From Streptomyces sp. TRM68367 (GTDB taxonomy: Bacteria; Actinomycetota; Actinomycetes; Streptomycetales; Streptomycetaceae), in assembly GCF_014495685.1 (NCBI RefSeq), contig NZ_JACTVI010000012.1:1-64000 (forward strand): a DNA stretch of 64,000 nt, in the 5' to 3' direction. Below, piece after piece: positions 1 to 64,000 of the stretch (within the stretch, counting starts at the first letter, position 1; every line of letters starts with the position of its first letter). The translations under genes were made by a program, and so were the position numbers. Below the pieces are notes generated by a model, which did no database searches, was not told where the DNA came from, and was given only the letters and a program-made list of their open reading frames with translations.

Positions 1-34
1 GGGGACCCTGTGGGAGAGTAGGACGCCGCCGAAC
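1..34 (+). rRNA. rrf: 5S ribosomal RNA, 3' end only
   Basis: The first bases match the conserved 3' half of actinobacterial 5S rRNA, including GGACCCTGTGGGAGAGTAGG and the closing strand CGCCGCCGAAC. The 5' part lies before the window. The mature end is placed near base 34, a few bases uncertain. It implies a ribosomal RNA operon ending here. Confidence 0.9.
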
Positions 35-45
35 AATTCTTGATG

Positions 46-80
46 AAAGCCCCGTACCGGGTTCACCGGTACGGGGCTTT
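46..80 (+). terminator. rRNA operon terminator
   Basis: Perfect 15-bp inverted repeat (AAAGCCCCGTACCGG and its complement) with a 5-nt loop, ending in a short T run 11 bases after the 5S rRNA. It is a classic intrinsic terminator for the rRNA operon. Confidence 0.9.
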
Positions 81-141
81 CTGCGTTTTGGGCCAATCAT
101 TTGTGGCCGAGGGACGGGTTGACACACCCCCGTCCCCTGCA

Positions 142-1452
142 TCACAGTCGCCCCGCCGCTTTAAGTGCCAAATACGCGTCGGCCAAAGCCGGCGCCAGAT
201 CCTCCGGTGTCGCGTCGACGACCGTCACGCCATGGCGGCGCAGTTGCTCCGCCGTGCGGTGGCGCTCGGCCTGGGCCTGGGCGGCGGATGCCGCCTCGTA
301 GACGGCTTCTGCGTTGCCGCGTGCCTTGGCCATGTGGGCGACGCGCGGGTCGGCCACTGATGCCAGGAGGATTGCGTGGCGCTGGGTGAGCTGCGGGAGG
401 ACCGGCAGCAGGCCCTCCTCGATGGGGGCCGCGTCGAGAGTGGTGAGCAGGACGATCAGGGAGCGGCGGGGCGCCGTCCGGCGTGCCGTGGCCGTAAGGC
501 CTCGGGCGTCGGTTTCGACGAGTTCGGGCTCGAGTGTCGCCATCGCGTTGACCAGGGACGGCAGGACGTCGCCTGCCGTGCGGCCCTGGACGAGGGCGCG
601 GACGCGACGGTCGTAGGCGAGGAGGTCGACGCGGTCGCCGGCGCGGGATGCCAGGGCGGCCAGGAGGAGGGCCGCGTCCATGGAGGCGTCCAGGCGGGGG
701 GCGTCGCCCACGCGGCCTGCCGAGGTGCGGCCGGTGTCGAGGACCAGGAGAATGTGGCGGTCGCGCTCGGGGCGCCAGGTGCGCACGGCGACCGCGGACT
801 GGCGGGCGGTGGCGCGCCAGTCGATGGAGCGGGTGTCGTCGCCAGGGACATACTCGCGCAGGCTGTCGAATTCCGTGCCCTCGCCTCGTGTGAGGACGCT
901 GGTGCGGCCGTCCAGTTCCCGGAGGCGGGCCAGTTTGGAGGGCAGGTGCTTGCGGCTGGTGAACGGAGGCAGGACGCGGACCGTCCACGGGACCCTGTGG
1001 GTGCCCTGGCGGGTGAACAGGCCGAGGGGGCCGTACGAGCGGATCGTCACGCGGTCTGCCAGACGGTCACCGCGGCGGGTGGGGCGCAGACGGGTCGTGA
1101 CGCGGCGGCGTTCGCCCGCGGGGACGGTCAGGCGGTGCCGGGAGCCCGTCGTTTCCGTGCCAGGCTGCCAGCTGCTGGGAGGCCAGGCGTCACGGAGGTG
1201 GGCGCGCAGGGGGCGCCGGGACGGGTTGGTGACCGTGAGGGTGACGTCGGCCGTGTCCCCGAGGCGTACGGAGGTGTCGCCGTCGCGGGTCAGGCCCAGG
1301 CGTCGTACGGGGGCCGCCAGGGCGAAGTCGCAGGCGCAGGCCATGGCCAGGGGGGCGTTGACGGCGAGGAGGCCCGACCAGCCAGGGTCCCAGATGCCGA
1401 CGGGGAGTGAGCCGAGGGCCGCGATCAGCGCGGCGCGTCCGGTGAGTGCCAT
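142..1452 (-). CDS. DUF58 domain-containing membrane protein
   Basis: A 436-residue protein with a hydrophobic N-terminus (about residues 1-45, two short membrane segments), then a long soluble part with the DUF58 signature SLREYVPGDDTRSIDW around residue 200 and a von Willebrand A-like fold after it (LLVLDTGRTS). DUF58 proteins act with MoxR AAA+ ATPases in assembly or maturation of envelope-associated complexes; the partner here is unknown. Its ATG shares one base with the stop of the moxR gene, so the two are translationally coupled. It is the last gene of the operon. Confidence 0.9.
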   Translation of the reverse strand: MALTGRAALIAALGSLPVGIWDPGWSGLLAVNAPLAMACACDFALAAPVRRLGLTRDGDTSVRLGDTADVTLTVTNPSRRPLRAHLRDAWPPSSWQPGTETTGSRHRLTVPAGERRRVTTRLRPTRRGDRLADRVTIRSYGPLGLFTRQGTHRVPWTVRVLPPFTSRKHLPSKLARLRELDGRTSVLTRGEGTEFDSLREYVPGDDTRSIDWRATARQSAVAVRTWRPERDRHILLVLDTGRTSAGRVGDAPRLDASMDAALLLAALASRAGDRVDLLAYDRRVRALVQGRTAGDVLPSLVNAMATLEPELVETDARGLTATARRTAPRRSLIVLLTTLDAAPIEEGLLPVLPQLTQRHAILLASVADPRVAHMAKARGNAEAVYEAASAAQAQAERHRTAEQLRRHGVTVVDATPEDLAPALADAYLALKAAGRL

Positions 1453-2444
1453 CAGCGGGGGACGGGGACGTGGGCGAGGATCGCGTTGATGACGGAGTCG
1501 GCCGTGACGCCCTCCATCTCGGCCTCCGGGCGGAGCTGCACGCGGTGGCGGAGAGTCGGCAGGGCCAGGGCTTTGACGTCGTCGGGGATGACGTAGTCGC
1601 GGCCAGTGAGCCAGGCCCAGGCGCGGGCGGTCGCCAGGAGGGCCGTCGCGCCGCGCGGGGAGACGCCGAGGGTGAGGGACGGCGACTCGCGGGTGGCCCG
1701 GCAGATGTCCACGACGTAGGCGGTGATCTCGGGGGAGACCGTCGTCTTGGCGACCGCGGCGCGCGCTGCCTCCAGGTCGGCGGGGTTCGCCACGGGGCGT
1801 AGGCCGGCGGCGTGCAGGTCGCGTGGGTTGAAGCCCTCGGCATGGCGGGTGAGGACGTCGATCTCGTCCTGGCGGGAGGGGAGAGGGATCGTCAGTTTGA
1901 GGAGGAAACGGTCCAGCTGGGCCTCGGGGAGGGGGTAGGTGCCCTCGTACTCGACCGGGTTCTGGGTCGCGGCGACCAGGAACGGTTCGGGGAGCGGCCG
2001 GGGGGTGCCGTCGACGGTGACCTGGCGTTCCTCCATAGCCTCCAGCAGGGACGACTGGGTCTTCGGGGGCGTGCGGTTGATCTCGTCGGCGAGGAGGAGG
2101 TTGGTGAAGACCGGGCCGGGCTGGAAGGAGAACTGGGCGGTGCGGGTGTCGTAGACCAGGGAGCCCGTCACGTCGCTCGGCATCAGGTCCGGGGTGAACT
2201 GGACGCGCTTGGTGTCGAGTTCCAGTGCTGATGCGAGGGCGCGGACGAGCAACGTTTTGGCGACCCCGGGGACTCCTTCTAGTAGGACGTGTCCGCGGCA
2301 GAGGAGCGCTACGACGAGGCCGGTCACGGCGGGGTCCTGGCCGACCACGGCTTTGGCGATCTCGGCGCGCAGGGCTTCCAGGGAGGCCCGGGCGGCGCCC
2401 GGATCCCCGCTGTGCGCGGCGTTGTCAGTGGTCGGGTCCATCAT
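1452..2444 (-). CDS. MoxR-family AAA+ ATPase
   Basis: A 330-residue single-domain AAA+ ATPase with Walker A GVPGVAKT (residues 57-64), Walker B LLADEINR, the SSLLEAMEER segment and sensor ATQNP, all as in MoxR chaperones. MoxR proteins remodel partner proteins and are nearly always encoded beside DUF58 proteins, as here. Two adjacent ATG codons (2444 and 2441) could start it; 2444 gives a 4-base ATGA overlap with the upstream gene. The cellular substrate cannot be told from sequence. Confidence 0.93.
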   Translation of the reverse strand: MMDPTTDNAAHSGDPGAARASLEALRAEIAKAVVGQDPAVTGLVVALLCRGHVLLEGVPGVAKTLLVRALASALELDTKRVQFTPDLMPSDVTGSLVYDTRTAQFSFQPGPVFTNLLLADEINRTPPKTQSSLLEAMEERQVTVDGTPRPLPEPFLVAATQNPVEYEGTYPLPEAQLDRFLLKLTIPLPSRQDEIDVLTRHAEGFNPRDLHAAGLRPVANPADLEAARAAVAKTTVSPEITAYVVDICRATRESPSLTLGVSPRGATALLATARAWAWLTGRDYVIPDDVKALALPTLRHRVQLRPEAEMEGVTADSVINAILAHVPVPR

Positions 2445-3640
2445 GGACGGCGTACCTCTCTTTCGAGGGCGTCGAGTTGGTCGGCGAGGGAGATCAGGGC
2501 TGCGTCGTCACCGGGCGGCGGGCCGAAGAGGAGGGAGTCGAGGGCCTGTCCGTCTCCATGACCGTGGAGGTGGGCGGACAGGGCGGGGAGCAGGGCCTCG
2601 GGCGCGTGCGCCTGGGGGACGGGGACACCCACGAGAGGGGCGAGGCGCGTGCGGGTGGTGGAGCGAAGAGCGGCGGACGCGCGGTCGCGGGCGTTGGCCT
2701 TGCGGTAGAGGCGGGCGCGGCCTTCGACGGTTTCGGAGGCGCGGATCGCCACGGGGAGTTTTTCCGGCACGAGGGGGCCGAGTCGGCGTGCCCGCCACAG
2801 GGCGGCCAGGGCTGCCGCGACGAAGAGTTGCAGCGTGCCCCACAGCCAGCCGGACGGGATCAGGTCGAAGAAGCTGCGCTCGTCGCCGCCGGTGTCGGTG
2901 ACCGAGGAGTCGGAGAGAGAGGGGAGGTACCAGACCAGATGGGGGCGGGAGCCGAGGAGCTGGAGGGCGAGCGAGGCGTTGCCCTGCTCGTCGAGGCGGT
3001 CGTTGATCAGGATGTCGGGCGCGCCGATGACGACGGTGTCGCCCCCGGACGGCTCCGGGATGCGCAGCAGGGTGGCGAGACGCTCGCTGGGGTAGCACTC
3101 GTCGGCGTCGAGGTGCGTGGTGGTGTAGCGGACGCCGCCCGTGTCGGCGTTGCCGGCGCGCTGGGCGGCGGGCAGGTCGCAGGCGGGGGAGAGGGCGGAG
3201 TCGAGGCTGGTCGCGGGGTCTGCGGTGACGCCGGGGGCGAGCCGTTCGACGGAGGGGCTGCCCGGGGCGACGAGGACGGTACGGCCGCCGGATTCGTGGA
3301 GCGTCGTGTGCAGCCGGTTCTGTTGAGTGTGCGTCAGCAGGTCGGGGTCGGCGACCAGGAGGGTGGTGTCCGCTCCGGCGGCGGCGCGGGCCTGGCTCAG
3401 GGTGGTGACCACGCGCGTGGAGACGCCGCGGTCGGCGAGGAGTTCGGCGACGGCGCGGCTGCCGTAGGGGTCGGCGGAGCGCGGGTCGAGTTCGCCGTGC
3501 CGGGCATCGGAGCGGATCACGGCGATCGCGACGGCCGCGGCAATCAGGAGCACGAGAGCGAGCGCGATGCCTCGGGCGCGGGTCCACACCTGACGGGCGG
3601 TGGGCGAGGCCGAGGTGGACGGGGTGGCCTCGGTGGTCAT
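2441..3640 (-). CDS. DUF4350 domain-containing membrane protein
   Basis: 399 residues. An N-terminal membrane segment (about residues 24-44) precedes a Rossmann-like extracytoplasmic DUF4350 region (SADPYGSRAVAELLADRG), and a second membrane helix lies near residue 275 before a cytoplasmic tail. The ATG at 3640 was chosen because it overlaps the stop of the upstream DUF4129 gene by four bases; the open frame extends further upstream but is antisense-like there. DUF4350 proteins recur in moxR/DUF58 operons. No catalytic residues are recognisable. Confidence 0.85.
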   Translation of the reverse strand: MTTEATPSTSASPTARQVWTRARGIALALVLLIAAAVAIAVIRSDARHGELDPRSADPYGSRAVAELLADRGVSTRVVTTLSQARAAAGADTTLLVADPDLLTHTQQNRLHTTLHESGGRTVLVAPGSPSVERLAPGVTADPATSLDSALSPACDLPAAQRAGNADTGGVRYTTTHLDADECYPSERLATLLRIPEPSGGDTVVIGAPDILINDRLDEQGNASLALQLLGSRPHLVWYLPSLSDSSVTDTGGDERSFFDLIPSGWLWGTLQLFVAAALAALWRARRLGPLVPEKLPVAIRASETVEGRARLYRKANARDRASAALRSTTRTRLAPLVGVPVPQAHAPEALLPALSAHLHGHGDGQALDSLLFGPPPGDDAALISLADQLDALEREVRRP

Positions 3641-4422
3641 CCGGCGGCTCCCTGGCGGGCGCTGTGGTCCGTGCTGTGGGGACTGCTGCTCGCGAGCTGG
3701 GGCTTGGTCCGCTCCAGGTCGCGGTCGAGTTCGGCGATGCGGCGGTACGACTGCTCGGTCGCGGTGCGTCCGCCGTATGTCACGTCGTCGAAGTCCCGGG
3801 CGCCGGTGCGCAGCCGGTCGGCGTGGGCGGGCAGGGCACGGCCGGCTTCGGCCGCGGCCTCGTCGGCGGTTCGGCCGGGGCGCACGTCGAGGAGAGCACG
3901 TTCCTCCAGGCTGCGGACGACGGCCCGCATGCGCTCCTGGACGGCCTGGTTCCAGTGGCCCTGGGCGGCGTGTGCCTCGGCGGCCGCGCGGTGTTCGGAG
4001 GCGCTGCGGGGCCGGTCCTCGAACAGGGCGGGGGAGGAGACGGGTTGGCGGCGGGGAGTGCCCAGGCGCCACCACAGCGCGCCGAGAACCGCCAGCACGG
4101 CCACGACGATCACGAGCAGCCCCAGCGTCCCTCCGGGGGTGGCTTGCGAGGCGGTGCGGAACAGGCTGTCGATCCAGTCCCAGAACGCGTTCAGGGCGCG
4201 CTGGACCCAGCTGGGGTCGTTCTCGTGGTACATGCGCTTGGACAGTTCGTCCCGCGCCGCTTCCCGCGCGGGATCACGCGGGATGGTGATCGGCGGCTCG
4301 TCGCCGGAGCGCGACAGCGCCCGTACGGCGGTCTCGCCGGCGCGCAGCAGCGTCCGTACGGCCGTGCCGGCGGCCTGCGGCAGCGCCGGCACGGCTGTGA
4401 GTACTCCCCCCGCCGGGCTCAC
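3637..4422 (-). CDS. DUF4129 domain-containing membrane protein
   Basis: 261 residues from a GTG at 4422, chosen because GAGGAG lies eight bases upstream and it follows the stop of the preceding gene; a GTG at 4476 would overlap that gene by 50 bases. One strong membrane helix (GLLVIVVAVLAVLGALWW) sits mid-protein. The C-terminal DUF4129 region has the helical pattern HWNQAVQERMRAVVRSLEER followed by TADEAA and FDDVTYGGR. DUF4129 often occurs with MoxR and transglutaminase-like genes in actinobacteria and is inferred to belong to the same envelope complex. Confidence 0.85.
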   Translation of the reverse strand: MSPAGGVLTAVPALPQAAGTAVRTLLRAGETAVRALSRSGDEPPITIPRDPAREAARDELSKRMYHENDPSWVQRALNAFWDWIDSLFRTASQATPGGTLGLLVIVVAVLAVLGALWWRLGTPRRQPVSSPALFEDRPRSASEHRAAAEAHAAQGHWNQAVQERMRAVVRSLEERALLDVRPGRTADEAAAEAGRALPAHADRLRTGARDFDDVTYGGRTATEQSYRRIAELDRDLERTKPQLASSSPHSTDHSARQGAAG

Positions 4423-4426
4423 TGCA

Positions 4427-5785
4427 TCAGCTCCTCGGGGTGGTGCCGGGGGCGTTGGAGCCGTAGTCCTGGACACCGGCGGCGCGGGCCAGTTCGAGGT
4501 CGAGGGCCTCGCGGCGGATGCGCTGGTCGATGTAGAGGAGCACGGTGACGCCCGCCGTGATCGGGAAGGTGATCGTGGAGCCGATCACCGAGCCGATGCC
4601 GCTGATGACCAGGAACGTCCAGCCGAAGTCGCCGCCGCTGTTGAGGAAGCCGGAGATGCCGTCGCCGCTCAGCGCGGCGGCGAGGAAGGCGAACGGGATG
4701 ACGATGATCGACGCGACGACGTTCGCGATGATCGTCGCCAGCAGCTGGATGCCGAAGACGCGCCACCAGGAGCCGCGGACCAGCTTCACGGAGCGGCTCA
4801 TCGACTTCTTGACGCCCTGCTTCTCCAGCATCAGCGCGGGCGAGGCCAGGGAGAAGCGGATCATCAGCCACAGCGCGACGATGCCGGCGCCGAGGCTGCC
4901 CAGGACGGCGAGCGCGATGCCTCCGTCACCGCCGCCCGTGACGGCCACGAGGATGCCTGGCAGGGCGCCCGCGGTGACGACGGCGGCGGTGATGAGCAGC
5001 AGCAGGCAGATCAGCCCGAAGAGCTTCATGACCTGCGGGCGGGCGTCGCGCCAGGCCTCGCGGGTGGTGACCGACTTGCCGAGCACGGCGCGGCTGGTGA
5101 CGGTCGTGAGCATGGCGGTCGCCACGATGGTGCCGACCAGGGAGATCAGGAGGATCACGCCGGAGTTGAGCAGGGAGTCGCCCAGGGCGCGGGTCAGCTC
5201 GCCGAGGGTGGCGCTCGGGTCGTTGAGGGCTTCGGTGCTGGTGTTGTCCAGGACGAGGCCTTGGAACAGGACGACGACGATCTCGGTGAGGACCGCGACG
5301 GTCAGCGAGATGCCGAGGACCGTGCGCCAGTAGGTGCGCATGGTGGAGACGGCGCCGTCGAGGACCTCACCGACGCCGAGTGGGCGCAGCGGGATCACGC
5401 CGGGCTTGGCGGCGGGCGGGGGGCCGCCCCAGCCGCCAGGACCGCCGTAGCCGCCGTACCCTCCGGGGCCGCCGCCGTAGCCGCCGGGGCCTCCCCAGCC
5501 GCCGTGGCCGCCTCCTGGGCCGGCCGTGGGCTGGCCGCCCCAGCCGGGGCCGGGCGGCGGGGGCGGGGGAGCCTGGCCGGGTCCGGCGGGTCCGGTGGGC
5601 GCGGACCACTGGCTCGGTGGCGGCTGCTCCTTGGACCACTTCACGCCGGGGCCCTGCGGGTGGTCCGGCTGGTCCGCGGGCTCGGGGCCAGGGCGGTCCG
5701 GCGGCTCTGCAGGGCCGGGCGTGCCCGGTTCCTGCCCGTCGGACGGGGCGGATCCGGGCGAGGCCCAGCCCGGAGTGTCGTTCAT
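4427..5785 (-). CDS. Multi-pass membrane protein, Pro/Gly-rich N-terminus
   Basis: 452 residues. The first ~140 are a low-complexity tail of Pro and Gly with GGPGGYGG-type repeats, predicted disordered and cytoplasmic. The rest has about six membrane helices and resembles the membrane domain called glycerophosphoryl diester phosphodiesterase membrane domain/DUF7847; no phosphodiesterase catalytic domain is present. ATG at 5785 is preceded by AAGGAG. It is the first gene of the five-gene moxR operon; 140 bp separate it from divergent mtnA. Confidence 0.85.
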   Translation of the reverse strand: MNDTPGWASPGSAPSDGQEPGTPGPAEPPDRPGPEPADQPDHPQGPGVKWSKEQPPPSQWSAPTGPAGPGQAPPPPPPGPGWGGQPTAGPGGGHGGWGGPGGYGGGPGGYGGYGGPGGWGGPPPAAKPGVIPLRPLGVGEVLDGAVSTMRTYWRTVLGISLTVAVLTEIVVVLFQGLVLDNTSTEALNDPSATLGELTRALGDSLLNSGVILLISLVGTIVATAMLTTVTSRAVLGKSVTTREAWRDARPQVMKLFGLICLLLLITAAVVTAGALPGILVAVTGGGDGGIALAVLGSLGAGIVALWLMIRFSLASPALMLEKQGVKKSMSRSVKLVRGSWWRVFGIQLLATIIANVVASIIVIPFAFLAAALSGDGISGFLNSGGDFGWTFLVISGIGSVIGSTITFPITAGVTVLLYIDQRIRREALDLELARAAGVQDYGSNAPGTTPRS

Positions 5786-5925
5786 CGTCGCTCCTTCACG
5801 GTGCCCGTCCGCGGTTGCGGCGGCAGGCTGGCAGCCATCGTGCCATGGGGTGGTCTTCGATGGACCTGCCGAGGTATCGGCTGCGCACCTTCAATTGTCC
5901 GCCGGATAACGGGCAGACTGACCGC

Positions 5926-7071
5926 ATGGCTGATCAGTACGCGCACGGCGGCGAAGACAAGCGGCCGACCGAGATTCCGGCGATCCGCTGGGAAGAGCCA
6001 CCCGAAGGCCCCGTACTGGTCCTTCTCGACCAGACGCGGCTGCCGGCCGAGGAGGTGGAGCTGGTGTGCACGGACGCGCCCGCGCTGGTGGAGGCGATCC
6101 GCTCGCTCGCGGTGCGCGGGGCGCCGCTGCTGGGCATCGCGGGGGCGTACGGCGTCGCGCTCGCCGCTGTGCGCGGGTTCGACGTGGACGAGGCCGCGGA
6201 CGCGCTGGCGGGCGCCCGGCCCACGGCGGTGAATCTCGCTGTCGGCGTGCGCCGCGCCCGGGCCGCGCACCGGGCCGCGCTCGCCGAGAGCGGGGATGCC
6301 GAGCAGGCGGCCGGGGCGGCGCTGGCCGCGGCGCGGGCACTGCACCGGGAGGACGCCGAGGCGAGCGCCCGGATGGCCGCGCACGGGCTGGCGCTGTTGG
6401 ACGAGCTGCTGCCGGGCGTCGGGCGCCGGATCCTCACGCACTGCAACACCGGTTCGCTGGTGTCGGGCGGTGAGGGGACGGCGTTCGCGGTGGCGCTGGC
6501 CGCGCACCGGGCGGGGCGGCTGCGGCGGCTGTGGGTGGACGAAACGCGTCCGTTGCTGCAAGGTGCTCGCCTGACGGCGTACGAGGCGGCCCGCAGCGGC
6601 ATGGCGTACACCTTGCTCACGGACAATGCGGCCGGTTCGCTGTTTGCCGCGGGAGAGGTGGACGCGGTGCTGATCGGCGCGGACCGCATCGCGGCCGACG
6701 GTTCGGTGGCGAACAAGGTGGGGAGCTACCCGCTCGCGGTGCTCGCGCGGTACCACCATGTGCCGTTCATCGTGGTGGCGCCGGTGACGACGGTGGATCC
6801 GGACACGCCGGACGGGGCGGCCATCGAGGTCGAGCAGCGTGCCGGCCATGAGGTGACGGAGGTCATGGCACCTCAGGTGCCCGTGGCCGGAGCGGAAGCG
6901 GGAGGCGGGATTCCGGTGGCCCCTCTGGGGACCCAGGCGTACAACCCGGCGTTCGACGTGACACCGCCGGAGCTGGTGACGGCGATCGTCACCGAGGAAG
7001 GCGCCGTGTCGCCCGTGACGGCCGAAGCGCTCGCGGAGCTGTGTGACAGGTCACGCCAGGTAACGATTTAG
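5926..7071 (+). CDS. mtnA: S-methyl-5-thioribose-1-phosphate isomerase
   Basis: 381 residues. It converts methylthioribose-1-phosphate to methylthioribulose-1-phosphate in methionine salvage. Family motifs are clear: AVRGAPLLGIAGAYG, the catalytic cysteine in LTHCNTGSL (Cys173) and the catalytic aspartate in IGADRIAADGSVANKVGSY (Asp253). The frame is open upstream of 5926, but the conserved reading starts at this ATG. It lies only eight bases before mtrA in the same direction, so part of mtrA transcription may come through it. Confidence 0.95.
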   Translation: MADQYAHGGEDKRPTEIPAIRWEEPPEGPVLVLLDQTRLPAEEVELVCTDAPALVEAIRSLAVRGAPLLGIAGAYGVALAAVRGFDVDEAADALAGARPTAVNLAVGVRRARAAHRAALAESGDAEQAAGAALAAARALHREDAEASARMAAHGLALLDELLPGVGRRILTHCNTGSLVSGGEGTAFAVALAAHRAGRLRRLWVDETRPLLQGARLTAYEAARSGMAYTLLTDNAAGSLFAAGEVDAVLIGADRIAADGSVANKVGSYPLAVLARYHHVPFIVVAPVTTVDPDTPDGAAIEVEQRAGHEVTEVMAPQVPVAGAEAGGGIPVAPLGTQAYNPAFDVTPPELVTAIVTEEGAVSPVTAEALAELCDRSRQVTI

Positions 7072-7075
7072 TTAA
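7043..7075 (+). promoter_or_regulatory. Cluster of GTnAC motifs ahead of mtrA
   Basis: GTGAC-AG-GTCAC (7043-7054) forms a short palindrome and is followed by GTAAC-6 nt-GTTAA (7060-7075), ending five bases before the mtrA ATG. GTnAC half-sites with a 6-nt gap resemble the GlnR/MtrA boxes described in Streptomyces. This suggests autoregulation of mtrA, but it overlaps the end of mtnA, so part of the pattern is coding. Confidence 0.4.
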
Positions 7076-7079
7076 TGGG

Positions 7080-7769
7080 ATGATGGCATTCATGAAGGGA
7101 CGAGTCCTTGTCGTCGACGACGACACCGCACTGGCCGAGATGCTCGGCATTGTGCTGCGTGGTGAAGGTTTTGAGCCGTCTTTCGTAGCCGACGGTGACA
7201 AGGCGCTGGCCGCATTCCGTGAGACCAAGCCCGACCTGGTGCTGCTGGATCTGATGCTGCCCGGGCGCGATGGCATCGAGGTGTGCCGCCTGATCAGGGC
7301 GGAGTCCGGGGTGCCGATCGTGATGCTCACGGCGAAGAGCGACACCGTCGATGTCGTCGTGGGGCTGGAGTCGGGTGCCGACGACTACATCGTGAAGCCG
7401 TTCAAGCCCAAGGAGCTGGTGGCCCGGATCCGGGCGCGGCTCAGGAGGTCCGAGGAGCCGGCGCCGGAGCAGCTCGCCATCGGCGACCTGGTCATCGACG
7501 TGGCCGGGCACTCGGTGAAGCGGGACGGGCAGTCGATCGCGCTGACGCCGCTGGAGTTCGACCTGCTGGTCGCGCTCGCGCGCAAGCCGTGGCAGGTGTT
7601 CACACGTGAGGTGCTGCTGGAGCAGGTCTGGGGCTACCGGCACGCGGCGGACACGCGCCTGGTCAACGTGCATGTGCAGCGACTGCGCTCCAAGGTCGAG
7701 AAGGACCCGGAGCGGCCGGAGATCGTGGTGACCGTGCGTGGTGTCGGGTACAAGGCCGGGCCGAGCTGA
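7080..7769 (+). CDS. mtrA: Two-component response regulator MtrA
   Basis: 229-residue OmpR-family regulator. The receiver domain has acidic pocket DDD (residues 13-15), phosphoacceptor Asp57 in LVLLDLMLPG, and the switch residues MLTAKSD and DDYIVKPF. The C-terminal winged helix is recognised by LTPLEFDLLVALAR and RHAADTRLVNVHVQRLRSKVE. MtrA controls development, cell-wall and antibiotic genes in Streptomyces. Three in-frame ATGs (7080, 7083, 7092) are possible; 7080 gives the usual family length. It forms the mtrA-mtrB-lpqB operon with the next two genes. Confidence 0.96.
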   Translation: MMAFMKGRVLVVDDDTALAEMLGIVLRGEGFEPSFVADGDKALAAFRETKPDLVLLDLMLPGRDGIEVCRLIRAESGVPIVMLTAKSDTVDVVVGLESGADDYIVKPFKPKELVARIRARLRRSEEPAPEQLAIGDLVIDVAGHSVKRDGQSIALTPLEFDLLVALARKPWQVFTREVLLEQVWGYRHAADTRLVNVHVQRLRSKVEKDPERPEIVVTVRGVGYKAGPS

Positions 7770-7770
7770 C

Positions 7771-9987
7771 ATGTCCGGAGACAGTGCCGCATCGGCGCCC
7801 GGGCGGTCCGGTGCCCGTGCCGGGCGGCCTGTCGGCCGGGGGACGGCCGTATCCCGCTGGGTGCGGTTCCTGGAGGGCCGGCTGCTGCTGCAGGGCGGAG
7901 TCCAGGGCAGCCCGGTGCTGCGCCTGCTCATGCGCTGGGTGCGCAGGCCGCTGCTGCCCGTCATGCGGCTGTGGCGGCGCAACATCCAGCTCAGGGTGGT
8001 CGTCACCACCCTGCTGATGTCGCTGGGTGTCGTCCTGCTGCTCGGCTTCGTGGTGATCGGGCAGGTGCGCAACGGCCTGCTGGACGCCAAGGTCAAGGCC
8101 TCGCAGAGCCAGGCCACCGGCGGGTTCGCGGTGGCCAAGCAGAACGCCGACGAGGCGGCGGCCGGCACCGACGACGATCCCTCGTCGGCCGTGGACGGCC
8201 GTACGTCGCAGAACGTCATCGAGTGGATGAGCAACCTCGTGTCGTCGCTGGCCAGCGGTGGCCAGGGCGCGTTCGACGTGGTGACGCTGCCCACGGGCGA
8301 CGACAGCGGTGGCGGGCGCGGACCGCGTGCCTCCGGGTTCGTCGACCCGTCGGCCAGCGTGCCCGAGGCTCTGCGCATGCGGATCAACACCAGCACCGAG
8401 GCGGTCCAGAGCTACACCCGCATCGTCTACAGCAACGGCCAGGAGTCCCAGCCCGGGCTGGTCATCGGCAAGCAGATCAACGACCCCAACGGCAACCCGT
8501 ACGAGCTGTACTACCTCTTCCCGCTCGCGCAGGAGGAGAAGTCGCTGAGCCTGGTCAAGGGCACGCTGGCCACCGCCGGGCTGTTCGTCGTCGTCCTGCT
8601 CGGGGCCATCGCGTGGCTGGTGGTGCGCCAGGTCGTCACGCCGGTGCGGATGGCCGCCAGCATCGCCGAGCGGCTGTCCGCGGGGCGGCTGCAGGAACGG
8701 ATGAAGGTAACCGGCGAGGACGACATCGCGCGGCTCGGCGAGGCCTTCAACAAGATGGCGCAGAACCTCCAGCAGAAGATCAGCCAGCTGGAGAACCTGT
8801 CGCGGATGCAGCGGCGGTTCGTCTCCGACGTCTCGCACGAGCTGCGCACCCCGCTGACGACCGTGCGGATGGCCGCCGACGTCATCCACGAGGCACGGGA
8901 GGACTTCGACCCGGTGACCGCGCGGTCGGCGGAGCTGCTCGCCGACCAGCTGGACCGGTTCGAGTCGCTGCTCGCGGACCTGCTGGAGATCAGCCGATTC
9001 GACGCGGGCGCGGCGGCGCTGGAGGCGGAGCCGATAGACCTGCGGGACGTCGTACGGCGCGTGGTGAGCGGGGCCGAGCCGCTCGCCGAGTGCAAGGGCA
9101 CGCAGATCAAGATCGTCGGAGACCAGCAGCCCGTCGTCGCCGAGGCCGACGCCCGGCGTGTGGAGCGCGTCCTGCGCAATCTCGTCGTCAACGCCGTCGA
9201 GCACGGCGAGGGCCGGGACGTCGTGGTCAAGCTGGCCGCGGCGGGCGGCGCGGTCGCGGTCGCGGTGCGCGACTACGGCGTCGGGCTCAAGCCCGGCGAG
9301 GCGGCTCGTGTCTTCAGCCGCTTCTGGCGGGCGGACCCGGCACGCGCGCGTACCACCGGCGGTACGGGCCTGGGGCTGTCCATCGCGCTGGAGGACGCCC
9401 GGCTGCACGGCGGCTGGCTGCAGGCGTGGGGCGAGCCGGGCGGCGGCTCGCAGTTCCGGCTGACGCTGCCGCGCACCGCGGACGAGGCGCTGCGGGGTTC
9501 GCCGATACCGCTGGAGCCGCCGGACTCGCGGCGCAACCGCGGACTGAGCGACGCCGGTCTGCCGCACGGCGGCGGGGAGAAGACCGCGACCGCCACCGTG
9601 CCCGCGCAGCAGACGGGCGGGCAGGTGCCCGCGATACCCGCGCGGGACGCCCGGGACTCGATGGTGCCCCGGCTGGCCGCGGTGCCGCCCACGGTCGACC
9701 CGACGGCGCTGCCCGGCAACGGCGCGCGCGTGGTGCCCCGCTCCGGCTCCGGGATCACCTCGGTCCCGCGCGGGCAGGACGTTCCGGCCCCGGCGCTCGC
9801 ACCGGCAGCGCGGGCCGACACCGTGAGCCGCCCGGGGACGGGGCCGGAGGGGACGCCCGACGAGGAGAACAGGCCGCAGGGCCAGGACCGGCGGAACGAG
9901 CCGCAGGGCTCCAACTGTCGGTTAGAACCGCCGGCGGACGCGGACAGACAAGCGGACGGGCAAGGGGAGGCATTTCGTGGGGGCTGA
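7771..9987 (+). CDS. mtrB: Sensor histidine kinase MtrB
   Basis: 738 residues. Two membrane helices (about residues 80-100 and 265-290) flank an extracytoplasmic sensor region; HAMP follows. The phosphoacceptor is His356 in SDVSHELRTPLTT, and the HATPase domain shows N-box RNLVVNAVEHG, VRDYGVGL and GTGLGLSIA. A Pro/Thr-rich tail of about 160 residues after the kinase core looks disordered and is longer than in mycobacterial MtrB. The start ATG lies one base after the mtrA stop. Confidence 0.95.
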   Translation: MSGDSAASAPGRSGARAGRPVGRGTAVSRWVRFLEGRLLLQGGVQGSPVLRLLMRWVRRPLLPVMRLWRRNIQLRVVVTTLLMSLGVVLLLGFVVIGQVRNGLLDAKVKASQSQATGGFAVAKQNADEAAAGTDDDPSSAVDGRTSQNVIEWMSNLVSSLASGGQGAFDVVTLPTGDDSGGGRGPRASGFVDPSASVPEALRMRINTSTEAVQSYTRIVYSNGQESQPGLVIGKQINDPNGNPYELYYLFPLAQEEKSLSLVKGTLATAGLFVVVLLGAIAWLVVRQVVTPVRMAASIAERLSAGRLQERMKVTGEDDIARLGEAFNKMAQNLQQKISQLENLSRMQRRFVSDVSHELRTPLTTVRMAADVIHEAREDFDPVTARSAELLADQLDRFESLLADLLEISRFDAGAAALEAEPIDLRDVVRRVVSGAEPLAECKGTQIKIVGDQQPVVAEADARRVERVLRNLVVNAVEHGEGRDVVVKLAAAGGAVAVAVRDYGVGLKPGEAARVFSRFWRADPARARTTGGTGLGLSIALEDARLHGGWLQAWGEPGGGSQFRLTLPRTADEALRGSPIPLEPPDSRRNRGLSDAGLPHGGGEKTATATVPAQQTGGQVPAIPARDARDSMVPRLAAVPPTVDPTALPGNGARVVPRSGSGITSVPRGQDVPAPALAPAARADTVSRPGTGPEGTPDEENRPQGQDRRNEPQGSNCRLEPPADADRQADGQGEAFRGG

Positions 9988-11812
9988 CCGCAAGGGCGGC
10001 GGCCGGCGGTCGCGGGCGCACGCGATGGCGTACGCCGCCTGCGGTGTCGTACTGCTGGCTGGGTGTGCCTCGATGCCCGACAGCGGGGATCTGCGGGGCG
10101 TCGAGTCCACGCCGCGCCAGGACTCGCAGGTACGGGTGTTCGCCGTGCCGCCGCGCGACGACGCCTCGTACACCGACATCGTGCAGGGCTTTCTTGAGGC
10201 GCTGACCAGCGACGAACCGGACTACAAGACGGCGCGCATGTACCTCACCGACAAGGCGGCGCGGACCTGGCGGCCGAAGCAGTCCACCACGGTGCTGGTG
10301 GACGGCCCGGGGTTGCGGGCGGGCAGCCCGGCCGACCGGGAGGACGTCGGCGAGTACTCGTACCTGCTGACCGGCACCAAGGTCGCCACGGTGAACGCGC
10401 AGCAGGCGTACACGCCCGCCAGCGGGTCGTACAACGAGTCGGTGCACCTCACGCGGAACCCGAAGAACGGGCAGTGGCGGATCGACTCGGTGCCGCAGGG
10501 CGTCGTGATGGGGAAGTCGGACTTCCAGCGCAACTACATGTCCGTCAACAAGTACTACTTCGCCACGAACAGCGAGTCGGTCGCCACCGGCGGGCAGCCG
10601 ATGGCCGTCGCCGATCCCGTCTACGTGCGCAGGCGTGTCGATCCCATGACCCAGACCGTGCGTTCCCTCCTCGATGGGCCCACGAGCTGGCTGCGCCCCG
10701 TGGTCCGGTCGAGCTTCCCGACCGGTACGGCGCTGGAGAAGGACGCCGCCCCGCTGACGCCCGACGACCGCAACAGACTGACCGTGCCGCTGAACGACCG
10801 GGCCGCCAAGGCCGGTACGGGCATCTGCGAGGAGATGGCCGCCCAGCTGCTGTTCACGCTGCGCAGTCTCGCTCCTTCGATGGACGAGGTCGCGCTGCGG
10901 ACGGGCCGGGCGGAGCTGTGCTCGCTCACCGAGGAGCGGGCCGAGGCGGTGGCCATGCGCGGTGCGTCACAGCACCCGGACTACCTGTACTTCGTCGACG
11001 GCAAACACCGGCTCGTACGGCTCGGCACCGGCAGCAGCGCCACGCGCATCGAACCGGTGCCGGGGGCGCTGGGCGAGGGCGGCACGGCACTGCGCTCGGT
11101 GGCGGTGTCGTACGACGAGCGTTCCGCGGCCGGCGTCACCCTCGACAGCAAGTCGCTGTACGTCGGCTCGCTGGAGTCGGGCGGGACGCTCGGGAAGGCC
11201 GTGGTGCACAGCGGCGGCAAGGCCGAGGAGGACCGGCTGACGACGCCCAGCTGGGACGCTCGCGGCGACTTGTGGGTGGCCGACCGGAATCCCGCCGACC
11301 CCCGGCTGCTCATGCTGGAGGACGGCTCCGGCGAGCCGCTGGAGGTGGCGACGCCGGGGCTCGACGGGCGGGTCCAGGCCGTACGGGTGGCCGCCGACGG
11401 GGTGCGGATCGCGCTCGTCGTGGAGAAGAACGGCAGGCAGTCCCTGCTCATCGGGCGGGCCGAGCGGGTTGAGGAGACGGGCGGGCGCCTCGACGTCACA
11501 GTCCGTGAACTGCGTTCCGTAACACCGGAGTTGGAGGAGGTCAAAGCCATATCGTGGGCCGGTGATAGTCGGCTCGTCGTGGTTGGGCGCTCGCCCGGTG
11601 GTGTGGAGCAAATGCAGTACATGCAGTGCGACGGTTCGATGTCCGAGTCGGGATCCTTGCCCAGCCTCACAGAGGTGAAGAGCGTCGCTGCCTCCGAGAG
11701 CAGCGACCTCCCGCTCTTGGCTGCCTCAAAGGAAGGGGTTCTGCGGCTGTCCGGGGGGAGGGGCTGGAAAACGGTGCACGAGACGGGTACAGCTGTGGTC
11801 TATCCCGGCTGA
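9977..11812 (+). CDS. lpqB: Lipoprotein LpqB
   Basis: 611 residues starting at a GTG that overlaps mtrB by 11 bases. The N-terminus has basic residues, a hydrophobic stretch and lipobox LLAGC with the lipid-modified cysteine at Cys30. A GerMN-like domain follows (about residues 200-320), then a beta-propeller-like LpqB C-terminal part. LpqB binds the MtrB sensor domain and modulates MtrAB signalling; operon position supports this. A strong inverted repeat follows the stop. Confidence 0.95.
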   Translation: MGADRKGGGRRSRAHAMAYAACGVVLLAGCASMPDSGDLRGVESTPRQDSQVRVFAVPPRDDASYTDIVQGFLEALTSDEPDYKTARMYLTDKAARTWRPKQSTTVLVDGPGLRAGSPADREDVGEYSYLLTGTKVATVNAQQAYTPASGSYNESVHLTRNPKNGQWRIDSVPQGVVMGKSDFQRNYMSVNKYYFATNSESVATGGQPMAVADPVYVRRRVDPMTQTVRSLLDGPTSWLRPVVRSSFPTGTALEKDAAPLTPDDRNRLTVPLNDRAAKAGTGICEEMAAQLLFTLRSLAPSMDEVALRTGRAELCSLTEERAEAVAMRGASQHPDYLYFVDGKHRLVRLGTGSSATRIEPVPGALGEGGTALRSVAVSYDERSAAGVTLDSKSLYVGSLESGGTLGKAVVHSGGKAEEDRLTTPSWDARGDLWVADRNPADPRLLMLEDGSGEPLEVATPGLDGRVQAVRVAADGVRIALVVEKNGRQSLLIGRAERVEETGGRLDVTVRELRSVTPELEEVKAISWAGDSRLVVVGRSPGGVEQMQYMQCDGSMSESGSLPSLTEVKSVAASESSDLPLLAASKEGVLRLSGGRGWKTVHETGTAVVYPG

Positions 11813-11814
11813 CG

Positions 11815-11870
11815 ATATCGCCGTTCTGTCTGGACCTCACCTGGGCGATGCGGGGACAGAACGGCGATAT
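11815..11870. terminator. 16-bp inverted repeat between lpqB and the SapA-like gene
   Basis: Perfect arms ATATCGCCGTTCTGTC (11815-11830) and its complement (11855-11870) with a 24-nt loop, between two convergent genes. It is probably a bidirectional transcription terminator, though it lacks a T tract and the loop is long. Confidence 0.7.
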
Positions 11871-11899
11871 GCACTTGCACGCGCTTCCGGGAGCGGAGG

Positions 11900-12331
11900 T
11901 CACCCGCAGTGACTGTTGTCCTCGCCGTCGTAGATGCCGTGGAAGCCGCCGTACCAGTCGACGCACTGCCCAGCGGAGTTCGTCAGGGTGTAGACCGGAC
12001 CGGCGTAGTGATAATAGTCACCGCTGTCTATGTCCCAGGCGCCCCCAGAGACTCGGATCGCCGCCTTCATGTCGACCTTGTAGTCCGTGCGGAACTGGAT
12101 CGTCACGGCACAGTTCTTGCGGCCGTTGTAGGTCAGGTAGACCGTGGCGCTGTCTGACCCGCCGAACAGGGAGATGTTCTTGTAGTCGATCACCGAATAC
12201 CCGGACCCGCACGCACCGTTGTACGGGACGATGCCGCCTGCGGCACTAGCAGGTGTTGCAAGAGCCAGGGAAGCTGCGGTCAGCATCGTTGTGGATGCTG
12301 TGACGGCTAGGATCTTTCTTCTTTTGTTCAC
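11900..12331 (-). CDS. Small secreted protein, spore-associated protein A-like
   Basis: 143 residues with a Sec signal peptide (MNKRRKILAV, hydrophobic core, cleavage after ATPASA at about residue 30). The mature part is about 113 residues with four cysteines (CGSGY, KNC, GQC, SHC) and a central VYLTYNGRKNCAVTI resembling SapA-type spore-associated proteins of Streptomyces; that family has no defined enzymatic role. Start is a GTG at 12331 with no clear ribosome-binding site. Base composition looks lower in GC than its neighbours. It sits between lpqB and comF, normally close neighbours, so it may be a later insertion. Confidence 0.75.
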   Translation of the reverse strand: MNKRRKILAVTASTTMLTAASLALATPASAAGGIVPYNGACGSGYSVIDYKNISLFGGSDSATVYLTYNGRKNCAVTIQFRTDYKVDMKAAIRVSGGAWDIDSGDYYHYAGPVYTLTNSAGQCVDWYGGFHGIYDGEDNSHCG

Positions 12332-12444
12332 GGCGTGATCTTATGCATCAATCGAACACATGTCCATGACAGTCGCGTTCGATTGGCGTCCTTGAGTTTT
12401 CCACAGGGGTGGCCGGTCGGCAACGGCGTTGGCACAGTGGGGCC

Positions 12445-13302
12445 ATGCGGGGGTGGTGGCGGGACCTCACCGACCTGGTGCTGCCGGCCGAGTGCGGAGG
12501 CTGCGGGACGCCTCGTACGGTGCTCTGCACACAGTGCCGTGTCGTCCTGAGCGGAGCCGCACCGCGCCGGGTGCGGCCGGTGCCGGAGCCGCCCGGGCTG
12601 CCGGCCGTGCACGCGGCTGCACCGTACGCGGACGAGGTGCGGGCGATGCTGCTCGCCCACAAGGAACGCGGTGCGCTCGCGCTCGCCGGGCCGCTCGGCA
12701 CGGCCCTGGCGGATGCGGTGCGGGCGGGACTGCGGGAGGCGACGGCCCGGGCCGGGGCGGGTCGGGTGCCGGATCCGGGTGGCCGGGCCGTGCTGCTCGT
12801 TCCCGTGCCGTCCGCGCCTGGTGCGGTGCGTGCGCGGGGGCACGATCCGGTGCGGCGGATCGCGCTCGCGGCGGCCGGGCAGCTGCGGCGGGCCGGGACG
12901 CCGGCCCGGGTGGTCGCCGTACTGCGGCAGCGGCGTGCCGTGGCTGACCAGGCGGGGCTCGACTCCCGGCAGCGGCTGGAGAACCTCGCGGGCGCGCTGG
13001 AGGCGGTCCCCGGCGGTGGCCGGCTGCTGAGCGGCGGACCGGTCGTGCTGGTCGACGACCTGATGACGACGGGTGCGTCCCTGGCGGAGGCGGTGCGTGC
13101 GGTGCGGGCGGCGACGGCCGTGTACGCGGCGGTGGCATGGGAAGGAAGAGGGCTACGGGGCAGTGGAACAGCGCGAGAGAGGGCGGACCGGATGCCCGTC
13201 GCCGGAGTGGCGGGCGTGCGCGGAGCCGGCGGCGCCGGTGACGTGGTCAGTGCGGCTGTGATCGCGGCATCGCCGGATTCCTTCGAAATAAATCGGAACT
13301 GA
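12445..13302 (+). CDS. comF: ComF-family phosphoribosyltransferase-like protein
   Basis: 285 residues. The N-terminus carries a zinc-ribbon with CGGCGTPRTVLCTQC. The C-terminal half is a type I phosphoribosyltransferase fold with the PRPP-binding loop VLVDDLMTTGASLAEA and the RGHDPVRRIA motif. ComF proteins are linked to DNA uptake in competent bacteria; in Streptomyces the function is unknown. ATG 12445 was preferred to an upstream GTG (12409) because family similarity begins there. The gene lies upstream of hpf, as in other Streptomyces. Confidence 0.85.
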   Translation: MRGWWRDLTDLVLPAECGGCGTPRTVLCTQCRVVLSGAAPRRVRPVPEPPGLPAVHAAAPYADEVRAMLLAHKERGALALAGPLGTALADAVRAGLREATARAGAGRVPDPGGRAVLLVPVPSAPGAVRARGHDPVRRIALAAAGQLRRAGTPARVVAVLRQRRAVADQAGLDSRQRLENLAGALEAVPGGGRLLSGGPVVLVDDLMTTGASLAEAVRAVRAATAVYAAVAWEGRGLRGSGTARERADRMPVAGVAGVRGAGGAGDVVSAAVIAASPDSFEINRN

Positions 13303-13612
13303 CTGAGAACTTGCATCGTTGCAGGTGATGAGAGGGTCATTCACCTGAACGGAGGTACGCCGCAGTAGAGGGTGACGACATCCGTCCGGGCGAGATATGT
13401 TCGGTTGTGAGGGAAAGCCGCAGGCCACACCTCTCATATCCGAACGCCGTGTTGCGGGCTTTTCGCAAACAGCCGCGCCGGTGGAATGGAGATCTTGCCC
13501 GCGGGGGAGGAGGTGGAAGTCACCGAGTCCGAGGTTCCGGGGCTCACCGGAGCCTGGTGCAAAAGGGAGATGCTCCGCAGCGCAGCGGAGCGATCCGGGA
13601 ACGGAGTTCTGC
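13303..13612. other. Intergenic leader of hpf
   Basis: The 310 bases between comF and hpf hold no convincing coding sequence. They contain a purine-rich stretch (GGGGGAGGAGGTGGAAG, about 13503-13520) and, just before the hpf start, the hairpin GCTCCGC-6 nt-GCGGAGC at 13572-13591. The length suggests an independent promoter and a long 5' leader, but no clear -35/-10 pair was assigned. Confidence 0.5.
13572..13591 (+). promoter_or_regulatory. Hairpin just upstream of hpf
   Basis: GCTCCGC-AGCGCA-GCGGAGC forms a 7-bp GC-rich stem with a 6-nt loop ending 21 bases before the hpf GTG. It could influence translation of hpf or be a dispersed short palindrome; there is no T tract for termination. Confidence 0.4.
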
Positions 13613-14302
13613 GTGGACATCGTCGTCAAGGGCCGCAAGACCGAGGTGCCCGAGCGGTTCCGGAAGCACGTGGCCGAGAAGCTGAAGCTGGAGAAGATCC
13701 AGAAGCTCGATGGCAAGGTGATCAGCCTCGACGTCGAGGTGTCCAAGGAGCCCAACCCCCGACAGGCGGACCGCAGTGACCGAGTGGAGATCACGCTCCG
13801 CTCCCGCGGTCCGGTGATCCGGGCGGAGGCAGCGGCGAGCGACCCGTACGCAGCGCTCGACCTGGCGGCGGAGAAGTTGGGCGCACGGCTGCGCAAGCAA
13901 CACGACAAGCGCTTCTCCCGGCGCGGCGCGCGCCGCCGCACGGCCGCTGAGGTCCCCGACCACGTCCCGGACGCCGCCACGCTCAACGGGACCGGCGCCG
14001 TCCGCGAGCCGGAGCCGAGCGGTGTACCCACCAAGAAGATCGGCACGCTGGAAGTGCTGGGTGACGGCCCCCTCGTCGTCCGCGAGAAGACCCACGTCGC
14101 TGCCCCGATGACCCTCGACCAGGCGCTCTACGAGATGGAACTGGTCGGGCACGACTTCTACCTGTTCATCGACTCCGAGACCAAGGAACCCAGTGTCGTC
14201 TACCGGCGGCACGCGTACGACTACGGCGTGATCCACCTCAGTACCGACACCATGGTCACCCAGGCACACACACCCGAGGCGGGCGACACGATCGGCGGCT
14301 GA
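13613..14302 (+). CDS. hpf: Ribosome hibernation-promoting factor, long form
   Basis: 229 residues from a GTG. The N-terminal RaiA/YfiA domain (about residues 1-110; MDIVVKGRKTEVPERFRKHV and DPYAALDLAAEKLGARLRK) binds the 30S decoding region. A flexible linker leads to the C-terminal dimerisation domain (about 165-229; TLDQALYEMELVGHDFYLF and VVYRRHAYDYGVIHL), so this is the long HPF that makes 100S ribosome dimers in dormancy or stress. The longer open frame upstream of 13613 is not conserved-looking. A hairpin lies in its leader. Confidence 0.95.
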   Translation: MDIVVKGRKTEVPERFRKHVAEKLKLEKIQKLDGKVISLDVEVSKEPNPRQADRSDRVEITLRSRGPVIRAEAAASDPYAALDLAAEKLGARLRKQHDKRFSRRGARRRTAAEVPDHVPDAATLNGTGAVREPEPSGVPTKKIGTLEVLGDGPLVVREKTHVAAPMTLDQALYEMELVGHDFYLFIDSETKEPSVVYRRHAYDYGVIHLSTDTMVTQAHTPEAGDTIGG

Positions 14303-14325
14303 CCGCGCCGGGTGACAGCTGAGCC

Positions 14326-14362
14326 GGTGCCCCTGGAGCGCGTGTGCGCCCCCAGGGGCACC
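14326..14362 (+). terminator. Terminator after hpf
   Basis: GGTGCCCCTGG (14326-14336) pairs perfectly with CCAGGGGCACC (14352-14362) 24 bases after the hpf stop. The stem is GC-rich with a 15-nt loop and no long T run, as is common in Streptomyces. Confidence 0.75.
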
Positions 14363-14507
14363 CCTGTGCGACCACTTCGCGCCCCGCTCTGTCACCCCGC
14401 TGTCGCCCGGGCATGAAATCATGGCCGCAACGGCTCAAGCGGTGGGCCGTTGCCTTGGGTTGGCGATGGCTCAGGACCACAGGCCAAAGCCTTCAGGGGG
14501 AGGAACG

Positions 14508-15257
14508 ATGGCGGACAGCTTCGGACCGATGCGGGACGAGGATGCCGACGACGGCGTCGTCGGCATGGGCCCGGACGAGGGCAGCACTCCACGCAAGGAG
14601 CCGATCAGAGTCCTGGTGGTGGACGACCACGCCCTGTTCCGCCGTGGCCTGGAGATCGTGCTGGCCGCCGAGGAGGACATCCAGGTCATCGGGGAGGCCG
14701 GGGACGGCGCCGAGGCCGTGGAGAAGGCCGCCGACCTGCTGCCCGACATCGTGCTGATGGACGTACGGATGCCCAAGCGGGGCGGGATCGAGGCGTGCAC
14801 CTCCATCAAGGAGGTGGCACCCAGCGCCAAGATCATCATGCTGACGATCAGCGACGAGGAAGCCGACCTGTACGACGCGATCAAGGCGGGCGCGACCGGC
14901 TATCTCCTCAAGGAGATCTCCACGGACGAGGTGGCCACCGCGATCCGCGCGGTCGCCGACGGGCAGTCGCAGATCAGTCCCTCCATGGCGTCGAAGCTGC
15001 TCACCGAGTTCAAGTCGATGATCCAGCGGACCGACGAGCGCCGGCTCGTGCCCGCACCGCGGCTGACGGACCGTGAGCTTGAGGTCCTCAAGCTCGTCGC
15101 CACGGGGATGAACAACCGGGACATCGCCAAGGAGTTGTTCATCTCCGAGAACACCGTGAAGAACCATGTACGCAACATCCTGGAGAAGCTGCAACTGCAC
15201 TCCAGGATGGAGGCCGTGGTCTACGCGATGCGGGAGAAGATCCTGGAGATCCGCTGA
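14508..15257 (+). CDS. Orphan LuxR/NarL-family response regulator
   Basis: 249 residues from an ATG preceded by GGGGGAGGA. An acidic 35-residue N-terminal extension precedes the receiver domain (IRVLVVDDHALFRRGLE; phosphoacceptor Asp85 in IVLMDVRMPK; LTISDEE; YLLKEIS). The LuxR helix-turn-helix is at the C-terminus (LTDRELEVLKLVATGMNNR and TVKNHVRNILEKL). No histidine kinase is adjacent, so its partner is encoded elsewhere or it works without one. It is convergent with the next gene, 30 bases away. Confidence 0.93.
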   Translation: MADSFGPMRDEDADDGVVGMGPDEGSTPRKEPIRVLVVDDHALFRRGLEIVLAAEEDIQVIGEAGDGAEAVEKAADLLPDIVLMDVRMPKRGGIEACTSIKEVAPSAKIIMLTISDEEADLYDAIKAGATGYLLKEISTDEVATAIRAVADGQSQISPSMASKLLTEFKSMIQRTDERRLVPAPRLTDRELEVLKLVATGMNNRDIAKELFISENTVKNHVRNILEKLQLHSRMEAVVYAMREKILEIR

Positions 15258-15287
15258 GGGCCCGGCGGTCCGCCAGCGGAGTGACGC

Positions 15288-16487
15288 TCAGGCGAGTATG
15301 CGGGTGATTTCCTTCACGAGGGGCTCGCGGTGCTCCGGGGCGTCCACCCGTTCCACGCGTACGTCCGTGCAGTTCACCCAGGTCGCTGCCTCGACGAGCG
15401 CCTGTGCGACCGACGGGACTGCCTTCGGGCCGTCCAGAGTGACCTGCCTGGCCACCAGCGTGTGGCCCTCGCGGGCCGGGTCGACGCGGCCGACGAGGTG
15501 GCCGCCGGCCAGGACCGGCATCGCGAAGTAGCCGTGCACCCGCTTGTGCTTGGGGACGTAGGCCTCCAGGCGGTGGGTGAAGCCGAAGATCCGCTCCGTG
15601 CGTGCCCGTTCCCAGATCAGGGAGTCGAAGGGGGACAGGAGCGTGGTGCGGTGGCGGCCGCGGGGCGGGGTCTGCAGGGCCGCGGGGTCGGCCCAGGCCG
15701 GCTTACCCCAGCCCTCGACCGTGACCGGGACCAGGCCCGAGTCGGCGATCACCGCGTCGACCTGTTCGGCCTTGAGGCGGTGGTAGTCGGCGATGTCCGC
15801 GCGGGTGCCGACGCCGAGGGACTGGCCCGCGAGACGGACCAGGCGGCGCAGGCATTCGGTGTCGTCCGGCTCGTCGTGCAGGAGGGTGTCCGGGACGGCG
15901 CGTTCGGCGAGGTCGTACACGCGTTTCCAGCCGCGGCGCTCCACGCAGACCACTTCGCCGTACATCAGGGCGCGTTCGACGGCGACCTTGGTGCCGGACC
16001 AGTCCCACCAGTCGTTAGTCTTCTTCGCCCCGCCCAGTTCGGTTGCCGTGAGGGGGCCTTCGGAGCGGAGCTGTTTGATGACCTGGTCGTAGGCGCCGTC
16101 GGGGAGTTCGTGGTTCCAGTGAGGGCGGTTGCGGTAGGCGCGGCGGCGGAAGGCGAAGTGGGGCCACTCCTCGATGGGGAGGATGCAGGCGGCGTGGGAC
16201 CAGTACTCGAAGGCGTGGGGTCGTGCCGAAGGCGCGCCAGAAGATGCAGCTTTCCAGTAGGCGTGTTCTACGGTCTTGCGGCCTATCGCGCCGAGGCGGG
16301 CGTACGGGACGAGTTCGTGGGAGCGGGCGAGGACCGAGATCGTGTCGAGCTGGACCGCGCCGAGGTGACGGAGGATGCCGCGGGTGCCTGAGCGGCGGTT
16401 GGGGGCGCCGAGGAAGCCCTGGGCTCGTAGGGCGATGCGGCGGGCGTCGTCTGCGGTGAGGGTGGTGGTGGGGCGCGGGGTCGTCAT
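15288..16487 (-). CDS. YcaQ/AlkX-type DNA glycosylase, winged-helix protein
   Basis: 399 residues of the HTH_42 (YcaQ/AlkZ) superfamily. The fold uses tandem winged helices to open DNA and excise alkylated bases or unhook crosslinks. Residues 46-48 read QLD within GAVQLDTISVLARSHE, the Q-hydrophobic-D pair typical of the YcaQ (AlkX) branch rather than the QxQ of AlkZ. LLSPFDSLIWERARTERIFGF near the C-terminus is also typical. ATG 16487 is chosen; the longer upstream frame is non-coding-like. The substrate is inferred from family only. Confidence 0.88.
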   Translation of the reverse strand: MTTPRPTTTLTADDARRIALRAQGFLGAPNRRSGTRGILRHLGAVQLDTISVLARSHELVPYARLGAIGRKTVEHAYWKAASSGAPSARPHAFEYWSHAACILPIEEWPHFAFRRRAYRNRPHWNHELPDGAYDQVIKQLRSEGPLTATELGGAKKTNDWWDWSGTKVAVERALMYGEVVCVERRGWKRVYDLAERAVPDTLLHDEPDDTECLRRLVRLAGQSLGVGTRADIADYHRLKAEQVDAVIADSGLVPVTVEGWGKPAWADPAALQTPPRGRHRTTLLSPFDSLIWERARTERIFGFTHRLEAYVPKHKRVHGYFAMPVLAGGHLVGRVDPAREGHTLVARQVTLDGPKAVPSVAQALVEAATWVNCTDVRVERVDAPEHREPLVKEITRILA

Positions 16488-16612
16488 GGATCCGCACCAT
16501 AGGGGGTGGCACTGACAGCGGGCGTTGAGCGGTGTTTGGGGTGACCGTTGGCTGGTGCGGGCCCGGGATAAGTGTCGTTTGCCTGCGCTGGCGGGGTGCC
16601 GCTGCGCCCACT

Positions 16613-16663
16613 CGTGCCGCCCTGGGGGTACCTCCCAGGCCCTTGAGGCACTGGGGGAGGCAC
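16613..16663. repeat. Dispersed palindromic repeat, Streptomyces type
   Basis: Within the 269-bp gap between two minus-strand genes, CCTCCCAG (16631-16638) pairs with CTGGGGGAGG (16651-16660), flanked by GTGCC and GGCAC. This GGGGGTACCTCCCAG ... CTGGGGGAGGCAC arrangement resembles a palindrome often found between genes in Streptomyces genomes. It may act as a terminator for the upstream GNAT gene. Confidence 0.5.
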
Positions 16664-16756
16664 GCATGCCCGCAGCTACGACGACGGCTGCGCTCTGCGT
16701 TGGGCACGACTGCCGCGGCTTGCGGCATGGCTGGACGCCGTTGGCGAGTGGGGTGT

Positions 16757-17326
16757 TCAGGGGCGGGAGGGGAGGTACTGGGTTGTTGAGGGTAGGGAGA
16801 GGTCTGAGGGGAGCAGGGAGGCCACCCAGCAGTCGCGGAGGACTCCGGTGTGGTTGGTGGCGGCGCGTAGGGTGCCTTCGAGGGTGAAGCCGGTGCGTTC
16901 CGCCACCGCGCGGGACGGGGTGTTGCCGACCTCGGCACGCCACTCCAGGCGGTCGATCTTCAGGTGGGTGAAGGCCCAGCGCGCGGCCGTGAGGGTGGCC
17001 TCGGTGACGTAGCCCTTGCCGCGGTGCTCCTTGGCGCACCAGAAACCGATCTCGGCGACGCCCAGGGCGCGCATCGTGATGCCGAGTGTGCCCGCCAGTT
17101 CCCCGGAGGGGAGGAAGAGGCCGAACGTGAACATGGAGTCGTTCGCCCAGCCGTCCGGTGCCGCCTGCTCCGTGAACGACTGCGCGTGTTCGAGGAGATA
17201 CGGGGAGGGGATCATGGTCCAGCGCTGGACGTCGGGGTCCTGGCAGGCGGCGTACACCGCGTCGGTGTCCTGCGGGCCCACCGTGCGCAGCACGAGGCGG
17301 TCGGTGGTGAGTGTGACGGGGTCCAT
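16757..17326 (-). CDS. GNAT-family N-acetyltransferase (RimJ/RimL type)
   Basis: 189 residues. It has the RimJ/RimL pattern: N-terminal LTTDRLVLRTVGPQDTDAVY, the acetyl-CoA loop KEHRGKGYVTEA and the C-terminal VGNTPSRAVAERTGFTLEGTLR. Such enzymes acetylate protein N-termini or small molecules; the substrate is unknown. The open frame extends upstream, but family similarity begins at ATG 17326; an in-frame ATG at 17362 is an alternative. It is divergent from secA. Confidence 0.85.
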   Translation of the reverse strand: MDPVTLTTDRLVLRTVGPQDTDAVYAACQDPDVQRWTMIPSPYLLEHAQSFTEQAAPDGWANDSMFTFGLFLPSGELAGTLGITMRALGVAEIGFWCAKEHRGKGYVTEATLTAARWAFTHLKIDRLEWRAEVGNTPSRAVAERTGFTLEGTLRAATNHTGVLRDCWVASLLPSDLSLPSTTQYLPSRP

Positions 17327-17615
17327 CGGCCGATTCTGCTCGGGACGCGAGGCACGCGCCATCGCTTTGCCGTACGTGAGCGGGTGATCACGGTTCGCGC
17401 AATCCGACGGCGGAATGCGGCACCATCCGAGGGGGCCGGACGTTGTCCCCTTGAAGCACTCGCAAGCCGACGTGACAGAGAAATGATGAAGTGGACGGTC
17501 GCTGTCATGGCGGGCCCTCCCGGCGCGGTGGGGTCCTCGCATACGATGGCCGTTGCTCAATGAGTCAAGTAGTAACCGACCGTCCCAGGCCCGACCGGCA
17601 AGGAGACCAACCCCC

Positions 17616-20462
<2,847 letters not shown>

Positions 20463-20615
20463 CGCGGGCGGGGCCCTGCGGGCGGCCTGCACCCTGTCGG
20501 TGCGGTACGCGTGCGAGGCTCCTGTCTTGTGCCGCGTGAGCTGGCGTGATCGGTTCGTGTGGCTCGGGTCGAGTCCGGGGCATCGCGGTCGGCTCGGGCG
20601 TCGCGGCTGAGGTGT

Positions 20616-20649
20616 GAAGGGCCGGGCATTTCTGGGTGCCCGGCCCTTC
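20616..20649 (+). terminator. Terminator after secA
   Basis: GAAGGGCCGGGCA (20616-20628) pairs perfectly with TGCCCGGCCCTTC (20637-20649) around an 8-nt loop, between the convergent secA and Rv3235-like genes. It probably works for both. Confidence 0.85.
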
Positions 20650-20696
20650 GGTGTGCGCGGGTGCGTGCGGACGGTTCCCTGTGGGCGTGCGGTCGG

Positions 20697-21446
20697 TCAG
20701 TCGACGTTCGTGTGGGGTGGGCGGGGGCCGCCCAGTTCCACCGCTGTGCAGCGCCAGCGCAGGTCCTGGCCCAGTTCCAGGCGGAAGGCCATGGCGCGCA
20801 GCCGGTCGCCGGCGCCGATGCGGGCAAAGGCCTCGATGGCGCCGGGGCACGGCATGAAGTAGCCGATGTCGCGGACGACGGGGCGGGTGCCGCGCGTGGT
20901 GCGCAGGGGGCCGCGTTCGGCCAGCCAGGCCAGTTCGTCGTAGGCACGGCCCACGGTGTGGCGGAGCATCGCGTGGACGGGGCGTTGGCCGCTCAGAACC
21001 GCGAGGAGACGCTCGGCGAAGAGGTCGGTGGGGCGGGGTTGCGGGATGGGGCGGCGTGGGGTCTGAGCGGGGACGACCGGGGCGGCGGCCGGGGACGTCG
21101 GCCGGGGTGTGGTCCCGGTGCCGCTGCGGGCGGTGGTGGGGGCCTGTCGGGGGGTGATGCCGGTGGCCCGGGAGGTGGTGGGAGTCCCGGAAGCGGTGCC
21201 TGTGGTTCGGGGAGCCGTCGGGAGTGATCGAGGGGTGGTGGCGTTGGGGGAAGCCGGTGGGCGGGTGTCTGCCGGCCTGGTGTGGAGGGCGGTGGCGCGT
21301 CCCGGTGGGCGGCCGTCGCCCGGCGTCGTGGAGAGCGTGCCCGAGCCGGGGGCGCGGGGCGGGGTGCCGCCGGGGCGGCGGGGGTCGCGGCGGCTCGGCG
21401 GGCGGGTGCCCGGTCGGTTCTGCGCCCTGGTCATGACCTTGTGCAT
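20697..21446 (-). CDS. Rv3235 family protein
   Basis: About 249 residues from ATG 21446 (MHKVMTRAQ); a second ATG at 21434 is possible. The first ~140 residues are a low-complexity Pro/Thr/Arg-rich region. The C-terminal ~100 residues are ordered: RLLAVLSGQRPVHAMLRHT, DELAWLAERGPL and RDIGYFMPCPGAIEAFARI, matching the Rv3235 family found beside secA in actinobacteria. The function is unknown; a secretion or cell-wall role is only suggested by location. Convergent with secA. Confidence 0.85.
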   Translation of the reverse strand: MHKVMTRAQNRPGTRPPSRRDPRRPGGTPPRAPGSGTLSTTPGDGRPPGRATALHTRPADTRPPASPNATTPRSLPTAPRTTGTASGTPTTSRATGITPRQAPTTARSGTGTTPRPTSPAAAPVVPAQTPRRPIPQPRPTDLFAERLLAVLSGQRPVHAMLRHTVGRAYDELAWLAERGPLRTTRGTRPVVRDIGYFMPCPGAIEAFARIGAGDRLRAMAFRLELGQDLRWRCTAVELGGPRPPHTNVD

Positions 21447-21777
21447 GGGAGTCCCCGTTCGGCGGCCCGGATGGTACCGGGCAGTAACTTCGTGGTTGGT
21501 GATCTTGTACGGGGCCGAAGCGGGCGGGGGCAAGGAACCGCGAGTGCGGGTCGGGGTGGCCGGAGGGTTCACCTATCAGGGTGACCGGAGGGGGTGGAAG
21601 CCCGCGCTGGGGCGGGTGGCGGGGGTGAGTTCCGGGGACGGAGGTGGACGCCTCGACGGGGGCGGGCAGGGACCCGAAAGGGGACTCCCGCACGTATCCT
21701 GAAGGCCTCCGGGAGACGCGGGTCCTCTCTTCCCGGGGGTGTTATGCGGAGCCCTCCGACCACGAAAGCGGCCAGCC
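21447..21777. other. Divergent intergenic region, Rv3235-like/DUF6912
   Basis: 331 bases of mostly G-rich, non-coding sequence between divergent genes. A possible -10 element TATCCT lies at 21695-21700, followed by an imperfect hairpin CCGGGAGA ... TCTTCCCGG (about 21709-21736) in the DUF6912 leader. No gene or mobile element was recognised. Confidence 0.4.
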
Positions 21778-22293
21778 ATGCGCGTCTACGTCCCCCTGAC
21801 CCTCTCCGGTCTCGCCGAGGCGTACAAGACGGGTGAGCTGGGGCCCGGACCGCTCGTCGCGTACGCCGTCACGCCCGCGTTGCGCGAGTGGTATCTCTCC
21901 GACGACATCGAGGAGCTGGAGTACGCGGCGCTGAACCGGGCCGCGCAGGCCTCGCTGCGGCTGCTGGCGGCCGACCGCGGGGCGCCTCGGCGCCGGGTCG
22001 TGGTGGCCGTGGACGTGGCCGACGCGGCGGCGAGTGCGGACCCCGACCGGGGGCTGGATCCGGCGGCGCTGGGTGAGGTGCGGGTGGAGGGTGCCGTGCC
22101 GCTGGGCAAGGCGGCGTCGGTGCATGTCGATGCGGGGGATGCGGAAGGGGACGTTGCCGCGGCGGCGGAGGCGTTGGGGGCGGCGGATGCCGGGGACGAC
22201 GATGCGCAGTTCGTCGTGGACGGGGCCGAGGACCACGAGCTGCTGTGGTACGCGACGCAGGAGATCGCGAATCTGGTGGGGCTCGGGGGCTGA
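21778..22293 (+). CDS. DUF6912 family protein
   Basis: 171 residues. The start MRVYVPLTLSGLAEAYKTGE and the end DHELLWYATQEIANLVGLGG are typical of a conserved actinobacterial family of unknown function located near secA (DUF6912). The middle (residues 75-140) is Ala/Asp-rich and variable. No membrane segment or catalytic motif was seen. The HAD-like gene follows 98 bases downstream but seems to have its own promoter. Confidence 0.8.
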   Translation: MRVYVPLTLSGLAEAYKTGELGPGPLVAYAVTPALREWYLSDDIEELEYAALNRAAQASLRLLAADRGAPRRRVVVAVDVADAAASADPDRGLDPAALGEVRVEGAVPLGKAASVHVDAGDAEGDVAAAAEALGAADAGDDDAQFVVDGAEDHELLWYATQEIANLVGLGG

Positions 22294-22357
22294 GTCGCGG
22301 TTCGCGGTCCGGGATGGGGGCTGTGGTGGGTTGGGGCCGGTCTGGACTGGGGTTTCC

Positions 22358-22391
22358 TTGATTGTCAGTGGGGGCGGGTACGGTTTTTGGC
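22358..22391 (+). promoter_or_regulatory. Promoter for a probable leaderless transcript
   Basis: TTGATT (22358-22363) and TACGGT (22379-22384) are spaced by 15 bases, and the -10 ends seven bases before the ATG at 22392. No ribosome-binding site is present, which fits a leaderless mRNA starting at the ATG. Spacing is slightly short. Confidence 0.4.
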
Positions 22392-23057
22392 ATGGGGAAG
22401 CAGGTAGGCGCGCACATTGTCTGGGACTGGAACGGGACGCTGTTCCACGACATTGACGCGGTGATCGGGGCGACGAACGCGGCGTTCGGCGAGCTGGGGC
22501 TGGAGCAGATCACGCTGGAGCAGTACCGGGAGCTGTACTGCGTGCCGGTGCCGAAGTTCTACGAGCGGTTGATGGGGCGGCTGCCGACCGAGGCCGAGTG
22601 GGAGGTCATGGACGAGACGTTCCATCGGTACTACGACGAACATCGGGTGCGGTGCGGGCTTGCCGACGGGGCGGCGCAGCTGCTCGCGGAGTGGCGGTCG
22701 GCGGGGCACAGTCAGTCGCTGCTGAGCATGTACGGGCATGAGGAGCTTGTTCCGCTGGTGCGGAGGTTCGGGATCGAGGCGCACTTCATACGGGTGGACG
22801 GGCGGACCGGGCCGTCCGGGGGCAGTAAGGCGGAGCACATGGTGCGGCATCTCGGAGCGTTAAGTGGGGTGGTGGCCGCGCGGACCGTGGTGATCGGGGA
22901 TGCGGCGGATGACGCGGTGGCCGCGCGGAGTGTGGGGGCGCGGGCGGTGCTGTATGCCGGCGGTTCGCACAGCCGGGCGAGCCTTGAGGGAGTGGGGGTG
23001 CCGGTGGTGGATACGTTGGGTGAGGCCGTTGCGGAGGCGGAGCGGTTGGCGATGTGA
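22392..23057 (+). CDS. HAD-superfamily hydrolase
   Basis: 221 residues with the HAD fold: motif I WDWNGTLFHD near the N-terminus, a helical cap (residues ~20-90), motif II LLSMYGHEE, motif III lysine in GGSKAEHM and motif IV VIGDAADDAVAARSVG. Motif I reads DxN instead of DxD, so the usual general acid/base aspartate is replaced by asparagine. The protein may be a phosphoglycolate phosphatase relative, but the substrate is unknown. ATG 22392 was chosen; an upstream in-frame start at 22362 would precede the putative promoter. Confidence 0.85.
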   Translation: MGKQVGAHIVWDWNGTLFHDIDAVIGATNAAFGELGLEQITLEQYRELYCVPVPKFYERLMGRLPTEAEWEVMDETFHRYYDEHRVRCGLADGAAQLLAEWRSAGHSQSLLSMYGHEELVPLVRRFGIEAHFIRVDGRTGPSGGSKAEHMVRHLGALSGVVAARTVVIGDAADDAVAARSVGARAVLYAGGSHSRASLEGVGVPVVDTLGEAVAEAERLAM

Positions 23058-23595
23058 CCGGGGGCTGTTTGCTCGACGGCACGGTGTTGTGGCTGGGGCT
23101 CCGCCACGGACCCGGCAGGTGCTCCGCCCCCTGGGCCGCCGCCATTCGCCCTCCCCCTCCCACCGCACTGTGCAGAACGTCAAACTTCCAGCCCCTGTTT
23201 TGTACACATACGGCTCATGACGGGCCCCCTGTAAGGAGCGATAGCCTTAGTGGCGTGATCAGCGCGATAGCTCGCGGGGGCCTCGGTGTCCCTGCCTTGC
23301 GCCCGGGGTCTGCGGATGACATCCGTGGCCGGGTGGCGGTCGCTGGTCTTCGGGGGTGGGCCGGGACGTCAAGGGTTCCCGGGGAGCCGGGCAGGGCCGG
23401 GGTCGGGACGGTGCCGCGAGCAGCGTCACACCTGTCGGCGAACTCAAAAAACGGCTCAGACACCCCCGCTCCGCTCCCCCTGCGGCATAGCGTCGAAGCA
23501 GACCGGACACCCCGCGTCGAGGCGTTGCGTCGGAAGGGCGGAGACCGTACTTCCTTCTACGTCACGCAACGGCGCGCGACAGGAGCCAGAGGACA
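23058..23595. other. Long leader region of the glutamate dehydrogenase gene
   Basis: 538 bases without an evident conserved gene. TGACGG (23218-23223) and TAGCCT (23242-23247), 18 bases apart, form a plausible vegetative promoter whose start would fall at about 23254. A GTG at 23255 opens a frame running to 23653, past the gdh ATG, but its third-codon-position GC looks too low for a typical gene here. No riboswitch consensus was recognised. Confidence 0.5.
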
Positions 23596-26500
23596 ATGCA
23601 GACCAAGCTGGACGAAGCAAAGGCCGAGCTGCTCGAAAGGGCCGCCCGGGTAGCTGAGAACAGCCCGGTCGGGGGGCACCTACCGACTGGGACGACGGGC
23701 GAGGACACCCCGGAGACCCCGGACCGCGAATCCGTGCTCGCGTTCCTCCAGCGCTACTACCGGCACACCGCCCCGGAGGACCTCACCGACCGCGACCCGG
23801 TCGACGTCTTCGGAGCCGCCGTATCGCACTACCGGCTGGCCGAGAACCGCCCCCAGGGCACGGCCAACGTGCGGGTCCACACCCCGACCGTGGAGGAGAA
23901 CGGCTGGACGTGCAGCCACACCGTGGTTGAGGTGGTGACCGATGACATGCCGTTCCTCGTCGACTCCGTCACCAATGAGCTGACACGGCAGGGGCGGGGG
24001 ATCCATGTCGTCATCCACCCCCTGTTCATCGCGCGGCGCGATGTCACCGGTCAGCTCATCGAGGTGCTCAGCGACCCGGAGGACGGCGACCGTCCGCACG
24101 ACGCGCACACCGAGTCCTGGATCCACGTCGAGATCGACCGCGAGACCGACCGCGCCGATCTGAAGCAGATCACCGCCGACCTGCTGCGCGTCCTGTCCGA
24201 CGCCCGGGAGGCCGTCGAGGATTGGGAGAAGATGCGGGACGCGGCGACCCGGCTCGCCGACGGGCTGCTGGAGGAGCCCGTTCCGGGCGATCTGCCGGGG
24301 CCGCAGGTCGACGAGGCCCGTGAGCTGCTGCGCTGGCTGGCCGACGACCACTTCACCTTCCTCGGGTACCGCGAGTACGAGCTGCGCGGCGACGACTCGC
24401 TGGCCGCCGTGCCGGGGACGGGGCTGGGGATTCTGCGGGCCGATCCGCACCACGCCGGTGAGGACGCCCACCCCGTCAGCCCGTCCTTCGAGCGGCTGCC
24501 GGCCGACGCGCGCCGCAAGGCCCGCGAGCACAAGCTGCTCGTGCTGACCAAGGCCAACAGCCGGGCGACCGTGCACCGGCCGTCGTACCTGGACTACATC
24601 GGCGTCAAGAAGTTCGACGCGAACGGGGAGGTCGTCGGGGAGCGGCGGTTCCTGGGACTGTTCTCCTCGGCCGCGTACACCGAGTCCGTGCGCCGGGTTC
24701 CGGTCATCCGGCGCAAGGTGCAGGAGGTGCTGGAGCGGGCCGGGTTCCTGCCCAACAGCCACGACGGGCGCGATCTGCTGCAGATCCTGGAGACCTATCC
24801 GCGCGACGAGCTGTTCCAGACGCCCGTCGACGAACTCCAGTCCATCGTCACCTCCGTGCTCTACCTCCAGGAGCGGCGGCGGCTTCGGCTCTATCTGCGG
24901 CAGGACGAGTACGGGCGGTACTACTCCGCGCTGGTCTACCTGCCGCGCGACCGGTACACGACCGGGGTGCGGCTGAGGATCATCGACATCCTGAAGGAGG
25001 AGCTCGGCGGGATCAGCGTCGACTTCACCGCCTGGAACACCGAGTCGATCCTCTCCCGGCTGCACTTCGTGGTCCGCGTCCCGCAGGGCACCGAGCTGCC
25101 GCAGCTGTCCGACTCCGACAAGGAGCGCATCGAGGCGCGGCTGGTGGAGGCCGCCCGCTCCTGGGCCGACGGGTTCGGCGAGGCGCTCAACGCCGAACTC
25201 GGCGAGGAGAAGGCGGCGGAGCTGCTGCGCCGGTACAACAACGCCTTCCCCGAGGGCTACAAGGCCGACCACAGTCCGCGCGCCGCCGTCGCCGACCTCG
25301 TCCATCTGGAACAGCTCAGCGAGGAGCACAACTTCGCGCTCAGCCTGTACGAGCCGGTGGGCGCGACGCCGGAGGAGCGCCGGTTCAAGATCTACCGCAA
25401 GGGTGACTCCATCTCCCTCAGCGCCGTCCTGCCCGTGCTGCAGCGGCTCGGCGTCGAAGTCGTCGACGAGCGGCCGTACGAGCTGCGCTGCGCGGACCGC
25501 AGCGTCGCCTGGATCTACGACTTCGGGCTGCGCATGCCCAAGCCGAAGAACGGCAGTGACTACTCCGGTGACGACGCCCGCGAGCGGTTCCAGGACGCCT
25601 TCGCCGCCACCTGGACCGGCAAGGCGGAGAACGACGGCTTCAACGCGCTGGTGCTGCGCGCCGGGCTGAGTTGGCGGCAGGCGACGGTGCTGCGGGCGTA
25701 CGCCAAGTACCTGCGGCAGGCCGGGTCCACGTTCAGCCAGGACTACATGGAGGACACCCTCCGCAACAACGTCCACACCACCCGGCTGCTCGTCTCCCTG
25801 TTCGAGGCGCGGATGTCGCCGGAACGGCAGCGCGCCGGGCGCGAGATCGTGGACGCGCTGCTCGAAGAGGTCGACGCGGCCCTCGACCAGGTGGCCTCCC
25901 TCGACGAGGACCGGATCCTGCGGTCCTTCCTCACCGTCATCAGGGCGACGCTGCGGACGAACTTCTTCCAGGAGGCGGCGGGCGGCAGGCCGCACGCGTA
26001 CGTCTCCATGAAGTTCGACCCGCAGGCGATCCCGGATCTGCCGGCGCCGCGGCCGGCGTACGAGATCTGGGTGTACTCGCCGCGGGTGGAGGGTGTCCAC
26101 CTGCGGTTCGGCAAGGTCGCGCGCGGCGGCCTGAGGTGGTCCGACCGCCGGGAGGACTTCCGGACCGAGATCCTCGGGCTGGTCAAGGCGCAGATGGTGA
26201 AGAACACCGTTATCGTGCCGGTCGGCGCCAAGGGCGGGTTCGTGGCCAAGCAGCTGCCGGATCCGTCCGTGGACCGGGACGCGTGGCTGGCCGAGGGCGT
26301 CGCCTCGTACAAGACGTTCATCTCGGCGCTGCTCGACATCACCGACAACATGGTGGCCGGGGAGGTCGTCCCGCCCGCCGACGTCGTCCGGCACGACGAG
26401 GACGACACCTACCTCGTCGTCGCCGCCGACAAGGGCACCGCGACCTTCTCCGACATCGCCAACGAGGTCGCCGAGAAGTACAACTTCTGGCTCGGCGACG

Positions 26501-28533
26501 CCTTCGCCTCCGGCGGCTCGGCCGGCTACGACCACAAGGGCATGGGGATCACCGCCCGCGGCGCCTGGGAGTCCGTCAAGCGGCACTTCCGGGAGCTGGG
26601 CGTGGACACGCAGAGCGAGGACTTCATGGTCGTCGGCATCGGCGACATGTCCGGTGACGTGTTCGGCAACGGCATGCTGCTCAGCGAGCACATCCGCCTG
26701 GTCGCCGCCTTCGACCACCGGCACATCTTCATCGACCCGAACCCGGACGCGGCCACCTCGTACGCCGAGCGGCGCCGCGTCTTCGAACTGCCGCGCAGCT
26801 CCTGGGCCGACTACGACAAGGAGCTGATCTCGGCGGGCGGCGGCGTCTTCCCGCGCAGCGCCAAGGCGATCCAGCTCAACAGCCACATCCGGCGGGCCCT
26901 GGGCATCGAGGGCAAGGTCTCCAAGATCACCCCGGCCGACCTGATGAAGGCGATCCTGCAGGCGCCGGTGGACCTGCTGTGGAACGGCGGCATCGGCACG
27001 TACGTGAAGTCCGGCGTGGAAACCAACGCCGACGTCGGCGACAAGGCCAACGACGCCATCCGCGTCGACGGCAAGGACCTGCGCGTCAAGGTCGTCGGCG
27101 AGGGCGGCAACCTGGGCCTGACCCAGCTCGGCCGGATCGAGTTCGCGATGCACGGCGGCCGGGTCAACACCGACGCCATCGACAACAGCGCGGGCGTGGA
27201 CACCTCCGACCACGAGGTCAACATCAAGATCCTGCTCAACGGGCTCGTCGCGGACGGCGACATGACCGTCAAGCAGCGCAACAAGCTGCTCGCCGAGATG
27301 ACCGACGAGGTCGGCCGCCTGGTCCTGCGCAACAACTACGCGCAGAACACGGCCATCGCCAACGCGCTCGCCCAGTCCAAGGACATGCTCCACGCCCAGC
27401 AGCGCTTCATGAAGCACCTGGTGCGCGAGGGCCACCTCAACCGGGCGCTGGAGTTCCTGCCCACCGACCGCCAGATCCGCGAGCGCCTCGGCGCGGGCCA
27501 GGGCCTGACCAGCCCGGAGACGGCCGTCCTGCTGGCGTACACGAAGATCACGGTCGCCGAGGAGCTACTGCACACCTCGCTGCCCGACGACCCGTACCTG
27601 CGCAGCCTGCTGCACGCGTACTTCCCGACGGCCCTGCAGGAGCAGTTCCCCGACCGCATCGACGGCCACCCGCTGCACCGCGAGATCACCACGACCGTCC
27701 TGGTCAACGACACGGTCAACACGGGCGGTACGACGTATCTGCACCGGCTGCGCGAGGAGACCGGCGCCTCGCTGGAGGAGATCGTGCGGGCGCAGACCGC
27801 GGCGCGCGTGATCTTCCGCGCGGCGGCTGTGTGGGACGGGGTCGAGGCGCTCGACAACAGGGTCGAGGCCGCCGTGCAGACCCGTATCCGCCTGCACTCG
27901 CGCCGCCTGGTGGAGCGCGGCACGCGCTGGCTGCTCAACAACCGGCCGCAGCCGCTCCAGCTCGCCGAGACCGTCGGCTTCTTCGCCGAGGGCGTCGAAC
28001 AGGTGTGGTCCCAGCTGCCGAAGCTGCTGCGCGGCGCGGACCTGGAGTGGTACCAGCGGATCTGCGACGAGCTGACCGGCGCCGGCGTCCCGGAGGAGCT
28101 CGCCACCCGGGTGGCCGGGTTCTCCTCCGCCTTCCCGAGCCTGGACATCGTCTCGGTCGCCGACCGCATGGGCCGGAAGCCGCTGGAGGTCGCCGAGGTC
28201 TACTACGACCTCGCCGACCGGCTGCGGATCACCCAGCTGATGGACCGCATCATTGAGCTGCCCCGCGCCGACCGCTGGCAGTCCATGGCCCGCGCGGCGA
28301 TCCGCGAGGACCTGTACGCGGCGCACTCGGCGCTGACGGCGGACGTACTCGCGGCGGCCGACGGGTCCGCGACGCCCGAGCAGCGCTACAAGGTGTGGGA
28401 GCAGAAGAACGCGGCGATCCTGGGCCGGGCGCGGACGACGCTGGAGGAGATCCGCAGCTCGGAGTCGTTCGACCTCGCCAATCTTTCGGTGGCGATGCGG
28501 ACGATGCGGACGTTGCTGCGGACGCATTCGTAG
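23596..28533 (+). CDS. gdh: NAD-dependent glutamate dehydrogenase, large (180 kDa) type
   Basis: 1,645 residues, the size of the very large NAD-GDH class first described in Streptomyces. It oxidatively deaminates glutamate to 2-oxoglutarate and ammonium. The first ~730 residues hold ACT-like regulatory segments (VVTDDMPFLVDSVTNELTRQ). The catalytic core starts around residue 840 with RGGLRWSDRREDFRTEILGL and VPVGAKGGFVAKQLP, followed by the NAD domain (VVGEGGNLGLTQLGRIEFA). The C-terminal ~450 residues are helical. ATG 23596 lies after a short AGGAG-like sequence. A strong terminator follows. Confidence 0.95.
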   Translation: MQTKLDEAKAELLERAARVAENSPVGGHLPTGTTGEDTPETPDRESVLAFLQRYYRHTAPEDLTDRDPVDVFGAAVSHYRLAENRPQGTANVRVHTPTVEENGWTCSHTVVEVVTDDMPFLVDSVTNELTRQGRGIHVVIHPLFIARRDVTGQLIEVLSDPEDGDRPHDAHTESWIHVEIDRETDRADLKQITADLLRVLSDAREAVEDWEKMRDAATRLADGLLEEPVPGDLPGPQVDEARELLRWLADDHFTFLGYREYELRGDDSLAAVPGTGLGILRADPHHAGEDAHPVSPSFERLPADARRKAREHKLLVLTKANSRATVHRPSYLDYIGVKKFDANGEVVGERRFLGLFSSAAYTESVRRVPVIRRKVQEVLERAGFLPNSHDGRDLLQILETYPRDELFQTPVDELQSIVTSVLYLQERRRLRLYLRQDEYGRYYSALVYLPRDRYTTGVRLRIIDILKEELGGISVDFTAWNTESILSRLHFVVRVPQGTELPQLSDSDKERIEARLVEAARSWADGFGEALNAELGEEKAAELLRRYNNAFPEGYKADHSPRAAVADLVHLEQLSEEHNFALSLYEPVGATPEERRFKIYRKGDSISLSAVLPVLQRLGVEVVDERPYELRCADRSVAWIYDFGLRMPKPKNGSDYSGDDARERFQDAFAATWTGKAENDGFNALVLRAGLSWRQATVLRAYAKYLRQAGSTFSQDYMEDTLRNNVHTTRLLVSLFEARMSPERQRAGREIVDALLEEVDAALDQVASLDEDRILRSFLTVIRATLRTNFFQEAAGGRPHAYVSMKFDPQAIPDLPAPRPAYEIWVYSPRVEGVHLRFGKVARGGLRWSDRREDFRTEILGLVKAQMVKNTVIVPVGAKGGFVAKQLPDPSVDRDAWLAEGVASYKTFISALLDITDNMVAGEVVPPADVVRHDEDDTYLVVAADKGTATFSDIANEVAEKYNFWLGDAFASGGSAGYDHKGMGITARGAWESVKRHFRELGVDTQSEDFMVVGIGDMSGDVFGNGMLLSEHIRLVAAFDHRHIFIDPNPDAATSYAERRRVFELPRSSWADYDKELISAGGGVFPRSAKAIQLNSHIRRALGIEGKVSKITPADLMKAILQAPVDLLWNGGIGTYVKSGVETNADVGDKANDAIRVDGKDLRVKVVGEGGNLGLTQLGRIEFAMHGGRVNTDAIDNSAGVDTSDHEVNIKILLNGLVADGDMTVKQRNKLLAEMTDEVGRLVLRNNYAQNTAIANALAQSKDMLHAQQRFMKHLVREGHLNRALEFLPTDRQIRERLGAGQGLTSPETAVLLAYTKITVAEELLHTSLPDDPYLRSLLHAYFPTALQEQFPDRIDGHPLHREITTTVLVNDTVNTGGTTYLHRLREETGASLEEIVRAQTAARVIFRAAAVWDGVEALDNRVEAAVQTRIRLHSRRLVERGTRWLLNNRPQPLQLAETVGFFAEGVEQVWSQLPKLLRGADLEWYQRICDELTGAGVPEELATRVAGFSSAFPSLDIVSVADRMGRKPLEVAEVYYDLADRLRITQLMDRIIELPRADRWQSMARAAIREDLYAAHSALTADVLAAADGSATPEQRYKVWEQKNAAILGRARTTLEEIRSSESFDLANLSVAMRTMRTLLRTHS

Positions 28534-28546
28534 CCGTACGGCATTG

Positions 28547-28582
28547 AAGGCGCCCCGGGCCGGAAACGGCTCGGGGCGCCTT
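28547..28582 (+). terminator. Terminator after gdh
   Basis: AAGGCGCCCCG and its complement CGGGGCGCCTT enclose an inner CCGG-AAA-CGG element and are followed by TTTCTCT, 13 bases after the gdh stop. This is a well-formed intrinsic terminator. Confidence 0.9.
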
Positions 28583-28610
28583 TCTCTAGGCGTGCCTTAG
28601 GAGGAATCGA

Positions 28611-29105
28611 GTGGAGGACTTACCGTTTCCGGCTAAGGCTTACTGGGTGACTGTCAACGTGTCCGAGGAGCGGGTGATCGCTCCTCCCCGGCCGGTGAAG
28701 CGCGTCGTACTCGAAGTGGTGAACTTCGGGGTCGTCGGCGGCAGCGGCGTCGCGGTGAATTTCCTCGTCTTCAATCTGCTGCTGCACGGCCTCGCCTGGC
28801 CCGCCATGGTGGCGACCGTGCTGGCCAGCCTCCTCGCCATGGGCAGCAATTACCTGGGCTTCCGGTATTTCACCTACCGGGACCGGGCCGCGCGCACCCA
28901 CCGCCAGATCGTGCTGTTCTTCGTCTTCAGCGGAATCGGGGTCGCCATGGAGAGCGGCCTGTTCTACGTCGGATATCACGGCCTCGGACTGCACGGGCCC
29001 CTCCAGTCGAATCTGGTGAAGGCCCTGTCGATCGTCCTCGCCTCCGCGTTCCGCTTCCTCGTTTACCGGACCTGGGTGTTCCAGCATGATGCGCGCCGCG
29101 GTTAG
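28611..29105 (+). CDS. GtrA-like membrane protein
   Basis: 164 residues with four membrane helices (from about residue 38 to the end) and the GtrA pattern LEVVNFGVVGGSGVAVNFLVFN and GSNYLGFRYFTYRD, ending FRFLVYRTWVF. GtrA proteins are thought to move polyprenyl-linked sugars across the membrane for cell-surface glycan synthesis. GTG 28611 was chosen because AGGAGGAA precedes it. It overlaps the next gene by 20 bases and opens the cell-wall polymer island. Confidence 0.88.
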   Translation: MEDLPFPAKAYWVTVNVSEERVIAPPRPVKRVVLEVVNFGVVGGSGVAVNFLVFNLLLHGLAWPAMVATVLASLLAMGSNYLGFRYFTYRDRAARTHRQIVLFFVFSGIGVAMESGLFYVGYHGLGLHGPLQSNLVKALSIVLASAFRFLVYRTWVFQHDARRG

Positions 29106-30570
29106 ACCGGCGGTCGTGGCGCAGGCGGGGGCCGCGGTCGTCGTCCTGCTGCTGCTTCTGGTGATCGTGCGGCTGCCGTGGGCCGGTGACCTCGGGATGC
29201 ATGCGGCGACCGTCGAACGGCTGCGGCACAGCCTTGTCGACCCCGGGAATCCGCTGGTCGACGCCGACACGCCGAGTCCGTACTACTCGCCGTGGATGCT
29301 CCTGCTCGGCTGCGTGGCGCGGGTGAGCGGGCTGTCGGTGTTCCTGGTGCTGCGTATCGGCGCGCTGGTGGGGCTCGGGCTGCTCGTCTCCGGGGCCTGG
29401 CGGTACGTGCGGGTGCTGAGCGCGCATCGGGCGGCGCCCGCGCTGGTGCTGCTGAGCCTGGTGTTCCTGTGGGGCACGGCCCTGTTCAACTGGAGCGGGC
29501 TTCTCGGGCTGAACTCGCTCGCGCTGACCGTGTCGTATCCGAGTGTGTTCGCGCTCGGGCTCGCGTTTCACTTCTGGGCGTGGCTGGCGGGGGCGCTGCG
29601 GGCGGGAGTGGGGGCCGGGTGGGGGGTGTGGCTCGGTCTGGGGGCGCTGTGGGCGGTGATTCTGCTGTGCCACCAGTTCTCGGGGGTCGTGGCCTCGCTG
29701 GGGGCGCTCGCCACGGTGGTCGCTGCGCGGCCCGGGCGGGGGGTGTGGGTGCGGTTGGGGGCCGGGCTGGTGGCGGGGGTGTTGGTACTGGCGGTGTGGC
29801 CGTACTACGACTTCTTCGCGCTGTTCGGTGCCGGGGCGGATCTGGAGGCGGTGCACCGGCCGCTGTACCGGGATCTGCTCGGGCGGTACTGGCTGGTGCT
29901 GGTCGGTGTGGTGGCGTTGGGGCTGCGGTGGCGGCGGGACCGGTGGGATCCCTTGGTGATCTTCTTCGTGCTGGGGGTGCTGGTGTTCGCGGCGGGTGGG
30001 GTGAGTGGGCACTACTCGTGGGGGCGGGCGTTGCCGGCCGCGCTGATTCCGGCGCAGGTTGCGGCGGGGGTGGAGGCGGTGGAGGTCGTGGCTGGCCGCC
30101 GGGGGGTGGTGCGGGCGGGGTGGGCCTCGGTGCTGGCGGGGGCGTTGGCTGTGGGGGCGTGGACGCAGGCGGGGACGGTGGGGTACGTCGTGCCGCGGGG
30201 GGATCTGCCGGGGATCGTGGCGGCGAAGTACCGGGTGCCGTGGGTGGGGTACCAGTGGATCACGCCGTGGGTGAAGTACGGGGACGTGGTCATGGCGCGC
30301 ACGTTTCCGGCGCGGCAGATTCCGGCGTACGGGGCGTATACCGTCGCGCCGGGGTATCCCGACTTCTTTCTGCCGGATGCGGGGCGGAGGGAGGCGGCGG
30401 TGCGGAGGTACTTCGGGGTGGGGGTGTCGGGGGAGGAGCGGGGGGAGATTCTGCGGGAGTACGGGGTGCGGTGGGTGGTGGATCGGGGGGATGGGCTGCA
30501 GGGGGTTGGAGGGCTGCGGGAGGTGGCTCGGGGGCCGGGTGGGCAGGTGTTGTACGCGGTGGTGCGGTGA
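29086..30570 (+). CDS. Multi-pass membrane protein, probable GT-C glycosyltransferase
   Basis: 494 residues with about ten membrane helices. The first extracytoplasmic loop carries acidic GDLGMHAATVERLRHSL followed by a TPSPYYSPWM segment, the arrangement seen in GT-C enzymes that use polyprenyl-phosphate sugars; the C-terminal ~120 residues form a soluble domain. The family was not recognised precisely, so substrate and polymer are unknown. It overlaps gtrA by 20 bases, consistent with a pathway in which GtrA supplies the lipid-linked donor. Guanine use becomes very high towards the 3' end. Confidence 0.7.
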   Translation: MMRAAVRPAVVAQAGAAVVVLLLLLVIVRLPWAGDLGMHAATVERLRHSLVDPGNPLVDADTPSPYYSPWMLLLGCVARVSGLSVFLVLRIGALVGLGLLVSGAWRYVRVLSAHRAAPALVLLSLVFLWGTALFNWSGLLGLNSLALTVSYPSVFALGLAFHFWAWLAGALRAGVGAGWGVWLGLGALWAVILLCHQFSGVVASLGALATVVAARPGRGVWVRLGAGLVAGVLVLAVWPYYDFFALFGAGADLEAVHRPLYRDLLGRYWLVLVGVVALGLRWRRDRWDPLVIFFVLGVLVFAAGGVSGHYSWGRALPAALIPAQVAAGVEAVEVVAGRRGVVRAGWASVLAGALAVGAWTQAGTVGYVVPRGDLPGIVAAKYRVPWVGYQWITPWVKYGDVVMARTFPARQIPAYGAYTVAPGYPDFFLPDAGRREAAVRRYFGVGVSGEERGEILREYGVRWVVDRGDGLQGVGGLREVARGPGGQVLYAVVR

Positions 30571-30588
30571 GGAGGGTGTTCGGCGTTC

Positions 30589-31533
30589 GTGTGGGCCTGG
30601 GCTTGTTTCGCCCCCGCCGCCCCTACCCGTCCCGTGCTGACGGTCGGCGGTCTGGCGTTGGCCGGGCGGCGGCGGGCCCCGGTTGGCGTTCTGGTCGTCA
30701 CCGGGGTGTGCGCGGTGGGGTATCAGGCGGCCGGATTCGACGTGCCGGCCGTCGCCTACCTGTTCGCGGTGTACGCCGCCGTACGGGCCGGACACCACAT
30801 CGTCACCGTGGCGGCGACCGTGGCCCTGCGGGCCGCGCTTCCGCTCGCCGCGCTGGCCTCGGGGCTGCACGACACCGGGGAGGCGTTCGCGCAGGCCCGC
30901 GGTGCCCTGGAGGTCGCCTGGCTGATCGCCGCGGGTGCCGCAGGCGAGGCGCTGCGGCAGGCCGAGCGGCGGGCGGACGAGGCCGAGCGCACCCGGGAGG
31001 AGGCCGCACGGCACCGCGCCGACGAGGAGCGGCTGCACATCGCGCGGGAACTGCACGACTCGCTCACCCACCAGATCTCGGTCGTCAAGGTGCAGGCCGA
31101 AGTCGCCGTCCACCTCGCCCGCAGGCGGGGCGAGGACGTGCCGGAGGCCCTGCTGGCGATCCAGCAGGCCGGCGGTGAGGCGGCCCGGGGCGGCGCACCG
31201 GGCCCCGCCGTCCCGGCTTCCGGCGTCGGGCTGCTCGGGATGCGCGAGCGCGTCACCGCCCTGGGCGGTCGGCTGCACGCCGGGCCGCGCAGCGAGGGCG
31301 GCTTCACCGTCCAGGGCGAGATTCCCCTGGACAGGACATCGGCTCTCGTCGACAGGACATCGACTCCGGGGGACCGTACGCCGACCCCGACAAATCTGAC
31401 GCCGGCTCCCGTGGACCGTACGCCTGCCCCCATGGACCTGACGCCGACTCCCGTAGACCGTACGGCGCCTCCCGTCGACCGCACGCCGACTCCCGCACAC
31501 CGCACGCCAACCCCCAGGGACCACCCCTCATGA
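30589..31533 (+). CDS. Degenerate NarL-family sensor histidine kinase lacking most of the ATPase domain
   Basis: 314 residues. Short membrane segments lead to the dimerisation helix with the expected phosphoacceptor box IARELHDSLTHQISVVKVQA. After EALLAIQQAGGEAARG the sequence jumps to VGLLGMRERVTALGGRL, so the N-box and G1 box of the HATPase_c domain are missing although the reading frame is kept. After the kinase end comes a ~65-residue tail of about eight degenerate octads of the type PVDRTPTP. It overlaps the frameshifted regulator gene by four bases. Probably non-functional; the exact start is uncertain. Confidence 0.75.
   Translation: MWAWACFAPAAPTRPVLTVGGLALAGRRRAPVGVLVVTGVCAVGYQAAGFDVPAVAYLFAVYAAVRAGHHIVTVAATVALRAALPLAALASGLHDTGEAFAQARGALEVAWLIAAGAAGEALRQAERRADEAERTREEAARHRADEERLHIARELHDSLTHQISVVKVQAEVAVHLARRRGEDVPEALLAIQQAGGEAARGGAPGPAVPASGVGLLGMRERVTALGGRLHAGPRSEGGFTVQGEIPLDRTSALVDRTSTPGDRTPTPTNLTPAPVDRTPAPMDLTPTPVDRTAPPVDRTPTPAHRTPTPRDHPS
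31347..31525 (+). repeat. Degenerate 24-bp tandem repeat coding PVDRTPTP-type octads
   Basis: The 3' end of the kinase gene consists of about seven to eight imperfect 24-bp units, each encoding Pro-Val-Asp-Arg-Thr-Pro-Thr-Pro or a variant (NLTPAP, DLTPTP, HRTPTP). The units are diverged, so this is an old or drifting repeat. Confidence 0.75.
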
Positions 31534-32194
31534 TCCGCGTCCTCCTGGTCGACGACCAGCCCCTCCTGCGCAGTGGATTCCGCGCGCTCCTGGGCGCCGA
31601 GGACGACATCGACGTGGTGGCCGAGCCTCCGACGGCGAGGAGGGGCTGGCGCTCGCCCGGGAGCACCTGCCCGATGTCGCGCTCGTCGACGTCCAGATGC
31701 CGGTCATGGACGGCATCGAGGCGACCCGCCGCACCGCCGCGGACCCGGCCCTGTCCGGGGTGCACGTCGTCATCCTGACCAACTACTGCTTCGACGAGTA
31801 CGTCTTCGATGCCCTGCGCGCCGGCGCAGCCGGATTCATCGTCAAGGACATCCATCCGGAGGACTTCCTGCACGGCGTACGAGTCGCCGCGCGCGGTGAC
31901 GCACTGCTGGCGCCCTCGGTCACCCGCAAGCTCATCCACCGGTACGTCACCCAGCCGCTCGGCATCGGGACAGGCACGAACCTGGAGGAGCTGACCAACC
32001 GGGAACGCGAGGCCGTCGCCCTGGTCGCGCAGGGGCTGTCCAACGAGCAGATCGCCGACCGCATGGTGATCAGTCCGCTGACCGCGAAGACCCACATCAA
32101 CCGGGCCATGGCCAAGCTCCACGGCCGCGACCGCGCCCAGCTCGTGGTCCTCGCCTACGAGTCCGGCCTCGTTACCCCACGCGAACCAGGCTGA
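31530..32194 (+). pseudogene. NarL/FixJ-family response regulator, frameshifted
   Basis: The first frame reads MIRVLLVDDQPLLRSGFRAL to about VVAEP and then loses similarity; from 31626 another frame continues the same receiver domain (DVALVDVQMPVMDGIEATRR), then FIVKDIHPEDF and a complete LuxR helix-turn-helix (LTNREREAVALVAQGLSNEQ). A missing G near 31625 (GAGCCTCC for an expected GAGGCCTCC) explains the shift. It overlaps the damaged kinase gene by ATGA. Either a true pseudogene or a sequence error; the damaged kinase next door favours decay. Confidence 0.8.
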
Positions 32195-32221
32195 CCCCAC
32201 TGGGCACCAGGCCGATCCCGC

Positions 32222-33883
32222 TCAGCGCAACGCGCTCGCCACGAGCCGGGCCGCTCGCCGCACCCTCGGCCGCGCCACCTTCCGTGCCACCGGGCGGATC
32301 ACCCGCGCCGTCACCCCCACCGGCTCCCAGCGCACCTGGAGGCGGCCCGGGCCGTGGCCCTCCGGTTCGACGGTCACCCGGTGGGGCGCTGTGCCGCTGC
32401 GGTAGGCGACCTGGGCGGTGAAGGGCGGGAAGAACAAAGGGGCCAGGAGCAGGCCCGTGTGGGTGAGGGACCGGTGTTCCAGGCGGAGCACGGGGTGGCG
32501 GGTGCCGGCGAAGCCCTGGAGGGGGAGGGCGGCTGTCGCGAGGTCCAGGTGGACGTGGCCCTCGAAGATGCCGGGGCTGACCGGGGAGAGGCGGAAGGGG
32601 ACGCGGAGGCGGCGCCGGCCGGGGGCCAGGAGGAGGATGGCGCGGTGGGGGCCGACGGGGAGGCGCAGGGCTGGGTCGTAGGTGCGGACGGTGAGGTCGA
32701 GGGAGGCGCCCGGGCCTCGGGTGAGGTCCGTGATCTCGTGGCGGAACTGGGCGCTGGGGAAGGGACGCGTGTCCAGCTCCAGGTCGGTCACGTCCAGTTC
32801 GCGGCGCGCCCGGTCGGAGTCCGGGACCCGGTCGCCCCAGTACGTGCGGCCCTCCGCGTCCGTCGTCACCTGCCGCGGTGCCACGCCGTGGCCGAGGCCG
32901 CGCGCCGCCAGCTGTGCCTCGGGCAGGCGGAGGTCGCGGACCAGCTGGAGGACGACGCGTTCGGCGCGCGGGAGACGTTCGTAAGCGCCGGGGGCGAGGG
33001 TGGCCAGGTAGGGGTTCATCAGCTCCGCGAAGGACGTCAGCCAGGTCTCGTCGCGGTAGGGGAGGTCCCCGGCGTACATCCGGAAGTCGTGCTTGAGGAA
33101 CTTGTGGTCCTTGTCCTCGCGCAGCGCCGCGTGCCCGCTCTCGGCCAGGAAGTCGTCGATGAGGTGCTGGACGTGGATGCGGTCGCGGACGTTGGTGAGC
33201 CTGTGCCGCTGGTTCGATATCGACGCTGCGTCAGAGACGGCGTACGGGGCTATGTACCAGCGGTAGACCGGCTCCGGGATGATCGTGAACGACCTGGCCA
33301 GGCAGTACGCCTGCGCGGAGAACAGCTGGTCCTCGTAGTGGATGCCCTCGGGGAAGCGCAGACCGTGCCGGTCGAGGAAGGCGCGGGCGTACATCTTGCT
33401 GGTCGACAGGTGCTCGAAGAGCAGGCGCGGCTCGGACTCGATGCCGTGGACCGTGCGGCGCTCGGCGACCAGGTGCGGCATCCAGGTCGAGCGGCGGCCG
33501 CTGTCCACCCGGATCCGCTGTACGGCGCCCATCGCGAAGTCGATCTCCTGCTCGCGGTGCGCGGCCAGCAGCAGCGCGACCGCGTCCGGCGGGAGTTCGT
33601 CGTCGCTGTCCAGGAACATCAGGTACGGCGCCCGGGCGATCTCCAGCGCCCGGTTGCGCGGGGCGCTGCATCCGCCGCTGTTCTCCGGCATGCGCAACAC
33701 ACGGATACGGCCGTCCTGTGCCGCCAGCCGCCGGGCCACCGCCGGGGTGTCGTCCGTGGAGTGGTCGTCGCTGATGACGATCTCGATGTTCGCGTGGGTC
33801 TGGCGGCGGACGGACTCGACCGCGCGGGGGAGGCGTTCGGCGTCGTTGTGGACGATGACGGTGACCGTCACGTCGGGGGTCAT
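32222..33883 (-). CDS. Family 2 glycosyltransferase with C-terminal extension
   Basis: 553 residues. The N-terminal GT-A domain (about 1-220) has TVTVIVHNDAERLPRAVESV, ISDDHSTDD and the nucleotide-sugar motif YLMFLDSDDELP. The C-terminal ~330 residues include a helical part and a beta-rich end, as in glycosyltransferases of wall teichoic acid-like clusters. ATG 33883 overlaps the stop of the upstream TagF-like gene by four bases, so the two are coupled. It is inferred to add sugars to, or link units in, a secreted glycopolymer. Confidence 0.88.
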   Translation of the reverse strand: MTPDVTVTVIVHNDAERLPRAVESVRRQTHANIEIVISDDHSTDDTPAVARRLAAQDGRIRVLRMPENSGGCSAPRNRALEIARAPYLMFLDSDDELPPDAVALLLAAHREQEIDFAMGAVQRIRVDSGRRSTWMPHLVAERRTVHGIESEPRLLFEHLSTSKMYARAFLDRHGLRFPEGIHYEDQLFSAQAYCLARSFTIIPEPVYRWYIAPYAVSDAASISNQRHRLTNVRDRIHVQHLIDDFLAESGHAALREDKDHKFLKHDFRMYAGDLPYRDETWLTSFAELMNPYLATLAPGAYERLPRAERVVLQLVRDLRLPEAQLAARGLGHGVAPRQVTTDAEGRTYWGDRVPDSDRARRELDVTDLELDTRPFPSAQFRHEITDLTRGPGASLDLTVRTYDPALRLPVGPHRAILLLAPGRRRLRVPFRLSPVSPGIFEGHVHLDLATAALPLQGFAGTRHPVLRLEHRSLTHTGLLLAPLFFPPFTAQVAYRSGTAPHRVTVEPEGHGPGRLQVRWEPVGVTARVIRPVARKVARPRVRRAARLVASALR

Positions 33884-36087
33884 ACGGCCTCCTCCGGGCG
33901 CGGCGCGGGGGTGCGGTCCTCGAGCGGGAGGACCGGGGGCAGCGAGTCCTCGCCCGCGCCGAGGAAGACCCGGCGTACGACGCGCTCGGCGGCGCGTCCG
34001 TCGTCGTACTCGCAGAACCGGCGCCGGAAGACGGCCCGCGTCTTCGCCGCGCTCTCGTCGCGCCAGGCGTCGGTGGTGAGGATCTCGGTGAGGTCCTGCT
34101 GGGTGCGGGACACCTGGCCCGGTGGCTCGGCCAGGAGGTCGAAGTAGACGCCGCGGGTGGTGCAGTAGGTGTCCCAGTCGTCGGCGTGGATGACGATCGG
34201 GCGGTCGAGGTTGGCGTAGTCGAACATGATCGAGGAGTAGTCCGTGACCAGGACGTCCGCGGCCAGGCAGAGGTCCTCGACCGGGTCGTAGGAGGAGACG
34301 TCGACGATCCGGCCGGTGCGGCGCAGGCCCGTCAGGGGGGACGCCGTTCCGTTGTAGAAGTAGTGGCCGCGGACCAGGAGGACCGTGTTCTCGCCCAGGC
34401 GGTCGGCGAGGGCGGCGAGGTCCAGGCGGGGGGTCCAGCCGGCTTCGTAGTCGCGGTGGGTCGGGGCGTAGAGGACGGCCCGGCGGCCGGGCTGGATGCC
34501 GAGGCGGGCGCGGATCGCGCGGATGTCCTGAGCGGTCGCCTTGTAGTAGACGTCGTTGCGCGGATAGCCGTAGTCCAGGGACGTGTAGCGGGCGGGGTAG
34601 GCCCGCTGCCACATGCGGGTGGTGTGGCTGTTGGCGGAGAGGCTGTAGTCCCACTTGTCGACGCGTTCCAGCAGGGCCCCGAAGTCAATGCCCTGCGCGG
34701 CGGCCGGGAACGGCATCTGGTCCACGCCCATTCGCTTGAGCGGGGTGCCGTGGTGGGTCTGGAGGTGGATCTGGCCGGGGCGCTTGACCAGCGCGTTGGG
34801 GAAGTTGACGTTGTTGACCAGGTACCGGGCGGTCGCCAGCACCTCCCAGTAGCGGCGGGTGCCGGGGACGACGTGGTCCGTGCCGGGCGGGAGCAGCGGC
34901 GCGTTCTGCGCGGTCACCACCCACACCGGGCGGATCTGCGGGGCGCGTTTCGCGAGCTCGGCGGCGATCGCGGCCGGGTTGCAGGTGACGCCGCGGTTCC
35001 AGTAGGCGGCGAAGACGGCCAGGTGGGGGTCGACCGGGCGGTCGAGGGCCCTGCGGTACTGGTGGTCACGCAGCCGCGCGCCGAGTTGGCGCTTGCCGGT
35101 CCGCAGGGTCGACCTCGCGGCGCGGCGGGTGCGGTTGGCGGCCTGGAAGGCGCGGTAGCGGCTGTAGGCGCCCCGTTCGAGGAGGCTGCGGCGGATGCCC
35201 TCCGATCCCGCCGGGGGGCGGTAGCCCTCGGGGCGGCGGCGCAGCGCGGCGAGCGAGGCGCGCCGGAAGAACTCGCGGGCCACCGGGTCCGGCATGGCCG
35301 AGCGGGCGAAGATGCGCAGCAGGTCGTGGACCATGACGTTGTACAGGACGGCGTGCGCGGCGGGGCGGTCCCGGGTGAGGTCGAGGAGGGTCTCGTAGCG
35401 GTCGACGAGGGCGTAGCGCTGCTCGGGGGTGAGCGGCGGGAGGCTCTCGGGCCGCGGGCGGCGGTCCTCGTAGGCGATGTGCGGCAGGCAGGCCATGCCG
35501 TCGGCGAGGAGGAGGGCGGCGTACGCGGCGAACGGCTCGTCGTCCGTGGTGAGCCGCTCCTCGTGCGCCCGCCAGAAGCCGGTGCGCAGGACGCGGGTGC
35601 CGAGCAGCGGGGTCAGGCGCAGCAGGGGCGCGCAGTCGCCTGCGCGGCCCGCGCGGGCGAGGAGGGGGCCGTCCGGGGAGGGCAGGCCCGAGGTCCGCCA
35701 GGTGCTGCGCAGGTGGTCCAGGAGCAGCACGTCGACCGTGTCGGGCAGTTCCGCGACGCGCTCGGCGACCATGCGCGGGGCGCCGGCGGGCAGCCCGTCC
35801 TTGGCGTGCACGAAGTGCAGCCAGTCGCCGGACGCCCGCGCGGCGCCCGCGGCCCGGGCCGCCGCGTCGCCGGTGCCGTCCGGCAGGGGCAGTACGGCAC
35901 CGGCGCTGCCGGGCGCGTGGGCCTCGGCCGTCGCCCGGGCCCAGTCGCCGACCGCCGCGACGATCACCTCGGTGTCCGGGAGCGGGTGGGCGGCCAGGGA
36001 GTCGAGGAGTCCGGCCAGGTGGCCCTGGGTGTCCGGCCCGTGGACGATGACGCTGAGCCGGGGTGTCTGCGGCATCTCGGGCATCAC
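33880..36087 (-). CDS. TagF-like CDP-glycerol glycerophosphotransferase with degenerate N-terminal GT2 domain
   Basis: 735 residues. The C-terminal half (about 360-715) is a TagF/CDP-glycerol glycerophosphotransferase domain with HHGTPLKRMG, YAPTHRDYE, and VTDYSSIMFDYANLDRPIV. The N-terminal ~230 residues look like a GT2 domain (LSVIVHGPDTQGHLAGLLDS), but the expected FLDxDD is replaced by FVHAKDG, so that half probably cannot bind a nucleotide sugar. Start is GTG 36087 (or ATG 36084), with AAGGAG upstream. Expected to polymerise phospho-polyol units of a wall teichoic acid-like polymer. Confidence 0.87.
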   Translation of the reverse strand: MMPEMPQTPRLSVIVHGPDTQGHLAGLLDSLAAHPLPDTEVIVAAVGDWARATAEAHAPGSAGAVLPLPDGTGDAAARAAGAARASGDWLHFVHAKDGLPAGAPRMVAERVAELPDTVDVLLLDHLRSTWRTSGLPSPDGPLLARAGRAGDCAPLLRLTPLLGTRVLRTGFWRAHEERLTTDDEPFAAYAALLLADGMACLPHIAYEDRRPRPESLPPLTPEQRYALVDRYETLLDLTRDRPAAHAVLYNVMVHDLLRIFARSAMPDPVAREFFRRASLAALRRRPEGYRPPAGSEGIRRSLLERGAYSRYRAFQAANRTRRAARSTLRTGKRQLGARLRDHQYRRALDRPVDPHLAVFAAYWNRGVTCNPAAIAAELAKRAPQIRPVWVVTAQNAPLLPPGTDHVVPGTRRYWEVLATARYLVNNVNFPNALVKRPGQIHLQTHHGTPLKRMGVDQMPFPAAAQGIDFGALLERVDKWDYSLSANSHTTRMWQRAYPARYTSLDYGYPRNDVYYKATAQDIRAIRARLGIQPGRRAVLYAPTHRDYEAGWTPRLDLAALADRLGENTVLLVRGHYFYNGTASPLTGLRRTGRIVDVSSYDPVEDLCLAADVLVTDYSSIMFDYANLDRPIVIHADDWDTYCTTRGVYFDLLAEPPGQVSRTQQDLTEILTTDAWRDESAAKTRAVFRRRFCEYDDGRAAERVVRRVFLGAGEDSLPPVLPLEDRTPAPRPEEAV

Positions 36088-36176
36088 GGTGGAACTCCTT
36101 CGCCTCTGTCTCTCCCGGCGCGACTATTCGGTCATAGTCCCATCAATGTGATGAACGAGGTGAGTTGAGTTGCGCC

Positions 36177-37091
36177 TCATGAGGGAAGGGGGACTTTCGC
36201 GGCGTTAGGTTCCCTTTGCTCCTGTTTGCGGGGTTCGGGCTCGGGCTTCGGCCCGGCCTTGTCCGCGCCGCCCGTGAACGCCTCGTACTCCGCGAGCACC
36301 TCCTCCGTCGGCCCGTCCATGCGCAGCTCGCCGCGCTCCAGCCACAGCACCCGGTCGCAGGTGTCCCGGATCGACTTGTTGTTGTGGCTGACCAGGAACA
36401 CCGTGCCCGCGTGCTCACGCAGCTCGCGGATGCGGTCTTCCGAGCGCCTCTGGAAGGAGCGGTCGCCGGTGGCCAGGGCCTCGTCGATGAGGAGGACGTC
36501 GTGGTCCTTGGCGGCGGCGATGGAGAAGCGCAGCCGGGCCGCCATGCCGGAGGAGTACGTCCGCATCGGCAGGGTGATGAAGTCGCCCTTCTCGTTGATG
36601 CCGGAGAAGTCGACGATGTCCTGGTAGCGCTCCCTGACCTGCTCGCGGGACATGCCCATGGCCAGGCCGCCGAGGTGCACGTTGCGCTCACCGGTCAGGT
36701 CGCTCATCAGGGCCGCGTTCACGCCGAGCAGGGAGGGCTGGCCCGCAGTGTAGATGCGGCCGTTCTCCACCGGCAGCACGCCCGCGATCGCCTTCAGCAG
36801 GGTCGACTTGCCGGAGCCGTTGGTGCCGATCAGCCCGACCGCCTCGCCCTTGTACGCGACGAACGACACCTTCTTGACGGCGTGCACCGTGCGCACGCCT
36901 GCCGCCTTCTCGGCCTGCTTGCGGCGCAGCATGCGGTTGAGGGCGACGGTCGCGGAGCCGCGTCCGGCGCCGGTGCCGTTGATCCGGTAGACGATGTCGA
37001 CGCCGTCGACGACGACGGTGGGGATCTGCTCGCCGGTCGTCGTGCCGACCCTGCCCTCGATGCCCTCGATGCCCTCGGTGTACTCAGCCAC
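36177..37091 (-). CDS. TagH-like polysaccharide/teichoic acid ABC exporter ATPase
   Basis: 304 residues. Walker A GTNGSGKST, Q-loop region, signature YSSGMAARL and Walker B VLLIDEALATGD are all present. The long N-terminal linker before Walker A and FLVSHNNKSIRDTCDRVLWL are typical of TagH/Wzt-like ATPases. GTG 37091, with GAGGAG ten bases upstream, overlaps the permease gene by eight bases; a small GIEGIEG repeat follows the start. It forms the exporter for the polymer made by the neighbouring TagF-like and GT2 enzymes. Confidence 0.9.
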   Translation of the reverse strand: MAEYTEGIEGIEGRVGTTTGEQIPTVVVDGVDIVYRINGTGAGRGSATVALNRMLRRKQAEKAAGVRTVHAVKKVSFVAYKGEAVGLIGTNGSGKSTLLKAIAGVLPVENGRIYTAGQPSLLGVNAALMSDLTGERNVHLGGLAMGMSREQVRERYQDIVDFSGINEKGDFITLPMRTYSSGMAARLRFSIAAAKDHDVLLIDEALATGDRSFQRRSEDRIRELREHAGTVFLVSHNNKSIRDTCDRVLWLERGELRMDGPTEEVLAEYEAFTGGADKAGPKPEPEPRKQEQREPNAAKVPLPS

Positions 37092-37998
37092 GGCCGTACG
37101 TCTCCTCAGCCTTCCAGAAGTAGATGAAGCCACCGACGCCGGCGAGCAGCGCCCAGCCCACTGCGGCCGCCCACACGTGCGGGGGCAGCTGGTTCGCGTG
37201 GAAACTGTCGATGAGCGCGAAGCGCATGAGGTCGATGTAGACAGCGGCCGGGTTGGTCTCCAGCATGATCTTCACCAGGTGCGGCATGTGGTCGCCCTTG
37301 GACAGCTTGTCGATGCTCCACATCACGCCCGAGACGTACATCCAGGTGCGCAGCAAGAACGGCATCAGCTGGGCGATGTCCGGCGTCTTCGCGCCCAGCC
37401 GGGCCATGATCATCGAGACGCCCGCGTTGAACGTGAACTGCAGCACCAGGGCCGGGACCGCCAGCACCCAGGAGATGGCGATCGGCACGCCGAAGCAGAG
37501 CAGGATCACGACCAGGGCGGCCATCGAGAACAGCAGCTGCTGCAGCTGCTGCAGGCAGAAGGACAGCGGCAGTGCGGCGCGCGGGAAGTGCAGGGCGCGG
37601 ACGAGGCCGACGTTGCCGGAGATGGCGCGGGTGCCCGCCATGATCGAGCTCTGCGTGAACGTCCAGATGAACACGCCCGTGACCAGGAACGGGATGTAGT
37701 CCGGCACGCCGCGCTTGGTGCCCAGTAGCACGCCGAAGATGAAGTAGTACACCGCCGCGTTCAACAGCGGGGTCATGACCTGCCAGACCTGGCCCAGCTT
37801 CGCCTGGGCGTACTGGGCGGTGAGCTTGGCGGTGGCGAACGCGGTGATGAAGTGGCGGCGGGCCCACAGCTGGCGGACGTACTGCGGCAGCGAGGGGCGG
37901 GCGCCGCTGACCGACAGGCCGTGGCGGGCGGCAAGGGCCGCGAGGTCGTCGTCGGCCGGGACCTGGCTCGGGGGCGGTGTGTGGAGGACCTGACTCAC
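37084..37998 (-). CDS. TagG-like ABC exporter permease
   Basis: 304 residues from GTG 37998. Six membrane helices of the ABC-2 type follow a ~55-residue cytoplasmic N-terminus; YAQAKLGQVWQVMTPLLNAA and LVRALHFPRAALPLS match TagG/Wzm permeases. It pairs with the overlapping TagH-like ATPase to export a wall glycopolymer. The frame is open further upstream, but that part is intergenic-like. A G-rich tandem repeat lies 19-44 bases before the start. Confidence 0.9.
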   Translation of the reverse strand: MSQVLHTPPPSQVPADDDLAALAARHGLSVSGARPSLPQYVRQLWARRHFITAFATAKLTAQYAQAKLGQVWQVMTPLLNAAVYYFIFGVLLGTKRGVPDYIPFLVTGVFIWTFTQSSIMAGTRAISGNVGLVRALHFPRAALPLSFCLQQLQQLLFSMAALVVILLCFGVPIAISWVLAVPALVLQFTFNAGVSMIMARLGAKTPDIAQLMPFLLRTWMYVSGVMWSIDKLSKGDHMPHLVKIMLETNPAAVYIDLMRFALIDSFHANQLPPHVWAAAVGWALLAGVGGFIYFWKAEETYGRG

Positions 37999-38016
37999 AT
38001 CCGCTGCTTTCGCTCG

Positions 38017-38042
38017 TGGGGTGGGGTGGGGTGGGGTGGGTG
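38017..38042 (+). repeat. (TGGGG)n tandem repeat, potential G-quadruplex
   Basis: Four GGGG runs and one GGG run separated by single T residues. This is a textbook intramolecular G-quadruplex pattern on the plus strand, just upstream of the tagG-like start codon (C-rich in its mRNA). Confidence 0.8.
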
Positions 38043-38111
38043 TGCGGCTGCCGGGCCCGTCCGGCGGCGCTTCCTTACGTGACTCTTCACGAGTTCTTAC
38101 GTCGGGACGGG

Positions 38112-38128
38112 ACCGTATCGTCGCAACG
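38112..38128 (+). promoter_or_regulatory. Direct repeat copy 1, tagG/tetR intergenic region
   Basis: ACCGTATCGTCGCAACG, preceded by GTCGGGACGG. One of three related 17-bp sequences in the 295-bp divergent region. Candidate binding site for the adjacent TetR regulator. Confidence 0.5.
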
Positions 38129-38159
38129 TGAGCGTAGGCCGAAATGACGTCGGGACGCA

Positions 38160-38176
38160 ACCGTTTCGTCGTGACG
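38160..38176 (+). promoter_or_regulatory. Direct repeat copy 2, tagG/tetR intergenic region
   Basis: ACCGTTTCGTCGTGACG, preceded by GTCGGGACGC. It lies 48 bp after copy 1 and shares the same left flank. Confidence 0.5.
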
Positions 38177-38260
38177 ATGCGCGAGGTGGTGGGCGTGACG
38201 AGGGGCACCGTGAGGGAGCGTGTGAGGCGGCGTGCGGAGCGGGGCGCGCGTGAGGACGGC

Positions 38261-38277
38261 CCCGTATCGTCGCTACG
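38261..38277 (+). promoter_or_regulatory. Direct repeat copy 3, next to the tetR -10 element
   Basis: CCCGTATCGTCGCTACG ends four bases before TATGCT (38281-38286), a likely -10 element whose start point would be at or next to the tetR ATG (38294). The position fits an autoregulatory operator. Confidence 0.5.
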
Positions 38278-38293
38278 CCCTATGCTGGTCGGC

Positions 38294-38920
38294 ATGACGA
38301 CGAACGCCGACGAGCACCGGACGCGTCCGCGCCGCCGGGCTCCCGCCGGGGCGGCCGTGCTCCGGGAGGATGTGACGGAAGCCATCCGGGGGGCGGTCTT
38401 CGAGGAGCTCGCGGCGGTCGGCTATGCGCGGATGTCCATCGAGGGGATCGCGCGCCGTGCGGGGGTCGGCAAGACGGCGGTGTACCGGCGCTGGCGTTCG
38501 AAGCTGCACCTGGTGCTCGACCTGGTGTCGGCCGTCGCGGTGCAGGGGCTGCCCGCGCCGGACACGGGCTCCCTGGAGGGCGATCTGCGGCTGTTGTACG
38601 AGGTGACGGCCCGTGCCCTGCGCCACCCTGTCGCCTCGCAGATCATCCCCGACCTCCAGGCCGAGGCCGCCCGCAACCCCGAGATCGCGGAGGCCCTGCA
38701 GAAGGCGCTGCGGGAGGGGCAGGAGGGGGTCGCCAGCGGCATTGTGACGGCGGCGGAGCGGCGCGGCGAGGTCCGCGAGGGCACCGACCACAGCCTCGCC
38801 CTCGACCTGATCTCCGGCCCTCTGTACTGGCGCTCGGTGGTGATTCGTACGCCGAAGCTCCCGAAGGGCTATCTGGATGCCCTGGCCCGGGCTACCGCGC
38901 AGGCGCTCAAGGCGCTGTGA
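38294..38920 (+). CDS. TetR-family transcriptional regulator
   Basis: 208 residues. The N-terminal helix-turn-helix reads MSIEGIARRAGVGKTAVYRRWRSK (cited here as residues ~45-70), and the remainder is an all-helical ligand-binding domain (DGLYERW-type end ISGPLYWRSVVIRTP). ATG 38294 appears to be leaderless; an in-frame ATG at 38282 is possible but lies inside the putative -10. It is divergent from the tagGH-like exporter genes, and three direct repeats lie between them, so it may control itself and the exporter. The ligand is unknown. Confidence 0.9.
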   Translation: MTTNADEHRTRPRRRAPAGAAVLREDVTEAIRGAVFEELAAVGYARMSIEGIARRAGVGKTAVYRRWRSKLHLVLDLVSAVAVQGLPAPDTGSLEGDLRLLYEVTARALRHPVASQIIPDLQAEAARNPEIAEALQKALREGQEGVASGIVTAAERRGEVREGTDHSLALDLISGPLYWRSVVIRTPKLPKGYLDALARATAQALKAL

Positions 38921-39018
38921 GCGAGCTGCGCGCAACCGGCCACAGCTGATCGGTGCCGGAGCCGGCGTCGCTGCGTGGGCGGTGGGGGGAGAAGACGCCG
39001 GCATAGGCGGTTTCGTCT

Positions 39019-39083
39019 GGATCAGCGGGCGGACCAGAGGAAGATGCCCGCGATGTGGAGTGCGGCCAGGTAGATGGTCGTGG
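39019..39083 (-). mobile_element. Transposase-like 3' end remnant, copy A
   Basis: On the minus strand this stretch encodes the last residues TIYLAALHIAGIFLWSAR followed by a stop at 39022-39024. The match to IS5-type DDE transposase C-termini is from memory and unverified. The rest of the upstream frame is not recognisably transposase. Confidence 0.35.
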
Positions 39084-39268
39084 ACCGCCGACCTCCCGTG
39101 CCGTGGCGCAGGGCGGCTGCGGCGTCGACGGCCTGCTGCGAGAGCCGGGCCACTTCGGCGCCGGTCGCGGCGCCCAGCAGGGGCGGCCCTCCTCGGGTGC
39201 CCGGTACCACGCACCGGCGGGACAGCTGTGCAGTTTCGCGGCCACGAAAGGGATCGCCTGGCCGTGCT

Positions 39269-39334
39269 CCGCGACCGTCTACCTGGCCGCATTGCACGTG
39301 GCGGGTAATCTTCAACTGGTCCGCGTGGTGATCC
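39269..39334 (+). mobile_element. Transposase-like 3' end remnant, copy B
   Basis: Plus-strand counterpart of copy A, roughly 75-80% identical with a one-base indel. It encodes TVYLAALHVAG then, after a frame change, IFNWSAW and a stop. Together the copies form an inverted repeat around 185 bp. Confidence 0.35.
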
Positions 39335-39344
39335 AGAAGAAGGC

Positions 39345-39893
39345 TCAAGCGGACGGCGTGACCGAGGACCACACGCCGAACCACTGCTCGGCGCCGTACT
39401 CCTCGAACCGCTCCACCTCGGTGAACCCCAGCTTGGTCGCGACGCGCATCGAGCGGTTGTTGGCGGTCTGGGTGCAGAGCACCACCGGCTCGCTGGGGAA
39501 CGCGTCGGCGAACCAGTCGAGTGCCGCTGCGCACGCCTCGGCGGCGGACCCGCAGCCCCACGCCTTCGGCAGGAACATGTATCCGAGCTCGGCCTCTCCT
39601 GCATCCGGACGGACGTGACCCGGACGCTCTGCGTCGCGCCGATCGAGCGAGATGGTGCCGATCACCGCTCCGTCCAGATCGATCACGAAAAGGCCAGGGC
39701 GCCGCCCGGGCACCTCAGGCACCGCGCGTTCGAGCTCATCGCGCGGTCGAGGGCCACCGAGGTAGGTGCGCACCTCTGGCGATGCGAACAGCTCGATGAA
39801 CGCCGCACGGTCCCGGGCCTCGGACTCACGGAGCACGAGCCGTTCGGTCCGTATCGGGGCAGGTGGCCAGGCGACGGGTCCGAGTTCAGCCAT
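39345..39893 (-). CDS. GNAT-family N-acetyltransferase (RimJ/RimL type)
   Basis: 182 residues from ATG 39893. Family features: IRTERLVLRESEARDRAAF, VIGTISLDRRD, ELGYMFLPKAWGCGSAAEA (acetyl-CoA loop, with GCGSA in place of the more usual RGxG/A) and NNRSMRVATKLGFTEVERF. The open frame continues 39 codons upstream, but those residues belong to a truncated ADP-ribosylglycohydrolase. TAAGTT lies about 14 bases before the ATG, so translation may be leaderless. Substrate unknown. Confidence 0.83.
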   Translation of the reverse strand: MAELGPVAWPPAPIRTERLVLRESEARDRAAFIELFASPEVRTYLGGPRPRDELERAVPEVPGRRPGLFVIDLDGAVIGTISLDRRDAERPGHVRPDAGEAELGYMFLPKAWGCGSAAEACAAALDWFADAFPSEPVVLCTQTANNRSMRVATKLGFTEVERFEEYGAEQWFGVWSSVTPSA

Positions 39894-39911
39894 GGCGGAC
39901 AACTTATCCCG

Positions 39912-40223
39912 GTCCCCGTGCGTGAGCGCGGCGAGGCGGCGGGTGGCGTCCATGGTGGCGTCTCTGCCCTGACGGGCGAAGTGGACGGCTGAGGTGGTCG
40001 CGCGCATCAAGGCACCGTTGCCTGCGGCTCGTTGACCGACCTGGAAGTGCAGTGCGGCGGCCGTGTCCCAGAGGTCGCCCCGCTCATCTCGCCGCCGTGT
40101 CCGGGCTTCGGGAAGCGGGCCGAGGAGGCGCCCTCCGGCCCGGACTCGAAGGGCGGACCCAGGGCGTCGCCTACGGCGGAGCCGATGACGGCGCCGAGGG
40201 CGCGGTTCGTTGGGGAGGGGCGC
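39912..40223 (-). pseudogene. ADP-ribosylglycohydrolase remnant
   Basis: On the minus strand just after the DUF397 gene, one frame reads NRALGAVIGSAVGDALGPPF and FPKPGHGGEMSG, the N-terminal signature of ADP-ribosylglycohydrolases. Similarity then resumes in another frame with VGQRAAGNGALMRATTSAVH and MDATRRLAALTHGD, a later part of the family, and stops 19 bases before the GNAT start. An internal segment and the whole C-terminal half are missing. The start codon is not evident. It is a decayed gene that once followed DUF397 in the same direction. Confidence 0.75.
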
Positions 40224-40421
40224 TCATCCCGGCAGGTCGTTGCCGTTCTTGAGCGTGGCCAGGAGGGCGTACAGGGCGGTGGGAGTGGTGGTGAGGATCG
40301 TGGTGGGGGTGTCGCTTTCGCGGAGGTGTATCGCCGTGGGGGAGTCGGCGAGTTCGACGCAGCTGTCGCCTGTGCCGCCGCCCGAGAAGGAGGACTTCTG
40401 CCAAGTGAGGGGTGTGGTCAT
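40224..40421 (-). CDS. DUF397 domain-containing protein
   Basis: 65 residues, the usual size. The DUF397 hallmarks are all present: WQKSSFSGGGTGDSCVELAD near the start, then HLRESDTP, and a short C-terminal helix. In Streptomyces such small proteins are encoded next to WhiJ-like helix-turn-helix regulators and are thought to antagonise them. Here it follows the regulator gene by ten bases. ATG 40421 lies after a weak GAAAGG-like site. Confidence 0.92.
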   Translation of the reverse strand: MTTPLTWQKSSFSGGGTGDSCVELADSPTAIHLRESDTPTTILTTTPTALYALLATLKNGNDLPG

Positions 40422-40431
40422 GTCGCACCTT

Positions 40432-41283
40432 TCAGAGTTCCTGGAGCATGTGGACGATGAGGTCCCGCGATTCGGCGGGGTTCAAGGCTGAGCCTGCCAC
40501 CCTGTCGTACCGCTTGCGGTATTGCTTGAGCAGCGGCTCGGCATCAATGAAGACACTGCCGTGACCGGTCTCGGTCTGCACGGTGTCCAGCTGGGGAGCA
40601 ACGCCGTGTAGGTAATCCATCGAGTGACCGGCGCCGGCGAAGTCCTCGGCGGCGAAGGGCAGGATGCGCAAGGTCACATGGTCCAGCTCCGAGCGCTCAA
40701 GGATGCGCTCCAACTGCGCGTGGGCTGTTTTGCGGCCACCGACGCGAATGCGCAGGGCAGCCTCGTGGATGATCGCTTCGTACGGTGTCGCCGGTGACTC
40801 CGTGATGACGTGCTGGCGGCGCAGACGGAACGCCACATACGCCTCCAGGTCCTGGGGCGTCAGCTCCGGGGATGCGTAACGGAACGCCGCTCGCATGTGA
40901 TCCTCGGTCTGCAACAGGCCGGGAATGTGCGCCATTTGAAAGGTCTGGATGCGTACGGCGTGCTGCTCCAGCTCCGCCAGGTTGAGGCCGACGGGCACCA
41001 CGATGCCGCGGTACTCCTCCCACCAGCCCTTGCCCCGCTCCAGAGCCATGCCGACCAGTGCATCGATGTACGCCGAGTCGTCACAGGCGCAGTGCCTGGC
41101 AAGGCGCCGAATGCGGTCCTCGCTGATGCCGCTGCGGCCGTTCTCGACATGGCTCTGATACATGGGGCTTGAGCTGAGCAGCGCGGCTGCGGCTCTCGCG
41201 GTGACGCCTGCGCGTTCGCGCATCTTGCGCAGCTCGGCCCCCAATCGCTCCTGCCGGTAGGTGGGATTGCTCCTGAGCGGCAT
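40432..41283 (-). CDS. WhiJ/Scr1-like XRE-family regulator (DUF5753)
   Basis: 283 residues. The N-terminal Cro/C1 helix-turn-helix is seen at LGAELRKMRERAGVTARAAA and SPMYQSHVENGRSGIS. The remainder is the DUF5753 domain: VRIQTFQMAHIPGLLQTEDH, FRLRRQHVI and HEAALRIRVGG. WhiJ-type regulators with DUF397 partners control development and antibiotic production in Streptomyces. ATG 41283 is chosen over an upstream ATG (41337) because similarity starts at RSNPTYRQERLG. It is divergent from the ATP-binding gene. Confidence 0.9.
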   Translation of the reverse strand: MPLRSNPTYRQERLGAELRKMRERAGVTARAAAALLSSSPMYQSHVENGRSGISEDRIRRLARHCACDDSAYIDALVGMALERGKGWWEEYRGIVVPVGLNLAELEQHAVRIQTFQMAHIPGLLQTEDHMRAAFRYASPELTPQDLEAYVAFRLRRQHVITESPATPYEAIIHEAALRIRVGGRKTAHAQLERILERSELDHVTLRILPFAAEDFAGAGHSMDYLHGVAPQLDTVQTETGHGSVFIDAEPLLKQYRKRYDRVAGSALNPAESRDLIVHMLQEL

Positions 41284-41490
41284 CTCTGGCGTCCCCTGGT
41301 CTGTCCAGCGTGCGAGTGTGCCGGGCCAGCATGGCACGGGTCACTCGGCCGACTGGCATTTTCGGCATATAGGTTGCAGTGCATATGGGTTGCGCCCTAC
41401 TGTCGGTGACGTAGGCGGTACTCTCTGTTGCGCATGGTATCCGCCTGCCTCAACTCACCCGCTTCCCCGGCGACTTGGAGCCGATCCCCC

Positions 41491-41910
41491 ATGCCCGAAT
41501 ACAGCCTCCGCATCCCCTCCCACGCCACCTCCCCCCTCATCGCCCGCGACTTCGTCACCTCCGTACTGCACGCGCAGCAACTCGGCGCCATCGTGGACGA
41601 CGCGGCGCTCTGCGTCTCGGAGCTGGTCACCAACTCCTGCGTCCACGCGGCCGGAACCGGCCCCGGACTCCTCCTCGTCACCAACCCGGTCGGCATGCGC
41701 GCGACGGTCTACGACGGAGACGTGACCCTGCCCGTCATGAGGGAGGGGCTCGACCCTGAGTGCGGACGCGGCTTGTGGATCCTCGACTCCCTGACCGAGG
41801 GACGGTGGGGAGCCGAACGGCGTGGGTGGCGGGCCGGGCGCACGGGCGAGGGCGGGAAGGGTGTCTGGTTCGAACTCGGCACGCGGGGTCCGTCCGGGTG
41901 TGGGCGGTGA
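41491..41910 (+). CDS. Anti-sigma-factor-like ATP-binding protein (HATPase_c)
   Basis: 139 residues forming a lone GHKL ATPase domain of the RsbW/AbaA type: CVSELVTNSCVHA is the N-box, VYDGDVTLP corresponds to the G1 region and GRGLWILDSL to G2. Streptomyces has many such proteins beside WhiJ/DUF397 genes, as here. The usual role is binding a sigma factor or signalling partner; kinase activity is uncertain because G1 is altered (GDV for DxGxG). ATG 41491 has GGAG twelve bases upstream; ATG 41434 is an alternative. Confidence 0.85.
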   Translation: MPEYSLRIPSHATSPLIARDFVTSVLHAQQLGAIVDDAALCVSELVTNSCVHAAGTGPGLLLVTNPVGMRATVYDGDVTLPVMREGLDPECGRGLWILDSLTEGRWGAERRGWRAGRTGEGGKGVWFELGTRGPSGCGR

Positions 41911-41999
41911 CCGCTCGGCTGAGCTCCCGCGTGGCTACCCTGGCAGGTGATGGTTACGGGCATGCCGAGCCTGCCCGGCGGGAGAGAGGGAAACGAGGG

Positions 42000-42356
42000 A
42001 TGAGCGCACAGCCGGTGCATCATGACGGGCCGATCATCCCGATGCCCCCTTTGACCAGGGATGCGTTGCGCGAGGCCGTGAAGCGACTGAGCCTCGTGAA
42101 CCTCCCGCAGTTCGACCTCGAAGCCGGGCGGGCGTTCGACCAGGCCAGTCAGACCGGGAGTACGGCTCCGCTCCAGCTCTTCCTGAGACGCTGGGGCGTC
42201 TTTGTGGCGATCGAGCGGGATCCGAAGCGGGCGGCACGCCTCCATGAGGCCGAGCGGATCTCCCAGGACAGCACGGTGGGCCAGGACGCGTTCCGTGCCG
42301 CCATGGCGGAGATCAACGGGATCCTGCGCGAGGCCGAGCAGGAGATCGGGGATTGA
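42000..42356 (+). CDS. DUF6247 family protein, possible antitoxin
   Basis: 118 residues. PIIPMPPLTRDALREAVKRL and FLRRWGVFVAIERDPKRAARL are typical of DUF6247 proteins of actinobacteria. It is helical with no membrane segment. AACGAGGGA precedes the ATG. Its stop overlaps the TTG start of the RelE-like gene by two bases, the arrangement of an antitoxin-toxin operon, but the antitoxin role is inference. Confidence 0.75.
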   Translation: MSAQPVHHDGPIIPMPPLTRDALREAVKRLSLVNLPQFDLEAGRAFDQASQTGSTAPLQLFLRRWGVFVAIERDPKRAARLHEAERISQDSTVGQDAFRAAMAEINGILREAEQEIGD

Positions 42357-42634
42357 ACGATCAGGAGCCGCCGGACCCGGAGTGGGTCTGGGAGTACGGA
42401 GCAGAACCCGACTGGGTGGTCGGAGATCTTCCTCCTGAGGGGCGCGCAGCCGCTGAGGAGGTCGCACGGGAACTTGTTGTACTCGCCTCGCTGGGGCAGG
42501 ACCCCGGCGATGGAGCGAGCGTGACGAACCCGCAGGGTCTGCGTGTGATCGCCATGGGACCGCTCATGGTGTGGTATCAGGTCATCGATTACCGCAAGCG
42601 TGTGTACATCCAGCGTGTGACCTGGCTCGGCTGA
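42353..42634 (+). CDS. Small RelE/ParE-like protein, possible toxin
   Basis: 93 residues from a TTG overlapping the preceding stop. The acidic N-terminus (PDPEWVWEYGAEPDWVV) is followed by EEVARELVVLASLGQDPGD and a C-terminal strand pair MVWYQVIDYRKRVYIQRVTW, which resembles the last beta strands of ParE/RelE toxins. Catalytic residues cannot be assigned confidently. The two-gene arrangement with DUF6247 suggests a type II toxin-antitoxin-like module. A hairpin terminator follows. Confidence 0.65.
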   Translation: MNDQEPPDPEWVWEYGAEPDWVVGDLPPEGRAAAEEVARELVVLASLGQDPGDGASVTNPQGLRVIAMGPLMVWYQVIDYRKRVYIQRVTWLG

Positions 42635-42639
42635 CCTTT

Positions 42640-42671
42640 GAGCCGCCGTCCGGCGGTGCCGATGGCGGCTC
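42640..42671. terminator. Terminator between the RelE-like gene and galE
   Basis: GAGCCGCC (42640-42647) pairs with GGCGGCTC (42664-42671), with a further inner GCCG/CGGC pairing, between convergent genes. Likely bidirectional. Confidence 0.6.
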
Positions 42672-42694
42672 GACGAGGCCGGCGCAGCGGAAGC

Positions 42695-43675
42695 TCAACC
42701 CCGCGCCGCCTCCGGATGCAGTCGTACCCAGCCCTCCCAGGCTGATGTGATCATGTCCTGGACGTCGTGGCGGGTTTTCCAGCCCAGTTCTGTGGCGGCG
42801 CGGTCGGCGGAGGCGACGACTCGGGGTGGGTCGCCGGGGCGGCGGGAGGTGACCGTGGGGGCGCGGTCGTAGCCGGTGATCGCGTTGATGCGGTCGATCA
42901 TCTCGCGGACGGAGACGCCCTCGCCGCGGCCGATGTTGAGGGTGAGGTCGCGGCCGGGGGCCGCCCGCAGCGCGCGGGCCGCGGCGACGTGGGCCTCGGC
43001 CAGGTCCACCACGTGGATGTAGTCACGGACGCAGGTGCCGTCGGGGGTGGGGTAGTCGGCGCCGAAGATGCGCGGGGGCGCGTTTTCCGTGAGCTTCTCG
43101 AAGACCATGGGGATGAGGTTGAAGACGCCCACATCGGCCAGTTCCGGGGCCCCCGCGCCCGCCACGTTGAAGTAGCGCAGGCAGGCCGTGGACAGGCCCG
43201 TCGCCCGGCCGGTCGCGCGCACCAGCCACTCCCCGGCCAGCTTGGTCTCGCCGTACGGCGACATCGGCACGCACGGGGTCTGTTCCGTGACGAGGTCCAC
43301 GTCCGGCATGCCGTACACCGCCGCCGAGGAGGAGAACACGAAGGACGGCACCTCGGCCGCGGTCACCGCCTCCAGCAGGACGCGCAGGCCCTCGACGTTC
43401 TCGCGGTAGTAGTGCAGGGGGAGCTCCACCGACTCTCCCACCTGCTTCTTCGCCGCCAGGTGGACGACGCCGGTGACGGCGTGGTCGGTCAGCGCGCGGG
43501 CGACCCGCTCGCCGTCCAGGGTGGAGCCCAGCACCAGCGGGACGTCGTCCGGCACGCGCTCGGCGATGCCGGTGGACAGGTCGTCGTACACGACCGTCCG
43601 TTCGCCCGCCTCGGTCATCGCCCGTACGACGTGCGCCCCGATGTAACCGGCGCCGCCGGTGATCAGCCAGGTCAT
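42695..43675 (-). CDS. galE: UDP-glucose 4-epimerase
   Basis: 326 residues of the extended short-chain dehydrogenase family. NAD-binding GGAGYIGAH at the N-terminus, FSSSAAVYG supplying the catalytic serine, and the YxxxK pair in PYGETK are seen; CLRYFNVAGA and the RDYIHVVDLAEAH motif are GalE-specific. It interconverts UDP-glucose and UDP-galactose, here probably supplying sugars for the wall polymer made by the adjacent glycosyltransferases. ATG 43675 is set by the NAD motif; the much longer frame upstream is a shadow of the next gene. Confidence 0.94.
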   Translation of the reverse strand: MTWLITGGAGYIGAHVVRAMTEAGERTVVYDDLSTGIAERVPDDVPLVLGSTLDGERVARALTDHAVTGVVHLAAKKQVGESVELPLHYYRENVEGLRVLLEAVTAAEVPSFVFSSSAAVYGMPDVDLVTEQTPCVPMSPYGETKLAGEWLVRATGRATGLSTACLRYFNVAGAGAPELADVGVFNLIPMVFEKLTENAPPRIFGADYPTPDGTCVRDYIHVVDLAEAHVAAARALRAAPGRDLTLNIGRGEGVSVREMIDRINAITGYDRAPTVTSRRPGDPPRVVASADRAATELGWKTRHDVQDMITSAWEGWVRLHPEAARG

Positions 43676-43755
43676 GTGCGGCCGTCCCCTCGTCAGTTGG
43701 CCCGTGGTGGTGGTCCGGGCGTGCGCTCGGACCGTCGGATACCAGCTCCCCGGTA

Positions 43756-45363
43756 TCAGTGAAGCAGGCGCCGCAGCCTGCTGCGCGCAACTGTGGTGAC
43801 ACCGCGCACGCCGGGCGCCACCCGCAGCGCCAGCGCGCCCGAGTGTGTGGCGTACGGCTGCACGAGTACCACGCCGCGCCGGGCGTTCGGCACGGCGTGG
43901 CGGCGCAGCAGCCCGGCGCCCGTCAGTGCGTGCGCTGTGACCTCGCGGCTCGCGCCGTCGCCGATGCGCACCCGCAGGCGCAGATCCCAGGTGCCCGGGC
44001 CGGGCGCCGACAGCGCGGTGAGATCCACGGTCGTCTCGGCCGACCAGGTGGCGCCGGCAAGCGAGGCGACCAGGGGCGCGGTGCTGCACGGGCCGGTCCG
44101 GCCGTCGCGGCTGCGCCACTCGATCTCCAGCGCCCGCGGCCCGGCCTGCGCCAGCCGCCCGTACAGCTCGTGCAGGCGCAGCCGGAGCCGGGTGGCACGC
44201 GCGTGTGGGCGCAGTTCCGCGTCGACGGCGAGCGGGAGCAGGCGCACCGGACGGATCAGCAGGGGCTCCAGCGTGACCTGGGGAAGATCGTCCGCCCAGA
44301 CCGGCGTGCCGTCCGCTGTCAGGGCGTACGGCGGGAGCAGGCGCGCCGGGCGGGCCGCCAGCTCCCGCAGGCGGGGCAGGTCGCGCGGCTCGGCGGAGGC
44401 CAGGACGACCCGCCCGATCAGGCGGCCCGGCGCGGTCGGGTTCACGGTCCAGTCGGTCGCGTCGTACGCCGCGAGGTGCGCCCGCGTGAGCGCCCACCAC
44501 GCGCGCTGGTAGGCGGCGTCGCGCAACCCCAGCTCGCGCACGTACATGCGCAGCTCGTGGTCGAGGAACTTGGCCCGCGCCGCCCGCGCCAGCTCCTTCT
44601 GCCCGGCGCCCAGCAGGATCTCGTACGCCAGCCGACAGGCCTCGGTGCGCGCCCGCCAGTTGGCGATCCCGGTCCGGTCCAGCGAGATCGACAGCCGCTC
44701 GGCGGACCGGCGCACGTGCCACACGTACACCTGGTCCGGGACGAGCACCATGCGCGGGGCGGCCGCCAGCACGCGCGCGCTGAACACCACGTCCTCGTAG
44801 GGAAAGCGGCCCTCGGGGAAGCGGATGCCGTGCTCGCGCAGGAAGGCGGTGCGGTAGAGCTTGTTGACGCAGAGCGTGTCGTGGACCAGGCGCGTGCACC
44901 GCGTCGGACGTGCGATGACGGCGTGCGTCGCGTACAGGGGCGCCTGCCAGGGCACCTCGCGCCCCGAGGGCAGCTCACGGCGCACGCACAGCCCGCTCGC
45001 GACCTCCGCGCCCGTCCCCGCCGCCGCGTCGAGCAGCGCGTCCACCGCGCCGGGCGGCAACACGTCGTCGCTGTCCAGGAACATCACGTACGGCGAGGTC
45101 ACCGCGTCCAGTCCGGTGTTGCGCGGGCTGCCGCAGCCGCCGCTGTTGACCCGGCGTCGCACCACCGTGAGCCGCGGCTCCTCCTCGGCGAGGCGGGCGA
45201 GCAGTTCCGCGCTGCCGTCCGTCGAGCAGTCGTCGACGGCGACGACCTCACGGACGGCGGGCCCCTGCGCGAGCGCGGAGCGCACCGCCTCGGTCACGTG
45301 TGCGGCGTCGTCGTAGCCGATGACGACGATGCCGACCTGGGGGAGGTGAGGTTTCATGGGCAT
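43756..45363 (-). CDS. Family 2 glycosyltransferase with long C-terminal extension
   Basis: 535 residues. The GT-A domain (about 1-230) contains VGIVVIGYDDAAHVTEAVRS, VDDCSTDGSAELL and YVMFLDSDDVLPP. The remaining ~300 residues include a helical segment and a beta-sandwich-like end, similar in layout to the GT2 at 32222-33883, so the two are paralogues. ATG 45363 or ATG 45357 could start it; neither has a strong ribosome-binding site. It lies 80 bases upstream of galE in the same direction and is inferred to act in wall glycopolymer synthesis. Confidence 0.87.
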   Translation of the reverse strand: MPMKPHLPQVGIVVIGYDDAAHVTEAVRSALAQGPAVREVVAVDDCSTDGSAELLARLAEEEPRLTVVRRRVNSGGCGSPRNTGLDAVTSPYVMFLDSDDVLPPGAVDALLDAAAGTGAEVASGLCVRRELPSGREVPWQAPLYATHAVIARPTRCTRLVHDTLCVNKLYRTAFLREHGIRFPEGRFPYEDVVFSARVLAAAPRMVLVPDQVYVWHVRRSAERLSISLDRTGIANWRARTEACRLAYEILLGAGQKELARAARAKFLDHELRMYVRELGLRDAAYQRAWWALTRAHLAAYDATDWTVNPTAPGRLIGRVVLASAEPRDLPRLRELAARPARLLPPYALTADGTPVWADDLPQVTLEPLLIRPVRLLPLAVDAELRPHARATRLRLRLHELYGRLAQAGPRALEIEWRSRDGRTGPCSTAPLVASLAGATWSAETTVDLTALSAPGPGTWDLRLRVRIGDGASREVTAHALTGAGLLRRHAVPNARRGVVLVQPYATHSGALALRVAPGVRGVTTVARSRLRRLLH

Positions 45364-45474
45364 CCACGTGCATGATTGCAGGAAAGATGACCAAATGCCC
45401 CGCTATGACGTACTTAGTGCCCGTTGGTGAAGACGGTCGGAACCGGATCCCGGTTCACTCACCGGCCCTGATTT

Positions 45475-45972
45475 TCACGGCGCGCGCAGCGGAGTCTCCT
45501 CCAGTGCCGCCGCGTCCAGCGCCGAGGTGAGGCGGTCGAGGCGGGCGCGCAGCTCGCGGAGTTCGCCGACGTCGACGCCGGTAGCGGCGGCGATCCGGCG
45601 CGGCACCTCGAGCGCCCGCTCCCGCAGCGCCGTGCCCTCCTCGGTCAGCCGTACCTCCACCGACCGCTCGTCGCGCGCGCTGCGCTCCCGCCGGACCAGA
45701 CCGGCCGCCTCCAGCCGTTTGAGCAGCGGGGACAGCGTGCCGGAGTCGAGGCGCAGATGTTCGCCGAGCTTCTTCACCGGCAGCTCGCCGTGCTCCCAGA
45801 GCACCAGCATCACCAGGTACTGGGGGTAGGTGAGCCCCAGGTCCTTCAGTGCGACGCGATAGATACCGCCGAAGGCGCGCGAGGCGGCGTTCAGGGAGAA
45901 GCAGATCTGCTGGTCGAGGCGGAGCCAGTCGCCGTCCGGGGCGGGTGCGGGGGTCGTCGGGGTCGAGGCCAT
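45475..45972 (-). CDS. ohrR: MarR-family organic-peroxide sensor OhrR
   Basis: 165 residues. The conserved reactive cysteine is Cys24 in [16 protein letters not shown], typical of OhrR repressors that are inactivated when this residue is oxidised by organic peroxides. The winged helix follows ([37 protein letters not shown]). It is divergent from ohr with a palindromic operator between them, the standard arrangement. Confidence 0.93.
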
Positions 45973-45988
45973 GCCTCCAGGGTAGCGC

Positions 45989-46022
45989 TTGACGCCATTC
46001 AGTTGTGTACAACTAAATTGTG
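45989..46022 (+). promoter_or_regulatory. ohr promoter with OhrR operator
   Basis: TTGACG (45989-45994) is a good -35; the -10 lies in CTAAATT about 17-19 bases later. TACAACTAAATTGTG (46008-46022) matches the known OhrR box TACAATTnAATTGTA with two changes and covers the -10, and TTGTGTACAA (46003-46012) adds an overlapping palindrome. Confidence 0.7.
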
Positions 46023-46091
46023 TGCTCTACTCATGGTCGTGAGGCGGCCGCCACCGCCGCCGGAACACGACTCGAGAGGGACGGTTTTTCC

Positions 46092-46505
46092 ATGGACGCG
46101 CTCTACACCGCTGTCGCCACCGCCACCCACGGCCGCGAGGGCCGCGCCGTCAGCTCCGACGGCGTCCTCGACCTCCCGCTGGGCATGCCGGTCGCACTGG
46201 GCGGCAACGGCCAGGGCACCAACCCGGAGCAGCTGTTCGCCGCCGGGTACGCCGCCTGCTTCGGCAGCGCCCTCGGTCTCGTCGGCCGGCAGGCCAAGGT
46301 CGACGTCAGCGACGCCGCCGTGACCGCCGAGGTCGGCATAGGCAAGCAGGGCGAGGGCTTCGGCCTCGCCGTAACCCTCCGCGTCGAACTGCCCGACAGC
46401 GTGGACGAGGAGACCGGCCGCAAGCTGATCGAACAGGCCCACCAGGTCTGCCCGTACTCCAACGCCACCCGCGGCAACATCCCGGTCGACCTCGCCGTCG
46501 AGTAG
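46092..46505 (+). CDS. ohr: Organic hydroperoxide resistance protein Ohr
   Basis: 137 residues of the Ohr/OsmC family. Both redox cysteines are present: Cys56 in AAGYAACFGSAL and Cys120 in AHQVCPYSNATRGN, plus the NPEQLFAAGYAAC signature. Ohr reduces organic peroxides using lipoylated proteins as electron donors. ATG 46092 matches the family start (MDALYTAVATATHGREGRA). Expression should be released from OhrR repression by peroxides. Confidence 0.95.
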   Translation: MDALYTAVATATHGREGRAVSSDGVLDLPLGMPVALGGNGQGTNPEQLFAAGYAACFGSALGLVGRQAKVDVSDAAVTAEVGIGKQGEGFGLAVTLRVELPDSVDEETGRKLIEQAHQVCPYSNATRGNIPVDLAVE

Positions 46506-46634
46506 ACCGGGCGCGCCCCGGTGGATCAGCCGTGGATCACCCGACCGGCGCGGGCACACGGGCCGGGGTGGGCCGCGACGAACCGTGGGGCATGGCAACT
46601 CCGAAGGGGCGGTCGGCGGATTCGGCGGGCGCGG

Positions 46635-48884
46635 TCAGCGGGGGCCGGCAGGGTGCGGCACGGTGGTGAGCGGGGAGCGGTCCAGCGCCGCGGCCGCCGA
46701 CGGCACCGCGCGCCGCTCGTCGAGCGGCACGACCGCAGGCAGGCCCGTGTCGGACTCGCCGAGCACGACCCGGCGTACGACCCGCTCGGCGGCGCGTCCG
46801 TCGTCGTACGGGCAGAACCGCTCGCGGAACGCCGAGCGCAGCTGGGCCGAGCGCGAGCCGCGCCAATGGCCGGTGGCGAAGATGTCGATCAGCTCGTCCT
46901 CGCTGCGCGCCACCGCGCCCGGCGGGAAGGACCGCAGGTCGAAGTAGGTGCCGCTGGCCGCCGTGAACGCCTCCCAGTCGTCGGCGTGGATCACGATCGG
47001 CCGGTCCAGGCTCGCGTAGTCGAACATCAGCGACGAGTAGTCGGTGACCAGGGCGTCCGAGGCCAGGCACAGCGACTCCACGCTCGGGTGTCCGGTGACG
47101 TCGATGACCCGGCCCGCGGCGCGGGCCAGCGGCCCGCCGTGCCGGGGGTGGGCGCGGGCCAGGACCACGAAGCGCGGGCCCAGGCGCCGCACGATGCGCT
47201 CCAGGTCGAGGGTGTGGCGCTGGGTGCGGCGGTAGTCGCGGTGGGTCGGCGCGTACAGGATCGCCACCGTGCCCTCCGGTACGCCGAGGGACTCACGCAG
47301 CTGGGCCACGTCGTGCGAGGTCGTGCTCTGGAACAGGTCGGTGCGGGGGCGGCCGTACTCCAGCGTGGTGTAGCGGCCGGGGTGGACGCGCTCCCCGGTC
47401 AGGGTGGAGTGGCGGTTCGCGGACACGACGAAGTCCCAGGTGTCGACCTCGCGCAGCAGCTGCGCGAAGTCGGTGTCGCGGGCGGCGGCCGGGCGTTCCT
47501 GGAGGTCGAGGCCCTGGTGCTTGAGCGGCGTGCCGCGGTGGGTCTGGACGAGGATCTGGCCGGGGCGCTTGACCAGGCGGCGGTCCAGGCCGGCGTCCGT
47601 GACCAGGTACGTGGAGCGGGCCAGCGCCGTCCAGTAGGCGGCCGTGCCCGGGGTGACACGGCGGGGGCCCGGCGGGATCGCGGCGTGGTACTCGGGGCGG
47701 GCGATCCACGCCGTGCCGATATGCGGGGCGAGGCTGCGGCACGCCCGCTCCAGCGCGGCCGGGTCGCCGCCGTAGCCCTGGCCGCCGTCGGCGGTGAAGA
47801 CGGCGCGGTCGGCGCGCAGGGGCAGGCATCGCTGGACGCGGTAGTGGGCCTTCAGCAGGGCGGCACGCACGCCCCGGAGGAGCAGCCCGGCGAAGTGGGT
47901 CGCCGCGCGGCCCACGGCCGACGCCCACCGCAGGGCCGTCCAGGTGCGGCGCAGGCCGAAGCGGACCAGGGCGTGACGGAACCGGGTGCGCGGCGGGACA
48001 CCGGCGCCCGGCGTGCGGTAGCGGCGGTAGTGGGCGCGGGCCCGCCGCAGGAACTCGGCCCGGGCGCGGCGCGGCAGCCGGTTCCGGCGGGCGGACACCG
48101 CCCACAGATGGTCGACCATGCGGCGGAACAACACCGGCCGCCACGCTGCCAGTTCGGGCCGCTCGTCGAGATAGGCGAACACCCGGTCGTACTGCTCGAA
48201 GACGTCGAAGTGCCGCTCGCCGGCGGTGCGCGGGACGCTGCCGTGGCGGCGCTGCCGGTGATGCACGCACACCCGGTCCAGCGTCGCGAGCGACTCCGCC
48301 GTCATCAGCAGCGGGTACGTCCACGGCGTGTCCGCGTAGTGGCCGGGCGGGAACGCGAAGCCGTGCTCGCGCACGAACTCCCGCCGGCACGCCTTGTTCC
48401 AGGCGACCGTGCGCAGCCGCAGCAGCCCCGGTCGGTTCTCCAGGCGGAACGGCGCCGAGTCCTGCTCGGTGAGCCGGCCGGCGGCCCGGCTGTGGACGGT
48501 CTCGCCCGACCAGTACGTGCGCGCGTGGTCGTACACCAGCACGTCCGGCTCGTCCGTCTCCTTCAGCCGGTCGGCGATCGACCGCAGTGCGTCCGGGGCG
48601 AGCGTGTCGTCGCCGTCCAGGAAGAGCAGATAGTCGCCGGCCGCCTCCTCCAGAGCGGCGTTGCGGGCGCCGCCCGGGCCGGTGTTCCCCGGCAGGTGCA
48701 GCACCCTGACCCGGGGGTCGCGCACGGCGTACTCGTCGAGGATCGCGCCGCAGGCATCCGGCGAGCAGTCGTCCACCCCGATCAGTTCGAGATCGGGGTA
48801 CGACTGGGAGAGCACCGAATCCAGGCACTCGTGCAGGTACGCCTGGACCTTGTACGCGGGGACGATGACACTGAACCTGGGCAA
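46635..48884 (-). CDS. GT2 glycosyltransferase-TagF-like CDP-glycerol glycerophosphotransferase fusion
   Basis: 749 residues from TTG 48884; a TTG at 48923 is possible, but the GT2 fold begins right after 48884 (MPRFSVIVPAYKVQAYLHEC). The N-terminal GT-A domain is intact (VDDCSPDACG, YLLFLDGDDTL). The C-terminal part (about 380-720) has the TagF motifs HRGTPLKHQG, YAPTHRDYR and VTDYSSLMFDYASLDRPIV. It is a paralogue of the protein at 33880-36087 but keeps the DxD, so it may both glycosylate and polymerise a teichoic acid-like chain. Confidence 0.88.
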   Translation of the reverse strand: MPRFSVIVPAYKVQAYLHECLDSVLSQSYPDLELIGVDDCSPDACGAILDEYAVRDPRVRVLHLPGNTGPGGARNAALEEAAGDYLLFLDGDDTLAPDALRSIADRLKETDEPDVLVYDHARTYWSGETVHSRAAGRLTEQDSAPFRLENRPGLLRLRTVAWNKACRREFVREHGFAFPPGHYADTPWTYPLLMTAESLATLDRVCVHHRQRRHGSVPRTAGERHFDVFEQYDRVFAYLDERPELAAWRPVLFRRMVDHLWAVSARRNRLPRRARAEFLRRARAHYRRYRTPGAGVPPRTRFRHALVRFGLRRTWTALRWASAVGRAATHFAGLLLRGVRAALLKAHYRVQRCLPLRADRAVFTADGGQGYGGDPAALERACRSLAPHIGTAWIARPEYHAAIPPGPRRVTPGTAAYWTALARSTYLVTDAGLDRRLVKRPGQILVQTHRGTPLKHQGLDLQERPAAARDTDFAQLLREVDTWDFVVSANRHSTLTGERVHPGRYTTLEYGRPRTDLFQSTTSHDVAQLRESLGVPEGTVAILYAPTHRDYRRTQRHTLDLERIVRRLGPRFVVLARAHPRHGGPLARAAGRVIDVTGHPSVESLCLASDALVTDYSSLMFDYASLDRPIVIHADDWEAFTAASGTYFDLRSFPPGAVARSEDELIDIFATGHWRGSRSAQLRSAFRERFCPYDDGRAAERVVRRVVLGESDTGLPAVVPLDERRAVPSAAAALDRSPLTTVPHPAGPR

Positions 48885-49039
48885 GGCACATCCATGGGTC
48901 GGCGCGGGCGTTCGGCCCGGCAACGGCCGTTGGAGTGACTTGGTTACGGCGGCTACGGCATTCGGGGGACACCCTCGTCAGCGCCGAGAGGCGGCCCGGT
49001 ACTCCATCCCGGACCGCCCCCACCAGCCTGCTCCGTCGG

Positions 49040-49954
49040 CTACTTGACCGCCCCCGCCATCACGCCCTGCACGAACTGCCGCTGGAACGCGAAGAACACG
49101 ACCAGCGGGATCGCCAGTGAGATGAACGCGCCGGGCGCCAGCACGTCGACGTTGTTGCCGAACTGCCGTACCTGCGTCTGCAGGGCGACCGTGATCGGCT
49201 GACTGTCGGAGTCGGTGAAGATCAGCGCGACCAGCATGTCGTTCCACACCCACAGGAACTGGAAGATGCCGAGGCTCGCGATCGCGGGCCCGCCCAGCGG
49301 CATCACCACGCGCAGGAACAGGCGCAGTTCGCCCGCCCCGTCCAGGCGGGCCGCCTCCAGCAGCTCCTTGGGGATCTCGGCGAAGAAGTTCCGCAGCAGG
49401 AACACCGCGAACGGCAGACCGAAGCCGACGTGGAACAGGATCACGCCGATGAGCGAGCCGAAGACGCCGATGTTGCCGAAGAGTTCGGCGACCGGGATCA
49501 GCGCCACCTGCACGGGCACGACCAGCAGGCCGACCACGCCCAGGAACCACCAGTCGCGGCCCGGGAACTCCATCCAGGCGAACGCGTAGCCCGCGAGCGA
49601 GCCGATCACCACCACCAGGACGGTCGCCGGCACGGTGATGGCCACCGTGTTCACCAGGGAGTTGGTGATGTCGTCGTTCTCCAGCAGCTTCTGGTAGGCG
49701 CCGAAGGTGAGCTGCGAGGGCTGGGTGAAGACGTTCCACCAGCCGGTCGCGGCGATGTCCTCCGGTGCGCGCAGGCTGGCCAGCAGCACACCGACCGTCG
49801 GCACCAGCCAGAACAGGCCGACGACGATGAGGAAGGCACGGACCAGACCGCCGCTGAGCTTGTCGACGATCCGCCCGCCGAGCGACTGCCTGGCGCTGCC
49901 GGCCGTGACGGGCGGCGGCGCCGCCTTCGTGAGACGTGTGGTGTCCGCGGTCAT
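49040..49954 (-). CDS. Carbohydrate ABC importer permease (MalG type)
   Basis: 304 residues, six membrane helices, and the EAA loop EIPKELLEAARLDGAGELRLF (contacting the ATPase) followed by a C-terminal FQRQFVQGVMAGAVK typical of MalG-like permeases. The ATG overlaps the stop of the MalF-like gene by four bases. No ATPase gene is present; in Streptomyces, importers of this type commonly share the MsiK ATPase encoded elsewhere. Substrate unknown. Confidence 0.92.
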   Translation of the reverse strand: MTADTTRLTKAAPPPVTAGSARQSLGGRIVDKLSGGLVRAFLIVVGLFWLVPTVGVLLASLRAPEDIAATGWWNVFTQPSQLTFGAYQKLLENDDITNSLVNTVAITVPATVLVVVIGSLAGYAFAWMEFPGRDWWFLGVVGLLVVPVQVALIPVAELFGNIGVFGSLIGVILFHVGFGLPFAVFLLRNFFAEIPKELLEAARLDGAGELRLFLRVVMPLGGPAIASLGIFQFLWVWNDMLVALIFTDSDSQPITVALQTQVRQFGNNVDVLAPGAFISLAIPLVVFFAFQRQFVQGVMAGAVK

Positions 49955-51297
49955 CGCCTGGCCTCCCGCCTGAGCCGACGAATGTTGAACCACATCACCG
50001 GGATCACAAGCAGCAGCAGGAACACCGCGATGGCGCTCGCGATGCCCGGCTGGTCCTCGGAGAAGCCCTTGCGGTACAGCTCCAGGGCGAGGACGTTCGC
50101 GTCGTCCTGGGAGGAGCCGGGCGCGATGATGAAGACCAGATCGAAGATCTTCAGCACGTTGATCATCAGGGTGACGGTGACGACCGCGAGGACGGGGGCG
50201 AGCAGCGGCACCGTGATCCGTCTGAACACCTGCCACTCGTTCGCGCCGTCCACCCGCGCCGCCTCCAGCAGGTCGCGCGGGATGCCCGCGAGCCCGGCCG
50301 CGATCAGCACCATCGCGAAGCCCGCCCACATCCAGATGTACGCCCCGATGATCGCCGGTGTGACGAGCGACGGGCCGAGCCAGTTCAGGCCGTTGTACGG
50401 CTCCTTGAAGTTGCTCGCCGGGAGCCGCAGTCGGCCCCCGTCCGCCGAGGCCGGCAGCGTGAACGTGCCGTCGTCGCCGGCCGTCGTCGACGCGACCACC
50501 CTGCCGTCCTTGACGGCCTCGATCTTCATCCCGGCGTAGCCCGTCTCGGACCCGTCGACCCCGTTCAGGGTCCCGACGCCCTTGCCGCGCGTGAAGTCCT
50601 GCCAGGCCGTGCCGGTGACCTTCCCCGGCTCCGCCTTCGGCGCCACCGCGGTCTGCGCGCCGTCGGGCATCTGGTCCGGGGCCACACCCACCAGGGGCAG
50701 CGCCACCGGATCCCCGGCGCGCACCGGCGCCTTCGTGATGAACGCGCCGCCGCCCGCGGACTCGAGCGGCGACTCACGGCCCGGGTGCGCCTTCGGGAAC
50801 GCCGACGCCTGCGCGAACGTGTCGTGGACGCCGACCCACACCGCGTTCGCGACGCCCTTCTCCGGGTCCTGGTCGTACACCAGGCGGAAGATGATGCCCG
50901 CCGCCAGCATCGAGATCGCCATCGGCATGAAGACGACGAGCTTGAACGCCGTGCCCCAGCGCACCCGCTCGGTCAGCACCGCGAAGATCAGGCCGAGCGC
51001 GGTGGCGATCGTGGGCGCGAACACCACCCAGATGATGTTGTTCTTCAGGGCGGTGCGTATGCCCTGGTCGGTGAACAGGGCCTCGTAGTTGTCGAATCCG
51101 GCGAAGCCGTCGCCGGACTGGTCGTAGAAGCTGCGGACGAGCGAGTACCCGATCGGGTACACCACGAGCGCGCCGAGCAGCACGAGAGCGGGCAGCAGGA
51201 ACAGTGCCGCCACGGTCTTGCGCGTGCCCGTCACGCTCTTGCGCGACTTGGGTGCGGCAGGGGTCGGTGGGACCCCTGCCGCCGTGGCCGACGTCAT
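49951..51297 (-). CDS. Carbohydrate ABC importer permease (MalF type) with large extracellular insert
   Basis: 448 residues. The first helices (about 28-125) and the last ones (about 285-445) make a normal MalF-like permease with EAA loop GIPRDLLEAARVDGANEWQVF. Between them is an insert of ~150 residues (about 145-290) with GYAGMKIEAVKDGRVVASTT and GDDGTFTLPAS, which looks like a carboxypeptidase-regulatory/Ig-like beta domain exposed outside. This is analogous in position to the P2 loop of E. coli MalF, although the sequence type differs. Overlaps the MalG-like gene. Confidence 0.9.
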   Translation of the reverse strand: MTSATAAGVPPTPAAPKSRKSVTGTRKTVAALFLLPALVLLGALVVYPIGYSLVRSFYDQSGDGFAGFDNYEALFTDQGIRTALKNNIIWVVFAPTIATALGLIFAVLTERVRWGTAFKLVVFMPMAISMLAAGIIFRLVYDQDPEKGVANAVWVGVHDTFAQASAFPKAHPGRESPLESAGGGAFITKAPVRAGDPVALPLVGVAPDQMPDGAQTAVAPKAEPGKVTGTAWQDFTRGKGVGTLNGVDGSETGYAGMKIEAVKDGRVVASTTAGDDGTFTLPASADGGRLRLPASNFKEPYNGLNWLGPSLVTPAIIGAYIWMWAGFAMVLIAAGLAGIPRDLLEAARVDGANEWQVFRRITVPLLAPVLAVVTVTLMINVLKIFDLVFIIAPGSSQDDANVLALELYRKGFSEDQPGIASAIAVFLLLLVIPVMWFNIRRLRREARR

Positions 51298-51304
51298 CGC
51301 CGGA

Positions 51305-52717
51305 TCAGCCTCCGTACGCAGCCGCGGCGGCCGCCTCCAGCTTGTTCTGCGTACCCGCGACGTCCGTCGGGTTCTTCAGGAAGTCCTGGAGGATCTTCCA
51401 CTCGCCCTTGCCGGGCGTGCCGCCGAAGGCCTGCGGTGCCTGGTCGGACATGTCGTAGCGGAAGTCGTCGCCGGCTTCGACGAGCGCCTTGGCCATCTCC
51501 CGCTGCACCGCGTTCGGGTACGCCGAGTTCGGCACGTTCTTGTTCGGCGAGAGGTAGCCGCCAAGACCGGCCTGGATGGCCGCCGCGTCCGGGGAGGCCA
51601 GGAAGGTGGCCAGTGCCTGCGACGCCTTGGAGTCCCGCAGGATGACGGCCGCGTCGCCGCCGGTGACCACGGGGGCCGTGTCGCCGACCGCCGGGAACGG
51701 GAACACCTTCGCGTCCGTGCCGATCTTCGCCTTGGCCTCGCCGATGTTGACCTGCACGAAGTCGGCGCCGACGACCATGGCGCCCTTGGGCTGGTCGCCG
51801 CCGGTGAAGGCCTGCGTCACGGACGCCGGGAACTCGGTCTGCAGCGTGCCGTTCGGGCCGCCCGCGAGGTAGTCCTTCTTGCCCCAGATCTCGGCCAGGG
51901 TGGTCAGGGCCTGCTTCACGGACGGGTCGGTCCACTTGATCTCGTGCTTGGCCAGCTGGTCGTACTTCTCCGGGCCCGCCTGCGAGAGGTAGACGTTTTC
52001 GAACCAGTCGGTGAGGACCCAGCCGTCGGCGCCGCCGATCGAGAACGGGGTGACGCCGGAGTCGTAGATCGTCTGCGCGGTGGTGAGCAGGTCCTTCCAG
52101 GTCTTGGGCTCACTCGCGCCCGCGTTCTCGAAGACCTGGTTGTTGTACCAGACCAGCGACTTGTTGGCGGCCTTGTAGTACACGCCGTACGGCTTGCCGC
52201 CCACCTTGCCGATGTCCTGCCAGCCCTGCGAGAAGTTCTTCGTCAGCTGCGCCTGGGTCTCGGCGCCCAGCGGCTTGGCCCAGCCCCTGCCGACGGCCTG
52301 CTTGATCGCGCCGGGCTGCGGCAGCATCGCCACGTCCGGGGGCTGGCCGCCGGCGATCTTCGAGCCGAGGAAGTTGATGATCGGGTCCTGGGCGGGCACG
52401 AAGGTGACCTTGGCACCCGTGCGCTTCTCGAACTCCGCGAGGACCTTCTTGAAGTTGGCCTGTTCCGTGCCGGTCCAGACGGCGGCGACTTCCAGGCTCT
52501 CGCCGTTCAGCTTGGGGAGGGTGACGGTGGTGCCTGTTTCCTTGCCCGTCTCTCCTGCGCTGCTGTTGTCGTCGTCGCCTCCGCAAGCGGTGAGCGAGAG
52601 CGCGAGGGCTCCCGCGAGGACGGCGGCCGCGGTCTTCGCGGCCCTGGGTGTGCGCCTTGCCGTGGGATACTTGGGCGACCTGGGTGTCCGGATCGTGCTG
52701 CTCGTGGTGCGTCGCAT
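51305..52717 (-). CDS. Carbohydrate ABC importer solute-binding lipoprotein
   Basis: 470 residues. A long basic N-terminus leads into a lipoprotein signal with lipobox LTAC at Cys45, followed by GGDDDNSS. The mature protein is a family 1 extracellular solute-binding protein: VAAVWTGTEQANFKKVLAEF, PPDVAMLPQPGAIKQAVGRG, GVYYKAANKSLVWYN and KGAMVVGADFV. It delivers the substrate to the two permeases downstream, seven bases away. ATG 52717 or the adjacent GTG 52720 starts it. The sugar cannot be predicted. Confidence 0.92.
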   Translation of the reverse strand: MRRTTSSTIRTPRSPKYPTARRTPRAAKTAAAVLAGALALSLTACGGDDDNSSAGETGKETGTTVTLPKLNGESLEVAAVWTGTEQANFKKVLAEFEKRTGAKVTFVPAQDPIINFLGSKIAGGQPPDVAMLPQPGAIKQAVGRGWAKPLGAETQAQLTKNFSQGWQDIGKVGGKPYGVYYKAANKSLVWYNNQVFENAGASEPKTWKDLLTTAQTIYDSGVTPFSIGGADGWVLTDWFENVYLSQAGPEKYDQLAKHEIKWTDPSVKQALTTLAEIWGKKDYLAGGPNGTLQTEFPASVTQAFTGGDQPKGAMVVGADFVQVNIGEAKAKIGTDAKVFPFPAVGDTAPVVTGGDAAVILRDSKASQALATFLASPDAAAIQAGLGGYLSPNKNVPNSAYPNAVQREMAKALVEAGDDFRYDMSDQAPQAFGGTPGKGEWKILQDFLKNPTDVAGTQNKLEAAAAAAYGG

Positions 52718-52884
52718 CACTGCCCCGTTCTTCGTTCCTCGTCGAACGCTCGAACCCTGTCCCGTGCGGTCTGGTCTACGCTGGAGAGTTATGGGCGGCA
52801 AGGGCACCTGAGCTGTCCAGCGGAAGATCGTGACCCCCTCGTGACTCGCGGAGGGAAAAAGACCTCGACTGGGGCGCCGGGTGC

Positions 52885-55800
52885 TTACAGGAGTGAAGCG
52901 ACTTTCAAGGACGCCACCTCCCGCGCCGCCCTCTCCAACGCGCTGGCGAGCAGCGCCAGATCAGTCGGCCCGTTGCCCAACTCCCGTACCGGACGCCGGG
53001 TGGGCGGGTCGCCCATGCGGTGCCAGTCGAGCGGCACGACCGTCGGCCGCAGCGTCGCCGTCCGCGGGATACGGCCCGTGACCCGCCCGCCCTGGAACGC
53101 GGTGACCCGCCCGTCCGCGCGCGTCAGCCGTCCCCGGCCCGGCGCCGGTTCGTCCGTCCCCGCCGCCGGCGCGTCCAGCGCGACGCGCAGGGCCGCCCGC
53201 CGCGCCGGCTCCGTCTGCGCCGTACGGCCGCCGGGCCCGGCGGCCGCCACCAGGTGCACGCCGAGCCGCGCGCCCTCCCGGGCCACCGCCTCCAGCGCCC
53301 GTATCACGGAACCGGCGGCGGGCCGGCCGGGCGAACCGAGCGCCGGGGAGACCAGCGCGTCCAGGTCGTCCACGACGACGACGAGCCGGGGCAGCGGGGG
53401 CGCGGCCTCCGTCCGCCGCCGGGCGGCTCCCGGCCGCAGCCGCAGGGTCGAGCTGGGCGGGGTGTCGAGGTCACCGGAGCCGTCGTCCGCGCCGCCGCTG
53501 GCCCGCGCAGCCGCGCCCGAGACCGGGCCCGAGCCTGAGGCGCCGCGCGCCGCCGCCGTGCGCTGGGCGACCATCCGGCCGGACAGCTCGCGGCCGGTGT
53601 GCCACTCGGTGAAGTCGGACCGGCCCAGCAACTCGGCGCGCCGCTTCAGTTCGGCGCTCAGGGACTGGGCGAACTCCCGCATGCGGACCGGGTCGTTGGC
53701 GCTGAGGTACGTGGTGACGTGCGGTACGTCCGTGCACACCCGCAGACCGTCGCCGTGCCCGCCGCCCGGTCCGGCGCCGTCGCGGCCGTCCACCAGGACG
53801 ATGCCCAGCCGGTCCGGCCGCTCGGCTGCGGCCAGCGAGGCGACCACGGCCCGCAGCAGCTCCGTACGGCCGCTGCCCGCCGGGCCCTCGATGAGCAGGT
53901 GCGGTCCCTCGGCCACGAGGTCCGCGCAGACCGGCCCGCGCGGACCGGCCCCCAGCACGGCGCACACCCGTCCGCCGAGCGCCGCCGTGTCGTCGGCCGC
54001 GTCCGCCCAGCGCGCCATCAGGGAGGCTGGGGTCGCCCGCGCCAGCCCCAACTCGTCCAGCAGCCGCGCCGCCTGAGGCAACGGTGCTGCCACGCACGCG
54101 TGCCGCGCACCGCCGCCGTCCGCCCGCAGCGGCGCGAGCGCCCGCGCGAACCGCTCCGCCCAGGCGGGAGAGACGGCGTCCACGGCGGCGATGGTGCCGT
54201 GGCCCACGGGGCCGGGGGAGTGCGGGGCGTTGTGTGCGGCGGGGTGGCGGTCGGTGGGGTGCTGGTCGCCGGGGCCGGGGGCGGGGCCGGTGCCGGGTGC
54301 CGGGTGCCACTGGTCGGTGCAGCTGGGGGCGGTGGGGCGCCGGTCGCTGTTGCCGGGTGCGGCGCGCCGCTGGTCGGCGGGGGATGCCGCTGATGCTCCG
54401 GTGCCGCCCGTGCGGGCCACGCGCAGCAGCCGCAGGGCCGTGGCCACGTCGCCGCTGAGCAGGGCTACGGCACTGCAGTCGCGGAACGTCGGCGCCACCG
54501 CGCAGGCGGCCTCGTACGTCTCCGTCACCGGCGAGGCCGGGGAGGCGGCGGCCGTCTCTGCGAGGCACACCACGTGTATGCCGGCCCGCGGGCCCTCCAG
54601 CGCCAGCCGCGCCACCGCGTCGCGCAGATCGGCACCACCGGGGTCCCCGTCCACGACGACCACGGTGTACGGCCCAGGGAACCCGTTCGCCTCGTCGGCA
54701 CGGTCGTCGTCCCTGGCCCAGGAGGGGCGGCGGGGTGCACCGCGGTGCGGGGCGTCGGGGGTGGGAGCGGGGGCGGGGTGAGTGTCGCCGCTGGTGGGCG
54801 CCGCGGCCTGTGCCGCCGTGCCGTACTGCGGCGCGGCGTTGGCGGCCGGGGATCCCTGCGTACCGCTGATCCGTGCCGAGTCGGAGGACATCGCGTCGGA
54901 TGCCGCCGCGCCCGATCCGGTCGCACGGGATCCCGTCGCACCGGGTCCGGTCGCCGCGGACCCCGGTGTGCCGCCGGTGCCGCCCGCGCCGGACGCTGTT
55001 GCGCCGGAGGGACCCGGCGTGCCGGAGGAGCTCGGCACACCGGCGAGGTCCGCTCTGTCCGTCGTCCGCTCTCCTGGCGCCGTCGGCCGTGCCGCGGCGC
55101 GCGTCTGCGTCGGGTGGTCCTCCAGGCGGCGCAGGAGTTCCGCGGTGCGGGCCATGGCCTGTTCGCGGTCGTAGGCGAGGAGGAGGCGGCAGTCCTGGCC
55201 GTGTCCCGGGCGGACGTGCGGCAGCCAGCCCAGCCAGGACCACTCGGCGGTGCGCTCCTCCAGCGGGCGGGAGCGGTCCGCGCTGATCAGGACGATCTCC
55301 AGGGTGTCGGGGGAGTGCAGCGCGGCGAGCTGGGCCAGTACCGCGCGGGCCAGCCCGCCGAGCCGCCCGCGCGGACCGGCCAGCCCCAGCGCCCCGACCT
55401 CGCACAGCCCGGCGGTCACCGGCACCGCGGGCAGCAGTCCCGATCCGTCGGGCGCCGTCCGGTCGGCCGTGCCGAGCCGCACCGCGAGCGCCTCCGGATG
55501 CCCGGGCCCGCGCTCCCACAGCCGCGGCCCCGGCCCCAGTGCTGCCAGCAGCAGGGTGGCCGGATCCGGCCAGGTCTCCGGCACCCCGGGCACGACGGCC
55601 GACGTCTCCGCCGCCACTCCGGCCGACTTGTCGTCGTAGTACTCCCGCCGTCCGTCCGCCGCAGGCTCCACGCGCCCACCGGCCAGCCGCCGCGCCCACG
55701 CCGCGAGCCCTCCGCGCCTGCGCACGCCCTGCGGCACGTCGGTACCCCGAATCGGCGTCGCCTTGCGCCCGCCCTCACGACCGGACCGGTCGTCGAGGGC

Positions 55801-57006
55801 CGCCGCCCCGGAGCCGTTGCCGTCGGCCGCCAACGGGCGGGACACGGCGCCCCCGGGATCCCCGGCGCCCCCGGCTTCGAACCGGCTGCCGACAGCCCCC
55901 GCTCCGGCCGTTCCGCCGTGTGTGTCACCGTCCCGGGCACCCACGCGCGGCGCGTCTCCGGAACCCGCTCGCGATCCGTCCGCGTCGCCGAAAGCCCCCA
56001 CCCCGGCCCGCCCACCGTGCGGGTCGCCCTCCCCGGAGCCCGCCCGTGAGGCACCTGCGCGGGCGGCTTCAGAGGCGTCCCCGGCAGATCCCGCACCCGG
56101 CGCCCCCGACCCCGCCCGGCGCTCGATCCGCGGCGCCCCGCCCTGGCCGGGCACCGCATGTCCCTGGGTGTCCGCGGCGGACGTGTCCGCGGCGGACACC
56201 CAGTCGGCCGTGCCGTAAGCGTGCGATGTGCCGTTCGTCGTCGGGGTGCCCGGCCCGCGTGCGTGTGGCGTCCCTGTTCCGGCGACGGCGGACCGGACGT
56301 GTCCTTCGCCGTCCGCCGCCGGCACGCGCACGTGGCCCTCGCCGTCCGGTGCCGTCTCCACCCGCGCCCCGGGTCCCCCGGTGGGGGCCAGCCGCAGGGC
56401 CGACTCACCGATACGGAGCAACGCGCCGGGGGCGAGTCGGACCGGGCGGGGGCCCACGCGGGTGCCGTCCAGGGCCGTGCCGTTCGTGGAACCCAGGTCG
56501 GCGACCGAGACGCGGCCGTCGGCGGCGACCGTCACCGCGCAGTGCAGCCGGGAGACGTCCGGGTCGTCGAGCGGGATGTCGGCGTCGGCGGAGCGGCCGA
56601 TGCGGATCTCGCCGCCGTGGAGGAGGTGGACGCCGCCCGCGTCGGGGCCGGCGATCACGTGCAGCTGTGTCGGGGCGTCGTCCAGCTCGGGATGCGGCTC
56701 GGGCTCGCCCGGCGCGCCCACGGACAGCACGGCACCATCGACCAGCGGGGGCACGCCAAGCGTGCAGCGCTGGGCGTCGAGCCGCTGCGCACCGGCGTAC
56801 AGCACGACGGGAGCGCCGCCGGACTCCCGGCCGCGCTCGGCCGGGGTGTGGCCGCCCTCGCCGGTGACCGCGGCGGCCAGCGCGGGCGCCACCGCGGCCA
56901 GGGCCGTGCCCGCCGGCGCCGTGACCAGCACGTCGCGGCTCGCGGCCCGGCCCCGCGCGGGAGCCGGGGAACCCAGCGGGTCTACGACGGTCAGCCGGAT
57001 CTGCAT
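52885..57006 (-). CDS. Giant FHA plus FtsK/EccC-like protein
   Basis: 1,373 residues from ATG 57006 (MQIRLTVVDPLG), chosen because the family starts here although the frame extends 39 codons upstream. A ubiquitin-like N-terminal region is followed by an FHA domain (about 115-205; IRIGRSADADIPL, SRLHCAV, LGSTNGT), a long disordered Gly/Ala/Ser-rich stretch (about 205-440), and an FtsK/SpoIIIE-like part. The nucleotide loop around residue 1040 reads EGPAGSGRTELLRA, with Arg for the usual Lys; VVVVDDLDALV is the Walker B-like strand. It resembles a solitary EccC-like ATPase; no type VII secretion genes are nearby. Two Ser/Thr kinases follow divergently. Confidence 0.85.
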   Translation of the reverse strand: MQIRLTVVDPLGSPAPARGRAASRDVLVTAPAGTALAAVAPALAAAVTGEGGHTPAERGRESGGAPVVLYAGAQRLDAQRCTLGVPPLVDGAVLSVGAPGEPEPHPELDDAPTQLHVIAGPDAGGVHLLHGGEIRIGRSADADIPLDDPDVSRLHCAVTVAADGRVSVADLGSTNGTALDGTRVGPRPVRLAPGALLRIGESALRLAPTGGPGARVETAPDGEGHVRVPAADGEGHVRSAVAGTGTPHARGPGTPTTNGTSHAYGTADWVSAADTSAADTQGHAVPGQGGAPRIERRAGSGAPGAGSAGDASEAARAGASRAGSGEGDPHGGRAGVGAFGDADGSRAGSGDAPRVGARDGDTHGGTAGAGAVGSRFEAGGAGDPGGAVSRPLAADGNGSGAAALDDRSGREGGRKATPIRGTDVPQGVRRRGGLAAWARRLAGGRVEPAADGRREYYDDKSAGVAAETSAVVPGVPETWPDPATLLLAALGPGPRLWERGPGHPEALAVRLGTADRTAPDGSGLLPAVPVTAGLCEVGALGLAGPRGRLGGLARAVLAQLAALHSPDTLEIVLISADRSRPLEERTAEWSWLGWLPHVRPGHGQDCRLLLAYDREQAMARTAELLRRLEDHPTQTRAAARPTAPGERTTDRADLAGVPSSSGTPGPSGATASGAGGTGGTPGSAATGPGATGSRATGSGAAASDAMSSDSARISGTQGSPAANAAPQYGTAAQAAAPTSGDTHPAPAPTPDAPHRGAPRRPSWARDDDRADEANGFPGPYTVVVVDGDPGGADLRDAVARLALEGPRAGIHVVCLAETAAASPASPVTETYEAACAVAPTFRDCSAVALLSGDVATALRLLRVARTGGTGASAASPADQRRAAPGNSDRRPTAPSCTDQWHPAPGTGPAPGPGDQHPTDRHPAAHNAPHSPGPVGHGTIAAVDAVSPAWAERFARALAPLRADGGGARHACVAAPLPQAARLLDELGLARATPASLMARWADAADDTAALGGRVCAVLGAGPRGPVCADLVAEGPHLLIEGPAGSGRTELLRAVVASLAAAERPDRLGIVLVDGRDGAGPGGGHGDGLRVCTDVPHVTTYLSANDPVRMREFAQSLSAELKRRAELLGRSDFTEWHTGRELSGRMVAQRTAAARGASGSGPVSGAAARASGGADDGSGDLDTPPSSTLRLRPGAARRRTEAAPPLPRLVVVVDDLDALVSPALGSPGRPAAGSVIRALEAVAREGARLGVHLVAAAGPGGRTAQTEPARRAALRVALDAPAAGTDEPAPGRGRLTRADGRVTAFQGGRVTGRIPRTATLRPTVVPLDWHRMGDPPTRRPVRELGNGPTDLALLASALERAAREVASLKVASLL

Positions 57007-57388
57007 CGCCGTCAGCGGTCCCTTCTGCGCGGGCGCCCGCGAATACGGGGCCGGAGGCCCCGCGAGCACGTCGTCCAGTACAGGAGGCATCCTCGCACCT
57101 GCCACTGACAGCGCGCCCGTCATCGGACATCAAATGATCTTGATTGGTCGGCTCTGGCCGGAAAAGTGGCTGACCAGTGACCTGTCGTTGATCGGCCGAA
57201 GACCGGTTGAGATCGGTCACGTCCGCGCTCCGGCAACCTGCGGATCGAGTCGAGCGTCTTTCCTTCGAAACCTTGACGGGTATTGACGGGCATTGACGGG
57301 CAGGAGCCGGCTCCACTGGAGCCGGTGCCTCCGACTGCGCCACTACAGTGGGTCGGAACTGATTCGCAAGCAGCAGGGAGCGCATGAC

Positions 57389-59062
57389 GTGCGTCCGGTA
57401 GGGAGCAAGTACCTCCTTGAGGAGCCGCTGGGGCGCGGCGCCACGGGCACTGTATGGCGCGCCCGCCAGCGGGAGACCGCGGGCGCCGAGGCGGCCGTAC
57501 CCGGTCAGCCGGGCGAGACCGTCGCGATCAAGGTCCTGAAGGAGGAGCTGGCGAACGACGCCGATGTCGTCATGCGCTTCCTCCGGGAGCGGTCGGTGCT
57601 GCTCCGGCTGACCCACCCGAACATCGTCCGGATCCGCGACCTCGTCGTCGAGGGCGATCTGCTGGCCCTGGTCATGGACCTCGTCGAGGGCCCCGACCTG
57701 CACCGCTACCTGCGCGAGAACGGCCCCTTCACGCCCGTCGCCGCGGCCCTGCTCACCGCGCAGATCGCCGACGCGCTCGCCGCCAGCCACGCCGACGGCG
57801 TCGTCCACCGCGACCTGAAGCCGGCGAACGTCCTGCTCAGGCAGGACGGCGACCAGCTGCACCCGATGCTCACCGACTTCGGCATCGCCCGTCTCGCCGA
57901 CTCCCCGGGCCTGACCCGGACCAGCGAGTTCGTCGGCACACCCGCCTACGTCGCGCCCGAGGGCGCCGAGGGCCGCCCGCAGACCTCCGCCGTCGACGTC
58001 TACGGCGCCGGCATCCTGCTGTACGAGCTGGTCACCGGCCGCCCGCCGTTCTCCGGGGGCTCCTCCCTCGAGGTGCTGCACCAGCACCTGAGCGCCGAGG
58101 CGCGCCGTCCGTCGACGGTCCCCGACCCCCTCTGGACGGTCATCGAGCGCTGTCTGCGCAAGAACCCGGACGACCGCCCCAGCGCCGAGAACCTCGCGCG
58201 CGGCCTGCGCGTCGTCGCCGAGGGCACCGGCGTGCACGCGAACTCCGCGCAGATCGCCGCCGCCGAGGGCGTCGGCGCGCTCCTCCTGCCCGACCCAGCC
58301 CCGGCCCCGGTGCCGGGATCGCCCGGTGCGGCCGACCCGACGCAGGTCCTGCCGCACGGCGCCGGCTCGTACGACCCGAATGCCGCGACCAGCGTCATGC
58401 CGCACACCGGCGGCCCGGCCGGCGCCGCCGACCCCACCGCCGTACTCCCGAACACGGGCGGTCCGGGCGGCCGCGGTGGTGCCGACCCGACGGCCATGAT
58501 GCCGCCGGTGCCGCCCGGCCAGCCGGGACAGCCCGGCCCCGAGGACCCGCACCCCTGGCAGAACCAGCTGCGGGCGGCCCGGGACCGCAACGAGCAGACG
58601 CAGGTCCAGCAGTACCTCGACCCCGGCCAGGACCCGCTGCGCCGCCGCCCCCAGCGGCACGTCGCCCGGCCGCAGCAGCAGCAGCCGCCGCAGCGGCGCC
58701 CGCAGCAGGGACCGGGCCCCGGTTACGCGCCGCAGCAGCAGCCCCCGCAGCGGTACGCGCCGCAGCAGCCGCAGCCCCAGCGGTACGCCCCGCCCGCCCG
58801 GCCGGAGCCGCAGCGGCCCGCCCCCGAGCCCCGGCAGCCGCGGCAGCGCAGCGCCAACCCGATGCGCATCCCCGGCCTGGGCTGCCTGAAGGGGTGCCTG
58901 TTCACGATCGTCATCCTGTTCGTCGCCGGGTGGCTGATCTGGGAGCTGAGCCCGCTGCAGGACTGGATCGGCACCGGCAAGGGCTACTGGGACCAGCTCA
59001 CCGACTGGTTCTCCACCGTGACCGGGTGGATCGAGAGCCTGGGCGGCTCCAGCGGCAACTGA
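57389..59062 (+). CDS. Membrane Ser/Thr protein kinase
   Basis: 557 residues from GTG 57389, preceded by GGGAG. Kinase domain about 1-275: glycine loop LGRGATGTVW, catalytic Lys48, HRDLKPAN, DFG in LTDFGIARLAD, and GTPAYVAPEGAEG. A Pro/Gln-rich juxtamembrane region (about 320-495; repeated PQQQPPQRYA) precedes one membrane helix (FTIVILFVAGWLIW, about 500-520) and a 37-residue outside tail without PASTA repeats. The neighbouring FHA protein is a plausible phospho-dependent partner. Confidence 0.93.
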   Translation: MRPVGSKYLLEEPLGRGATGTVWRARQRETAGAEAAVPGQPGETVAIKVLKEELANDADVVMRFLRERSVLLRLTHPNIVRIRDLVVEGDLLALVMDLVEGPDLHRYLRENGPFTPVAAALLTAQIADALAASHADGVVHRDLKPANVLLRQDGDQLHPMLTDFGIARLADSPGLTRTSEFVGTPAYVAPEGAEGRPQTSAVDVYGAGILLYELVTGRPPFSGGSSLEVLHQHLSAEARRPSTVPDPLWTVIERCLRKNPDDRPSAENLARGLRVVAEGTGVHANSAQIAAAEGVGALLLPDPAPAPVPGSPGAADPTQVLPHGAGSYDPNAATSVMPHTGGPAGAADPTAVLPNTGGPGGRGGADPTAMMPPVPPGQPGQPGPEDPHPWQNQLRAARDRNEQTQVQQYLDPGQDPLRRRPQRHVARPQQQQPPQRRPQQGPGPGYAPQQQPPQRYAPQQPQPQRYAPPARPEPQRPAPEPRQPRQRSANPMRIPGLGCLKGCLFTIVILFVAGWLIWELSPLQDWIGTGKGYWDQLTDWFSTVTGWIESLGGSSGN

Positions 59063-59159
59063 CCGCTGCCGCCACCGCAACTGACGGTCGGGTTGGGGAT
59101 TTGTCGACATCTGACGGGTGATTTCCGTCTTCGCAGTGAAGGTTGGTTCGACGGGCGCG

Positions 59160-59204
59160 TAGTTTTAGCGACTGCACGCGTCGTTTCAGCGACTACACGC
59201 GGTC
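59160..59204 (+). repeat. Tandem ~22-bp direct repeat upstream of the second kinase gene
   Basis: TTTTAGCGACTGCACGCGTCG and TTTCAGCGACTACACGCGGTCG lie head to tail (listed as two units, each about 21-22 bp) 15-60 bases before the kinase start. They may be a duplicated operator or promoter element. Confidence 0.55.
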
Positions 59205-59217
59205 GGTTGGAGCAGTC

Positions 59218-60462
59218 TTGGCACGGAAGATCGGCAGCCGTTACGCCACCCACCAGATCCTGGGCCGGGGCAGCGCCGGCACGGTGTGGCTTGGGGAGGG
59301 GCCGGACGGTCCCGTCGCCATCAAGCTGCTGCGCGAGGATCTCGCGTCCGACCAGGAGCTCGTCGGACGCTTCGTACAGGAGCGGACCGCCCTGCTCGGC
59401 CTCGAGCACCCGAACGTCGTGTCCGTGCGCGACCTGGTGGTGGACGGCAACGACCTGGCGCTGGTCATGGACCTCGTCCGGGGTACGGACCTGCGCACGC
59501 GGCTGGAGCGGGAGCGCCGACTGGCGCCTGAGGCGGCCGTCGCGATCGTGGCCGACGTCGCGGACGGGCTGGCCGCCGCGCACGCCACCGGGGTCGTGCA
59601 CCGGGACGTGAAGCCGGAGAACGTCCTGCTGGACATGCAGGGCCCGCTGGGACCCGGCGGCTCCCACCGCGCCCTCCTGACGGACTTCGGTGTGGCGAAG
59701 CTCATCGACACCCCGCGCCGGACCCGCGCGACGAAGATCATCGGGACGCCGGACTACCTCGCGCCGGAGATCGTCGAGGGACTGCCGCCGCGCGCGTCGG
59801 TCGACATCTACGCCCTGGCCACGGTCCTGTACGAGCTGCTGGCCGGGTTCACGCCGTTCGGCGGCGGACACCCGGGCGCGGTGCTGCGCCGCCATGTGAC
59901 CGAGACGGTCGTGCCGCTCCCCGGCATCCCCGACGAACTGTGGCAGCTGCTCGTGCAGTGCCTGGCCAAGGCCCCGGCCTCGCGGCTGCGCGCGTCCGAG
60001 TTGGGCGCGCGGCTGCGGGAGCTGCTGCCGTTGCTGGCCGGGATGCCGCCGCTGGAGGTGGACGAGCCGGACACGGAGGCCGCGGAGGTGCCGGAGGACG
60101 AGGCCGCGGGGGCGCCGGCGCCGCCCGCCGGTGAGCAGGTGCGGCGGCGTGGGGCGGTGCCGCTGGTGCCGGGGGCGAAGCCGGCCGACTCCAACCGGGA
60201 CACGCATACGTCGATGCGGGTGCCGGCGCCGGACGAGCTGGCCGGGGGTGCGCGGGGGACGGCGCGGGCGCCGCGGGCCTCGGGGGCGCCGCGGCCCGGG
60301 TCGGCGCGGAATCGCGCTGCGGTACGGCGGCGTCGGGTCATGCTCGGGGTGGGGGCGGCGGTGCTGGTGGCTGCGGTGGGCATCGGTACGTGGGTGTCGG
60401 TATCGGACGACGCCGGTGGTGCGCCGACCGACACCAAGAATTCGGCGCCGGCGTCGCCGTGA
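59218..60462 (+). CDS. Membrane Ser/Thr protein kinase
   Basis: 414 residues from TTG 59218, preceded by GGAG five bases away. Kinase domain about 1-265: LGRGSAGTVW, VAIKLL for the catalytic lysine, VVHRDVKPENVLL, LLTDFGVAKL and GTPDYLAPEIVEG. An Ala/Pro/Glu-rich linker leads to one C-terminal membrane helix (VMLGVGAAVLVAAVGIGTWV) and a 19-residue outside tail. It is a tandem paralogue of the preceding kinase; together they probably phosphorylate the divergent FHA/FtsK-like protein or shared targets. Confidence 0.92.
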   Translation: MARKIGSRYATHQILGRGSAGTVWLGEGPDGPVAIKLLREDLASDQELVGRFVQERTALLGLEHPNVVSVRDLVVDGNDLALVMDLVRGTDLRTRLERERRLAPEAAVAIVADVADGLAAAHATGVVHRDVKPENVLLDMQGPLGPGGSHRALLTDFGVAKLIDTPRRTRATKIIGTPDYLAPEIVEGLPPRASVDIYALATVLYELLAGFTPFGGGHPGAVLRRHVTETVVPLPGIPDELWQLLVQCLAKAPASRLRASELGARLRELLPLLAGMPPLEVDEPDTEAAEVPEDEAAGAPAPPAGEQVRRRGAVPLVPGAKPADSNRDTHTSMRVPAPDELAGGARGTARAPRASGAPRPGSARNRAAVRRRRVMLGVGAAVLVAAVGIGTWVSVSDDAGGAPTDTKNSAPASP

Positions 60463-60527
60463 ACGAACCAGGGGGCGGAGCCCCCGGCGAGGCCCGCACA
60501 CCGGCGCTGCCCGCTTGGCGGAGCCGT

Positions 60528-60540
60528 TAGGCTGGGAGGC
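60528..60540 (+). promoter_or_regulatory. -10 element for a leaderless prfB transcript
   Basis: TAGGCT (60528-60533) ends seven bases before the prfB GTG. The GGAGG at 60535-60539 is only one base from the GTG, too close for normal ribosome binding, which supports a leaderless transcript. No convincing -35 was found. Confidence 0.35.
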
Positions 60541-61647
60541 GTGGCAGTCGTCGATGTATCCGAAGAGCTCAAGTCCCTCTCCTCGACCATGGAGTCGATC
60601 GAGGCCGTTCTGGACCTCGACCGGATGAGGGCAGACATCGCCGTGCTTGAGGAGCAGGCGGCCGCGCCGTCCCTGTGGGACAACCCGGACGAGGCGCAGA
60701 AGATCACCAGCAAGTTGTCCCACCTCCAAACCGAGGTCAGGAAGGCCGAGGCACTGCGCGGACGGATCGACGATCTCGCCGTGCTGTTCGAGATGGCCGA
60801 GGAGGAGGACGACCCGGACACCCGCGCCGAGGCCGAGGCCGAGCTCGCCGAGGTGCGCAAGGCCCTCGACGAGATGGAAGTGCGCACGCTCCTCTCCGGC
60901 GAGTACGACGCCCGCGAGGCGCTCGTCAACATCCGCGCCGAGGCCGGCGGCGTGGACGCGGCCGACTTCGCCGAGCGGCTCCAGCGCATGTACTTGCGCT
61001 GGGCCGAGCAGCGCGGTTACAAGACCGAGGTGTACGAGACGTCGTACGCCGAAGAGGCCGGCATCAAGTCGACCACCTTCGCCGTGCAGGCGCCCTACGC
61101 CTACGGCACCCTCTCCGTCGAGCAGGGCACGCACCGCCTCGTGCGGATCTCGCCCTTCGACAACCAGGGGCGGCGCCAGACCTCCTTCGCGGGTGTGGAA
61201 GTCCTTCCTGTCGTCGAAAAGTCCGATCACATCGACATCGACGAGTCCGACCTGCGCGTCGATGTCTACCGGTCCTCCGGGCCCGGCGGCCAGGGCGTGA
61301 ACACGACCGACTCGGCGGTGCGGATCACCCACATCCCCACCGGCATCGTCGTCTCCTGCCAGAACGAGCGGTCGCAGATCCAGAACAAGGCCACCGCGAT
61401 GAACGTCCTCCAGGCCAAGCTGCTGGAGCGGCGCCGCCAGGAGGAGCAGGCCAAGATGGACGCCCTCAAGGGCGACGGCGGCAACTCCTGGGGCAACCAG
61501 ATGCGTTCGTACGTGCTGCACCCCTACCAGATGGTCAAGGACCTGCGCACCGAGCACGAAGTCGGCAACCCCGAAGCCGTCTTCAACGGCGAGATCGACG
61601 GCTTCCTGGAGGCGGGTATTCGCTGGCGCAAGCAGCAAGAGAAGTAA
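60541..61647 (+). CDS. prfB: Peptide chain release factor 2
   Basis: 368 residues from GTG 60541. It recognises UGA and UAA stop codons and hydrolyses peptidyl-tRNA. The SPF codon-recognition tripeptide is at residues 204-206 and the catalytic GGQ at 249-251 ([10 protein letters not shown]). The coding sequence is continuous: the programmed +1 frameshift site of E. coli prfB is absent, as in other actinobacteria. A perfect terminator follows. It is upstream of ftsEX, the conserved actinobacterial order. Confidence 0.97.
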
Positions 61648-61660
61648 CTTTGTCGACATG

Positions 61661-61689
61661 ATAACTGCCGCCCCAGGGGCGGCAGTTAT
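61661..61689. terminator. Terminator after prfB
   Basis: ATAACTGCCGCCCC and its exact complement are separated by one base, giving a 14-bp stem 14 bases after the prfB stop, followed by CGTTTGTCTGG. Both orientations would function. Confidence 0.9.
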
Positions 61690-61926
61690 CGTTTGTCTGG
61701 GTTTTACATCACAATCACAGACCGCAACTCATGGCAATCCCCCCAAGCTTGGACATTCCGTGCGCAACGCCCTTGACGTTGTTGTGAAAAGTGGGAATGG
61801 TAAAGCGCGGCATGCGTATCTCTGGGGCGCATGTGAACCGGGGGGCTATTCACACTCAGCTGTCTCCGTCGATCACCGCCCCGAGCGCCGCCTCACCGAC
61901 GATCAGCTACTGGGGGTAGCAATCAC

Positions 61927-62793
61927 ATGACCAAGAAGACGCGGATCCGTGTCGCGCGCCTCGCGGCCGGTGCCGTGATCGCGGCCGGTGCCTCGCTGAC
62001 CGCCGCGGGCGCCGCCTCGGCACTCGACCTCAACCTCGGCGTGTCCGTCAGCGGCAATGACGGCGGTACGGGCAACACCGACGGTGGCACGGGCGGCGGC
62101 GGTGCGTGCGACATCGTCGTCAACCCTGAGTGCGAAACGGGCGGCACCACGGACGGCGGTACCACCGACGGTGGCACGACGGGCGGCGGCACGACCGACG
62201 GTGGTTCCACCGACGGTGGCGTCATCGGCGGCGTCATCGGCGGCAATGACGGTGGCACGACCGACGGCGGCACCACGGACGGTGGCGCGAACGGTGGTGC
62301 CACCGACGGCGGTGCCAGCGGTGCCAACACCGGCGGCAGCAACACCGGCGGCAACGACACTGGTGGCAACACCGGCGGCAACGACACTGGTGGCAACACC
62401 GGCGGCAACGACACTGGTGGCAACACGGGCGGTAACACCGGCGGCGGTTCCGGTTCCAATGGTGGCAACACCGGCGGCGGTTCCGGTTCCAATGGTGGCA
62501 ACACCGGCGGCGGTTCCGGCTCCACTGGTGGCAACACCGGCACTACGCCCGACGGTGGCGGCAGCGACGCCTCCACCCAGGAGCAGGGCTCCTCGGCGAT
62601 CACCGACACCGGCTCGCAGGAGACCGCTGCCCCGGCCGGCTCCGCGCAGGCCCAGGGCACCGGTCCCGAGCTGGCCGAGACCGGTGCCTCGCAGACCACG
62701 TTCCTGCTGATCGGCGCCGCCACGATGATCGCCGGTGGCATCGGCTTCCGCGTGCTGCCGCGTCTGGTGAGCGGCCGCGGCGGTACTGCCTGA
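61927..62793 (+). CDS. Sortase-anchored surface protein with Gly/Asn/Thr repeats (LAETG)
   Basis: 288 residues. A Sec signal peptide (cleavage after GAASA, about residue 32) leads to a low-complexity mature part of TDGGT units, then three 9-residue units (NTGGNDTGG) and three 11-residue units (NTGGGSGSNGG or variant). The C-terminus is a sorting signal: LAETG, a hydrophobic helix (FLLIGAATMIAGGIGF) and a basic tail, the class E sortase type used in Streptomyces. It should be covalently attached to the wall and extend as a flexible stalk. Its two cysteines (ACDIVVNPEC) may pair. Confidence 0.88.
   Translation: MTKKTRIRVARLAAGAVIAAGASLTAAGAASALDLNLGVSVSGNDGGTGNTDGGTGGGGACDIVVNPECETGGTTDGGTTDGGTTGGGTTDGGSTDGGVIGGVIGGNDGGTTDGGTTDGGANGGATDGGASGANTGGSNTGGNDTGGNTGGNDTGGNTGGNDTGGNTGGNTGGGSGSNGGNTGGGSGSNGGNTGGGSGSTGGNTGTTPDGGGSDASTQEQGSSAITDTGSQETAAPAGSAQAQGTGPELAETGASQTTFLLIGAATMIAGGIGFRVLPRLVSGRGGTA
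62337..62420 (+). repeat. 27-bp tandem repeat in the LAETG protein gene
   Basis: Three nearly identical 27-bp units encoding NTGGNDTGG, with bases repeating almost exactly (GGCAACGACACTGGTGGCAA recurs). Length variation by slippage is likely. Confidence 0.85.
62434..62537 (+). repeat. 33-bp tandem repeat in the LAETG protein gene
   Basis: Three units of 33 bp (AACACCGGCGGCGGTTCCGG is the shared start) encoding NTGGGSGSNGG; the last has a Thr for Asn change. Confidence 0.85.
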
Positions 62794-62834
62794 GGGTAGC
62801 GGTTCGCGTACGCACCGTACGTACAGCGCATGCC

Positions 62835-62870
62835 GAGGGGCCCGGAGCGGACATCCGCTCCGGGCCCCTC
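62835..62870. terminator. Terminator between the LAETG gene and the zinc-ribbon gene
   Basis: A perfect 17-bp inverted repeat, GAGGGGCCCGGAGCGGA and its complement, around a 2-nt loop, between convergent genes. One of the strongest hairpins in the window. Confidence 0.9.
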
Positions 62871-62917
62871 GTACGTCTTGGTTACGGCTCGTACGCCTTG
62901 TGTTCCCCCGCCGCCGG

Positions 62918-63109
62918 TCAGATGGTCTGATGGGCCAGCAGGGCCACCGCGGCGATCAGGACCACCAGCAGGGCGATCAGCGCCATCGGGTTCAGGCCCG
63001 CGAAGAAGTTCTCCTGCTGCAGCCGCTCGCGGTTCGCACGGCACACCGGACACCGGCCCTCGTTCACGGGGGCTGCGCAGTTCGCGCACACCAGCCGGTC
63101 GTACGTCAT
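62918..63109 (-). CDS. Small zinc-ribbon membrane protein
   Basis: 63 residues. Four cysteines in two CxxC pairs (Cys8/Cys11 and Cys20/Cys23) make a probable zinc ribbon, followed by a basic linker and one C-terminal membrane helix (ALIALLVVLIAAVALLA). It is not a recognised functional family; similar small proteins occur near ftsE in Streptomyces. Its upstream region carries a nested inverted repeat. Convergent with the LAETG gene. Confidence 0.8.
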   Translation of the reverse strand: MTYDRLVCANCAAPVNEGRCPVCRANRERLQQENFFAGLNPMALIALLVVLIAAVALLAHQTI

Positions 63110-63439
63110 GCGCTCGCCCTCCTTGCGCCGGTTCCACAGTGTTCAACGTTCGTGGGGGTGCGAACGTTCCCTACTCCACTGTGCCAGGTTCCTCCGGAGG
63201 TTGCGCGGGCGGCCTTCAAAGGGGCGGTTCGGTGAGTTTCGCGGCTGCGGGTGCGTTGTGGCTTGGCGCGCCCACGCGACGGAGCCGCATATCGACACGG
63301 CCCCGCGCCCCTGAGGCCGGCACACTTTTCCCTGCACAAATGCGCACAAGTCTTACGCAACCGCCACCGGTGACTGCAGTCTCATACCCGGTTCGCGTAT
63401 GGTCACGCTCATCTACCCCCGGCGACCCGTGGTGCATCC
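63110..63439. other. Divergent intergenic region, zinc-ribbon gene/ftsE
   Basis: 330 bases. The half next to the zinc-ribbon gene holds the nested inverted repeat at 63135-63183. In the other half TATGGT (63398-63403), about 37 bases before the ftsE GTG, is a possible -10 element without a good -35. No further gene was seen. Confidence 0.45.
63135..63183. promoter_or_regulatory. Nested inverted repeat upstream of the zinc-ribbon gene
   Basis: Outer arms CACAGTG (63135-63141) and CACTGTG (63177-63183), inner arms AACGTTCG (63145-63152) and CGAACGTT (63161-63168), with an 8-nt centre. It lies 26-74 bases upstream of the zinc-ribbon ATG (63109) and could be an operator for a dimeric regulator or a leader hairpin. 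Confidence 0.6.
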
Positions 63440-64000
63440 GTGATCCGATTCGACAACGTCTCCAAGGTCTACCCCAAGCAGACCCGCCCCGCTCTCAGGG
63501 ATGTGTCCCTGGAAGTGGACAAGGGCGAGTTCGTGTTCCTTGTGGGGTCCTCCGGCTCCGGAAAGTCCACTTTCCTGCGGTTGGTCCTCCGCGAGGAGCG
63601 GGCCAGCCACGGGCAGGTGCACGTTCTGGGCAAGGACCTCGCGCGCCTCTCCAACTGGAAGGTGCCGCAGATGCGCCGCCAGCTGGGGACGGTGTTCCAG
63701 GACTTCCGGCTTCTGCCGAACAAGACGGTCGGCGAGAACGTCGCCTTCGCGCAGGAGGTGATCGGCAAGTCGCGCGGCGAGATCCGCAAGTCCGTGCCGC
63801 AGGTGCTCGATCTCGTCGGGCTCGGCGGGAAGGAGGACCGGATGCCGGGTGAGTTGTCCGGCGGTGAGCAGCAGCGCGTCGCCATCGCGCGGGCCTTCGT
63901 CAACCGGCCCAAGCTGCTCATCTGCGACGAGCCCACCGGCAACCTCGACCCGCAGACCTCCGTCGGCATCATGAAGCTGCTCGACCGGATCAACCGGACC
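63440..64000 (+). CDS. ftsE: Cell-division ABC transporter ATPase FtsE, truncated by the window edge
   Basis: The first 187 codons of ftsE, starting at GTG 63440 and still open at the window end. [21 protein letters not shown], Walker [25 protein letters not shown] and Walker [13 protein letters not shown] are all clear. FtsE with the membrane partner FtsX regulates peptidoglycan hydrolases during division; ftsX is expected just after the window. Confidence 0.95.

Follow-up and report, generated by a model that had tools for sequence, protein, structure and literature searches.

A Streptomyces FHA protein with EccC-like D0-D1 domains and arginine at the Walker A lysine position, encoded beside the kinases PkaA and PkaB

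In the kinase-linked proteins FhaA/TB39.8, GarA/OdhI, and Rv1747, the FHA domain is joined to other effector parts. To our knowledge, the Ser/Thr kinases of the Streptomyces type have few known readers. EccC, the ATPase of type VII secretion (T7SS), is described as combining an active D1 with a DUF (D0) and D2/D3 that are degenerate ATPase-fold domains of the same family without catalysis (PMC11154593). A RecA K70R variant was reported to lose ATPase activity and partly keep ATP binding, which was about three-fold lower and disappeared without ssDNA (PMC9769622). A search of the open-licence PMC literature found no published study of an SCO2975-type FHA protein.

The window analyzed here is a stretch of 64,000 nucleotides of Streptomyces sp. 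TRM68367. The 1373-aa protein gene runs from an ATG at 57006 to a stop at 52885–52887, and its start is common to the orthologues beginning MQIRLTVVDP. The protein was assigned as the counterpart of S. coelicolor SCO2975 on the basis of its gene neighbors. The original prediction, which had placed an FHA–FtsK/EccC-like protein here, was sound as a whole and correct in its coordinates. The features are listed in Table 1.

Table 1. Features of the SCO2975-type gene and the adjacent kinase genes in the window
Feature	Position	Strand	Basis
Counterpart of SCO2975, 1373 aa: FHA, linker, EccC-like D0, D1	52885..57006	-	profiles, orthologue start
N-terminal part (possibly ubiquitin-like in fold), residues 1-108	56683..57006	-	low-confidence model
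FHA domain, residues 134-200, with GRS, SRxH, and STNGT motifs	56407..56607	-	PF00498, E 3.4e-18
Low-complexity linker, residues 216-465	55612..56361	-	sequence
EccC D0-like domain, residues about 466-870	54397..55611	-	TIGR03924 positions 178-288; model
EccC D1-like ATPase-fold domain, residues 935-1373	52888..54204	-	TIGR03924 positions 357-539; EccC structures
Walker A GPAGSGRT, residues 1041-1048	53863..53886	-	sequence
Arg1047 codon CGT	53866-53868	-	sequence
Walker B VVVVDD, residues 1209-1214, with Asp in place of Glu as the second acidic residue	53365..53382	-	sequence
Sigma-E-type site GGCAAC-N17-CGTC toward pkaA	57232..57258	+	pattern; same kind given for sco2974 in the PMC6767563 table
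PkaA counterpart (SCO2974), Ser/Thr kinase, hydrophobic C-terminal segment, proposed GTG start	57389..59062	+	
Four PkaA linker repeats DPTQVLP, AATSVMP, DPTAVLP, DPTAMMP	58334..58504	+	candidate pThr docking sites
PkaB counterpart (SCO2973), Ser/Thr kinase, C-terminal hydrophobic tail	59143..60462	+	

At E up to 1e-25, D1 was matched in 121/121 Streptomycetaceae genomes and 17/17 genera, with orthology verified one by one for the fetched loci. This threshold is close to the best presumed-paralogue match (1.8e-26, a 1478-aa frame in G016). The weakest family genomes (1e-27 to 1e-29) all belong to genus g9, where loci L204 and L205 look orthologous and adjoin PkaA. After the removal of eight duplicate loci, the rows read were the window with 80 named loci (81), further Streptomyces rows (35), rows from 16 other genera (28), and rows from outside the family (3). 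The 80 named loci include L071, which is titled Kitasatospora and groups with Streptomyces. The 28 other-genus rows represent 27 of 93 other-genus genomes, with G036 counted twice (L147 and L162).

The predicted FHA domain was confirmed by PF00498 (66.3 bits against a cut-off of 20.7). The pThr-contact residues R138, S139, S152, R153, H155, and N175, and also G176, were invariant in 43 aligned sequences. The core pattern was matched in 71/81, 4/35, 19/28, and 2/3 rows of the four groups; most of the 35 Streptomyces rows and 7/9 of the misses among the 28 come from sequence that ends short of the N-terminus, and the pattern was unmatched in the frame read for L160 and L203. With its motif intact, the FHA domain is a candidate phospho-reader. 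The N-terminal part, the putative ubiquitin-like start of the original prediction, matched no named domain in Pfam. The model of residues 1–215 has a beta-alpha-beta-beta-beta order with a mean pLDDT of only 57.5, and its structural matches to ubiquitin-fold domains reached a Z of only about 5. EccC has two N-terminal membrane helices; here, the most hydrophobic 21-residue stretch of the whole protein (residues 26–46, value 1.76 against a mark of 1.6, by hydropathy only) lies inside this N-terminal domain and overlaps the model helix 36–48. The long disordered region of the original prediction corresponds to long Ala/Gly/Pro/Ser stretches, which lie within the low-pLDDT parts of the model of residues 466–1373.

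The FtsK-like domain was recovered by PF01580 (residues 1023–1256, E 9.4e-14, 51.8 bits against a gathering score of 24), which places the protein in the FtsK/SpoIIIE superfamily. The best named family was EccCa TIGR03924, at 138.6 bits and thus below its cut-off of 509.15. EccC chains were the best solved relatives of D1 in both sequence and Foldseek comparisons. There is one FtsK_SpoIIIE stretch, followed by the C-terminal end, whereas EccC and the paralogues carry two or three. The D0-like domain has a disordered insertion and no P-loop, and in the model its first strand passes directly into a helix.

The protein had been called solitary. This holds for the neighborhood, where Pfam named no T7SS component among the 29 other window proteins scanned (three of these without any Pfam match), but not for the genome, which encodes two full-length FHA-type EccC-like paralogues (C214 and C220) and two EccC proteins elsewhere. 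The paralogues share the N-terminal plan and D0-D1, and are the closest in the genome (D1 identity 39–43%). They differ in keeping canonical D1 motifs, D2-D3 (both with Arg in Walker A), and a hydrophobic, membrane-type stretch at the place of the linker (hydropathy 2.23 at residue 283 of C220), and in having a degenerate FHA in which PF00498 was undetected at E 0.1. Since Arg is usual in D2 and D3 of the paralogues, derivation of our D1 from one of these was considered; it was rejected because the best paralogue matches are to D1 (88.9 and 83.3 bits), with a D2 piece at 18.6.

The D0-D1 part might instead enter EccC or full-length FHA-EccC rings as an inactive subunit and regulate T7SS in trans. 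That the genome also encodes two EccC proteins and two full-length paralogues, and that EccC exceeds the profile cut-off in 116/121 family genomes, would suit such a role. We consider it quite improbable, as the D1 match occurs in all 121 genomes, including the 5 without EccC above the cut-off, and G060, with no TIGR03924 match at 1e-80, retains an Arg-type gene (L128). The absence of T7SS genes among the scanned window proteins also argues against it.

In place of the catalytic D1 signature GxxGxGK[S/T] and hhhhDE, the protein has GPAGSGRT and VVVVDD, and the predicted GSGRT loop thus has Arg1047 at the Walker A lysine position. No second canonical P-loop exists elsewhere in the protein, because it has no GK dipeptide and the two other loose matches, GEIRIGRS (the GRS motif of the FHA domain) and AAGPGGRT, are not canonical. 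Whether GSGRT is conserved depends on the distance of the orthologue. Arg was found in 81/81 rows of the window and named loci and in 32/35 further Streptomyces rows, whereas Lys was found in three divergent Streptomyces (3/35) and in 24/28 rows from other genera. Of the three rows from outside Streptomycetaceae, two have Val here and one has lost the motif. The Arg codon of the 113 Arg rows in the Streptomyces group was always CGT, CGC, or CGG, so that all change was synonymous and conservation is above chance. The rest of the loop in these rows was nearly always GPxGSGRTE, with few exceptions per position. Gly1041, Gly1046, Arg1047, and Thr1048 were invariant in 38 aligned sequences. A family-wide pseudogene or sequencing error was ruled out by the D1 matches in all 121 genomes and the synonymous-only Arg codons; individual irregular cases are split frames in L047, L065, and L085 and seven D1 matches with one stop.

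A single origin of Arg was rejected on a 40-row tree (one Arg clade, p-AU 8.7e-40), in which the Arg group was named after the data were seen, the bootstrap was unsettled, nine rows were excluded by name, and others were thinned. At least 3–5 Lys/Arg changes are needed: 3 on the 40-row tree and 5 on an 85-row quick tree, two of the latter depending on long branches (L166 and L156). Lys appears as the ancestral state because Lys-bearing paralogues were used as the root. As Lys is also present in most other-genus rows, the protein may descend from an active ATPase that already had the same partner.

The 1373-aa protein contains 4 Lys against 136 Arg, the lowest Lys share among 27 window proteins examined; the four paralogues have 1.5–2.5% over their full length. 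One study (PMC10665810) reported lysine deserts in 35.4% of the sequences that it analyzed from S. coelicolor. Since the protein is almost lysine-free, the Walker A Arg may belong to a general Lys-to-Arg drift, and such overall depletion of lysine has to be taken seriously as a competing cause. The pocket would then no longer need nucleotide, and D1 would be only a structural platform for FHA. The median Lys share of D0-D1 was slightly lower in the Arg type (0.25%, 51 rows) than in the Lys type (0.34%, 27 rows; Mann-Whitney p 0.012, with kinship among rows ignored), and the Val or lost motif outside the family points the same way. However, the Lys-type orthologues are almost equally depleted and keep the Walker lysine. 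A dead pocket would need neither the conserved GPxGSGRTE loop nor the synonymous-only Arg codon, which counts against drift, and we regard this explanation as rather unlikely.

A functional though slow ATPase for moving DNA or protein, in which Arg substitutes for Lys, seems very unlikely. The PF01580 score, the Lys in many orthologues, and the canonical P-loop order of the D1 model (strand, loop, and a helix beginning at Arg) speak for it. Against it, the second Walker B residue was Asp in every family row read (81/81, 34/35, and 28/28, with L169 unreadable), and the DYKGG motif and D2-D3 of the full-length paralogues are absent. The Walker B DD and the missing DYKGG, D2, and D3 make a loss of hydrolysis likelier.

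As had been predicted, two Ser/Thr kinase genes are divergently adjacent, followed by prfB. The PkaB tail resembles by eye the SCO2973 tail printed in PMC3087755. At the 80 named loci, several of which stop short of the neighbors, tblastn matched PkaA in 74 and PkaB in 73, three of the latter (L062, L067, and L085) being cross-hits to PkaA, which leaves 70. Among 27 wider loci, which include three from two further families in the order, PkaA adjoined the gene in 27/27, PkaB in 23/27, and prfB in 22/27. The kinase link is therefore stronger than the original prediction could know. The sigma-E-type site toward pkaA was present in 61/65 usable loci (15/80 were unusable), and the same pattern scan, made without a chance control, gave 0/65 toward the FHA gene. 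As the site is directed only at pkaA, pkaA and the FHA gene need not be co-induced. Both sco2974 and sco2975 appear in the sigma-E target table of PMC6767563, the motif of sco2975 being poor.

PkaA carries 2–4 T-x-h-h-P repeats, mostly T-x-V-[L/M]-P. Among complete frames (62 of the 74 PkaA matches, and 65 for PkaB), at least two T-x-h-h-P were found in 61/62 PkaA and 0/65 PkaB frames. The 43 linkers with both anchors contained 3.2 T-x-V-[L/M]-P each, against 0.0036 after shuffling. The DNA pattern GAYCCNACNNNNGTNMTSCC occurred twice in the 9.67-Mb genome, both times in pkaA, and its reversed control did not occur (0). The genome has 42 kinase-profile matches, with loci for 30; among the 29 read, T-x-V-[L/M]-P was exclusive to PkaA, and five other kinases had one looser T-x-h-h-P each. 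In the wider loci, the repeat pattern was absent from PkaA in 3/27 (L201, L204, and L205, with near variants in L204 and L205), and one of 24 PkaB frames had one match. Judged by their sequence, the repeats are candidate docking sites for an FHA domain.

Threonines of activation loops are known targets of FHA domains. The FHA domain might accordingly read such a loop in a kinase, or PkaB, or some unrelated protein, with the repeats of PkaA serving a different FHA protein. The genome has further FHA-like matches (C124 and C268), and PkaB is conserved alongside nearly as often as PkaA. The divergent adjacency with PkaA and the rarity of the repeat across the genome point away from this alternative, which appears somewhat unlikely. 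As a separate observation that runs counter to an adaptor role, other FHA proteins of the genome could also read PkaA.

The original prediction had suggested a phosphorylation-controlled, possibly non-hydrolysing scaffold. The Arg in close orthologues, the single P-loop, and the kinase link support this, whereas across the family as a whole the position is not fixed as Arg. At the level of sequence, an intact FHA motif and the predicted ATPase fold of D0-D1 are kept, D2-D3 are gone, the membrane-type stretch of the full-length paralogues is not seen at its place by hydropathy, and the D1 motifs are altered. The SCO2975 counterpart is best read as a soluble, probably non-hydrolysing scaffold that phosphorylated PkaA would recruit. 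Our preferred, though tentative, explanation is that a relative of the EccC-type secretion ATPases gave up secretion for a role as a soluble, phospho-dependent adaptor. Under envelope stress, sigma-E would raise PkaA, a putative membrane kinase that may phosphorylate the Thr residues within its own set of T-x-V-[L/M]-P repeats. These pThr repeats would be bound by the FHA domains of one or more SCO2975 molecules, which would bring the scaffold together at the membrane. Nucleotide may still be held in the D1 pocket, as Arg for Lys often spares binding and not hydrolysis, with RecA K70R as an imperfect precedent; assembly of a D0-D1 oligomer would then be set by nucleotide or phosphate binding and not by a power stroke. 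We speculate that the client is envelope or wall polymer synthesis, as a first guess. The full version is unlikely as a whole. In it, a secretion motor that shed D2-D3 and its membrane anchor would have become a signaling scaffold throughout Streptomycetaceae, paired with PkaA through tandem pThr repeats; a Lys-to-Arg change in at least three lineages, of the kind made in laboratories that can keep RecA-fold ATPases bound but non-hydrolysing, would give a nucleotide-locked ring that clusters at phosphorylated PkaA and relays sigma-E stress to wall synthesis.

The conserved, putative kinase-reader pair, with its candidate docking motif, would open the PkaA pathway of S. coelicolor to direct tests. 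The adaptor would also show an EccC-type ATPase in a role other than secretion. The repeated natural change of the Walker A Lys to Arg offers a natural test of the role of a P-loop without hydrolysis, and the Lys-type orthologues in sister genera are the controls for this comparison.

Compared with EccC of Thermomonospora curvata (PDB 4NH0), the SCO2975 counterpart has the same fold and order of D0 and D1. It differs in that D2-D3 are missing, hydropathy shows no membrane stretch at the EccC place, an FHA domain is added, and both the Lys of Walker A and the Glu of Walker B are replaced. In EccC, as described in PMC11154593, the degenerate domains share a chain with an active D1, whereas here D1 itself is altered and no canonical ATPase domain is left. 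Chains of FhaA/TB39.8, GarA/OdhI, and Rv1747 were among the FHA matches, and they share the FHA fold and the pThr-contact residues. Unlike in these kinase-linked FHA adaptors, the effector here derives from EccC, and its motifs are altered.

The FHA-EccC-like protein is encoded by a single open frame next to two kinase genes (see the table of features). As the original prediction had claimed, it combines an FHA domain (residues 134–200) with an FtsK_SpoIIIE domain (residues 1023–1256), the latter in a single copy by Pfam annotation. The nearest NCBIfam family was EccCa, at a score far under its cut-off (138.6 bits versus 509.15). The predicted GSGRT P-loop was recovered in a Walker A motif reading GPAGSGRT, with Arg1047 at the Lys position. 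No second canonical P-loop was found, and a search of the chain from end to end gave no dipeptide GK. D0 lacks a P-loop, and the predicted model shows its first strand passing directly to a long helix; the DUF of EccC5 is likewise described as strand-to-helix in PMC11154593. The model of residues 466–1373 had a mean pLDDT of 54.7, low because of the linkers and the first 70 residues, and most other D0/D1 blocks scored 70–90. The EccC of T. curvata was its best solved structural match, and EccC also ranked first among solved chains in the sequence search. The FHA contact residues were invariant across 43 aligned sequences.

Coordinates of the FHA-EccC-like gene, its neighbours and the paralogue loci
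Feature	Sequence	Coordinates	Strand	Basis
FHA-EccC-like protein, 1373-aa open frame	window	52885–57006	minus	reading frame
ABC transporter genes (solute-binding protein, two permeases)	window	49043–52807		Pfam
CDP-glycerol glycerophosphotransferase-like protein (teichoic-acid type)	window	33883–36087		
CDP-glycerol glycerophosphotransferase-like protein (teichoic-acid type)	window	46638–48923		
Full-length FHA-EccC-like paralogue	fetched locus L009	4775–9241		
Full-length FHA-EccC-like paralogue	fetched locus L010	165–4823		
Long YD-repeat (Rhs-like) open frame, nuclease-like end	fetched locus L009	3–4697		by eye

Two kinase genes and prfB (presumably SCO2972 in S. coelicolor numbering) adjoin the gene in divergent orientation, so the predicted divergent kinase pair is indeed present. 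Compared by eye, the tail of the second kinase is similar to the SCO2973 (PkaB) tail printed in PMC3087755. On the basis of the kinase-kinase-prfB order and this tail, the locus was taken as the putative counterpart of S. coelicolor SCO2972–SCO2975. The D1 query matched 121/121 Streptomycetaceae genomes and 17/17 genera (E up to 1e-25). The relatives comprised the best 80 of 309 from one scan, by title 79 Streptomyces and one Kitasatospora. PkaA was found in 74 of these 80 loci, PkaB in 70 (73 matches minus three cross-hits) and prfB in 60, several loci being cut by contig ends. In 27 wider loci, three of them representing two further families in the order, PkaA adjoins the gene in all 27, PkaB in 23 and prfB in 22. 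No study of an SCO2975-type protein was found among open-licence PMC papers.

The protein could instead regulate a T7SS in trans, and EccC was over the cut-off in 116 of the 121 genomes; yet the five genomes without such an EccC also have a D1 match, which weakens this explanation.

Downstream of the FHA gene lie ABC transporter genes, with no ATPase gene seen. The binding protein and first permease were matched in 77/80 named loci, only in part of the wider set, and the binding protein/permease genes are inverted in one locus (L042). Two teichoic-acid-type proteins are also encoded near the kinase locus.

The link with PkaA extends to repeats between its kinase domain and hydrophobic segment. 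At least two T-x-h-h-P repeats, mostly T-x-V-[L/M]-P, occur in 61/62 PkaA frames and in 0/65 of PkaB. The T-x-V-[L/M]-P form averaged 3.2 per linker versus 0.0036 after shuffling (43 PkaA linkers). Among the wider loci, 24/27 PkaA had at least one T-x-h-h-P and 1/24 PkaB frames had one; three of the PkaB frames were read in short pieces only. Searched at the DNA level across the 9.67-Mb genome, DPTxV[LMI]P gave two matches, each within pkaA, and its reversed control gave none. T-x-V-[L/M]-P is confined to PkaA among 29 kinase frames of this genome, five others having one looser match each. A hydrophobic residue at +3 fits one known FHA ligand class. We propose that the PkaA repeats become phosphorylated and that the FHA domain docks on them. 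A PkaI-PkaA interaction is reported in PMC4416010.

The protein may also take part in envelope stress. The sigma-E target table of PMC6767563 contains sco2974 (pkaA) and sco2975 ("hypothetical protein"), and the pkaA promoter is predicted to be conserved in at least 9/19 genomes. By raw counts without a chance baseline, a sigma-E site faces pkaA in the window and in 61/65 usable loci, and faces the FHA gene in 0/65. This orientation away from the FHA-EccC-like gene counts against a stress scaffold.

The GSGRT motif, whose conservation the original prediction had left to be checked, held in nearly all Streptomyces rows and in few rows from other genera. Arg occupies the position in all 81 window and named rows and in 32 of 35 other Streptomyces rows (Lys in 3), whereas Lys is found in 24 of 28 rows from other Streptomycetaceae genera (Arg in 4; 27 genomes, G036 being counted twice). 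Three rows outside the family gave Val (2) or a missing motif (1). The Arg codons in the Streptomyces group were CGT (82), CGC (26) and CGG (5), and the Lys codon was AAG in 27/27 rows. Rooting on the Lys-bearing paralogues makes Lys the ancestral state. Five Lys/Arg changes were required on the 85-row tree. When the longest branches were left out of a more carefully built tree of 40 rows, three were required, and a single Arg clade was rejected. The second acid of Walker B was Asp in every readable family row and Glu in 4/4 paralogues, from which the Glu-to-Asp change appears to have preceded that of the Walker A Lys. DYKGG/DFKGG was missing from all printed orthologue rows and present in the paralogues.

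General Lys loss could also explain Arg1047. With 4 Lys and 136 Arg, the protein ranks last in Lys share among the 27 window proteins examined; Arg-type rows were slightly poorer in Lys than Lys-type orthologues (p 0.012, kinship ignored), which are also nearly lysine-free. Lysine deserts are described as common in S. coelicolor in PMC10665810, and the protein is possibly one such desert in an actinobacterium.

A Lys-to-Arg change often keeps binding and removes hydrolysis, and D1 may hold nucleotide without hydrolysing it. In one measured case, RecA K70R, binding was about three-fold lower, with none without ssDNA, according to PMC9769622. The sequence comparisons demonstrate the architecture, conservation, linkage and motif changes of the protein. 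It is a real FHA protein of EccC derivation, present throughout the family, in which the motor is altered and which is strongly linked to PkaA genetically.

Besides two EccC proteins (C273 and C18), the same genome encodes a pair of FHA-type EccC-like proteins that are full-length (C214 and C220). In the full-length paralogues at L009 and L010, both D2 and D3 carry Arg for the Walker A Lys (GSPRQGRSQ, GPARSGRST; GAPRTGRSQ, GPAKSGRST). The YD-repeat frame adjoining one of them suggests a polymorphic-toxin locus. The C214 and C220 proteins keep a canonical D1 (GTTGSGKSE, DEFA), whereas D1 of the window protein is altered. They have a hydrophobic stretch in place of its linker (C214 by eye; C220 2.23, residue 283) and possess D2-D3 with Arg in the Walker A motifs; PF00498 was not detected in them at E 0.1. 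Compared with these paralogues, the window protein appears as their mirror image, with the FHA domain intact and the motor altered.
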